Shown one piece after another: positions 1 through 41,006 of a stretch of DNA of 41,006 bases. The translations under genes were made by a program, and so were the position numbers. Each line of letters begins with the position of its first letter. Positions within the stretch are counted from its first letter, which is position 1. The DNA is from Verrucomicrobiota bacterium (lineage in GTDB: Bacteria > Verrucomicrobiota > Verrucomicrobiia > Opitutales > Opitutaceae), in NCBI GenBank assembly GCA_025361935.1, contig JANYJB010000060.1, positions 1-41,006 on the forward strand. Direction: 5' to 3'. The notes under the pieces are model-generated. The model made no database searches. It saw nothing but the letters and a program-made list of their open reading frames with translations, and was not told the DNA's origin.

Positions 1-21
1 TACACGACGCTCTTCCGATCT
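1..21. other. Illumina sequencing adapter remnant at the contig end
   Basis: The first 21 bases end in ACGACGCTCTTCCGATCT and match the 3' end of the Illumina TruSeq/universal read-1 adapter, recognised from memory. The open reading frame of the truncated methyltransferase on the minus strand reads sensibly up to base 22 and changes to adapter-encoded residues below it. This is library-derived sequence and should be trimmed. Confidence 0.95.
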
Positions 22-657
22 GGAACGGCAGAGAGCGTCGTTTTTTTCGCGTTGGGCGGCTTCGAGGGAGAGATGCTGCGCGTCGGCGGGCCAGCGCGCG
101 CTCGAATACATCATCGAGGGGTCGAGGAAGAGGGAGAAGAAGTCGTTGGAAAGATCGTAGTGCTCGGCGATGTTGCGCTGGGCGATCTTGCGGGAATTGG
201 GGCGGAGGAGGTGGCGGAGGCGGTTGACGAGGCGCAGCCAGTTGAGGGGAAGTGCAGTGACGGACGCGGCGGCGGAACCGGAGAGCGTGGGGGCGTGCTC
301 GATGTTGAGGAGGAACCAGGCGAGGACGCTGGCGAGATCGGGAGTGGTCCAGTCGCCGTCGAGGAAGGATTCGGCGAAGCCGATGTCGCCGGAGAGGACG
401 CATTTGCTGAAGAAAGCGGGACGGCGGACGCGGAGGTGGGCGGTCGCGGAGAGGCCGGCGGGCATGCGGCGGGCGAGGGCGTCGGCGTGGGAGCCGAACT
501 CGACGAAACCGCCTTCGGGCAAATCAACGCGGAGGTGGCCGAGCTTCATTTCGCGAAACGAGGCGAGCACCATGCGACGGCAGAGAGGTCCGCAGTGTTC
601 GGGGGCCGCGAGGTAGGCTGCGGTGGAGTCGAGGGCGGGCGTGTTTTCGTCACTCAT
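22..657 (-). CDS. cfa: Cyclopropane-fatty-acid-phospholipid synthase-like SAM methyltransferase, 3' end missing
   Basis: This is the N-terminal 212 codons of a CFA-synthase family methyltransferase, which transfers a methyl(ene) group from S-adenosylmethionine to the double bond of unsaturated acyl chains in membrane phospholipids. The diagnostic segment at residues 163-187 contains HYDLSNDFF and LDPSMMYSSA, typical of the substrate-binding region just before the SAM-binding Rossmann fold. The SAM-binding glycine motif and the C-terminal half are lost at the contig end, where adapter begins. The ATG at 657 overlaps the TGA of the DUF1365 gene (ATGA), implying translational coupling. DUF1365, an FAD oxidoreductase and a desaturase upstream on the same strand support a lipid-modifying role. 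Related enzymes make methylated or furan fatty acid precursors instead of cyclopropanes, so the product is uncertain. Confidence 0.85.
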
Positions 658-1517
658 GGCGAGGTGGGGGCGGGTTGTTGGCGGGAAAGGGAGGCGTGGG
701 GGCGGTAGAGGTCGCGCTGGTCGGCGGCGCGGGCGGCCTTGGCGAACCAGGGGATTTTTTTCAGGTGCAGAAGCAGGGCGTGCCAGTGGATGAGGGTGAT
801 GACGCGGAGGGTGAGCAGCGGGTATTTGAACAGGAACCATGCCAGCGCGGCGTCGGTAAGCGGGCGGGCTGGGCCGGCGAGCGTGCTGGTGAGGGTGCGG
901 TCGGCGCCGATGTAGTCGTCGATCTGGACGGAGAGTTTTTCGGCGGGGACGCGGAGGTTGAAATCGAAGTCCACGTCCACGTCGGAGTAGGGGGAGACGT
1001 AGAAGTTCTTCGGGGTGCGCAGGCGGAAGGCCGATGAGGCGTCGCGCGTCTGCGGGCCGAGGAAGAACGGCTTCATCTCGTGAAACGTGTTGGTCACTTC
1101 GGCGATGGAGGCGAGGCAGGCACCGGTGGCGTCGTAGCAGAAATAAAACGACACGGGGTTGAACAGGTAGCCGAGGATGCGCGGCAGGGTGACGAGTTCG
1201 ACGCGGCCACCGGGGCCGAGGTCAACGCCGCGTTTGGCGAGGTAGGCGAGCACGCGGGCTTTCAGGGAGGAGGTTGACGACGAATGCTGTGCAGTCGGAG
1301 CGGAAGCGTTGTGCAGAGGTTCCGAAGTGGGGAGGAAATCGGTTTCGCGGAAGGCGTAGAGGTTGGGCCGGTTGACGGAAAAGAGATGCAGGCGGCGGTC
1401 GAGGGCGGGGAGTTCGTCGAGATCCACCGCGAGCATGAAAATACGATACACAAAGCGGTGCGGCTTCGGCAGGAAGCGCGCGTGCATGACGTGACATTCG
1501 TAGAGGCGGGAGTTCAC
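654..1517 (-). CDS. DUF1365 family protein
   Basis: This 287-residue protein belongs to the DUF1365 family. Its N-terminus, MNSRLYECHVMHARFLPKPH followed by RFVYRIFML, is characteristic, and the central segment NPVSFYFCYD with a following EVTNTFHE is the conserved core. No biochemical activity is firmly established for the family. It is repeatedly found beside CFA-synthase-like methyltransferases and FAD-dependent amine-oxidase-like proteins, which is exactly the arrangement here: its stop overlaps the methyltransferase start by four bases, and the FAD gene lies 144 bp upstream on the same strand. A role in making or altering modified fatty acids is inferred from context only. The segment at about 240-265, with a leucine-rich stretch and HWHALLLHLKK, could associate with the membrane. 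Confidence 0.85.
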   Translation of the reverse strand: MNSRLYECHVMHARFLPKPHRFVYRIFMLAVDLDELPALDRRLHLFSVNRPNLYAFRETDFLPTSEPLHNASAPTAQHSSSTSSLKARVLAYLAKRGVDLGPGGRVELVTLPRILGYLFNPVSFYFCYDATGACLASIAEVTNTFHEMKPFFLGPQTRDASSAFRLRTPKNFYVSPYSDVDVDFDFNLRVPAEKLSVQIDDYIGADRTLTSTLAGPARPLTDAALAWFLFKYPLLTLRVITLIHWHALLLHLKKIPWFAKAARAADQRDLYRPHASLSRQQPAPTSP

Positions 1518-1661
1518 GCGGGTTTGGACGGTTGGGCGAGGGAGATGGCGAAGAACTGATGCGGATTTTAGGCTAGGTAAACAGTGGGTCGCAATAGGCT
1601 TCGTGTTTATTACGGGTGAGCTGCATCGTGGGATGCCGAACGGGCGTTTTGGCGCGTGGCC

Positions 1662-2960
1662 TCAGGTTGTCCACGGGTCGCGGTCGAGGAGGAGTTCGCT
1701 GAGTTTTACGGCGCTCATGAAGGCGTCTTCGTGGAAGCCGTAGCGGAAATAGCTGCCGGCGAAATAGGTCTCGGTGCGGCCGCGGGCGTCGGCGTTGAGC
1801 TTGGGCAACTCGGTCTGGGCGCGGATCGCGCCGAGGCTGAAGAGCGGGTGGGTGTAGTCGAGGCGGCGGATGATTTTGGCGGGATCGATGAGGTCGGGGC
1901 GGTTGATGCTCACAACGTAGGTCTCGCGGTCGGAGACGCCTTGGAGGGCGTTCATCCAGTAGTGCGTGGCCGGGCTGAGGCGGCCGTTGGCATCGAGCGT
2001 GAGCTGGTAGTTCCAGGCGGAGCGGGCGAGGGGAGTGCGCGGGAGGACGGAGGCGTCGGTGTGGAGAGTGGCGACGTTGGCCTGGTATTTAAATTCTGAG
2101 AGGAGGCGGGATTCGTCGGGAGTGGGGTTGACGAGGAGGCGGAGGGCTTGGTCGCCGTGGGTGGCGACGATGACTTTATCGAAGGCGTGCGAGGCGCCGT
2201 CGGCGGTCATGACGGTGACGCCGCCGCCAAGGTTGCGGGGCTGGCGGATGATGCGCACGGCGGCGCGGCCGGTCTGGATCGAGCTGCGGAAGGGCGCGAT
2301 GAGACGCTCGCGGTATTCGCGGGAGCCGCCGTCCACGGTGAGCCATTGGTGCTGGGTGTGAAGGCCGAGAAAGCCGTGGTTGTGGAAAAAACGCAGGAGG
2401 CTGGTGGCGGGAAACGACAGCATGAGCTCGGGCGGGGTGCTCCAGACGGCGGAGCTCATGGGGACGAGGTAGAGGTTGAAGAAATCCTCGCCGTAACCGT
2501 GGCGGCGCACGTATTCGCCGAGGGTGATGTCGGCGGTGGCGGGATCGTCGAGGGCGGCGATGGCCTCTTTGTTGAAGCGGTTGATGGCCGCGAGCATCTT
2601 CAGGAAGCGGAGGTTGAAGATATTTTTGCGCTGGGCGAAGAGGTGGTTGAGGGAGGAGCCGCACCATTCGAGACCGGTGCGGTCGTCGCGCACGGCGAAG
2701 GACATGGTGGTCTTTTTAACCGGCACCTGAAGCTGGGCGAAAAGGCGTGTGAGGAGCGGGTAGGTGGCCTCGTTGTAAACCATGAAGCCCGTGTCGATGG
2801 GCACGTCGCGTCCGGTGCCGGGCTCGGTGGCGCACACGGTGTTGGTGTGGCCGCCGACGTAGTCGTTCGCCTCAAAGACCGCGAGGTCGTGTTGGCGGTG
2901 GAGGAAATGGGCGCAACCCATGCCGGCGATGCCGGTGCCGATGATGGCGATTTTGGCCAT
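1662..2960 (-). CDS. NAD(P)/FAD-dependent oxidoreductase, amine-oxidase-like
   Basis: The 432-residue product starts with a Rossmann dinucleotide-binding motif (GTGIAG, residues 8-13) and an acidic residue, Glu30, positioned to bind the adenosine ribose. YVGGHTNTV follows, as in flavin amine oxidase, phytoene desaturase and COG2907-type proteins. There is no signal peptide, so it should be cytosolic or peripheral to the membrane. It lies between the desaturase and the DUF1365-methyltransferase pair, all on the minus strand, which suggests oxidation or desaturation of an acyl chain in the same pathway. A strong terminator lies about 48 bp upstream of its start (3008-3054), so it may begin a transcription unit separate from the desaturase. 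The exact substrate cannot be read from the sequence. Confidence 0.85.
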   Translation of the reverse strand: MAKIAIIGTGIAGMGCAHFLHRQHDLAVFEANDYVGGHTNTVCATEPGTGRDVPIDTGFMVYNEATYPLLTRLFAQLQVPVKKTTMSFAVRDDRTGLEWCGSSLNHLFAQRKNIFNLRFLKMLAAINRFNKEAIAALDDPATADITLGEYVRRHGYGEDFFNLYLVPMSSAVWSTPPELMLSFPATSLLRFFHNHGFLGLHTQHQWLTVDGGSREYRERLIAPFRSSIQTGRAAVRIIRQPRNLGGGVTVMTADGASHAFDKVIVATHGDQALRLLVNPTPDESRLLSEFKYQANVATLHTDASVLPRTPLARSAWNYQLTLDANGRLSPATHYWMNALQGVSDRETYVVSINRPDLIDPAKIIRRLDYTHPLFSLGAIRAQTELPKLNADARGRTETYFAGSYFRYGFHEDAFMSAVKLSELLLDRDPWTT

Positions 2961-3007
2961 GAGGAAGAAGGAGAAGCGGGTGGATGAAAGGTAACTGGAA
3001 ATTGGCT

Positions 3008-3054
3008 AAAAAAAGCGCAGGGCGGGCAACCTGTTACGGTCGCACACCCTGCGC
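3008..3054 (-). terminator. Rho-independent terminator downstream of the desaturase gene
   Basis: Read on the minus strand, GCGCAGGG (3054-3047) pairs perfectly with CCCTGCGC (3022-3015) and is followed by seven U residues (3014-3008). The loop can fold again (GCGACC with GGTTGC, one G-U pair). This separates the desaturase transcript from the FAD oxidoreductase gene starting at 2960. Confidence 0.8.
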
Positions 3055-3082
3055 GGATGCGGGAGAGCGGTCGAGGTCGGAC

Positions 3083-3142
3083 TCTGAGATTCGAACTCAG
3101 AATTTTTTAACCACTAATAGAATCGCCCAACGGGGCGATTCT
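3083..3142 (-). other. tRNA T-arm-like hairpin plus a perfect 10-bp hairpin in the desaturase 3' region
   Basis: On the minus strand, a 6-bp stem at 3083-3088/3096-3101 closes the seven-base loop TTCGAAT, a consensus T-loop. Just upstream is a D-loop-like string (TTAGTGGTTAAAA) and a perfect hairpin, AGAATCGCCC at 3119-3128 with GGGCGATTCT at 3133-3142. No matching acceptor stem or anticodon arm is present, so this is not a functional tRNA. It could be a tRNA-derived remnant, an old attachment site, or a structured 3' UTR ahead of the terminator at 3008-3054. Confidence 0.4.
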
Positions 3143-3229
3143 CTGGGAGCGGTTTCGGCCAATGGCCTCCACGATCAAGCGGAGGCGCGGCTGATGCCGC
3201 GGGGGGATACAGCGAAGAGGCAAACTGTT

Positions 3230-4459
3230 TTAAGCAGAGGAGTCGGGCTTCGCCTCGGGACGGGCGACCGGGGCGGACTCGGTGGCGTCGATGCCGGGGG
3301 CATTGCGCTGCATCTCGTGGGCGAGCTCGGTGACGTCCTTGTGGACGGCGGGGTTTTCGGCCTTGCGGGGCAGGGTGACGTGGGCGGCGTTGACGGTGGC
3401 CACGGCGAGGGCGGCGGCGGTGGGCAACATCTGGCGGAACGTGGAGGCGTATTCGGGGTGGACGAGCGCGGCCTGCTGGGCGGCGGCGACGGAGGCGGCG
3501 TGTTCGGCACGGGTGCCTTCCTCGAGGACGGACTCGGGGACGGGCTTGAGACCCCAGATGAAGCCGGTCCAAGACATGAGCTTGAGGCCGTAATAAGTGG
3601 GGTCGATCTCCCACCAGTAGAAGCCGTTGCGGGTGGCGCTCTGGTAGCGGTGGTGGTTGTTGTGCCAGCCTTCGCCGAGGCAGATGATCGCGAGGATGAA
3701 ACTGTTGCGGGAGTCGTCGTCAGTTTTGTAGCGGCGCTTGCCCATGAGGTGGGCCATGGAGTTGATACAGGCGGTGCCGTGAAAGAGGAACGTGGTGCTC
3801 ACGAAGAAGCCCCAGACGAGCATCTGCCAGCCATTGGTGCCCAGGCCGGGCGCGAAGTGTTGGAGGGCGGAGCCGAGGCCGAACATCGAGAACGCGTAAA
3901 GGATGGGAACGACGAGATCGAAGCGGTTGAGCCAGACGAGCTCGGGGAACTTGGCGAGATCCTTGATCTTCGAGTAGTCGGTGGGGAAGTTGTTGCGGCT
4001 GGTGATCCAGCCGATGTGCGACCAGAGGAAGCCGTGGACGTGCGGCGAGTGGGCGTCCTCGGGGCCGTCCGAATGCTGGTGGTGGTGGCGGTGATGGTAG
4101 GCCCACCAGAGCGAGCCGCGCTGCACCGTGGTGCCGGCCCAGAGCGCGAGGAGAAACTGGCCGAAGCGCGACGTGCTGTAGGTCTTGTGGGAGAAATAGC
4201 GGTGATGGATGCCGGTCACGGCAAACATACGAATGAAATAAAGCGCGACGGCGGCCCAGACGGCGAACCAGCTCGCACCCACCCAGATGATGCCGATGCA
4301 GCCAAGGTGAAGGAACACGAACGGCATGACGCGGACCCAGTCAACGCGGTCGCTTTCGGCACGCATTTTTTCGGCGCCTTCGGGGCAATGATCGGAGTCG
4401 ATCCACTGCGTCACGGCGGTGGTCAGGCGGCGGAAGAGGGAGGGGGAGGAAACAGGCAC
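3230..4459 (-). CDS. Acyl-CoA/acyl-lipid desaturase, delta-9 type
   Basis: This 409-residue integral membrane di-iron desaturase should introduce a cis double bond into saturated acyl chains. All three histidine boxes are present: HHRYFSH at 85-91, the histidine-rich HHRHHHQH at 122-129, and HNNHH at 266-270. The upstream NSMAH (233-237) is also typical of stearoyl-CoA desaturases. Hydrophobic segments lie around residues 45-80, 103-115, 182-200 and 213-226. An alanine/proline-rich tail of about 100 residues beyond the catalytic core (from about residue 305) is longer than usual and has no recognisable domain. The double bond made here would be the substrate of the CFA-like methyltransferase at 22-657. 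A terminator-like structure follows the gene at 3008-3054. Confidence 0.93.
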   Translation of the reverse strand: MPVSSPSLFRRLTTAVTQWIDSDHCPEGAEKMRAESDRVDWVRVMPFVFLHLGCIGIIWVGASWFAVWAAVALYFIRMFAVTGIHHRYFSHKTYSTSRFGQFLLALWAGTTVQRGSLWWAYHHRHHHQHSDGPEDAHSPHVHGFLWSHIGWITSRNNFPTDYSKIKDLAKFPELVWLNRFDLVVPILYAFSMFGLGSALQHFAPGLGTNGWQMLVWGFFVSTTFLFHGTACINSMAHLMGKRRYKTDDDSRNSFILAIICLGEGWHNNHHRYQSATRNGFYWWEIDPTYYGLKLMSWTGFIWGLKPVPESVLEEGTRAEHAASVAAAQQAALVHPEYASTFRQMLPTAAALAVATVNAAHVTLPRKAENPAVHKDVTELAHEMQRNAPGIDATESAPVARPEAKPDSSA

Positions 4460-4590
4460 GGATTTGAAACGATTAAGGGATTAAACGAAACGATTGCGTA
4501 AGGAACGCGCAAGCCGCGTTTCCGCAAGCGGAGTTACAATCGAGCGGCATGATTCCTTGGGAAATCGTCCTTTTTGGCGCCGGATGACGG

Positions 4591-7500
4591 TCACCACTCG
4601 AAGTCGTCCTTGGTGGTGATGCCTTTGATGAGGAGATTGTTATCTTTGAGATAAAATTGCGGGTTGGAGAACGGGCCGGCGACATCGAAGCCGATGCCGA
4701 GCACCTTGCCGGTCATGTCGATCTGCTGCGCGGCGAGATCAAGATCGATGTGTTCGGAGGTGAGCTTCAGCGGGCCTTCGATGAGCATTTTTTTAAGCGA
4801 AACATGGGTTGGCGAGGCGGTGAAGGCGGGCACGTCGAAGATCTTGAAAGGCACCTGGAGAATCACGCGCTTTTTAATGAGCGCGGCGATGCTGCTCAAA
4901 AATTTGAGCTCCTGTTCAAGGATGAGGTGATCGATGTGGAAGCTACCATCGACGGTGTTTTGGAGGTCGCGCCAGTTGAGCGTGCCTTGCAGCGCGATTT
5001 CGCCGCTGGCGAAGGTGTTGTGAAGGGTGCTCAGCGTTTCCAGGGGTGACGCGGGTGGCAGGGGGGTGTCGCCCAGCAGCGTGAGCGGGGCGGCGGCCGT
5101 GCGGAGCCAGCCGGCGAAATCAACCAGGGTGCAGCGCCAGGGTTGGCGACCCGTGGCGGCGTCGAGTTGGAAGTCGAAGTTGGTTTTATCGCCGGCGCTG
5201 GCGGCGAGTCTCAGACTGGCGGGCAAGCCGTCGCGCAGCGCGGCGGCGAGGGTGACGCCGGTGAGTTGGCGGGAGGGCGTGAGCGAGACACGGGCGATAT
5301 CGGCTTGAAAGCTGATCGCATGCAGGGGCAAAACGGGGATCGCGGTGGCGGCGGGCGAGCGGGGCGGGGTTGGCGTGGGTTTGGCGACGACCACGGCGGG
5401 AGTGGCGGCGGGCGGCGGCGGGATGCGGGCGTTATTCCACGCGGTGATGTCCGGGGCAAAACGGCTGATCCACTCGGAGAGATCGATCTGCGGAGAACGC
5501 ATGGAGATTTGCGTGGTGCCGTCGGGTGCGCGGGTGGCGTCGAGGGCGAGTGCGCTGAGGCCGAATTGCGTGTCGCGCAGATGGAGGCTGGCGATGCCCG
5601 GCAGAAGGTTGAGCGGCGGATGGCGTTCGTCGCTGAGATCAACGTCGAGGCCAGTGCGCAGCGGCGAGGCGACGAGACCATCGGTGATCACGGTGGCGGC
5701 GAGGCGGCCCGCAACGGCGGGTGTTGGCAGCGTGAAGCGGGCGTCGGTGTGGATTTTAGCGGGGAGGCCGACGGATTTGTGCCAGTTGAGCGGGGGGACG
5801 TCTATGACGGTGGCGGCGAGGTCAATCTGCGGATGAATATCGATGGCCTGAGGAGTGGCGGCGTAGGTTGCGTTGACGGTGAGAGGGCCGTTGAGCCAAG
5901 GTGCGATGGAAAGGGCGGAGGGTTGCCAGCCAAAAGTTCCTGTCGCGGTTTGGCTGGCGATAGCGGCGGTGATGGTGACTGCGGAGGGACCGATGCGGAC
6001 TGCGGCGGGCACCATGGGTAACGTGACCTGGCGGGCGGTCACCGTGGCGTTGGCGCGCAGGTCGGCAGGGATTTTTGCGGGGTCGAGCGGGGTGGTGGCG
6101 GTGAATTGGACGGTGGCTTGTCCGCCGAGGCCTTTGAGATCGAGACCGGGGGAGAGCGTTACCCAAGGTTTGGCGGCGATCAGGAGCGCGGGAATGCGGG
6201 CGAGATCGGCCTCGATGGTGCCTGTGGTCTTGGCTTGGCGCGTGGCGGTCAGCGGTGCCGTGATGGTGGCGGTGAAGTTTGATAGGGTGACGCCGTCGGT
6301 GCTGGCGCGGTCGATACGGACGGCGATTTGGCCGAGGTCGCCGGAGACGGCGAGTTGCGGCAAGGTAAGCTCGGGCCGGTCACCCAGGTGGAGGCCGAGG
6401 TCGCGCAGATCGGCGGCCAGGGTTAAAACGTCGGGGAACGGCGCGGGCACCTTCGGGGTGGGCGCGGGAAACTCGGCGCGCAGATCGAGCGTGGCGAGGC
6501 GACCGCGCACGCGGGCGTCTTTCATGAGCGCGGGTTGCCACGCGGCGGGAACGCGGGCGAGCGCCCAGTCGAGCGGCAGCTCGCGCAGGGAGAGGCGCAG
6601 GCCGCCCCGACCGGCGTCGCCGAGGTCGAGACGGGCGTCGTCAATGAGCAGGGTCGGGCCGGCGAAATCGGCTTCGGCTTTCAGGTGGTCGAGGCGCAGG
6701 GGGAGGATGCGCGCGGAGGCGGCGAGGGAGAGGTGCCGGATGGGGAGATCGGCGGCGAGGTAGGGATTGGCTTTGATGCGGCCGTCACGAGCTTGGACGC
6801 CGAGGTCGGCCTTCAGGTTCATGAGGTCGAGGCTTGCGGCGTAGGGATCGGCGGAGATGTTGAGGTTAACGGCGAAGGCGAGGTCGAGGACGTCGGGCGT
6901 GACGGGGAGGTTTTTTAGCGAGGCGAAGGGCAGACGGTCCGGTCGCAGGCCTTCGAGGTGGACGGAGGCGGCGATGCGGCGCGTGGCGGGATCGAATTTC
7001 CACACGGCATCGACGGGCAGGAGTTGTTCGCCGAGGCGGAAGACGGCGGTCTGGGTGCCGTTGAGGGCGGTGAGGGCGGGGTCGATCCAGGGCAGGTGGG
7101 CAAAGCTCAACTCCGCTCCCGTTTCGAGACTTTCGAGTCCGATCTGCGCGAGGTCGGCGGCGGCCGGGGCGACCATCGCTTGCAGCTCCGGGCCGAGCAA
7201 CGGGATGAAATCGGCGGCATACCAGTGCTCGAGTTTGAGCGCGAAGCGGGCGCTGGCGGGTGCCTGCGTGGTCGTGGCGGTGAGCGCCTGTGGCGACTGG
7301 AGTTCGGTGCGCCCAAAGGCGAGGTGGGCGCGGCCGCTTACGAAGTCGAGCTGGTCGATGGCGAGTTGTTTGAGGCCGTTGTTGAGCCTGCCCGCGAGGG
7401 TGAACGACGTGAGGGGAAACGGCCGCGCGAGCCAGCGGAGACTCGGGCCTTTGGGGATGACGTGGCCTTCGCCGGCGACGATCTTCCAGCGGGCGTCGTC

Positions 7501-9078
7501 GAGGACGGGCGGCCAATGTCCGGCGAGGGCGAACTCCGCGCGGAGCGGGGCGGCCAGATCGGGCACGGGGAAGCGGCGCAGGAGCGCGAGTTGCCAGCGG
7601 GCCTGCACGAAATCAGGCAGCACCACTTTAAGGTCGATCTGTTTTGTCGCGGGGTCGAAACGGCTCTCGGCCTCGATGGCGACGAGCTCGCGGTTCAACG
7701 TGAGGCCGGTGCGGGCGGCAACGTGCAGGCGCGGGGGCGCGGCGGCGCTTTCGCCGGAGGCGTCTAGGCTCACGGTGGTCGCGGCGAGGCCGATCTCGGA
7801 GGCTTCCGCCGGGGTGAGCGGGAGTTTGGCGAGCACGGCCGGCGGCAGCCATTCGAGGAGTTTGGCGAGGGGGATGGCGTCGAGTTGCAGCCGGCCGTTG
7901 CCGGAGACGGTCGCGCCTTGGGAGGCCCAGCTAATGCCGGAGCAGCTCAACGCCAGGGGGCCGGCTTGGGTGGTGAAAGGGGAGAGGGAGCCTTTGCGGC
8001 CATCGTCCTCGATGTTCAAGGTCAGGCGCAGCGGCGTCAGGACGAGCGGACGCACAAGGAGGACGGGTTGTGTGATCGTGAATGCGCCGAGATCGAGGCG
8101 CGCCGAGGCGGTCTCGAGGTGGCGGCGCATAGGATCGCCCGTCGCCGTGAACTCGGCGTCGAAGCGCCCGTTGAGTTGGGGTAAATCCGCACGGCCGAGC
8201 AGTGCGAGCCAGTCGCCGGGAACGCAGTCGTTGACGCGCAGGGAAACAGTGGCGGGCCGGTTTGCGTCGGTGCGGTCGGCGGCGAAGGCGATGCGGGTGG
8301 CGGGAGCATTCGCGCCGGGCGAGGCGGTGAGGTTCGCCTTGAACCGGCCGAGCCAGTCGCGGACGAGCGCGAGTTCTCCGTCGAATTGCAGGGAGCCGGG
8401 CCGGTCGTCCACGTTGAGGTCGAGCGAGCCGCCGAGGCTGAGTTGTCCGGCGCGAGGTTGCCCAAGTGTCAGCGCGACGGGGCCGGTGGTGACGGTGCGT
8501 GCCGGAAGGCCGGCGGGGAGGGACAACGTCGTGCGTCCGATGGCGACCGTGAGGGTCTTGCCCTCGCGGGGCAGAATATTCGCGTGCAGGTCGGCGGGCG
8601 TGAAGGCGGAGGCCGACGCAGATTTTTGAGGCGAGGCCGGCAAGGTCAGGAAGTGCAGCCCGCCTCCAGTCTCGGCAACGAGGGTGGTGGCCAGCGCGCC
8701 GAGACCGATGGCTTCGGGCGCCCAGTGCGCATGCATGAGATCGCGCGACTGCCACCGTGCGGAAAAGTTGTCCAGCGACAGCGCGTTGGGATTGGCCGCG
8801 TCGCCGACGCGAACGCTTTCGACTGTAACGCTAAGAGTGAAATCCGTTTTCAAGCGCAGCCAGGGAGAGCGCACATCCAATTTCAGACCCTGTGCCCGCG
8901 CCTGCGCCGAGGCGAGGTAGGCCAGCGGATGCAGCGGCCAGCCGGGCCACATCAACGCGAGAAAGCCGAGCGTAAAAATGGTGAAACCGACGACCGCGAG
9001 CCGCACCCATAATACACGGCCGCCTCTGCGATTTGGGCTGTCCCCGGCGTCAGCATCTGGAATTATTTCCATAGGCAT
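4591..9078 (-). CDS. Giant AsmA/YhdP-like envelope protein
   Basis: The product is 1495 residues. It has a short cytoplasmic N-terminus, one membrane anchor (about residues 23-43) and a very long region rich in alternating beta-strand patterns and proline/alanine linkers (for example about 1180-1210). The C-terminus (LDLAAQQIDMTGKVLGIGFD and a following AGPFSNPQF) resembles the last part of AsmA-like and DUF3971 proteins. In Escherichia coli, AsmA, TamB and YhdP form hydrophobic grooves bridging the inner and outer membranes and move phospholipids. A similar lipid-transport or outer-membrane homeostasis role is inferred. It lies on the same strand as the lipid-modification genes, 131 bp upstream of the desaturase, and diverges from an outer-membrane protein gene. 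The start at 9078 has an AGAGG-like sequence upstream; a second ATG lies two codons later. Confidence 0.8.
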   Translation of the reverse strand: MPMEIIPDADAGDSPNRRGGRVLWVRLAVVGFTIFTLGFLALMWPGWPLHPLAYLASAQARAQGLKLDVRSPWLRLKTDFTLSVTVESVRVGDAANPNALSLDNFSARWQSRDLMHAHWAPEAIGLGALATTLVAETGGGLHFLTLPASPQKSASASAFTPADLHANILPREGKTLTVAIGRTTLSLPAGLPARTVTTGPVALTLGQPRAGQLSLGGSLDLNVDDRPGSLQFDGELALVRDWLGRFKANLTASPGANAPATRIAFAADRTDANRPATVSLRVNDCVPGDWLALLGRADLPQLNGRFDAEFTATGDPMRRHLETASARLDLGAFTITQPVLLVRPLVLTPLRLTLNIEDDGRKGSLSPFTTQAGPLALSCSGISWASQGATVSGNGRLQLDAIPLAKLLEWLPPAVLAKLPLTPAEASEIGLAATTVSLDASGESAAAPPRLHVAARTGLTLNRELVAIEAESRFDPATKQIDLKVVLPDFVQARWQLALLRRFPVPDLAAPLRAEFALAGHWPPVLDDARWKIVAGEGHVIPKGPSLRWLARPFPLTSFTLAGRLNNGLKQLAIDQLDFVSGRAHLAFGRTELQSPQALTATTTQAPASARFALKLEHWYAADFIPLLGPELQAMVAPAAADLAQIGLESLETGAELSFAHLPWIDPALTALNGTQTAVFRLGEQLLPVDAVWKFDPATRRIAASVHLEGLRPDRLPFASLKNLPVTPDVLDLAFAVNLNISADPYAASLDLMNLKADLGVQARDGRIKANPYLAADLPIRHLSLAASARILPLRLDHLKAEADFAGPTLLIDDARLDLGDAGRGGLRLSLRELPLDWALARVPAAWQPALMKDARVRGRLATLDLRAEFPAPTPKVPAPFPDVLTLAADLRDLGLHLGDRPELTLPQLAVSGDLGQIAVRIDRASTDGVTLSNFTATITAPLTATRQAKTTGTIEADLARIPALLIAAKPWVTLSPGLDLKGLGGQATVQFTATTPLDPAKIPADLRANATVTARQVTLPMVPAAVRIGPSAVTITAAIASQTATGTFGWQPSALSIAPWLNGPLTVNATYAATPQAIDIHPQIDLAATVIDVPPLNWHKSVGLPAKIHTDARFTLPTPAVAGRLAATVITDGLVASPLRTGLDVDLSDERHPPLNLLPGIASLHLRDTQFGLSALALDATRAPDGTTQISMRSPQIDLSEWISRFAPDITAWNNARIPPPPAATPAVVVAKPTPTPPRSPAATAIPVLPLHAISFQADIARVSLTPSRQLTGVTLAAALRDGLPASLRLAASAGDKTNFDFQLDAATGRQPWRCTLVDFAGWLRTAAAPLTLLGDTPLPPASPLETLSTLHNTFASGEIALQGTLNWRDLQNTVDGSFHIDHLILEQELKFLSSIAALIKKRVILQVPFKIFDVPAFTASPTHVSLKKMLIEGPLKLTSEHIDLDLAAQQIDMTGKVLGIGFDVAGPFSNPQFYLKDNNLLIKGITTKDDFEW

Positions 9079-9151
9079 AAGTGCCTCTTGACCAATACTA
9101 GCAGCGGGCGTAAACCAGCAACCGTAAAAAAACTATAAAACAAGGAATCAA

Positions 9152-10105
9152 ATGAAAACCTCGCACCGAATAATTTTTATTTTGGCGGTGATGGGCGGTT
9201 TGCCTGCGGCAAACCTTTTTGGTCAGTTAAATTACGACTATGTTGAAAACTCTCCGGTCTCGGGGGGGGCAGGTGATGCCGCTGCGGATTGTTTTGCAAC
9301 CGGCGGACAGATGAACGCCGATGAACTTTCGACGCAGTTTGGAACCGAGTCGTCTGCTTCGGCTTCGTCGGGGGCGGTTGCTAAACCGAGTGATGTCGGC
9401 GTTGGCGCTCAACAGCAGGCCGGCGTCGAAGTGGGCGGAGGCTCGTTTCGATTCGGCGGCCAGAAGGCCGAATTGTATACGGTCAAGATTCCCTACAGCC
9501 GCAAACTCAACGAGCGCGCCACCTTGGAGCTTTCCCTGCCGTTTTCTTACACGGTTTATGACAAGGCCCTGTTTGGCATCAAAGACGCCAAGGCTTACGG
9601 CGGCGGGATCAACGCCGGCTACGCGTGGCAGGCTTTCCTCAAAAAAGACAACGTGCCCTATCGCTGGAAGATCACGCCTTCGACAGGTCTTTACTATCGC
9701 GATTCCGCTGATTTCCGCGAGGGCGCTTGGGTGGTCAACGCCGGTCTTTCCAGTTCTTTCGCCTGGCAGTTTTCCCCGGGCTGGGTCGTGAACATCGGCA
9801 ACGCCATCTCATTTGCCTGGAACAACGGCATCAAAAACTATCCCGATCCCATCCGCGACAACCAGCAGACGTTGAAAAACGGAATCCAGCTCTACCGTAT
9901 GATTGATCGCTGGACGCTGGCCGCATACATCATGGATACCGAGGCCCTGAACGAAACGTTCGTGGATTCCTACCAGACCTACGGGGTCAGCGCGGGTTTC
10001 AAAATCACCAAGACCAGCAGCCTGAAGGCCTCCTTGCTTTACGAAAATGGTAACGGGAGCTACCAGTCTGTGCGCGGCACGGTCGGCTCTACATGGCAGT
10101 TCTAG
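9152..10105 (+). CDS. Putative outer-membrane beta-barrel protein
   Basis: This is a 317-residue exported protein with a signal peptide (MKTSHRIIFILAVMGGLPAA, cleavage near residue 24). The rest is rich in alternating aromatic and polar residues and ends in a terminal phenylalanine (GSTWQF), the usual signal for outer-membrane barrel assembly. I do not recognise a specific family. A good ribosome binding site (AAGGAA) precedes the ATG. The gene diverges from the AsmA-like gene across 73 bp and overlaps or abuts a DUF481 gene downstream, suggesting a two-gene operon of barrel proteins. It could be a small porin or a structural outer-membrane protein; no substrate is evident. Confidence 0.75.
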   Translation: MKTSHRIIFILAVMGGLPAANLFGQLNYDYVENSPVSGGAGDAAADCFATGGQMNADELSTQFGTESSASASSGAVAKPSDVGVGAQQQAGVEVGGGSFRFGGQKAELYTVKIPYSRKLNERATLELSLPFSYTVYDKALFGIKDAKAYGGGINAGYAWQAFLKKDNVPYRWKITPSTGLYYRDSADFREGAWVVNAGLSSSFAWQFSPGWVVNIGNAISFAWNNGIKNYPDPIRDNQQTLKNGIQLYRMIDRWTLAAYIMDTEALNETFVDSYQTYGVSAGFKITKTSSLKASLLYENGNGSYQSVRGTVGSTWQF

Positions 10106-10131
10106 CACGTATGCCGACAAGCCTTCCCCTC

Positions 10132-11148
10132 ATGCGCGTGATCGCCAGCAGATGTTCACGGTTGATCGCACTTGGCTTTGTCGGCGTCTGCGGGCTTGTC
10201 GCCGCCGATGCACCGAGAAACACCCACCGGCTCGAACTCGCCAACGGCGAGGTGCTGGTGGGTGAACTCGTGTCGGGTGACGATAACGTCATCGTGTTTC
10301 GATCGCAAACTTGGGGCGAGCTGCGCGTGCCGAAGGGCGGCGCCAACCTGACCGTGATCGCGGCGCCCTCGGCCGAGCCCGCGTCGCAAGCCCCGGGCTG
10401 GGTAAAGACCGCCGCGCCCGCCTCGGCCGTGTCGGCGCCACCCGCGCCAAGCCCGGTCGTTGCCAGCGTGCCCGCCAAGCCCGCGCCGTCGCCGATCAAG
10501 TGGAAAAAAGCCCTCGAGGCCGGTTACAACTACCAGTCGCGCGGTTCCCTCGTCTCCACTACCTCGACGTATGTGCGCGCGGAAGTGACGCGCATAACCC
10601 CCACCGGCCTCGCCTCGCTGGACGGACGCTATCTTTACGGCGAACAGAACTCGCTGCGAAACACCGACAAGCTGGACGTGAACTTCAAGCTGCGGGAGCA
10701 GTTCCGAGGCCGGCTCGATATCCGCAACGACATGAGCTACGGTTACGACTACCTCAAAGAGCTTTCCCACCAATTTCAGGATGTGATCGGGTTTAGCTAC
10801 ACGGTCTTCAAGACCCCGCGTGCGTATTACATGGTCGGTCCGGGCTTCGCCGTCCAATACGCCGAGCCCAAGCTGGGCGACAGCGGGGTCAAATATCTGG
10901 GCGATGTCTCTCACGAATTATTCTGGAAGATCGTCGACCGTGTGACCTTCAAAAATAACGCCAGCTATCTCTTCAGCCCCGAGGATACGCAGGATTACCG
11001 GTTACGTGTGAACTCCGTCCTTTCAGGGCAGATCACGGAAAAAGTCAGTGTGAACCTGCGTTATGAATACGAGTTCGAGGCGCTCCGTCCGGTGGCAAAC
11101 GGTCGCTCTGATCACCGCATTTTCACCACGCTCGGTTATACTTTTTGA
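10132..11148 (+). CDS. DUF481 family outer-membrane protein
   Basis: The mature protein has two parts: an N-terminal segment (HRLELANGEVLVGELVSGDD) typical of small SH3-like or Sm-like exported domains, and, after a proline/alanine linker, a DUF481 beta-barrel (about residues 130-338) ending in aromatic GYTF. DUF481 proteins resemble salt-induced outer-membrane YdiY. The chosen ATG at 10132 gives the best signal peptide (MRVIASRCSRLIALGFVGVC, then GLVAADA). In-frame ATGs at 10093 and 10111 are possible; the first would overlap the preceding gene by 13 bases. No clear Shine-Dalgarno sequence distinguishes them. Its 3' end overlaps the convergent methyltransferase gene by 13 bp. Cotranscription with the upstream barrel protein is likely. 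Confidence 0.8.
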   Translation: MRVIASRCSRLIALGFVGVCGLVAADAPRNTHRLELANGEVLVGELVSGDDNVIVFRSQTWGELRVPKGGANLTVIAAPSAEPASQAPGWVKTAAPASAVSAPPAPSPVVASVPAKPAPSPIKWKKALEAGYNYQSRGSLVSTTSTYVRAEVTRITPTGLASLDGRYLYGEQNSLRNTDKLDVNFKLREQFRGRLDIRNDMSYGYDYLKELSHQFQDVIGFSYTVFKTPRAYYMVGPGFAVQYAEPKLGDSGVKYLGDVSHELFWKIVDRVTFKNNASYLFSPEDTQDYRLRVNSVLSGQITEKVSVNLRYEYEFEALRPVANGRSDHRIFTTLGYTF

Positions 11149-11885
11149 GAGCCGCTGGCGGCCATCGCGTGCCGCAGGTTGTCGCACACGATGGCGGCGG
11201 CGACCCCGGCGTTAAGCGATTCCGCCCCGCCATACCGAGGGATTGTCACGTAATACGTGACAAACTTGCGGACCGCATCCGAGAGGCCGCGGCCTTCGCT
11301 TCCGATGACAACGACCGCATCGCGGAGCGCGGGCAGCGTGTGGACATCCTCGCCGCCGAGGTCGCAGCCGAGCACGGGTGCGCCGGCGGAGGCGAGCGCG
11401 GCGGGCAACTCGGCGGTGAAGGTTTTAACACGCGCGAATGAGCCCATGCTGGCGTTGATCACCTTTTGAGAAAACAGGTCGGCGCAGTCTGGCGAAAGCA
11501 CCACGCGATCAAATGCGAACCAGTCGGCCACGCGCAGGAGCGTGCCCACGTTCCCCGGGTCCTGGATGCCGTCGAGTGCGAGCGTGAGTCCGTGCGCGAG
11601 CTCGCCGGCGGGAAGGGTTGCGCGCACGATGCGGCCCACGGCAAATACGTCCGAAGGCGTGGGGAGGTGGCTGATGCGAGCCATTTCATCCGGCGAGATT
11701 TCGACCGGCTGTGCGCCGCGCGGACTTTGCCACGCGGGCGTCGCGTAGATCTCGGCGAACACGGTGCCCGCGGCGAGCAGCTCGGCGACGACCTTGGGGT
11801 TTTCGACGACGTAGAGACCCTCCGTTTCGCGGTTCTTTTTTTCGCGCAGCGCACGCAGGCGGGAGAGCTGGGTCTTGGTCAGCAT
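11136..11885 (-). CDS. TrmH/SpoU family RNA 2'-O-methyltransferase
   Basis: This 249-residue SPOUT methyltransferase should 2'-O-methylate ribose in rRNA or tRNA using SAM. The three family motifs are visible: motif 1 at 104-123 (LDGIQDPGNVGTLLR), motif 2 at 193-202 (VIGSEGRGLS) and motif 3 at 215-232 (IPRYGGAESLNAGVAAAI), which form the trefoil knot and SAM pocket. An N-terminal substrate-binding domain (about 1-95) precedes them, as in RlmB/TrmH-like proteins such as TsnR. The reading frame stays open far upstream, but that part is antisense to the oxidoreductase gene; the family start is MLTKTQLSRL at 11885. It converges on the DUF481 gene with a 13-bp overlap. The exact target nucleotide cannot be deduced. 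Confidence 0.9.
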   Translation of the reverse strand: MLTKTQLSRLRALREKKNRETEGLYVVENPKVVAELLAAGTVFAEIYATPAWQSPRGAQPVEISPDEMARISHLPTPSDVFAVGRIVRATLPAGELAHGLTLALDGIQDPGNVGTLLRVADWFAFDRVVLSPDCADLFSQKVINASMGSFARVKTFTAELPAALASAGAPVLGCDLGGEDVHTLPALRDAVVVIGSEGRGLSDAVRKFVTYYVTIPRYGGAESLNAGVAAAIVCDNLRHAMAASGSQKV

Positions 11886-11996
11886 CCCGCGAGCAAGAGC
11901 GCGGGCGGCGCGGAAGGCAATTTTTAGGGAAGCGTTTTGTTTTTGCGCCCGGACGCGGGGGCTGCGATGGCTTGCGCACACTTCTTTTACCATTCT

Positions 11997-12239
11997 ATGA
12001 ACGTTAAAACCTTTTTTCGCACTTTGGGTTTCCTGCTCATCCTTCTGCTGGTGATTCTCATCAGCAAAGAGAACACGCAGTCTGCCGAGTTTCGCTTCCC
12101 GCTCCTGCTGGATAAACCCGTGCATGCCGCGGCGACCTTTGTGTATTTCGCGATGTTTGCGGTCGGCGTGGTCGGCGGCACATTGTTGAACGGTGGCGGT
12201 TCGGGTGGGGGAGCTGGGGCGTCCAAGGGGAAAAAGTAA
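11997..12239 (+). CDS. LapA-like (DUF1049) small inner-membrane protein
   Basis: This 80-residue protein has two predicted transmembrane segments (about 6-22 and 42-62) joined by a short loop, SAEFRFPLLLDKPVH, matching the layout of the LapA/DUF1049 domain. In Escherichia coli, LapA works with LapB to control LPS synthesis, but many bacteria carry stand-alone homologues of unknown function. The C-terminus is a glycine/alanine-rich tail ending in lysines. The start at 11997 (MNVKTFFRTL) is preferred over an upstream in-frame ATG at 11937, which adds residues unlike the family. No LapB neighbour is visible. Assignment rests on length, topology and loop similarity only. Confidence 0.65.
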   Translation: MNVKTFFRTLGFLLILLLVILISKENTQSAEFRFPLLLDKPVHAAATFVYFAMFAVGVVGGTLLNGGGSGGGAGASKGKK

Positions 12240-12266
12240 ACTCTCCGCGCCGCCTTGAGCTTTCCC

Positions 12267-13295
12267 ATGACCAAGACGCTTCGCTGGGGCATCCTCGCCA
12301 CGGGGAAAATCGCCGGGGTCTTCGCGCGCGGTGTCGCGGGCTCCCGCACCGGGCGGCTGGTCGCGGTCGGCAGCCGTTCGGTGGAGTCCGCGCGGCGTTT
12401 CGCGGTCGAGCATGGCATCGCGCCGGAACACGCGCACGGCAGTTATGAGGCGTTGCTCTCCGACCCGGAAGTGGAGGCAGTTTATATTTCCACGCCGCAT
12501 CCGCTGCACGAGGAGTGGGCGATGAAGGCCGCCGCCGCGGGCAAACACATCCTGTGCGAGAAACCGCTCACGCTCGATCTCGCCGCCGCGCGCCGCGTGG
12601 TCGAGGCGGCCCGCGCGCACGGCGTGTTGCTCATGGAGGCGTTCATGTATCGCTGCCATCCGCAGACGGCCCGCGTGCTCGAACTCGTCCGCTCCGGTGC
12701 GCTCGGGAAAGTCGGGCTCGTGCAGGCGGCGTTCAGTTTCAACGCGCCTTTCGATCCGCAGGGGCGCATCTGGGGCAACGCGCTCGGCGGCGGCGGCATT
12801 CTCGACGTGGGCGGCTATCCGGTTTCGTGGGCGCGACTCGTGGCCGGCGCGGTCGAGGAAAAACCGTTTCTCGACCCCGTGAGCGTTACTGGCACCGGTG
12901 TGCTCCATTCGCAGACGGGCGTGGACGCCTATGCCGCCGCGACGCTCGCATTCGCCAACGGCGTGATCGCCCAGGTCTCGTGCGGCGTGGGCCTGGCGCA
13001 GGAAAACGTCGTCCGCATCTACGGCACCGAGGGCTGGCTGCTCGTGCCTTCGCCCTACGTGGTGACCCGCGATCTCTCGTCCACGAAAATCCTGCTTCAC
13101 CGCGCGGGCGCGACTTCGCCCGAGGAGATCGTGATCACGTCCGACCGCACGATTTACGCTTACGAGGCCGATGCGTTTGCCGAGGCGCTCGCCGCCGGCC
13201 GGCGCGACGTGCCCGCGATGTCCAAGGCTGATACGTTGGGCAACATGGCCGTGCTCGATGCTTGGCTCCGCCAAGTCGGCGTGATTTACGCTTAG
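12267..13295 (+). CDS. Gfo/Idh/MocA family oxidoreductase
   Basis: This 342-residue NAD(P)-dependent oxidoreductase has an N-terminal Rossmann fold (RWGILATGKIAGVFA from residue 6) and the family motif EKP at 98-100, whose lysine (Lys99) takes part in catalysis. MYRCHPQ follows, as in dihydrodiol/xylose dehydrogenase-like members. The C-terminal half is the usual alpha/beta substrate-binding domain. Substrates in this family are mostly sugars, inositols or sugar acids and cannot be specified here. The ATG at 12267 is chosen over the TTG at 12255 because the fold begins directly after it. It follows the LapA-like gene by 27 bp on the same strand and may be cotranscribed. Confidence 0.9.
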   Translation: MTKTLRWGILATGKIAGVFARGVAGSRTGRLVAVGSRSVESARRFAVEHGIAPEHAHGSYEALLSDPEVEAVYISTPHPLHEEWAMKAAAAGKHILCEKPLTLDLAAARRVVEAARAHGVLLMEAFMYRCHPQTARVLELVRSGALGKVGLVQAAFSFNAPFDPQGRIWGNALGGGGILDVGGYPVSWARLVAGAVEEKPFLDPVSVTGTGVLHSQTGVDAYAAATLAFANGVIAQVSCGVGLAQENVVRIYGTEGWLLVPSPYVVTRDLSSTKILLHRAGATSPEEIVITSDRTIYAYEADAFAEALAAGRRDVPAMSKADTLGNMAVLDAWLRQVGVIYA

Positions 13296-13340
13296 TTGGC
13301 TTGGGAATCTTTTCATCTGCTTCACTTAACTCTTCCTCCT

Positions 13341-14549
13341 ATGAAACGCATCGCCTCCGCCTGTCTGTTGTTCGGACTGCTTGCCGTCATGGCCGTCCCG
13401 ATCTGGGCCGCCACCACTGCGGCAACGCCCGCTTCCGCTGAGGACAAGTCGCCCGCCTCGCCCGTCGCCCACGCCGTCAGCACCGTCACCGGACTCGCCA
13501 TCTCACCGCTGCTCGGCACCGGCGCGTATGGCGCCTACCAATGGTATGAGGCCAAGACGCCCGAGGCGAAAGCCAAGCTCCCTTGGTATGCGCAGACGAC
13601 CTTCTGGTTGCCCGCGCTCCTTCTCGTCGGTGCGTGCGCGGCGAAGGACAGTCTCGGCGCCGTGCTCCCCCCCGGCATGAAGAAGCCGCTCGATGTCCTC
13701 GAAACCGTCGAGAACAAGGCCACCGGTCTAGTCGCCGCCGGCGCGGTTGTGCCCTTCACCATGAACAGCCTTTCGAAGATGATCGCCGATTACCACGGCG
13801 CGCATACCGCGCTGCATCCGACCGGCCTCGCGACCATCGCGTCCATTGATTGGTCGTGGCTGCTCAACATCCTCACCATCCCGCTCGGCATCGCGATTTT
13901 TGCCGTGGTGTGGATGGCTTCGCACGCGATCAACGTCCTCATCCTCCTCAGCCCGTGGGGCGCGATCGACGCCGCGCTCAAAGGCGCGCGCACCGCGCTG
14001 CTCGGCCTCATCACCCTCACCGCCACGCTCAGCCCGTGGATAAGCGCGGCGCTTTCACTCGTTGTTATCCTCGTCGCCTGGCTGGTCGCCGGCTGGGCGT
14101 TCCGCCTCACGGTTTTCGGCTCCATTTTTTCGTGGGATTTCTTCACCGGACGCAAACGCCGCTTCACGCCCGCCGACCGTGAAAACAAACTGTTCTCCGG
14201 CGGCACCCTCACTAAGGAAGGCGTGCCCGTCCGCACCTACGGCCGCCTCGTCCACCAGCCCGAAAACGGAAAGCTGCTCTTCGTTTACAAACCCTGGCTC
14301 ATCCTCGCGGAACGCACCGTCACGGTCTCGCTCAACGCGCCTTCCGTGGGCAAAGGTCTGTTCTTCTCGACGGTGCGCGACGGTGATCGCACGTCCTTCA
14401 TCCTTCCGCCGCGCTATCGCGGACACGAGGAAGCCGTCGTCGGCATCTACAAGCTTTCGGGCGGCGTGCAGGACGCCGGTCTGCTGAAAGCCTGGGGCTC
14501 CCTCAAAGAGCTCTTCGGCGGCAGCGCGGCCAAGGCGCAGGTGGCGTGA
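13341..14549 (+). CDS. Polytopic membrane protein of unknown function
   Basis: I do not recognise this 402-residue protein. It has a signal-peptide-like N-terminus (MKRIASACLLFGLLAVMAVP), then hydrophobic segments near residues 88-108, 172-205 and 220-260, and a soluble C-terminal domain of about 130 residues that begins with RKRRFTPADRENKLFSGG. The chosen ATG at 13341 places the signal sequence at the N-terminus; an upstream TTG is in frame but unlikely. It lies between an oxidoreductase and an acetyltransferase on the same strand, with a 6-bp gap to the latter, so it may be part of an operon. Similar proteins may exist only within Verrucomicrobiota, but I cannot check that. Confidence 0.8.
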   Translation: MKRIASACLLFGLLAVMAVPIWAATTAATPASAEDKSPASPVAHAVSTVTGLAISPLLGTGAYGAYQWYEAKTPEAKAKLPWYAQTTFWLPALLLVGACAAKDSLGAVLPPGMKKPLDVLETVENKATGLVAAGAVVPFTMNSLSKMIADYHGAHTALHPTGLATIASIDWSWLLNILTIPLGIAIFAVVWMASHAINVLILLSPWGAIDAALKGARTALLGLITLTATLSPWISAALSLVVILVAWLVAGWAFRLTVFGSIFSWDFFTGRKRRFTPADRENKLFSGGTLTKEGVPVRTYGRLVHQPENGKLLFVYKPWLILAERTVTVSLNAPSVGKGLFFSTVRDGDRTSFILPPRYRGHEEAVVGIYKLSGGVQDAGLLKAWGSLKELFGGSAAKAQVA

Positions 14550-14555
14550 GCATCC

Positions 14556-14978
14556 ATGCCGCGCATCCGGCCCTTTTGTTTGGAAACGGATCACGCGGCG
14601 GTGGTCGCGCTCTGGACTTCGGTGCTCGGCTACGGCACGGCGCATAACGCTCCCGAGCTCTCCATCCGCAAAAAACTGGAGGCGGACGACGGCCTGTTCT
14701 TCGTAGCCGAAATCTCGGGGCGGCTGGCGGGCACGGTCATGGCCGGCTACGACGGCCATCGCGGCTGGATTTACTCCCTCGCGGTCGATCCCGGCTTGCG
14801 CCGGCAGGGCATCGGTCGCGCCTTGTTGTCGTGTGCGGAAGCCGCCCTCGACGAACGTGGCTGCGTGAAGATCAACCTGCAGATCGCCGACGGCAACGAG
14901 GGCGTGATCGGCTTCTACGAAAAGACCGGATACAGGGTTGAGCCCAGAACCTGCATGGGGAAACTCTTGCTCAAGTAA
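14556..14978 (+). CDS. GNAT family N-acetyltransferase, YpeA-like
   Basis: This is a compact 140-residue GCN5-related acetyltransferase that uses acetyl-CoA to acetylate an amine. The acetyl-CoA binding motif A is clear: SLAVDPGLRRQGIGRALL, with RRQGIG at residues 82-87. The C-terminal motif B contains GFYEKTGYRVE. Length and ordering resemble Escherichia coli YpeA and ribosomal-protein-alanine acetyltransferase-like enzymes, but the substrate is unknown. It starts 6 bp after the preceding membrane-protein gene and is followed by two small same-strand genes, so it may belong to a run of cotranscribed genes from 13341 to 15776. Confidence 0.9.
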   Translation: MPRIRPFCLETDHAAVVALWTSVLGYGTAHNAPELSIRKKLEADDGLFFVAEISGRLAGTVMAGYDGHRGWIYSLAVDPGLRRQGIGRALLSCAEAALDERGCVKINLQIADGNEGVIGFYEKTGYRVEPRTCMGKLLLK

Positions 14979-15003
14979 CGTCGGCGTCACCCTCCCAATT
15001 CTC

Positions 15004-15297
15004 ATGCTTCCCAACTACAAAAAGAAAGCCTTCAACTGCATCGGCGCTGCGCTCCTCCTGAGCGTAGCCGGTTTCGTGCTGACCCTTGTCAAGACGCCGC
15101 TTGCGCCGATGGCGCTGCCGGTGTCGCTTTCCGCGCTGCCGATCTTCGTGCTGGGCGCATGCGCCTTCGCCAAGGCGAAGGGTTATCATTGGGCGCTGGG
15201 CTTTTTAATCCTCACGTCGCTCCCCGGTCTGTTCGTGCTCATGCTGATTAAGGACAGGCATCCCGAAACGGACAACCGGAAAGGCGGCGGCCTCTAA
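15004..15297 (+). CDS. Small integral membrane protein of unknown function
   Basis: This 97-residue protein has a basic N-terminus (MLPNYKKKAFNC) and three probable transmembrane segments around residues 10-30, 35-55 and 60-80, ending in a charged tail. There is no recognisable family. The ATG at 15004 is preferred because the in-frame extension upstream overlaps the acetyltransferase gene. It sits 25 bp after the acetyltransferase and 23 bp before another small gene on the same strand. Confidence 0.65.
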   Translation: MLPNYKKKAFNCIGAALLLSVAGFVLTLVKTPLAPMALPVSLSALPIFVLGACAFAKAKGYHWALGFLILTSLPGLFVLMLIKDRHPETDNRKGGGL

Positions 15298-15320
15298 TTC
15301 AGCGACAACACCTGCCAAAT

Positions 15321-15776
15321 ATGAAAACCTTGATCCTCATCCTGCTGATTTTGAGCGCGTGGCTCGGGTATAAAACCTACACGCTTTCCGGGCAAAACAC
15401 CCGGTTGGAACTCAAGCTGGAGGAATCGCAGGCGAGTTTGAAGAAAACGGAAGCAAGCCTCGTGAACATCCAGTCGCAACTGGAGATCGCCGAGAAAAAA
15501 CTGGCTGAAGAAAGCGCGGCGGCTTCTCAAGGCGACACGCAATATCAGGTCTTCAAAAAAGAATACGTGGAGGGATCATTGGTGGATTCTGGAGAGAAGG
15601 CGCCGGATACAGGCCGTGCCGTGATGAAACGCCTGCCGCCGCACTGGCGGCTTTATCTCGTCGGAGTCCAGACCAAGCGCGAATACCCGGCCTTAGAAGT
15701 CCAAGAAACAGCCTACTCGCATTTCATCCAAGGCGGCATCTATACCCGGCTGGAACTCAACAGCGCCAAAAGGTGA
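15321..15776 (+). CDS. Hypothetical membrane-anchored coiled-coil protein
   Basis: The 151-residue product has one N-terminal membrane segment or uncleaved signal (MKTLILILLILSAWLGYKT). A heptad-like coiled coil follows at about residues 28-70 (rich in Leu, Glu and Lys), then a small C-terminal domain of about 70 residues. No family is recognised. It is the last gene of a same-strand run and converges on the nuclease-like gene at 15811-16509; a short palindrome lies between them at 15780-15798. A periplasmic membrane-anchored location is inferred from the sequence. Confidence 0.65.
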   Translation: MKTLILILLILSAWLGYKTYTLSGQNTRLELKLEESQASLKKTEASLVNIQSQLEIAEKKLAEESAAASQGDTQYQVFKKEYVEGSLVDSGEKAPDTGRAVMKRLPPHWRLYLVGVQTKREYPALEVQETAYSHFIQGGIYTRLELNSAKR

Positions 15777-15779
15777 CGG

Positions 15780-15798
15780 CGGACAGGTGCGCTGTCCG
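15780..15798. terminator. Hairpin between convergent genes, possible bidirectional terminator
   Basis: CGGACAG (15780-15786) pairs perfectly with CTGTCCG (15792-15798) around a five-base loop. It lies in the 34-bp gap between two convergent gene ends. No U-tract follows on either strand, so terminator activity is uncertain. Confidence 0.35.
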
Positions 15799-15810
15799 TA
15801 GTTGATTGGT

Positions 15811-16509
15811 TCAAGGCGTCTGTTTGAGCAGGCGCGGCGCAGACGCGACCTCGCCGGGAAACGGCACGCCCCAGAGCGAAGGCGTCTCTTTTGGCGCGGG
15901 ATCGGCGTCGGGGGCGAGGAATTTAAACACGTCCTCGACGCGCAGGCTGCATTGCAGGCGGCGCTGGGTTTTTGAATCAATTTTGGGATTCACCACGATG
16001 ACCGACTCGGTGAAAGGCGGGGCGTTTTTGATCGCCTGCGCTTGCCGTCGCGCCTCGGCGGGCGAGAGGGATCGGTCTTTGATGACGCTGTCGAGGCGCT
16101 CCAAATCGGCGCGGGTCACGGGGCCCCAGAGTTTGCGCCATGCGTCCGGCTCGATGCGCGGCGCGACGATGTTGACGAAGCGTTTCCGCTCACCGTCCTG
16201 CCGCCAGTAGCCGATCACGAGGATGAACGGCTCGGCGATGTCGTATTGGCGGAGCGCGTCGCCGAGATCGACGGGCGTGCGCTCCTTGGCGGCCTTGGGA
16301 TTCACGGGCACGCCGCCATGAAGTTTGTTGTTGGCGGCGGGGATGTCCCACTTCTGCGTGTAGCTGGGCGGCTTGTAGCCGTCGAAAAACGTGTTGCGGA
16401 TCCACTCTTCGAAAACGAGACCGTGTTTCTGCACCTCTTGGGCCGAAGTCGGCCCGAGGGCGGCAAAAAAGAAAACAAGCCCGAGCAAAAGTGCGCGGAG
16501 TATTTTCAT
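15811..16509 (-). CDS. Secreted protein resembling a type II restriction endonuclease
   Basis: The 232-residue product starts with a clear signal peptide (MKILRALLLGLVFFFAALGP, cleavage after TSA near residue 23), so it is exported. The mature part contains segments I associate with some PD-(D/E)XK type II restriction endonucleases: FEEWIRNTFF, KWDIPA, PVNPKAAK followed by TPVDLGDALRQYDI, FILVIGYWRQ and NPKIDSKTQRRLQCSLR. Candidate catalytic residues are Glu34/35, Asp55, Asp81 and Lys72/75. A restriction enzyme should not be secreted and no methyltransferase accompanies it, so this is more likely a degradative or repurposed nuclease, or a fold relative. Its ATG overlaps the stop of the lipoprotein gene (ATGA), in a three-gene operon headed by deoC. 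Family assignment is from memory. Confidence 0.6.
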   Translation of the reverse strand: MKILRALLLGLVFFFAALGPTSAQEVQKHGLVFEEWIRNTFFDGYKPPSYTQKWDIPAANNKLHGGVPVNPKAAKERTPVDLGDALRQYDIAEPFILVIGYWRQDGERKRFVNIVAPRIEPDAWRKLWGPVTRADLERLDSVIKDRSLSPAEARRQAQAIKNAPPFTESVIVVNPKIDSKTQRRLQCSLRVEDVFKFLAPDADPAPKETPSLWGVPFPGEVASAPRLLKQTP

Positions 16510-17420
16510 GGCGCGGCGGGCCGGTAGCGCAGGATCGCGGTGCCGGCGCCCTCGGAGGTGAGATAGAGCGTGCGGCTGTCTTGCGCGAAGGCGACCGCCT
16601 CGGCCTGCGTGAGGCCGTGCGGCGGGAGCACCTGCGGCTTGCGGGAAAGTGCGGCGGTCCATGTCTCGCCGGGTGCGCGCGGGAAAAGACAAACGTCTCC
16701 GTAAGTCAAAACGACCGCCGCCGAGCCGTCGGGCGCGAAGTCCATGGCAGTGGGATCATCGCGGTAGTGTCCGCCCGGAATGGGAAGCAGCTTCTGAAGG
16801 GCGGTAGGCTTGGGGAGATTCTGGATGCGGGCCATAGGCTGCGCCATGCAGGGGCCGGGAGACGTTGGCCGCAGGGGAACCGTTAAAAGCACCGGAGGCT
16901 TGGTGCGTTTGGTGAGCAGATAAACCAGTCCGGCCTTAGCGTCCACGGCGACGGCTTCGCAGTCGTGCGGACCGTCGGGGTAGAGCACGGGGATTTTCCA
17001 AGCGACGGGCACGGTGAGTTCCTCGAAGGGGATGAGTTGTGACGGGTCGGGCTCGGCGACGACGTAGAGCGCGCAATCGCGCCGGATGCCGCGGTTGTCG
17101 CCGGTGTCGGCGATGAGGAGCCACGCCTTGCCGTCGAGTTCGAAGGAGGCGACGTCCTCCCAGTCGGAGTTGCGCACGCCCGCGATGCGCAGGTCGCCGC
17201 GACGCACGCCGTTGGGCTCGATGCCGTAGAGGACGGGTTGTCCGCCGCTGTCGTTGTGGGTCCAGAACAGGCGCGGGTCGCGGCGGGAGGCGGCGAGCCC
17301 GCTCGACTCGGTGATGCCCGCAGGCAGGTGTCCCGCGACTCTGGGATCCTGATAAGGCGGGCTCTGCGTGCAGCCCGAGAAGAGCAGCACGAAGAGCGGG
17401 AGAAAACGGCGCGCACGCAT
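16506..17420 (-). CDS. Lipoprotein with beta-propeller-like repeats
   Basis: This 304-residue exported lipoprotein has a lipobox ending in LFSGC, with lipidated Cys17. The mature protein contains repeated strand patterns with WTHNDSGG, DWEDVASF and IADTGDN, resembling a family of bacterial secreted beta-propeller proteins with conserved Asp-rich loops. No enzymatic activity is certain. The start at 17420 puts the lipobox near the N-terminus; the open frame continues upstream but is antisense-like to deoC. It starts 2 bp after the deoC stop, and its own stop overlaps the nuclease-like gene start by four bases, so all three genes are almost certainly translated from one message. Confidence 0.8.
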   Translation of the reverse strand: MRARRFLPLFVLLFSGCTQSPPYQDPRVAGHLPAGITESSGLAASRRDPRLFWTHNDSGGQPVLYGIEPNGVRRGDLRIAGVRNSDWEDVASFELDGKAWLLIADTGDNRGIRRDCALYVVAEPDPSQLIPFEELTVPVAWKIPVLYPDGPHDCEAVAVDAKAGLVYLLTKRTKPPVLLTVPLRPTSPGPCMAQPMARIQNLPKPTALQKLLPIPGGHYRDDPTAMDFAPDGSAAVVLTYGDVCLFPRAPGETWTAALSRKPQVLPPHGLTQAEAVAFAQDSRTLYLTSEGAGTAILRYRPAAP

Positions 17421-17422
17421 TT

Positions 17423-18127
17423 TTAATAGCTGCCGGTAGCGTTTGTTGGCGCGCCGGTGCCGGAGAGTTCCGCGAGGATGGCGGCGGCATTCGAGGTGCC
17501 GAGCCGGGTCGCGCCCGCGGCGATGAGCGCGCGGGCGTCGGCGAGGGTCTTGATGCCGCCGGAGGCTTTGAGCGCGATGCTGGTTTTGCGCGCGGCGGCC
17601 CATGCGGCGATGTCGGCGACCTTGGCTCCGGCGGTGCCGAAGCCGGTGGAGGTTTTGATGAAGTTGGCACCGGCGTCCTCGCAGATTTTAAGTGCCGCGA
17701 GCTTGCGAGCGTCGTCGAGGAAACACGTTTCGACGATGACTTTGATGAGCTGGCCGTTGCCGTGGGCGAGGCGGGTGAGTGCGGCGACTTCGCTGGCGAC
17801 TTCGGCGGCGCGACCTTCGAGCAGCGCGGGATAGTTCATCACGATGTCTACCTCGTGCGCTCCGGCGCGGTGCGCGGCGGTGATCTCGGCGGCCTTGGCG
17901 TCGGTGGAAAAACGTCCGCTGGGAAACCCGATGACGGTGCCGATTTTAAGGCCGGTGCCGGCGAGGATGCGCGCGGCGAGCGGCACGCTGGCCGGATAGA
18001 TCATGACGCAGGCGAAACGGTGGACGGCGGCTTCGCGGCAGAGTTGATCGATGTCGGCCGCGGTGGCGTCCAGCCGAAGGTTGGTCGAGTCGAGGGTCGC
18101 GGCCATTTGGGCGGGCGTAAACGTCAT
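17423..18127 (-). CDS. deoC: Deoxyribose-phosphate aldolase
   Basis: DeoC cleaves 2-deoxy-D-ribose-5-phosphate to acetaldehyde and glyceraldehyde-3-phosphate in the cytoplasm, the last step of deoxynucleoside catabolism. The 234-residue class I aldolase keeps the key residues: Asp94 in EVDIVMN, the Schiff-base Lys158 in FIKTSTGF and Lys187 in ALKASGGI. The ATG at 18127 is preferred; an upstream in-frame ATG at 18148 adds seven residues without a better ribosome site. It heads an operon with a lipoprotein (2-bp gap) and a secreted nuclease-like protein, and diverges from a sensor kinase gene across 111 bp. A thymidine/pyrimidine-nucleoside phosphorylase and a ribokinase lie 2-4 kb away and complete the expected pathway. 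Confidence 0.96.
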   Translation of the reverse strand: MTFTPAQMAATLDSTNLRLDATAADIDQLCREAAVHRFACVMIYPASVPLAARILAGTGLKIGTVIGFPSGRFSTDAKAAEITAAHRAGAHEVDIVMNYPALLEGRAAEVASEVAALTRLAHGNGQLIKVIVETCFLDDARKLAALKICEDAGANFIKTSTGFGTAGAKVADIAAWAAARKTSIALKASGGIKTLADARALIAAGATRLGTSNAAAILAELSGTGAPTNATGSY

Positions 18128-18238
18128 GGACAGGAGCCTAGCCGACATCCGGTGCGCGGAAAGCCGCTTTTTGCCGCGCGGCGGCTTTGCCTTGCTTGGA
18201 GATGGGGGGCGTGAAGACTTGTCGTTACGGAAAACGCC

Positions 18239-20104
18239 ATGCGACTTCTAAACTGTAAACGCTGGGGCCATGTTTTCGCTGGTGCGGCCTTGCTGTTTAT
18301 TTTCTTTGGCGGACTCCGTGGGGCAGACGCGTCAAAAACTGCAGGTTTAGACCAGGTGACGCTTCAGCTGAAGTGGCGGCATCAGTTTCAATTTGCGGGC
18401 TATTACGCGGCCATTGCCAAGGGCTACTATCGAGAGGCTGGGCTTGAGGTGAACCTGATCGAGGCGACGCCGGGGCAGGATCCTGCGGACGCAGTGTTTG
18501 CGGGGCGGGCGGAATTCGGCGTGGGCACCTCCGACATCCTGCTGCTGCGAGGCCAGGGAAAGCCGGTGGTCGTGCTGGCGACGATTTTCCAGCACTCGGC
18601 GCTCGTGCTGCTCGCGCGCAAGGCCTCCGACGTGCACGATCTGCAGGACTTGCATGACAAGGCGATCATGATCGAGCCGCTTTCGGCCGAATTGTTCGCC
18701 TACTTCAGGGACGAGGGCGTTAACCCGGCGAAGCTCCACGTGGAAAACCACACTTTCGATGTGAAGGATCTCGTCAGCGGACGGGTGGCCGCGATGTCCG
18801 GTTATGCGACCGACGAGCCCTTTGTGCTGGATCAGCAGCGGTTCGAGTATCTGGCCTTCACCCCGCGCGCGGGCGGTATCGATTTCTACGGGGACAATCT
18901 TTTCACCACCGAGGAGCAGATTCGCCTGCATCCGGCGCGCGTGAAGGCGTTTCGCGAGGCGAGCCTGAGGGGCTGGGACTATGCGCTCGCCCATCCCGCA
19001 GAGATCATCGACCTGGTCCTGCGGGACTACGGCTGCAAGAGCAGCCGCGCGCACTTGGTGTTCGAGGCGGAACACACCGCGCTGCTCATGCACCCCGGTC
19101 TGATCGAGGTGGGGCACATGAACCCCGGGCGCTGGCGGCACATGGCGGACACGTATGCGGATTTCGGGATGCTGCCGAAAGATTTCCCCTTGGACGGTTT
19201 CCTTTACGATCCTGACCCCAAACCCGACTTGCGCTGGGTTTACTGGTTGCTCGCGGGTCTTGCGGCGGTCGCGGTCGGTGCGCTCGGTTGGCTGCTGCCG
19301 CTCATGCGACTGAACCGGCGGTTGCGCGAGGAGATCAAGACCCGCCGGAAGGCGGAGGAGGCGCTGCGATGCGCAAAGGAAAAGGCGGAAGAGGCGGACC
19401 GGGCTAAGAGCCGTTATCTGGCCGTGATGAGCCACGAGGTGCGCACTCCGATCGGCGGCGTGATAGGGCTGGTCAATCTCTTGCAGGAGGAGCCGCTGAC
19501 TCCCGATCAACGCGAGACGCTCAACCTGATCGAGCATTCGGCGGAGAGCCTGCTCAAGCTTATCAGCGGTCTGCTTGACCATGCGCAGCTCGGCGAAGGG
19601 CGGATGGAGCTGGAGGTGGCGCCGCTGGCGGTCGGGGCGTTCACCACGGAGATATGCGAACTCTTCTGCGGCTCTGCGCAGGCGAAGGCGCTGACGCTCG
19701 ACTGTCGGGTGGATGCGGCCGTGCCTGCGTGCATTCACACTGACGGCCCTCGGCTGAGGCAGATTCTGAGCAATCTTATTTCCAACGCGCTCAAGTTCAC
19801 CTCGCAGGGTGGCGTCGCGGTCAAAGTGATGGCGGGGGCGCCCGGACGCGTGCGCTTCAGCGTGCATGACACGGGAATGGGCATCACGGACGAGCAGCAG
19901 GCGCGCTTGTTCACGCCTTACGTCCAGGCCGACCCGTCCATCGCGCGAAAATTTGGCGGCACAGGGCTGGGCCTGTCCATCTCGCGCGAACTTGCGAAGC
20001 TTCTCGGCGGCGACATCACGGTCGCGAGCGCGCCCGGAAAAGGCACGGTTTTCACCGTGGAGATCGTGAACCATCCCGCTCCTGTCAGCGGGGCGCCGGT
20101 TTAG
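18239..20104 (+). CDS. Sensor histidine kinase with NMT1/THI5-like periplasmic binding domain
   Basis: This is a 621-residue membrane sensor kinase. A signal sequence (residues 1-31) leads into a periplasmic NMT1/THI5-like solute-binding domain (about 37-310, with LKWRHQFQFAGYYAAIAKG near its start). A transmembrane helix follows (about 338-356), then a coiled linker, HisKA with the phosphoacceptor His399 in MSHEVRTP, and HATPase_c with GTGLGLSIS. The family binds pyrimidine-like compounds in thiamine salvage and various other ligands, so the signal here is unknown. There is no receiver domain and no adjacent response regulator; an orphan regulator lies at 33331-33942. The gene sits between deoC and the ribokinase/phosphorylase genes, which makes a nucleoside- or pyrimidine-related signal a reasonable guess. 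It overlaps the convergent kinase gene by 20 bp. Confidence 0.9.
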   Translation: MRLLNCKRWGHVFAGAALLFIFFGGLRGADASKTAGLDQVTLQLKWRHQFQFAGYYAAIAKGYYREAGLEVNLIEATPGQDPADAVFAGRAEFGVGTSDILLLRGQGKPVVVLATIFQHSALVLLARKASDVHDLQDLHDKAIMIEPLSAELFAYFRDEGVNPAKLHVENHTFDVKDLVSGRVAAMSGYATDEPFVLDQQRFEYLAFTPRAGGIDFYGDNLFTTEEQIRLHPARVKAFREASLRGWDYALAHPAEIIDLVLRDYGCKSSRAHLVFEAEHTALLMHPGLIEVGHMNPGRWRHMADTYADFGMLPKDFPLDGFLYDPDPKPDLRWVYWLLAGLAAVAVGALGWLLPLMRLNRRLREEIKTRRKAEEALRCAKEKAEEADRAKSRYLAVMSHEVRTPIGGVIGLVNLLQEEPLTPDQRETLNLIEHSAESLLKLISGLLDHAQLGEGRMELEVAPLAVGAFTTEICELFCGSAQAKALTLDCRVDAAVPACIHTDGPRLRQILSNLISNALKFTSQGGVAVKVMAGAPGRVRFSVHDTGMGITDEQQARLFTPYVQADPSIARKFGGTGLGLSISRELAKLLGGDITVASAPGKGTVFTVEIVNHPAPVSGAPV

Positions 20105-21044
20105 TTTTTAGGAACCGGACGATTTCTCGGCGCGTCGGCATCGCGGGGGCCGTGCCGGGTTTGGTGACGGAGAGCGCGGCCACGGCGACGCCGAAACGGG
20201 CCGCCGCCACGATGTCGCCGTTGAATTTCACGAAGCCCGCCGAAAAGCCGCCGACGAAGGCGTCGCCGGCGCCGGTGGTGTCCACGGCCTTGACCTTGTG
20301 CGCGGGGATGAAAACGGGGCCGGATGCCTGCGACACGAGACAGCCGCGTTTGCCGAGGGTGACGATCACGACGGCCGGCCCGAGCGCGCGACACAGGGCG
20401 TGAAGCGCGTCGTTGGAAAGCAGGCTCAGCGCGGTCTCGGTGAAGGTTTTGTGGCCGGTGTCAGGGATGAGGTTTACGAGAGCGGTGAACTCGGCTTCGT
20501 TGGGGATGAGCACGTCAACGTGTTTGAGAATCGCCGGATCGAAATCCAGTCGCATGGGTGCGGGGTTGAGCACGGTCGTGACGCTGGCGGCGCGTGCGGT
20601 TTTTAAAACAAACGCGGTGGCGGCGAGGTTCGATTCGAGTTGGGCGACGACGATTTTTGCGGCGGCGATGGCTTTGGCGTCGATGTCGGTTTTGGCGAGG
20701 TGGGCGTTGGCGCCTAAGGCGACGACGATCTCGTTTTGGCCGGCGGCGTTGACGAGGATGGCGGCGGTGCCGGTCGCGTGTTTCGGTTTTTCAACGAAAC
20801 TCGCGGCGATGCCATCGGCGGCGTAAAAGGCCCTTGCTTCGGAAGCAAAGGCGTCACGGCCGACTGCGCCGATGAAGAGCGTGGACGCGCCCGCGCGTCC
20901 CGCCGCCACGGCCTGATTGGAGCCTTTGCCGCCGGGGCCGGTGGCGAAGGTGCCGATGACGGTTTCGCCCGGCTTGGGGAAGGAGACGCAGCGCCACGTC
21001 AGATCTTGGACAAAGCTGCCGACGACTACGACTTGGGGTTGCAT
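20085..21044 (-). CDS. rbsK: Ribokinase, PfkB family
   Basis: This 319-residue PfkB carbohydrate kinase most resembles ribokinase, which phosphorylates ribose with ATP to ribose-5-phosphate. Visible are the N-terminal substrate motif GGKGSNQA (38-45), TGTAAILVNAAGQNEIVVAL (91-110), PNEAE (181-185) and the catalytic/anion-hole motif DTTGAGDAF (255-263; Asp261 is the base). A deoxyribokinase is an alternative, supported by the nearby deoC and phosphorylase genes. The ATG at 21044 fits the family better than an upstream TTG-type extension. It diverges from the phosphorylase gene across 79 bp and its 3' end overlaps the sensor kinase gene by 20 bp. Confidence 0.9.
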   Translation of the reverse strand: MQPQVVVVGSFVQDLTWRCVSFPKPGETVIGTFATGPGGKGSNQAVAAGRAGASTLFIGAVGRDAFASEARAFYAADGIAASFVEKPKHATGTAAILVNAAGQNEIVVALGANAHLAKTDIDAKAIAAAKIVVAQLESNLAATAFVLKTARAASVTTVLNPAPMRLDFDPAILKHVDVLIPNEAEFTALVNLIPDTGHKTFTETALSLLSNDALHALCRALGPAVVIVTLGKRGCLVSQASGPVFIPAHKVKAVDTTGAGDAFVGGFSAGFVKFNGDIVAAARFGVAVAALSVTKPGTAPAMPTRREIVRFLKTKPAPR

Positions 21045-21123
21045 GAAACCACGTTGCCGGATTTCGGGCATGGGGCAAGTCGGGGGCTTGCGCAGGGGTT
21101 GGCGGGGCGGCAGTTTTTCAGAA

Positions 21124-22440
21124 ATGAACCCGTCGTTATTCCCTCAGCACGTTATCGCGCGGAAACGCGACGGCCATGCGCTGACGCGGGAGGAAATCAC
21201 GGCGTTCGTGCGCGGGGCGACCGATGGCTCGTGGGCCGACTACCAGTTGAGCGCAATGCTCATGGCGGTTTTCCTGCGCGGGATGAACACGGCCGAGACG
21301 GCGGCGTTGACCGACGCAATGATGCGTTCGGGCGTGGTGGCGGATTTGTCGTCGGTGCGCGCACCGAAGGTGGACAAGCATTCGACGGGCGGCGTCGGCG
21401 ACAAGGTTTCCATCCACCTCGCGCCGATGGTCGCGGCCTGCGGCGTGGCGGTGCCGATGATCAGCGGGCGCGGTCTCGGGCACACCGGCGGCACGCTCGA
21501 CAAGCTGGAGTCGATCCCCGGATTTCGCGTCGGACTATCGATGGAGGAATACCGTGCGCAGGTGGGCCAGGTCGGTTGCGCGCTCATCGGGCAAACCAAG
21601 GAACTGGCACCGGCCGACAAAAAGCTCTACGCGCTGCGTGATGTGACTGCGACGGTCGAGTGCCTCCCGCTGATCTGCGCGTCGATCATGTGCAAAAAAC
21701 TCGCCGAGGGCATCGACGCGCTGGTGCTCGACGTGAAGTTTGGCGCGGGCGCCTTCATGAAGGGCATGGATGATGCGCGCGCGCTGGCGCAGGCGATGGT
21801 GGACATCGGCAACGCCATGGGAAAACCGACTCGCGCGCTGCTGACCGCGATGGATCAGCCGCTCGGTCGTGCCGTGGGCAACGCGCTCGAAGTCGCGGAG
21901 AGTGTGGCGTGTTTGAAGGGTGAAGGACCGGAAGATTTAATGGATGTCACGTATGCGCTCGGGGAGCAGATGCTGCTGCTCGCTGGTGTGGTTAAAAATA
22001 CCGGAGAGGCGCGGGTGAGGCTGGCGAAATCCATTTCAAGCGGTGCGGCGCTCGCGAAGTTTCGCGAGATTGTGGCCGCGCAGGGTGGCGACGGCCGCGT
22101 GTGCGAAGCGCCGGAAGCACTGTTGCCGCGAGCGAAGTTTCAACGCGAGTTGCGCGCGAACAAGGCGGGATGGGCGGCGGAAGTTGTCGCGATGGATGTG
22201 GCGCTGGCTGCCTTGCAGCTGGGCGCGGGGCGCAGTCGGGCCGAGGATGCGGTGGACCCGGCGGTTGGAATCGCGCGACTGGTCAAGGTGGGCGAGCGGG
22301 TGGAGGCCGGCGCGGTGATCGCGTGCATCCATGCGAACGATCAGGCGCGGCTGGAAACCGCGGCGCACATGCTTGGGGAAGCGATCTTGATCGACGGAGC
22401 GCCGGTTACGGCGCCTCGGTTGATCGAGGAAGTGATCTGA
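21124..22440 (+). CDS. deoA: Thymidine / pyrimidine-nucleoside phosphorylase
   Basis: This 438-residue enzyme catalyses reversible phosphorolysis of thymidine or other pyrimidine nucleosides to a free base and (deoxy)ribose-1-phosphate in the cytoplasm. Diagnostic motifs are KHSTGGVGDKVS (85-96), which binds phosphate, and SGRGLGHTGGTLDKLES (114-130). The C-terminal domain (about 340-438) completes the family layout and length. Discrimination between strict thymidine phosphorylase (DeoA) and broader pyrimidine-nucleoside phosphorylase (Pdp) is not possible by eye. The start at 21124 is preferred; upstream in-frame sequence is antisense-like to the kinase gene. Together with deoC and the ribokinase it forms a nucleoside-use region. 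Confidence 0.95.
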   Translation: MNPSLFPQHVIARKRDGHALTREEITAFVRGATDGSWADYQLSAMLMAVFLRGMNTAETAALTDAMMRSGVVADLSSVRAPKVDKHSTGGVGDKVSIHLAPMVAACGVAVPMISGRGLGHTGGTLDKLESIPGFRVGLSMEEYRAQVGQVGCALIGQTKELAPADKKLYALRDVTATVECLPLICASIMCKKLAEGIDALVLDVKFGAGAFMKGMDDARALAQAMVDIGNAMGKPTRALLTAMDQPLGRAVGNALEVAESVACLKGEGPEDLMDVTYALGEQMLLLAGVVKNTGEARVRLAKSISSGAALAKFREIVAAQGGDGRVCEAPEALLPRAKFQRELRANKAGWAAEVVAMDVALAALQLGAGRSRAEDAVDPAVGIARLVKVGERVEAGAVIACIHANDQARLETAAHMLGEAILIDGAPVTAPRLIEEVI

Positions 22441-22442
22441 CG

Positions 22443-22515
22443 AGGTGGAGCGCGTTGTCCCCAACGCGCTTCGTGGCGGGCCCGGAAAGCGTCTTGGGGT
22501 CAAGACGCTCCACCT
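22443..22515. repeat. REP-like double hairpin between convergent genes
   Basis: Two short perfect hairpins are arranged in tandem: AGCGCGTTG (22449-22457) with CAACGCGCT (22462-22470), and AGCGTCTTG (22488-22496) with CAAGACGCT (22501-22509), each with a four-base loop. The whole unit is bracketed by a perfect 10-bp inverted repeat, AGGTGGAGCG (22443-22452) and CGCTCCACCT (22506-22515). It fills the 81-bp gap between the ends of the phosphorylase and ABC-F genes. This is the architecture of REP/BIME elements, and could also terminate both transcripts. Only one copy is in the window. Confidence 0.75.
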
Positions 22516-22521
22516 TCGGAA

Positions 22522-24393
<1,872 letters not shown>

Positions 24394-24455
24394 GGAGAAC
24401 GGGACACCAAAGCGGTCGCCTTACCGCCGGTCAACGCCTCATCCTGATGGTGTGA

Positions 24456-25043
24456 TCAAGCCGGTTTCTGGACGGCGAGCGCGAGCAGGGTGGCCGCCGT
24501 GTCGCGGGCGGAGCGCGCCGGCGCGGTGGAGCCGGTGGCCTGGGCGGCGACAATCGCGCCGTCGATGAGCAGGCTCAGCGTGTTGGCGAGCGCCGCAGGA
24601 TTGTGGGCGCCTGCCTGACTGCACAACTCGGTGAGAGCGCCTTGCATGGCGACTTTATGGCGCCACGCGGCTTGGTGGATGGGGTGCCTGGGGTCGGGAT
24701 ATTCGCTGAGCGCGCGGATGAAGGCGCAGCCGTTAAAATCCGTGGAGCCAAACCATCTTTCCAACCAATCAAAAACGGAGAGGAGCTTTTCCGCAGCCGA
24801 GCCGTCGGTCGCGTTGACCTGATCGTTGATGGAAGCTCGCAGCTCGCAGTCGCGTTTTTCTAGGACGCCGATGATGAGCTCATCCTTGGAGGCGAAGTGG
24901 TTATAAAGCGTCATCTTCGCGACGCCCGCTTCGGCGATGAGAGTGTCGATGCCGACTGCCCGGTAGCCATCACGGTAAAAAAGCCGCCAAGCCGTGGCCA
25001 TGAGATGATCGCGTTTGGGGGATGAAATGACGGCTTCGGCCAT
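24456..25043 (-). CDS. TetR/AcrR family transcriptional repressor
   Basis: This 195-residue regulator has the TetR helix-turn-helix near the N-terminus (IAEAGVAKMTLYNHFASKDE, residues 37-56) and a C-terminal ligand domain containing FNGCAFIRALSEYPDP, seen in many AcrR/NemR-like proteins that respond to electrophiles or aromatic compounds. The ATG at 25043 is preferred over a TTG at 25064. It diverges from the NTF2-like gene, and two near-identical palindromes lie between them at 25086-25099 and 25119-25132. It therefore probably represses itself and the divergent NTF2-like/AhpD-like pair. The inducer is unknown. Confidence 0.9.
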   Translation of the reverse strand: MAEAVISSPKRDHLMATAWRLFYRDGYRAVGIDTLIAEAGVAKMTLYNHFASKDELIIGVLEKRDCELRASINDQVNATDGSAAEKLLSVFDWLERWFGSTDFNGCAFIRALSEYPDPRHPIHQAAWRHKVAMQGALTELCSQAGAHNPAALANTLSLLIDGAIVAAQATGSTAPARSARDTAATLLALAVQKPA

Positions 25044-25085
25044 GGGTTTACCGTGATGAAACAAGAGAGTAGCGCAAGAAAATAT

Positions 25086-25099
25086 ACAGACCTGTCTAT
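25086..25099. promoter_or_regulatory. Putative TetR operator 1
   Basis: Read on the minus strand, AGACAGGTCTGTAT (25097-25084) matches 12 of 14 positions of operator 2. Its centre is about 35 bp from that of operator 2, inside the tetR/NTF2-like divergent gap. Confidence 0.6.
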
Positions 25100-25118
25100 T
25101 TTGTGCTTGCGAATAAAT

Positions 25119-25132
25119 AGACAGATCTGTCT
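25119..25132. promoter_or_regulatory. Putative TetR operator 2
   Basis: AGACAGATCTGTCT is a perfect 14-bp palindrome in the divergent gap between tetR and the NTF2-like gene. Its resemblance to other TetR-family boxes and the second copy nearby support binding by the adjacent regulator. Confidence 0.7.
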
Positions 25133-25159
25133 TGTGCGTGTTGTCGCCTACTAAAAACC

Positions 25160-25588
25160 ATGAACACGCGTCCGCCGCTTCCGCCCTTTACCGAAGAAAC
25201 CGCCCGCCAAAAAATCCAGGCGGCCGAAGATGCCTGGAACAGCCGCGACCCGGAACGCGTGGTGCTCGCCTACACGGTCGATACCGAGTGGCGCAACCGC
25301 TCCGACTTCGTGAACGGCCGCGCGGCGGTTGTGGAGTTTTTGCGTGGAAAGTGGGAGCGTGAGTTGGACTACCGCTTGCGCAAGGAGCTGTGGGCGTTTC
25401 AGGACAACCGCATCGCGGTGCGTTTCGAATACGAATTCCACGATGCTTCCGGACAGTGGTGGCGCGCCTATGGCAACGAGAACTGGGAGTTCGACGAGTT
25501 CGGCCTCATGCGTCGCCGCTTCGCGAGTATCAACGATCTCAAGATCGCCGAGTCCGGCCGCAATTTCCGCTGGGCGCGCCCCGCCTGA
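25160..25588 (+). CDS. DUF1348 / NTF2-like (SnoaL-like fold) protein
   Basis: This 142-residue single-domain protein matches the DUF1348 subgroup of NTF2-like proteins. Characteristic features include [18 protein letters not shown] (22-39), [18 protein letters not shown] and the end [15 protein letters not shown]2-like folds form a cone-shaped pocket and may bind or transform small hydrophobic molecules, but the activity of this subgroup is not established. It is divergent from the TetR gene, preceded by two operators, and followed by an AhpD-like gene, so it probably belongs to a TetR-controlled response to a small molecule or oxidant. Confidence 0.85.
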
Positions 25589-25674
25589 AAATCCGTCGCT
25601 GCGCACACATCCCTTTCCCGCCGGACACTCTGGCGGACACAAAACAAAACCCGTCCGTTAAAACCAAAACCATC

Positions 25675-26223
25675 ATGTCACGTATCACCGCCCTCGATCC
25701 CGTCCAAGTCTCCGGCAAAACCGCCGAGCTCTTCACCTCCGTAAAATCCCAGCTCGGCGTCGTGCCGAACCTCATGCGCACCATCGGCCATTCACCGGCC
25801 GCGCTTGAAGCCTACCTTGGTTTCAGTGCCACGCTCTCAAAGGGCGTCTTGGCCGCCAAGGTCCGCGAACAACTCGCGCTCGCAGTCGCCGAAACCAACT
25901 CCTGCGACTACTGCCTCGCTGCGCACAGCCTGCTTGGCAAGGGCGCGGGACTCACCGCCGGAGCGATCATTGATGCGCGCCTCGTCCGCGCAGAAGATCC
26001 GAAGACCGATGCGCTCCTGAAGTTCGCCGCCGCCGTGGTCGAAGCCCGCGGGCTCGTCGCCGACGAAGCGCTTTCCGCCGTGCGCGCCGCCGGTGCGACC
26101 GACGCCGAGATCATCGAGGTGATCGCCCATGTCGCGCTCAACATCCTCACCAACTACACCAATCACGTTGCGCAGACGGTCGTGGACTTTCCCAAGGCGG
26201 CCGAGCTGCCCGCTGCAGTTTAA
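25675..26223 (+). CDS. Carboxymuconolactone decarboxylase family / AhpD-like peroxidase-type protein
   Basis: The 182-residue product has the AhpD/carboxymuconolactone decarboxylase fold with the redox motif CDYC (Cys77 and Cys80) and His84, as in alkylhydroperoxidase AhpD and peroxidase-related proteins. Such proteins reduce peroxides using thiols or act as decarboxylases; the CXXC-x3-H motif favours peroxidase-like chemistry. It follows the DUF1348 gene by 86 bp on the same strand and ends in a strong terminator at 26245-26289. The TetR control predicted from the operators would make this an inducible defence gene against peroxides or reactive metabolites. Confidence 0.85.
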   Translation: MSRITALDPVQVSGKTAELFTSVKSQLGVVPNLMRTIGHSPAALEAYLGFSATLSKGVLAAKVREQLALAVAETNSCDYCLAAHSLLGKGAGLTAGAIIDARLVRAEDPKTDALLKFAAAVVEARGLVADEALSAVRAAGATDAEIIEVIAHVALNILTNYTNHVAQTVVDFPKAAELPAAV

Positions 26224-26244
26224 CCTTCGCCTCCGTCCCTGCTC

Positions 26245-26289
26245 ATCCGGCCCGGTTTGCGTGAACGTTACACGACGGGCCGGATTTTT
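26245..26289 (+). terminator. Rho-independent terminator after the AhpD-like gene
   Basis: ATCCGGCCC (26245-26253) pairs with GGGCCGGAT (26277-26285), followed by a T-tract (26285-26289). The 23-base loop can form a short inner CGTG/CACG pair. It separates the TetR-linked unit from the deoxyhypusine-synthase-like gene. Confidence 0.8.
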
Positions 26290-26334
26290 GTGGCGTCGGC
26301 TTTCGGGGCCGCTGTAAGTCTGGGGGCTACTTTT

Positions 26335-27381
26335 ATGAAGAAAGCCAAGCTCCAAAAGCGTCCCGAGGACATCAACGCCAAGCTCGCGTCCAAAAAAGGC
26401 CCGATCTCGCAGTTCATCGCCCACAACTACCGCCACTTCAACGCCGCCGCGCTGCTCGACTCCGCCAAAGGCTACGAGGACCACCTCAAGGCCGGCGGTA
26501 AGATGCTCGTCACCCTCGCCGGCGCCATGTCCACCGCCGAGCTCGGCCTCACGCTTGCCGAGATGATCCGCGCCGACAAGGTCCACGCCATCGTCTGCAC
26601 CGGCGCGAACTTGGAAGAGGATATTTTCAACCTCGTCGCCCACGACTACTACGAGCGCGTTCCCAGCTACCGCGACCTCACCGCCGCCGACGAGCAGGCG
26701 CTGCTCGACCGCCACATGAACCGCGTGACCGACACGTGCATCCCCGAGGGCGAGGCCATGCGCCGCATCGAGTCCGCCGTCGCCGAGGAGTGGATTGCCG
26801 CCGACCAGAGCGGCCAGCGCTTCTTCCCGCATGAGTTCATGTATAAAATTCTTCGCTCCGGTAAGCTGAAGAAGATGTATCAGATCGACCCGAAAAATTC
26901 CTGGATGCTCGCCGCCTGCGAGAAGAACCTGCCCATCATCGTCCCCGGTTGGGAAGACGCGACGCTGGGCAATATGTTTGCCGGCCGCGTGATCACCGGC
27001 GAGATCAAGAACGTCCACACCGTGCGCACCGGCATCGAATACATGACCGTGCTCGCCGAGTGGTATACGAAGACTGCCAAGCTCCTCAAAAACGGCGAAG
27101 GTTCGATCGGCTTCTTCCAGATTGGCGGCGGTATCGCCGGCGATTTCCCGATCTGCGTCGTTCCCATGTTGCACCAAGATCTTGGCCGCCGCGAAGTGCC
27201 GCTCTGGGGCTATTTCTCGCAGATCAGTGATTCGACCACGAGCTACGGCAGCTACTCCGGCGCGGTGCCGAACGAGAAAATCACCTGGGGCAAGCTTGGC
27301 CAGAAGACCCCGAAGTTCATCGTCGAAAGCGACGCGACCATCGTGGCCCCGCTGATCTTCAGCTGGGTGCTCGGCAAGTAA
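26335..27381 (+). CDS. Deoxyhypusine synthase family protein
   Basis: The 348-residue product belongs to the deoxyhypusine synthase family, which in eukaryotes and archaea transfers an aminobutyl group from spermidine to eIF5A/aIF5A. Conserved segments include AGAMSTAELG, VCTGANLEEDIFN, GGGIAGDFPI and TWGKLG, whose Lys320 matches the catalytic enzyme-imine lysine; ESDATIVAPL follows. Bacteria lack eIF5A, and bacterial homologues are reported or suspected to act on polyamines, for example as homospermidine-synthase-like enzymes. The physiological substrate here is unknown. It has a terminator on each side (26245-26289 and 27418-27447), so it seems to be transcribed alone. Confidence 0.9.
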   Translation: MKKAKLQKRPEDINAKLASKKGPISQFIAHNYRHFNAAALLDSAKGYEDHLKAGGKMLVTLAGAMSTAELGLTLAEMIRADKVHAIVCTGANLEEDIFNLVAHDYYERVPSYRDLTAADEQALLDRHMNRVTDTCIPEGEAMRRIESAVAEEWIAADQSGQRFFPHEFMYKILRSGKLKKMYQIDPKNSWMLAACEKNLPIIVPGWEDATLGNMFAGRVITGEIKNVHTVRTGIEYMTVLAEWYTKTAKLLKNGEGSIGFFQIGGGIAGDFPICVVPMLHQDLGRREVPLWGYFSQISDSTTSYGSYSGAVPNEKITWGKLGQKTPKFIVESDATIVAPLIFSWVLGK

Positions 27382-27417
27382 GCGGGTTGTTTTTCAGCCA
27401 ACGAATCTGCTCAAAAC

Positions 27418-27447
27418 AAAAGCCGCACCGTGATGGGTGCGGCTTTT
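27418..27447 (+). terminator. Rho-independent terminator after the deoxyhypusine-synthase-like gene
   Basis: AAAAGCCGCACC (27418-27429) pairs perfectly with GGTGCGGCTTTT (27436-27447), a 12-bp stem with a six-base loop and terminal Ts. The flanking As and Ts allow it to work in both directions. Confidence 0.88.
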
Positions 27448-27686
27448 CTGTTGGGGGCGCGTTTGGGTAATAGTCAGCCAACGCTAAGCCACGCCGACGG
27501 TAAATTGGGCAATATCACCTAAAGCTTTCCATAAAATAACCAGCCCCATTCAGTCTGCTGCAACAAACATTTACCGCTTGGTCCCAAACTCTGTTTGCTC
27601 ACTTTTCTTTCCGTGATGCGTGCGTTGCCCGTTATTGCCGGTATTGTTTTCGATTTGATCGGCAGATTTTGCAGATATTTTTTGCA

Positions 27687-27715
27687 TTCAAAACCAGACA
27701 GAAGAGTTCTATAAA
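27687..27715 (+). promoter_or_regulatory. Possible promoter of the GH43-like gene
   Basis: TTCAAA and TATAAA are separated by 17 bp, with predicted initiation very close to the ATG at 27726, implying a leaderless or very short leader. Support is from sequence similarity only. Confidence 0.3.
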
Positions 27716-27725
27716 AAATATTTTA

Positions 27726-28829
27726 ATGAGAATCTTTTCACCTGTTGTTCTTCGGCAAACGCATTTCGCCGCCGTGGGTTTGCTAGTATTTGCTTCCTTG
27801 GTTTTCGGCCGTGCTTCAGTTAACGTCGTTGACTACGACCTCAACGCCATGCTTCAGCCCGTGCCGCTCACGGCGAAATGGGCGGACGCGAATTACAACA
27901 TTTGGTGCGGCTCGGTGATCAAGGGGGACGACGGCAAATACCATCTCTTCTACTCGCGCTGGCCGCGTGCGCTCGGACACATCGCGTGGGTCACGCACTC
28001 GGAGGTTGCGCATGCGGTGAGCGACACGCCGTTCGGTCCGTGGACGCATCGCGACGTGGCGTTGCCCGCGCGCGGCGCGAATTTCTGGGACGGATCATGC
28101 ACGCATAACCCGACCATTCTCCGCATCGGTAAATTTTTTTACCTCTACTACATGGGCAACTATGGAAACGGTGTGGTGGAAAAACCATTGAACTGGACGC
28201 ATCGCAATCATCAGCGCATCGGCGTGGCGGTGGCGGATTCTCCGGATGGCCCGTGGCAGCGTTTTGATAAACCCATCGTGGACATCAGCAGTGACACGAA
28301 TGCGCCCGATGCGTTGCTGACTTCCAATCCGAGCGTCGCGCTACGTCCCGACGGCGGCGTGCTGATGGTTTACAAAGCGGTTGCGAAGCAAGGTAAAGCT
28401 CCGTTCGGCGGACCGGTGTCTCATCTAGTCGCCACCGCGGATAGTCCGACCGGGCCGTTCACGAAACACCCCGGCGAAGTGTTCGGCGCGAAGGGTGTGA
28501 TGTTCGCGGCGGAAGATCCGTTCATCTGGCGCGGCGCCGATCGTTACTGGGCAGTGGTTAAAGACAACGAGGGCAACTTCACGCACCGCGGCTACTCGCT
28601 CGCGTTATGGGAATCGGCGGACGGTATTGACTGGAAGCTGTCGAAACATCCGTTCGTCGCGAATCCGGGAAGCATCCGCTGGGCGGATAGCCACGATGAA
28701 AAACTGACCACGCTCGAACGTCCGCAGTTGGTTTTTGAAAACGGTGAGCCCATCGCGCTGTGTTGCGCGGCGACCAATAATAAATCGCGCGACGGCAGTT
28801 TCAACGTGCAGATTCCGTTGAAGAAGTAG
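27726..28829 (+). CDS. Secreted GH43-like five-bladed beta-propeller glycosidase
   Basis: This 367-residue exported protein has a signal peptide (about residues 1-30, cleavage near GRA). The mature protein has the repeated blade pattern of clan GH-F/J enzymes (GH43, GH32, GH62): NIWCGSVIKGDDGKYHLFYS, GSCTHNPTILRIGKFFYLYY, DPFIWRGADRYWAVVKD. Acidic residues in these positions are the likely catalytic set, but the substrate (arabinan, xylan or another plant or algal polymer) cannot be named. The ATG at 27726 is preferred over an upstream TTG because it starts the signal peptide. Flanking genes are unrelated and the gene and its promoter region are AT-richer than the surroundings, hinting at lateral acquisition. 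Confidence 0.8.
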   Translation: MRIFSPVVLRQTHFAAVGLLVFASLVFGRASVNVVDYDLNAMLQPVPLTAKWADANYNIWCGSVIKGDDGKYHLFYSRWPRALGHIAWVTHSEVAHAVSDTPFGPWTHRDVALPARGANFWDGSCTHNPTILRIGKFFYLYYMGNYGNGVVEKPLNWTHRNHQRIGVAVADSPDGPWQRFDKPIVDISSDTNAPDALLTSNPSVALRPDGGVLMVYKAVAKQGKAPFGGPVSHLVATADSPTGPFTKHPGEVFGAKGVMFAAEDPFIWRGADRYWAVVKDNEGNFTHRGYSLALWESADGIDWKLSKHPFVANPGSIRWADSHDEKLTTLERPQLVFENGEPIALCCAATNNKSRDGSFNVQIPLKK

Positions 28830-28856
28830 CCATCAATCAAAGGAGCCTGGGCAGGG

Positions 28857-30944
28857 TTATTTGGTTTCAAATGCCTTGAGCACGATTCCCGGGGTGAGCA
28901 ATTCGGGCAAGGGGGTCGGCTCGGCGCGGCCCAGGAGATAGACGAGGTTGAAGGGCACGGCGCTGCGGTTCCAGCGGGCGAGTTCGGCGGTGATAGCCGC
29001 GTCGCGGCTCGTCCAATCGCCGCGCAGCGTCACCACGCCGAGTTCACGGAAGCGGCGGCGGACTTCTTCGGAGCTGAAGACGATTTTTTTGTTGGCCTGA
29101 CACGTGGCGCACCAGCGGGCGGTGAAGTCCACGTAGATGGGTTTTCCTTCCGCCTGCAAAGCGGCGACGCGCGCGGGACTCCACGGTTCCCAGGTGATGT
29201 CGGTGGGTTTCGCCGCGTGCGGCCATCCGAGAAACACGCCGGCGCCGAGCAACACCAAGCCGCCGATGATGCCCACCCGCCGACTGGCGGCGGACGCGCT
29301 CAAGTGGGCGTAACGCCCGTAGAGCCACGTGGCCATCGCGATGAGGGTGAGGCCGAAGATGGCCATGAGGGAGCCGGTCTCGGTCGTCTGTGCGGACAAG
29401 ACCCATACCAAATAACCTGCGGTGGCGTAGAGGGGGAACGACATGGCCTGCTTGAAGGTTTCCATCCACGCGCCCGGCCGCGGCAGCAGGCGCACGGCCT
29501 GCGGGAAAATCGACAGCAGCAGGTAGGGCGTTGATAAACCAATCGCTATGGTTGTGAAGACGAGGTAAGCCTGCGCCATCGGCAGGACCAGGGCCGCACC
29601 CAGGGCCGGCGCCAGAAATGGTGCGCTGCACGGGGTGGCGACCACGGTGGCGAGCACTCCGGTGAAAAACGATCCTCGATAGCCCGACTGCATTTGCAGG
29701 CCGGAGCCGGCGCCCATGACGCTGCCGCCAAATTCGCACACGCCGCTCATGCTCAGCGCGAACACAAGCATCACCGAGGCGAGCCCGAATACGAAGAGTG
29801 GCGACTGGAGTTGAAAGCCCCAGCCGAGTTCGCCGCCGCCGGCGCGCAGCACGGCAAGCGCGGTGGCCAGCGTCCAAAATGAGACGAGCACACCCGCCGT
29901 GAACGTGAGCCCGTGCAGCGTGATTTTTTTGCGGTCGGCGCCTGCTTGGTTGACGAAGCCCATGATCTTGAGCCCGAGCACGGGGAAGACGCAGGGCATC
30001 AGGTTGAGAATCAGTCCGCCAATGAAGGCCAGAGGGAGAGTCGCTAGTAGGCCGGCGGGGGCGCTGGCCTTATGCGCGGTGACGACGGGTTGAATCTGCA
30101 CGTCGATGAGCAGCGCGGCGACTGCGGGAGCGTCTGTGTCCACGGAGGCGGAGGGCGAGGCGCGCAACACGCCTTGGAGGCGGGTGTCGGCGGCGACGAT
30201 TTGGCCCTGGGCGAGGGCAAGGATCACGCTCAGCGAGCCATCTGCGTCCACGCGGCGGGTCTGCGGCTGGTCGTAGGCGACGACATCGTTGCGCGTGAAA
30301 AACCACCAGGGTGCCGAGATGTCGGCCGAGCCGTGCGTGAGTCCCCCGAGATGGAGGGTAATCGTGGTTCCGGAAACCGTGGCCGAGGCGCTGACGGAGG
30401 CGTCTTGGCGAGGAAGCGCGGCGAGGGTTTGGGTGATGGCCGGGCCGTTGACCGGATCGGGTGAGGGCTGCGTGGCCGAGACCGGCAGCGTGAGCGAGAC
30501 GGGGGCTTCGCCGGGCACGCAGGTATCGTGACACATGAGCCAGGCAGCTCGTGCCTTGAACGTCACGGGGACATCGGTGGCGAGGCTGGCGGGAGGGGTG
30601 AGGGTGACGGGCAGGTAGATGACGCCGTCGTAGCCCTGGCCGATGACGTGGCCGGCGTCGTCGGTGATGGTTTTGGGCGCGGGCCAGACGATGTCGCCGA
30701 CGGTCCAGCCGGAGGGGAGTTCCCATTTAAGCGAGGTAGGGTAGCCGGTGCCGGGGTTGATCCAGTAGGTGTGCCAGCCGTCCTTGTGTTCGAGACGCAG
30801 GGCGGCCTGCAACGGGTGGCCAGCCTGGATGGCCTGCGTGTCGGCGACGAGCGACGCGGTGACCTGAGCATGGCCAGGAAGAGCAGACGCCAAGAAGAAG
30901 CCACACAGTCCAAATAGAAAATTAAAACGCCACGGAAGATTCAT
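28857..30944 (-). CDS. dsbD: Thiol:disulfide interchange protein, DsbD family
   Basis: DsbD carries electrons from cytoplasmic thioredoxin across the inner membrane to periplasmic oxidoreductases. The 695-residue product has the three modules: an exported N-terminal domain with Cys138 and Cys142 (CHDTC), a CcdA-like membrane domain with the redox cysteines in LMPCVFP and ATPCSAP, and a C-terminal thioredoxin domain with CATC at 612-615. The signal peptide (about 1-27) supports the ATG at 30944 rather than one at 30980. It diverges from a DUF255 protein that also has a thioredoxin-like domain. Together they suggest a thiol-redox neighbourhood. Confidence 0.92.
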   Translation of the reverse strand: MNLPWRFNFLFGLCGFFLASALPGHAQVTASLVADTQAIQAGHPLQAALRLEHKDGWHTYWINPGTGYPTSLKWELPSGWTVGDIVWPAPKTITDDAGHVIGQGYDGVIYLPVTLTPPASLATDVPVTFKARAAWLMCHDTCVPGEAPVSLTLPVSATQPSPDPVNGPAITQTLAALPRQDASVSASATVSGTTITLHLGGLTHGSADISAPWWFFTRNDVVAYDQPQTRRVDADGSLSVILALAQGQIVAADTRLQGVLRASPSASVDTDAPAVAALLIDVQIQPVVTAHKASAPAGLLATLPLAFIGGLILNLMPCVFPVLGLKIMGFVNQAGADRKKITLHGLTFTAGVLVSFWTLATALAVLRAGGGELGWGFQLQSPLFVFGLASVMLVFALSMSGVCEFGGSVMGAGSGLQMQSGYRGSFFTGVLATVVATPCSAPFLAPALGAALVLPMAQAYLVFTTIAIGLSTPYLLLSIFPQAVRLLPRPGAWMETFKQAMSFPLYATAGYLVWVLSAQTTETGSLMAIFGLTLIAMATWLYGRYAHLSASAASRRVGIIGGLVLLGAGVFLGWPHAAKPTDITWEPWSPARVAALQAEGKPIYVDFTARWCATCQANKKIVFSSEEVRRRFRELGVVTLRGDWTSRDAAITAELARWNRSAVPFNLVYLLGRAEPTPLPELLTPGIVLKAFETK

Positions 30945-31105
30945 ACGAGAAGAGGATGCGATGCGCGGGGAAATCCACATTGGATTATTAAAGGTAAGCG
31001 CAGCATCCTAACCACGGCCAGCCGAGAGTCCACCGCGGGCGGCTCTTTTGAAATTATTCCACGCAGCGTTGCCAAGCAGCGGGTTTGCGCGAGCGTTGAC
31101 GCAAC

Positions 31106-33265
31106 ATGTCCAACGCTCTCGCTTCGGAAAAATCGCCCTACCTGCTCCAGCACGCCGATAATCCGGTCGCGTGGATGCCTTGGGGCGAGGCGGCCTTCGC
31201 CAAGGCGCGCGCGGAGCAGAAGCCGATTTTTTTGAGCATCGGCTACTCGACGTGCCACTGGTGTCACGTCATGGCGCACGAGTCGTTTGAGAACGACGCC
31301 ATCGCGGCGCAGCTCAACGCCCACTTCGTTTCCATCAAGGTCGACCGCGAGGAGCGTCCCGACGTGGATAAGGTTTACATGGCCTACGTGCAGGCGCTCA
31401 CCGGCCGCGGCGGCTGGCCGCTCTCGGCGTTTCTCACGCCGGAGCTGAAGCCGTTTTTCGGCGGCACGTATTTTCCGCCGGAGGACCGGCATGGGCGCAT
31501 GGGATTTCCGTCGTTGCTCAACGCCATCGCCAAGGGCTGGGAAACCGACCGTGCGAAGCTCGTGGCCGAGGGCGACCGCGTGATCGCGACGTTGACCGAG
31601 TATCGCGATCAACGCCCGCCCGACGAGGGCGGCGTGCCCGATCTGCACGACACGGGCGGGACGGCGTTTGAAACGTGCTTCGAGTATTTCAACGAGAACT
31701 TCGATGCGCAACGCGGCGGCTTCGGGGAGGCGCCGAAGTTTCCCCGCGCTTCCAATCTCAATTTCCTCTTTCGCGCGGCGGCCATCCAAGGCGTCGGTTC
31801 GCCGGCGGGGCAGGACGCGGTGCGCATGGCGACGACCACACTGCGACACATGGCCGAGGGCGGCATTCACGACCATGTGGGCGGCGGGTTTCACCGTTAC
31901 TCCGTGGACGACGCGTGGTTCGTGCCGCACTTCGAGAAAATGCTCTACGACCAGGCGCAAATAGCCGTGAACTGCCTCGACGCGCACCTTGCGACCGGCG
32001 ACGAGCGCTTTGCGTGGGTGGCGCGCGACATCTTCGACTACGCGCTGCGCGACTTGTCCGCGCCGGGCGGGGCTTTTTTCTCGGCGGAGGACGCGGATTC
32101 GCCGCTCGAACACGGCAAGGCGGATCATGCCGAAGGCGCGTTCTACGTGTGGACGCGCGACGAGGTCGTCGCGGCGCTGAAGGAGCACGCGGCGTTTTTC
32201 TGCGACCACTATGGCTTAGCCGCCGAGGGCAACGTGCCGATGTCGCTTGATCCGCAAAACGAGTTCACCGGGAAAAACATTCTCATGCAGCGGCGGCCGC
32301 TTGGCGAAACGGCGCTGCGTCACGGGCTCGCGCCGGCGTTCGCCGTCGAAGTGCTGGTGGGATCGCTGGAAAAACTCCGCGCGGTGCGGGCGCGGCGTCC
32401 GCGTCCGCATCTCGACGACAAGATCATCACGGCGTGGAACGGCCTCATGATCTCCGCGCTGGCGCGCGGCGCGGTTTCGCCGGCCGGATGCCTGGCCGAC
32501 AGGCGTGAGTTTTACCGCGACGCGGCGGTGCGTGCGGCGGAGTTCATCCAGCGTGAACTCTACGACGAGAGCCGGGGCATTCTCTACCGTTGTTACCGCG
32601 AGGAGCGCGGGGCGAACGAAGGTTTTGCCGAAGATTATGCGTATCTCGTCGCGGGATTGTTGAATCTTTACGAGGCGACATTTGAGGTGCGCTGGCTCCA
32701 ATGGGCGGAGCGGTTGCAGCAGACGATGGACGCGCTGTTCTGGGACGAAAAAGACGGCGGCTATTTCAACTCCCGGGCCGATGACGCGAGCATCGTGCTG
32801 CGGTTGAAGGAAGACTACGACGGAGCGGAGCCTTCGCCGAACTCGGTCGCGGCGGCGAACCTGCTGCGGCTGTCGGCGATCTTGCACGATGACGCGCTTC
32901 GCAGCCGCGCGCGGCGCACGATCGAGGCGATGCGTCCCCAGTGGGCGAAGACGCCTCATGCGTTGCCGGAGATGTTGTGCGCCGTCGAGAGGGCGCTGGA
33001 TGTGCCCTGCCAAGTGGTCGTGGCGGGTGATCCGCAAAAGGTCGATTTTAAGGAACTGGTGGTCGTGGTGCGCGAGCGACTGGGGCCCCGCCGGACGGTG
33101 CTGGCGGCCGATGGCGGCGAGGGCCAGCGTTGGCTGGCCGGGCGTTTACCCTGGCTGGCGGAAATGTGTGTTCAGGATGGTCGTTCGGCAGCCTATGTAT
33201 GCGTTGGCCAAGCCTGCCAGGCGCCGGTCACGACGGGAGAGGAGTTGCGCGTGCTCTTAAGATGA
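31106..33265 (+). CDS. DUF255 thioredoxin-domain protein (YyaL/SPATA20-like)
   Basis: This 719-residue protein belongs to the widespread YyaL/SPATA20 family: an N-terminal thioredoxin-like DUF255 domain with CHWC (residues 50-53) in [12 protein letters not shown], followed by a long region resembling six-hairpin glycosidases or N-acylglucosamine 2-epimerases. A typical start is kept ([17 protein letters not shown]). No biochemical function is firmly established. It is cytosolic and diverges from dsbD across about 160 bp. The redox CXXC suggests a thiol role, but the (alpha/alpha)6-like domain may instead bind a carbohydrate-like substrate. Confidence 0.9.
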
Positions 33266-33330
33266 TGAAAAACGAGTCCGTGCTCGACGCTGCGAGGCAG
33301 GGCTTTTAGGCATCTGTTTCCGCCCTCCTC

Positions 33331-33942
33331 ATGAAAATCCTCGCAGTAGAAGACGATCCTGTGGCCCGTGCGATTCTTCACCAAGCGCTCCTCCGTCTCG
33401 GGCATGAAGTCGTGGACGCGCGCGACGGGATGGAGGCGTTGAAGATTTTGGAAAAAGAGCCGGTGCGCGTGATTGTGAGCGACTGGATGATGCCCGAGAT
33501 GGATGGTCTCTCCCTGTGTCGCGCGGTGCGCGGGCGCGTCCAGGCCGACTACGTTTACTTTATCCTGCTCACGGGCCGCACCGCCGACGTGGACAACCAG
33601 CGCGAGGCCATCGAGGCGGGGGTGGATGATTTTCTTTCAAAGCCACTCAACGCGCAGGACATCTGGATGCGTCTGCGTGTGGCCGAACGCATCCTGCGCT
33701 ACGCGACCGAGGTGCGCCAGTTGGAGGCGTTTCTCCCCATCTGCGGCTACTGCAAAAAAATCCGCGACGACCAAAACTACTGGCAGCAGATCGAGAGCTA
33801 CATCAACGAGCGCACCGGCACCGATTTCAGCCACTCCGTATGCCCCGATTGCTACCAGCGCGTGGTGATGCCGGAGTTGGACAAGTTGCGCGCCGCCGCC
33901 CCGAAACCTCCGGTGAAGCCCCATGTCGAGCGAAAGAATTGA
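33331..33942 (+). CDS. Response regulator with C-terminal Cys4 tail
   Basis: The 203-residue protein has a complete CheY-like receiver domain (residues 1-120) with Asp51 in SDWMMPEMDG and conserved Lys104. Instead of a DNA-binding domain it carries a short tail, LPICGYCKKIRDD then WQQIESYINE and SVCPDCY, with four cysteines (138, 141, 171, 174) that look like a zinc ribbon. Such tails recur on receivers and PAS proteins of unclear function. No kinase is adjacent; the sensor kinase at 18239-20104 lacks a partner and is a candidate. The 3' end overlaps slyX by 20 bp, implying translational coupling. Confidence 0.9.
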   Translation: MKILAVEDDPVARAILHQALLRLGHEVVDARDGMEALKILEKEPVRVIVSDWMMPEMDGLSLCRAVRGRVQADYVYFILLTGRTADVDNQREAIEAGVDDFLSKPLNAQDIWMRLRVAERILRYATEVRQLEAFLPICGYCKKIRDDQNYWQQIESYINERTGTDFSHSVCPDCYQRVVMPELDKLRAAAPKPPVKPHVERKN

Positions 33943-34126
33943 CCGGCTGGAGGAGCGTCTGGCGTGGTTTGAACGCCATGTCACCGAGCAGGACAAGGCC
34001 ATGTTGGAAATGGCCGGCCAGATCGACCGACTGAAGGCGGAGTTGACGCGGCTCAGACTGCGCTCCGAGTCCGGCGGCACGGTGGAGGAAGCCAATCCCG
34101 CCGCCGAACGCCCGCCGCATTATTGA
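33923..34126 (+). CDS. slyX: SlyX family protein
   Basis: The 67-residue product is a short coiled coil ending in PPHY, the characteristic C-terminus of SlyX. The family has no established molecular function. The ATG at 33923 lies inside the response-regulator gene, overlapping it by 20 bp, so the two are probably coupled. It converges with a lipoprotein gene 7 bp away. Confidence 0.85.
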   Translation: MSSERIDRLEERLAWFERHVTEQDKAMLEMAGQIDRLKAELTRLRLRSESGGTVEEANPAAERPPHY

Positions 34127-34133
34127 CGCGGCT

Positions 34134-34592
34134 TCAGGGAGTGGCGCCCGCCGCGGGCAAGGTCACGCTGCCACGATCACTGGTTTTGTAGGCATGGATA
34201 TCATCGTCCCAAGTGATGCGCAGGGTGCTATCGATGACGTAGGATGCGTGTCCCGAATGGCCGGCGGTGAAACGCCCGACTGCCTTGGCGACCGGTCCGG
34301 TCAAGACGACCGACTCCGCTACGCTGCCGAGCGGGGGAATGCCCAGTGGCTTGGGGTTCTTAACGGTGCCCATCGAGGTTCCGTCGAGAGAGAACGTGTG
34401 TTCGGTTTCCTGCACGACCAGCGGGACGTTGTTGGGATTAACGAAGAGCAGGGTAATCGTGGTGCCCGCCGCCGACGGGGCGATTTCTTTGATGCGCACG
34501 CCGATTCTCTCCAGCTTCGGGGCTGACGAGCAGCCGGCCAGCATCAACAAACCGAGAATAAAAGCAGCGTGGGGAAGGGTCCGTGTGAACAT
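34134..34592 (-). CDS. LEA type 2 (WHy-domain-like) lipoprotein
   Basis: This 152-residue lipoprotein has a lipobox ending in LMLAGC with Cys21 as the lipid attachment site. The mature domain has VRIKEIAPSAAGTTITLLFV and NPNNVPLVVQ, typical of the LEA14/WHy domain, often associated with desiccation or stress. The ATG at 34592 gives the best signal sequence; an upstream extension would add an unlikely N-terminus. A small hypothetical gene lies upstream on the same strand and could be cotranscribed. Confidence 0.75.
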   Translation of the reverse strand: MFTRTLPHAAFILGLLMLAGCSSAPKLERIGVRIKEIAPSAAGTTITLLFVNPNNVPLVVQETEHTFSLDGTSMGTVKNPKPLGIPPLGSVAESVVLTGPVAKAVGRFTAGHSGHASYVIDSTLRITWDDDIHAYKTSDRGSVTLPAAGATP

Positions 34593-34652
34593 GCGCCAAA
34601 CCAAGGGAGTCTTTGCGCTCCGGACGAACCTTTTCTTGAAAGGTCGTCGGCC

Positions 34653-34934
34653 TCAGAACATCGACAGCGCCTGCGCGCTCTCGATGGCGACCCAGGCGAC
34701 CGCAGCCGTCAGCGACGCGCCGACGGCAAGCCGCGTGAACTTCTGCCGGCGCAGGCGACGGTCATGCCGGTCGGGATGATGACGGGCGGCGGCTCCGCTG
34801 GACGAGATGAAGCTTACGAACTGCGCGTTGCGGACGACCGTCGTGCGAATGGTGCGGTTGTCCACCCGACCCATGCGGATCGGCGGACGGCGGAAAATTT
34901 GGAGCAAGGCGCGCAGCACGGGTTTAGAACTCAA
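34653..34934 (-). CDS. Small hypothetical protein with C-terminal membrane segment
   Basis: The 93-codon frame starts at a TTG; an internal ATG at 34874 gives a shorter 73-residue product. The middle is basic (HHPDRHDRRLRRQKFTR) and a C-terminal hydrophobic segment (LAVGASLTAAVAWVAIESA) could anchor it. I recognise no family and see no convincing ribosome site, so it may not be a real gene. Confidence 0.35.
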   Translation of the reverse strand: MSSKPVLRALLQIFRRPPIRMGRVDNRTIRTTVVRNAQFVSFISSSGAAARHHPDRHDRRLRRQKFTRLAVGASLTAAVAWVAIESAQALSMF

Positions 34935-35006
34935 AATTAGGGTGGTTTTTTCAAGGGGAAACTTGAAACTTCGCCCTCTTTAACAGCCTTTTACCCTTTT
35001 CCAGAC

Positions 35007-36311
35007 ATGCACCACTTCAACTACGTCGGTCCCAACCTCCACTGCGAATCCGTTGATCTCGTCGAGATCGCCCGCCTCTACGGCACGCCGACCTACGTTT
35101 ACAGCGCCGCGACCATGGCGGACAACTACACCCGCCTCGCCAAGGGCATGGTCGGCCTCGACCTCCAGATTTGCTACGCGATGAAGGCCAACTCCAACAT
35201 CGCGCTCCTCCGCCACTTCTCGAACCTCGGCGCCGGCTTCGACCTGGTGAGCGGCGGCGAGATCAAGCGCGTGCTGGCCGCCGGGGCCAACGTGAAGCGC
35301 AGCGTGTTCGCCGGCATCGGGAAGACCGAGGCCGAGATCCAGCTCGCCCTCGAAAACGAGATTTTCTCCTTCCACGTCGAGAGCGAGCCCGAGCTCGCCC
35401 GCATCAACCACGTCGCCGGCAAGCTCGGCGTGAAGGCGCCCATCGCCATCCGCGTCAACCCCGACGTTGACGCCCACACCCACGCCAAGATCACCACCGG
35501 CAAGAGCGACAACAAGTTCGGCATCCCGCTCAAGCACGCCGCCGCCGCCTACGAGGCCGCCGCGAAATATCCCAACATCCAGATCAAGGGCGTGCAGATG
35601 CACATCGGCTCGCAGCTCACCTCCGTGAATCCGTTCGTCGAGGCCGTGCGCAAGATCACGCCCTTCGTCGAGCAGCTCAAGGCGGCCTACGGCATCACCT
35701 ATTTCTCCATCGGCGGCGGCATGGGCATCGTTTACAAGGACGCGCTCGCCAGCGGCCAGCAGTCTTGGTGGGACGCGCAGCCCGCCGACCAGCGTCCGCT
35801 CACGCCCGAGACCTACGGCGCGGCCCTCGTGCCGCTCCTCCAGCCGCTCGGCCTCAAGATCGTGCTCGAGCACGGCCGCTTCATGGTGGGCAACTCCGGC
35901 GTGCTCGTTTCCAAGGTCGAGCACCTCAAGCGCGGCGCGGGTAAAAACTTCCTCATCGTGGACGCTGCCATGAACGACCTCGTGCGCCCCGCGATGTATG
36001 AGAGCTACCACGAAATCGTGCCGCTCCACCGCGACTCCAGCCGCCGCGCGCTCACGGCCGACGTGGTCGGCCCGATCTGCGAAAGCGGCGACTGTTTCGC
36101 AAAGGACCGCCAGCTTCAGGAAGTCGGCGAAGGCGAGTATATCGCCTTCATGAGCGCCGGTGCGTATGGCTACACGATGGCCAGCCGCTACAACACCCGC
36201 GCGATGGCCGCCGAGGTGCTGGTGCACGGAGGCACCTTCGAACTCATCAACGCCCGCGAAACCTTCGAGCAGCAGATCGCCGGCGAGAAGATCCCGGCGT
36301 TTCTGAAGTGA
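35007..36311 (+). CDS. lysA: Diaminopimelate decarboxylase
   Basis: LysA converts meso-diaminopimelate to L-lysine with pyridoxal phosphate, the last step of lysine biosynthesis. The 434-residue fold-type III enzyme has Lys60 in YAMKANSN as the Schiff-base residue, the glycine-rich GGGMG cofactor segment, HIGSQ and the C-terminal CESGDCFAKDR substrate motif. Length and motif order are normal. It precedes gpsA by 52 bp on the same strand. A long open frame on the opposite strand is antisense to it and judged non-coding. Confidence 0.96.
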   Translation: MHHFNYVGPNLHCESVDLVEIARLYGTPTYVYSAATMADNYTRLAKGMVGLDLQICYAMKANSNIALLRHFSNLGAGFDLVSGGEIKRVLAAGANVKRSVFAGIGKTEAEIQLALENEIFSFHVESEPELARINHVAGKLGVKAPIAIRVNPDVDAHTHAKITTGKSDNKFGIPLKHAAAAYEAAAKYPNIQIKGVQMHIGSQLTSVNPFVEAVRKITPFVEQLKAAYGITYFSIGGGMGIVYKDALASGQQSWWDAQPADQRPLTPETYGAALVPLLQPLGLKIVLEHGRFMVGNSGVLVSKVEHLKRGAGKNFLIVDAAMNDLVRPAMYESYHEIVPLHRDSSRRALTADVVGPICESGDCFAKDRQLQEVGEGEYIAFMSAGAYGYTMASRYNTRAMAAEVLVHGGTFELINARETFEQQIAGEKIPAFLK

Positions 36312-36363
36312 GTCGTGATTTCCTGAGTTCCCCATTCACGGATTCTATGGTCTGCTTCCGCGC

Positions 36364-37362
36364 ATGAATTTCGCCATCATCGGAGCCGGGGCTTGGGGGA
36401 CTGCTTTTGCGATCCATCTCTCGCGGCTTGGGCACACCGTCACGCTCGTGCCGCGGAGGTTTGAGCAGGCGCTGGCCATTGCTTCGAATCGGGAAAATGC
36501 CGACTACCTTCCAGGGCTCAAGCTGCCGCTCAGCATCCAGATCGGACATGAGCTTGCGCCGATTCTCATGGAGGCCGAGGTCGTGCTGCTGGCGTGTCCG
36601 TCGCAGGCGTTGCGCGAGACGTGCGAGCGGCTGAAGGCGAATCTTGGCTTGGCGACTCAGCTCAAGCTCATCGTTTCGCTCGCCAAGGGGCTTGAGCTCG
36701 GCACGCATCTGCGGCCGAGCGAGGTCATCGCGGCGGTGCTGCCCAATTACACGGCTGGTTCGCTCACGGGTCCGACCAACGCCGCCGAGGTTGCGAAGGG
36801 ACGTCCTTCCGCGATGGTATTGGCCGCGACGAAGGCCGATGCGTTTCTCGCCGAGGTGCAGGCGGCGCTCAGCGGGCCGACGCTGCGGGTTTATACGAGC
36901 GACGACGTCGCGGGCGCGGAGTTTGGCGGCTGCCTAAAAAATATCTACGCAATCGCGGCCGGTTGCTGTGACGGGCTGAAACTCGGCGACAACGCGAAGG
37001 CCGCGCTGCTCACGCGTGCGCTGGCCGAGATGGTGCGCGTGGGCGCGGCCCTCGGCGCGAAGGCTGATACGTTTTACGGGCTTAGCGGTTTCGGTGATCT
37101 GGTGGCGACATGCACCGGTGCGTGGAGCCGCAATCGCACCTTCGGACAGCACTTGGGCGAGGGCGCGAAGGCGGCCGATCTGCTTGCGGCGAGCAAGTCG
37201 GTGGTCGAGGGCTACCGCACGACGGAGTCGTTCGCCGGGCTGTGCAAAGAGCGTGGGATCGACGCACCGATTCTCGCGGAGACGTATCGCATCCTTTACG
37301 AGGGACGCGCCCCGGCGTCGGCGCTTGCGGCGTTGATGACGCGCGAGCTGAAGCGGGAATAA
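36364..37362 (+). CDS. gpsA: Glycerol-3-phosphate dehydrogenase [NAD(P)+]
   Basis: GpsA reduces dihydroxyacetone phosphate to sn-glycerol-3-phosphate for phospholipid synthesis in the cytoplasm. The 332-residue enzyme has the nucleotide-binding motif GAGAWG (7-12), SLTGPTNAAEVAKG (133-146) and catalytic Lys192 in CLKNIYAIAAG. It follows lysA closely and ends at a strong hairpin terminator at 37364-37391. Confidence 0.95.
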   Translation: MNFAIIGAGAWGTAFAIHLSRLGHTVTLVPRRFEQALAIASNRENADYLPGLKLPLSIQIGHELAPILMEAEVVLLACPSQALRETCERLKANLGLATQLKLIVSLAKGLELGTHLRPSEVIAAVLPNYTAGSLTGPTNAAEVAKGRPSAMVLAATKADAFLAEVQAALSGPTLRVYTSDDVAGAEFGGCLKNIYAIAAGCCDGLKLGDNAKAALLTRALAEMVRVGAALGAKADTFYGLSGFGDLVATCTGAWSRNRTFGQHLGEGAKAADLLAASKSVVEGYRTTESFAGLCKERGIDAPILAETYRILYEGRAPASALAALMTRELKRE

Positions 37363-37363
37363 A

Positions 37364-37391
37364 AAAGGCGGCCCGTTGCGAGGCCGCCTTT
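37364..37391. terminator. Bidirectional Rho-independent terminator between gpsA and actP
   Basis: AAAGGCGGCC (37364-37373) pairs with GGCCGCCTTT (37382-37391). On the minus strand it is followed by a run of six Ts, so it best terminates the actP transcript, but it can also serve gpsA on the plus strand. Confidence 0.88.
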
Positions 37392-37410
37392 GCGTGAAAT
37401 TAAACGACGA

Positions 37411-39183
37411 TCAGTGCCCCGCGCCGGCTTGGTGCTCTTGGATATACTCGTTCTTGAGGCCGAGGGCTTCCGGGGCGTGGAGGACGAGCATCTTCATGCG
37501 GATGTCTTTCGGGATGTCCTTGGACGTCGCTTTCGAGACGATGATCATCAGGCCGATGGCGAGAGGCACCGACCAGATGGCGGGTTGTTCGCAGAGGATG
37601 CGAAGGAGCGGATGTCCGGCCCAGAACGCCTTCAGATCGACTATCTTCAGGTCGTTCAGGTTGATGAGCGTCATGCACAGCAGGGCGGCGATGCCGCCGA
37701 CGAGCATGCCGGTGGCGGCGCCTTTCATCGTCATGCCGCGCCACCAGACGCTCATGAAGAGCAGCGGGAAGTAGCTGGCGGCGGCGATGGCGAAGGCTTG
37801 GCCGACCATGAAGTTGATCTGGAGCTGCTCGACTTGGGAACCGAGGAGGACGGAGACGCCCCCGATGGCGATGGCGGCGAACTTGAACATCCGCATGCGC
37901 TGCTCGGGCGTAGAGTTGGGGCGGAGCATGCGGCCGTAAACGTCGTGGGCGAGTGCGCCCGTCATGGAGACGAGCAGGCCGGAGAACGTGCTCATGAATG
38001 CGGCGAAGGCGCCGGCGCAGGCGACGCCGCTCAGGATGGAGCCCCAGACGCCGTAGTGCTCGTGAAGGATGCGCGGCAGCTCGAGCACGACCTTGTCGGT
38101 GCCCTTCGCGCCGGTGGCGGCGTAGAGCTCGGGGAGCAGGTTGCGCCCGATCACGCCGAGGACGGGCGGGAACACGTAGAAGATGCCGATGAGGATCATC
38201 ACCCACATGGTGGTGCGCTTGGCGGCGACGCCGTCGGGGTTGGTGTAGAAGCGCACGAGGATGTGCGGGAGTCCGGCGGTGCCGCACACGAGCGCGATGA
38301 TGAGCGAGTAGGTGTAGAGGAGCGAATAGGGCTTGGACTGCTCAGGGGTGAGCCCGGCGGCTTTCGCGGCTTTGGTCGTGAGCGGGCCGAAGGGGGAAAC
38401 CCACGCGGCGTCGGCAGGGGCTTTTTCGACGAGGGGCTTGCGAATGACCTCCGTTGCCGGCGCGGGGGCCGCTGGTGAAGCGGCTGCGATGGCGGGGGCG
38501 GTGAGCAAGCGGCCGTCGTTGACGGCGAGGTTGGAACCGTAGCCGCCGAAGACGGCCATGAGCACGAAGACCGGCACGGTGATGGCGAAAAGTTTCAACC
38601 AATACTGCATGGCCTGCACTAGGGTGATACCCTTCATGCCGCCGAGGGCGACATTGAGGGTGATGACCGCGCCGACCACCGCCACGCCGACCCAGTAGGG
38701 CAGGCCGGGGAAGATGTAGGCGAGGGTCGTGCCTGCGCCCTTCATTTGCGGCATCGTGTAGAAGAAGCCGATGAAGAGAACGAAGCAGACGGCGATCTTG
38801 CGGAAGACGGGCGAATCATACCGACCCTCGGCGAAGTCGGGGATCGTGTAGGCGCCGAAGCGGCGCAGCGGTCCGGCGATGAAGAGCAGGAGGAACAGGT
38901 AGCCGCACGCGTAACACACCGGATACCACAGCGCGTCGTAACCGACGGCCATGACCATGCCGGCGATGCCCATGAAGGAGGCGGCGGAAAGGTATTCGCC
39001 AGAGATGGCGGAGGCGTTCCAGCCGACCGACACCGAGCGGCCAGCGACGAAGAAGTCGCCCGCGGTTTTCGATGTTTTCGCGGAGCGGAAGCCCATGTAG
39101 ATCGTGAAGCCCACGGTGATGAGCGAGAGGGCGAAGATCCACGGATCAACGCCGTTGAGGAAGGCGAGCGGGAGGGTGTTCAT
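37411..39183 (-). CDS. actP: Cation/acetate symporter, SSS family
   Basis: The 590-residue polytopic transporter belongs to the sodium:solute symporter family and best resembles ActP, which imports acetate and similar short monocarboxylates. Typical features are FFVAGRSVSVGWNASAISG near residue 44, many transmembrane helices and GGMKGITLVQAMQYW. An alanine/proline-rich insertion of about 60 residues (about 225-285, with ASPAAPAPATEV) sits between helices and is longer than in typical ActP. Its ATG overlaps the DUF485 stop (ATGA). A terminator follows at 37364-37391. Confidence 0.93.
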   Translation of the reverse strand: MNTLPLAFLNGVDPWIFALSLITVGFTIYMGFRSAKTSKTAGDFFVAGRSVSVGWNASAISGEYLSAASFMGIAGMVMAVGYDALWYPVCYACGYLFLLLFIAGPLRRFGAYTIPDFAEGRYDSPVFRKIAVCFVLFIGFFYTMPQMKGAGTTLAYIFPGLPYWVGVAVVGAVITLNVALGGMKGITLVQAMQYWLKLFAITVPVFVLMAVFGGYGSNLAVNDGRLLTAPAIAAASPAAPAPATEVIRKPLVEKAPADAAWVSPFGPLTTKAAKAAGLTPEQSKPYSLLYTYSLIIALVCGTAGLPHILVRFYTNPDGVAAKRTTMWVMILIGIFYVFPPVLGVIGRNLLPELYAATGAKGTDKVVLELPRILHEHYGVWGSILSGVACAGAFAAFMSTFSGLLVSMTGALAHDVYGRMLRPNSTPEQRMRMFKFAAIAIGGVSVLLGSQVEQLQINFMVGQAFAIAAASYFPLLFMSVWWRGMTMKGAATGMLVGGIAALLCMTLINLNDLKIVDLKAFWAGHPLLRILCEQPAIWSVPLAIGLMIIVSKATSKDIPKDIRMKMLVLHAPEALGLKNEYIQEHQAGAGH

Positions 39184-39479
39184 TTGAAAACCTCCTCGGC
39201 TTCGTCGGCCTCAAGCTTGAGGGAGCGTTTGATGAATATGCCCGATATGAGCCAGACGTAGGGGAAAAATAAAACGCCTACGATAAGCCAGCTGAGCGTA
39301 AACCCGCCGACGCGCGTGGCCATGAGTGCGGGGGCGAAGTAGTTGGCGAGCGGGAGACCGAGCAATGCGACGAGAAAAGCGGCGGCGCAAGCGATGGACA
39401 GGCGAAGTTGACGACGCATCAAGGAAGCCAAAAAGGCCTCGCTGTGAATCGTGTCGGCACGATCAGTGGAGTGGGGCAT
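39180..39479 (-). CDS. yjcH: DUF485 family membrane protein, YjcH-like
   Basis: This 99-residue inner-membrane protein has two transmembrane segments and belongs to the DUF485 family; YjcH is usually paired with ActP. The ATG at 39479 starts the family-type N-terminus; an upstream in-frame ATG would extend it implausibly. Its stop overlaps the actP start by four bases, giving strong evidence of cotranslation. A role as accessory subunit of the acetate symporter is inferred. Confidence 0.9.
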   Translation of the reverse strand: MPHSTDRADTIHSEAFLASLMRRQLRLSIACAAAFLVALLGLPLANYFAPALMATRVGGFTLSWLIVGVLFFPYVWLISGIFIKRSLKLEADEAEEVFK

Positions 39480-39530
39480 GCGTGCCCAGAGTGTCCAGAG
39501 CGCGCCGCTGGGCAAGCCTGCTCAAGGGGC

Positions 39531-39983
39531 TTATTTGGCCTTTTCGATGACCGACACCCGGTCGTCCTCGAAGGTGATGCGCAGACGCTCTTCGCTGCGG
39601 TTGGCGTAAACGGGTTGGTGCACGGGTTCGTAATAAACGGCCACCGCCTTGGTGGCCGGATCCTTAACGTAGATCGGTCTCGGGGCCGCGTAAGCGCTGC
39701 CTTGGTATTCCTGCCAGTAGCGGTTGTAGATCCAGACCACGGTTTTATTTTTTGCGGTGGTGACGTCCCGTTTTTCGTCGGGGTAGCCGAGCGCGATGTA
39801 AACCTCGTCCGGCCGGTCGCCGATGCGGATCTCGCCCGCCTTGAGTCTTGCTTGCGAAGCTAGATCGAGTGCGGCGAAGGCCGCGGCTTTTTGCTTCGAG
39901 CGGCTTTCAAACGTGCTGCAGCCGGTGAGCGCAAGCAGAGCGCCCGTCGCGAACAAAAAAAGGGGAAAGGCTGTAAGTTTCAT
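39531..39983 (-). CDS. Lipoprotein with BamE/SmpA-like features
   Basis: This 150-residue lipoprotein has a lipobox ending in LALTGC with Cys22. The mature part contains KAGEIRIGDRPDEVYIALGY and PDEKRDVTT, reminiscent of the BamE/SmpA pattern (a G-x-x-x-x-x-V-x-x-x-LG-x-P motif), but the resemblance is partial. The ATG at 39983 is selected because it starts the signal peptide. It lies between two other small same-strand genes, so it may be expressed with the exported Cys protein upstream. Confidence 0.7.
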   Translation of the reverse strand: MKLTAFPLFLFATGALLALTGCSTFESRSKQKAAAFAALDLASQARLKAGEIRIGDRPDEVYIALGYPDEKRDVTTAKNKTVVWIYNRYWQEYQGSAYAAPRPIYVKDPATKAVAVYYEPVHQPVYANRSEERLRITFEDDRVSVIEKAK

Positions 39984-40036
39984 CGAGAATTTAACGGTAA
40001 CATGCCTTCGTTGCCTTGCGGTGCAAGCCGACCAAA

Positions 40037-40366
40037 TCACTTTGCGGAGAGAGTCGCGGTTTTGGCGGCGTCTGCGGCGTCGATAAGCTTCAGGTATTTG
40101 TCGGGGTTTTTCTTGAACTTGCCGATGCACATTTTGCAGCAAAAGCGGACGAGGCGGTCGGGCTGGCCTTTCTGTTTGTAAACGTAGTCGATCGGCGGTC
40201 CCATGTCGCCATCGGTGAGGGCATCACCGGAGATCACGCAGGTGGTGAGCGGGTAGGCGGCTTTGGCCTTGGCCAGATCGAAAGCATCGGCGGCGAAAGC
40301 AAGCCCGGAGGCTGCGAAACCGAGGATGAGGGCCAAAACAAGACGGGCGGATTTTAACGAGTTCAT
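40037..40366 (-). CDS. Exported YHS-like cysteine protein
   Basis: The 109-residue protein has a signal peptide (cleavage near AFA, about residue 25). The mature domain carries Cys43 in TTCVISGD and a cluster at Cys76, Cys77 and Cys80 (RFCCKMCIGKFKKNP), similar to short exported YHS/TRASH-type metal-binding domains common in Verrucomicrobiota and Planctomycetota. A metal-binding or redox role is inferred; a specific metal cannot be named. It lies on the same strand as the lipoprotein and TPR genes around it. Confidence 0.75.
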   Translation of the reverse strand: MNSLKSARLVLALILGFAASGLAFAADAFDLAKAKAAYPLTTCVISGDALTDGDMGPPIDYVYKQKGQPDRLVRFCCKMCIGKFKKNPDKYLKLIDAADAAKTATLSAK

Positions 40367-40426
40367 AGTGTGAAACGAATGGGTTCAGCGGTGATACGCT
40401 ACCGAGCAAATGACCCCTTGGATTTT

Positions 40427-40906
40427 TTAGGGAATCTTCGGGGTATGCAGCGCCGCGAGATCCGGATCCTGACGAGCGTCCTTTTTCCAGTGAGGATCGC
40501 GGGCGAAGACCACATCAAGGCGGCGGCGGGCTTCTTTGAAGTCGCCGAGCAGGCAAAAATAGCAGGCGAGGTTGTAGTCCACGAGGACGGAGGGTTCGGC
40601 GATCGCGTCGGTGCCGCGCAGCAGCACGTCGCGGGCCTCGGCGATTTTGCCGAGTTCGCGCAAGGCATAGGCCCACGCGATCCAGGGGCGCTCGCCGGAC
40701 GGGTCGGCTGCGGCCATCTGGGGGGAGAGCGTGATGACGGCCCGCCACGCTTCCTCGGCCATGGCGAGTTCCAGGAGCACGCCGAGGACGGTGGGCAGCT
40801 TCCGGTCGGCGGCAGCGATGCGGGAAAGCTCCTCGCGCGCTTCCGGGAAAAGCCCGAGTTCGATGTAGCCGAGCGCGTAATCGAGGTGTTTGCGGGTTGG
40901 GATCAC
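40427..40906 (-). CDS. TPR-like repeat protein
   Basis: The product is about 159 residues if it starts at the GTG at 40906 (IPTRKHLDYALGY), or 179 from a TTG at 40966. It contains helical TPR-like repeats such as ALGYIELGLFPEAREELSRI and LACYFCLLGDFKEARRRLDV. No enzymatic domain or clear signal peptide is visible. It probably mediates protein interaction. The GTG start is preferred because residues upstream of it look unlike the repeat domain. It lies 60 bp before the exported cysteine-protein gene on the same strand. Confidence 0.75.
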   Translation of the reverse strand: MIPTRKHLDYALGYIELGLFPEAREELSRIAAADRKLPTVLGVLLELAMAEEAWRAVITLSPQMAAADPSGERPWIAWAYALRELGKIAEARDVLLRGTDAIAEPSVLVDYNLACYFCLLGDFKEARRRLDVVFARDPHWKKDARQDPDLAALHTPKIP

Positions 40907-41006
40907 GGTGGGGTTGCCCCGAATTGACGGACAGGAGGAAAGGGTCAAAAGCGAAAGGAAACCCAAATGAAGACCCAGATGGAAAGGCCGGCGGGAAGTC
41001 GGCAGA

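Follow-up and report, generated by a model that had tools for sequence, protein, structure and literature searches.

Restriction enzymes are normally thought to require a methylase for protection of the host. Solitary restriction endonucleases are reviewed in PMC3488263; PacI is an example given there, and its host reportedly survives because the genome is without PacI sites; a passage of PMC4081073 describes it as an HNH enzyme with an 8 bp site. The four-letter word GTAC, which concerns us here, is the target of other described systems. The chlorella virus NY-2A methyltransferase M.CviQI produces GTm6AC, and restriction glycosylases of the PabI type recognize the same word, as stated in the relevant passages of PMC4357717. 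The mentions of CviQI that we found in PMC7248222, PMC12700378 and PMC8845596 concern CviQII instead. A phrase search of the open-licence literature for restriction enzymes described as periplasmic, secreted, extracellular or exported returned no paper, and GTAC combined with cyanophages, Opitutaceae or Verrucomicrobiota gave nothing relevant among the matches listed.

The gene described here encodes a restriction endonuclease-like (RE-like) protein and lies in a 41,006 nt stretch of DNA, analysed at its full length and referred to below as the window. Its situation resembles that of PacI, as the passages cited describe it, in that no partner methyltransferase was found beside the gene and the host genome is almost without the probable site. 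However, the 8 bp site of PacI is rare by chance, whereas here a 4 bp word is nearly gone from genomes of 2.5–6 Mb in many species, and the RE-like protein additionally has a predicted signal peptide. With CviQI it would share the word GTAC, but the CviQI system includes a methylase and is not exported; the PabI-type enzymes would likewise share the word and differ in their base-excision chemistry. The cyanophage family phrog_6892 is homologous over residues 25–195, is likewise a stand-alone gene, and GTAC is lost in several of its carriers, although its members have no signal peptide and are only ~27–30% identical. Finally, a restriction-modification (R-M) system at locus L072, in a genome of ~1.3 Mb, has a homologous REase (30% identity; PADLOC REase_II, 2.6e-13), but this protein is without a signal peptide and adjoins two methyltransferases.

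Organization of the locus

Table 1. Features of the window, with the basis on which each was assigned.
Feature	Position	Strand	Basis
deoC, deoxyribose-phosphate aldolase	17423..18127	-	TIGR00126 E 1.1e-63
Lipoprotein gene, 304 aa	16506..17420	-	Lipobox-like LFSGC by eye
RE-like gene, 232 aa	15811..16509	-	PADLOC REase_II, phrog_6892, 71 related loci, GTAC loss in carriers
Predicted signal peptide, residues 1-23	16441..16509	-	Cleavage after A23 judged by eye
Conserved mature domain of RE-like protein	15832..16431	-	Invariant residues, alignment A6
GTAC-free whole window	1..41006	.	0 found vs 58.7 expected

The tight packing of deoC, the lipoprotein gene and the RE-like gene that had been predicted is real. 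All three are on the minus strand, with a 2 bp gap between deoC and the lipoprotein gene and a 4 bp ATGA overlap (16509-16506) between the lipoprotein gene and the RE-like gene. DeoC itself is unremarkable, and the lipoprotein has no match above cut-off in Pfam or NCBIfam. Between pfkB and the opposite-strand deoC, at 18239-20104 (+), the window encodes an NMT1/THI5-like domain fused to a histidine kinase (HisKA, HATPase_c).

In a survey of 69 relatives, with at least 3 kb of upstream sequence present for 60 of them and L016 left out as a near copy of L017, an orthologous deoC was inside the fetched flank in six, and just two loci, the window and L002, had a gap of less than 100 bp behind the lipoprotein gene. 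Because deoC is near the gene in so few relatives and the short gap is confined to these two loci, we regard the linkage of deoC to the RE-like gene as lineage-specific and the operon as incidental. The lipoprotein is not a general partner of the RE-like gene and instead accompanies deoC in close relatives. The neighbours of the RE-like gene are variable, and the idea of a conserved operon partner was rejected, as the commonest neighbour clusters reach just 18 of 70 loci.

The original prediction had tied the enzyme to deoxyribose use and, through deoC, to the scavenging of extracellular DNA. With deoC in the flank of 6/69 relatives, the gene-order survey gives no conserved linkage, an outcome that the prediction had itself named as counting against it, and neither suggestion is borne out; scavenging alone would also leave the loss of GTAC in carriers unexplained, and we have dropped the deoC-linked form as the main reading. 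More generally, an enzyme that fragments extracellular DNA for food or transformation would be in keeping with the signal peptide and with the codirectional deoC of the window and those six relatives. However, an enzyme that cuts at a four-base site is ill suited to general DNA degradation, the deoC linkage is rare, and the purge of GTAC would have no explanation unless the enzyme leaks too; we consider this an unlikely role. The observation nevertheless stands, and its interest lies in an apparently exported restriction-like enzyme together with the loss of its probable target word, not in scavenging.

Homology and conserved residues of the RE-like protein

The suggested resemblance to restriction endonucleases holds up well. 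The RE-like protein matches PADLOC REase_II (PDLC03460, E 6.5e-9) and phage family phrog_6892 (E 2.2e-18), and three homologues match REase_II with E values from 2.6e-13 to 1.5e-16; there is no match in Pfam or NCBIfam. By homology, therefore, the protein clearly belongs with the type II restriction endonuclease families. A pattern-seeded scan of genome contigs gave 71 related loci, nearly all labelled Verrucomicrobiota (the exceptions by label are L016, L023, L040 and L072). A match was present in 34 of 141 relatives: 27 intact (G058 is counted here for its whole 233 aa frame, L091), four broken, one running off the edge of its contig (G039), and two distant (G100 and G128). No relative of the protein was found in plasmid searches or in viral contigs scanned with alignment A1. 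In locus L019 a second, truncated copy (10313-10702, +), which matches residues 108-227, is located ~4 kb away from the intact gene.

The full-length set comprises 91 frames from 101 loci, 76 of them distinct. A 68-row alignment has long invariant stretches, especially NPK and QRRLQCS toward the C-terminus, and 17 residues are invariant in all 39 diverse sequences of alignment A6 (numbering shifted by 24): Q27, H29, G30, E34, T51, D55, K72, Q104, K109, K176, D178, Q182-R184, Q186, C187 and R226. The original prediction had counted missing catalytic residues as evidence against itself, but the candidate catalytic residues are kept across the homologues. The dN/dS of the RE-like gene is 0.37 for the pair with L002 and 0.14 for the pair with L003 (deoC gives 0.25 and 0.28 for the same pairs), and the gene is therefore under purifying selection.

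Two structure models of the protein are confident (pLDDT 94.0 and 93.2), and the best match in a viral structure library is A7RBT9 (E 4.8e-12, TMq 0.78), which we take to be a chlorovirus protein, perhaps R.CviQI or a near relative of it, and which would add to the likeness with CviQI. In the PDB fold search DpnI came first for both models but was not significant (E 0.018 and 0.033, TM ~0.2), and PDB sequence searches gave chance-level matches or none. Within the D...(D/E)xK motif D55 and K72 are invariant, and the acidic position is N in this group and S in the phages and L072; D84 or a neighbour might substitute for the absent acidic residue. The homology to REase families is clear, and the protein may be a PD-(D/E)XK nuclease, although its first PDB match falls short of significance.

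The N-terminal signal

Hydropathy supports the proposed signal peptide. A simple hydropathy cut is passed by 74 of the 76 distinct full-length relatives, and the N-terminal segment has an AxA-like end in 68/76; the two that fail, L036 and L044, have doubtful starts. The N-terminus is divergent in sequence yet signal-like across the relatives. The phage and R-M homologues, in contrast, are all below the cut (5/5), and the four translated cyanophage homologues start at the equivalent of residue 25 (E25). The 76 signal-bearing sequences cluster in a tree, although with low node support (0.21). The RE-like protein is thus predicted to be Sec-exported.

Search for an adjoining methyltransferase

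Comparison with three methyltransferases, together with a motif scan, found no methyltransferase adjoining the RE-like gene in the window or in loci L001-L071, in agreement with what had been noted for the window. By these comparisons the cognate methyltransferase of a type II R-M system is lacking at the scanned loci. The motif scan of L001-L071 listed 13 ORFs, most of them unrelated by eye and one, in L029, a possible methyltransferase. This 1217 aa ORF (1081-4731, -), located upstream of an intact RE-like gene, contains an NPPF motif and is possibly type IIG-like. Elsewhere, the genome of the window has one methyltransferase-like match away from the gene (62 residues, 40%), and in phage L223 the homologue adjoins an ORF with an NPPF motif.

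An ordinary R-M system whose GTAC methyltransferase is undetected or unlinked, with the loss of GTAC reflecting usual R-M avoidance, would accommodate the methyltransferases beside the L072 homologue, the match elsewhere in the genome, and the existence of unpurged carriers, G053 and G163 among them, in which GTAC and the gene coexist. It is harder to reconcile with the signal peptide and the lack of a methyltransferase near the gene at the scanned loci, and a methylated word would need no near-total loss. We therefore regard it as improbable.

Loss of GTAC from carrier genomes

GTAC is the sole tetranucleotide absent from the 41,006 nt window (0 against 58.7 expected). In pooled samples of 20 kb or shorter per genome there are two GTACs in 20 carriers (327 kb) versus 294 in 20 non-carriers (316 kb), which makes GTAC the extreme among 136 tetranucleotides (ratio 0.009, with CTAG next at 0.74). 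Non-carrier genomes are mostly under the GTAC expectation as well (0.54 pooled).

As a genome-wide measure we used the ratio SSGTACSS/SSCATGSS, in which the reversed word is the control, for 141 genomes. The median is 0.0027 in the 27 intact-gene genomes of the family, five of them at zero, versus 0.285 in the family's 58 gene-less genomes, of which four are below 0.03; as the genomes are related, p values overstate this difference. A host all but lacking the presumed recognition word, much as reported for PacI, is found in the 23 of 27 intact-gene genomes that are below 0.03, apart from the exceptions and the 23S rRNA sites described below. The four broken-gene genomes have ratios of 0.052-0.136, and 26 of the 27 intact genomes are below the lowest of these. 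Such intermediate values would be expected if GTAC reappears once the gene has been lost. The contrast recurs within genera: genus g1 has 0-10 sites in seven carriers, 213 in the broken-gene genome and 190-743 in five genomes without the gene, and carriers compare with genomes without the gene as 36 vs 810 sites in g4, 8 vs 1581 in g7 and 82 vs 955 in g22.

There are exceptions in both directions. Four intact-gene genomes are above the purge level (G053, G082, G033 and G060), and G053 has 446 sites (ratio 0.16) despite an intact gene. Among 28 further intact carriers, reached through their loci, ten are below 0.03 and the other 18 range up to 0.217. Residue changes were considered as the cause of this intact-but-unpurged state and rejected, since only L041 (Q104F, K109R) of 17 such carriers is altered at the listed key residues. 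Conversely, G014 (7 SSGTACSS sites) and G062 (3), of genus g3, are purged, and neither sequence nor profile search found a homologue of the RE-like gene in them; another GTAC enzyme or recent gene loss are possible explanations. G023 and G088 also have low GTAC without the gene, but their assemblies are 67% and 72% complete. In the unmasked rRNA regions of three carriers the GTACs are all within 23S rRNA (G075 6/6, G063 8/8, G085 3/3), and carrier chromosomes are therefore not site-free. The corresponding 16S check gave matches in 5/20 genomes, most 16S genes being apparently masked or missing.

The purge of genus g3, and the lowered GTAC of most gene-less genomes, would be expected if the word were lost for another reason (shared mutational bias, phage pressure or some other GTAC enzyme), with the gene no more than associated with the loss. 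We think this very unlikely, as the contrasts recur within four genera, values are intermediate where the gene is broken, and three carrier cyanophages have no GTAC in 80 kb (see below).

A model for host protection

We propose, as the probable explanation, that the RE-like protein is an exported, methylase-free, GTAC-specific type II-like endonuclease, and that the host is spared by export and by loss of the word, so that GTAC marks foreign DNA. In this model the signal peptide would cause most of the enzyme to act outside the cytoplasm, and export would be the first protection of the host. The second would be the erasure of GTAC from nearly the whole chromosome, save for functionally fixed 23S rRNA copies, by a slow purge driven by rare leakage of the enzyme into the cytoplasm. 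DNA bearing GTAC could then be recognized as foreign without a chemical mark, and the target would be incoming foreign DNA, whether phage, transforming or released. We infer cleavage, GTAC specificity, export, leakage-driven purge and the foreign-DNA target from what was computed, namely the REase homology, the conserved residues, the hydropathy signal, the finding of no adjoining methyltransferase, and the loss of GTAC tracking gene presence and integrity. We lean, with less assurance, toward the further view that this is a modification-free self/non-self system, in which self is the near-absence of a four-letter word, the activity of the enzyme keeps the genome clean, and the clean state decays after the gene breaks. 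The enzyme may serve in defence, uptake control, as a weapon or in scavenging.

Several points tell against the preferred explanation. Complete export would give little reason to purge; no homologue was found in the purged genus g3, G053 is unpurged despite its intact gene, and depletion is partial in 18 of the 28 further carriers; 23S rRNA retains GTACs, two carrier cyanophages are undepleted, the metagenomic phage loci show no separation, and the PD-(D/E)XK fold lacks a significant match; and the methyltransferase-like match elsewhere in the genome may represent a distant protective methylase. As for a weapon, a released enzyme would damage the DNA of competitors while kin would be immune through their GTAC-free genomes. 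The signal peptide and the word loss, which would serve as immunity, are compatible with this, and a passage of PMC3488263 speculates that solitary restriction enzymes could be used against other bacteria. However, there is no delivery domain, the neighbour survey found no conserved neighbour, and the 23S GTACs persist, and we see little likelihood of such a use. If the exported-endonuclease explanation is correct, many species seem to protect themselves by export and by loss of the word from genomes of 2.5–6 Mb, which opens to test the evolution of chromosomes from which one word is barred and the effect of restriction outside the cytoplasm. The absence of a word may perhaps also betray an enzyme that has escaped notice.

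GTAC in cyanophages with a homologue

Homologues occur in 28 cyanophage or marine virus records, where one is unannotated and the others are annotated as hypothetical or unknown; our analysis suggests a function for family phrog_6892, which has so far been without one. Between eight gene-carrying and ten gene-less cyanophages (80 kb each) GTAC is the most different of 136 tetranucleotides, with a geometric mean observed/expected of 0.079 versus 0.537 (p 0.0066 uncorrected). It is entirely missing from the 80 kb of S-SM1, S-RIM44 and Syn1, three of the eight carriers, although the proteins of S-RIM44 and Syn1 are identical, so that these two do not count as independent cases. The carrier P-HM1 has 74 GTACs versus 208 in gene-less P-HM2. 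Depletion is not seen in two carriers, ACG-2014f (0.58) and S-SSM5 (0.45). ACG-2014f, like gene-less P-SSM2, encodes a relative of the methyltransferase-like protein of L223. Metagenomic phage loci do not separate carriers (below 0.1 in 11/56 vs 4/23, Fisher p 1.0; other palindromes differ equally), but their background, 79 loci of which four had the gene and 23 were kept after overlap removal, is a poor control in which the gene status of the fragments is uncertain.

Other words are also missing from the 80 kb cyanophage samples (L238-L309). CCGG is at zero in most, GCGC in P-HM1, P-HM2, P-SSM2 and P-SSM4, CGCG in P-SSM2, TTAA in S-ShM2 and CTAG in S-SM2.
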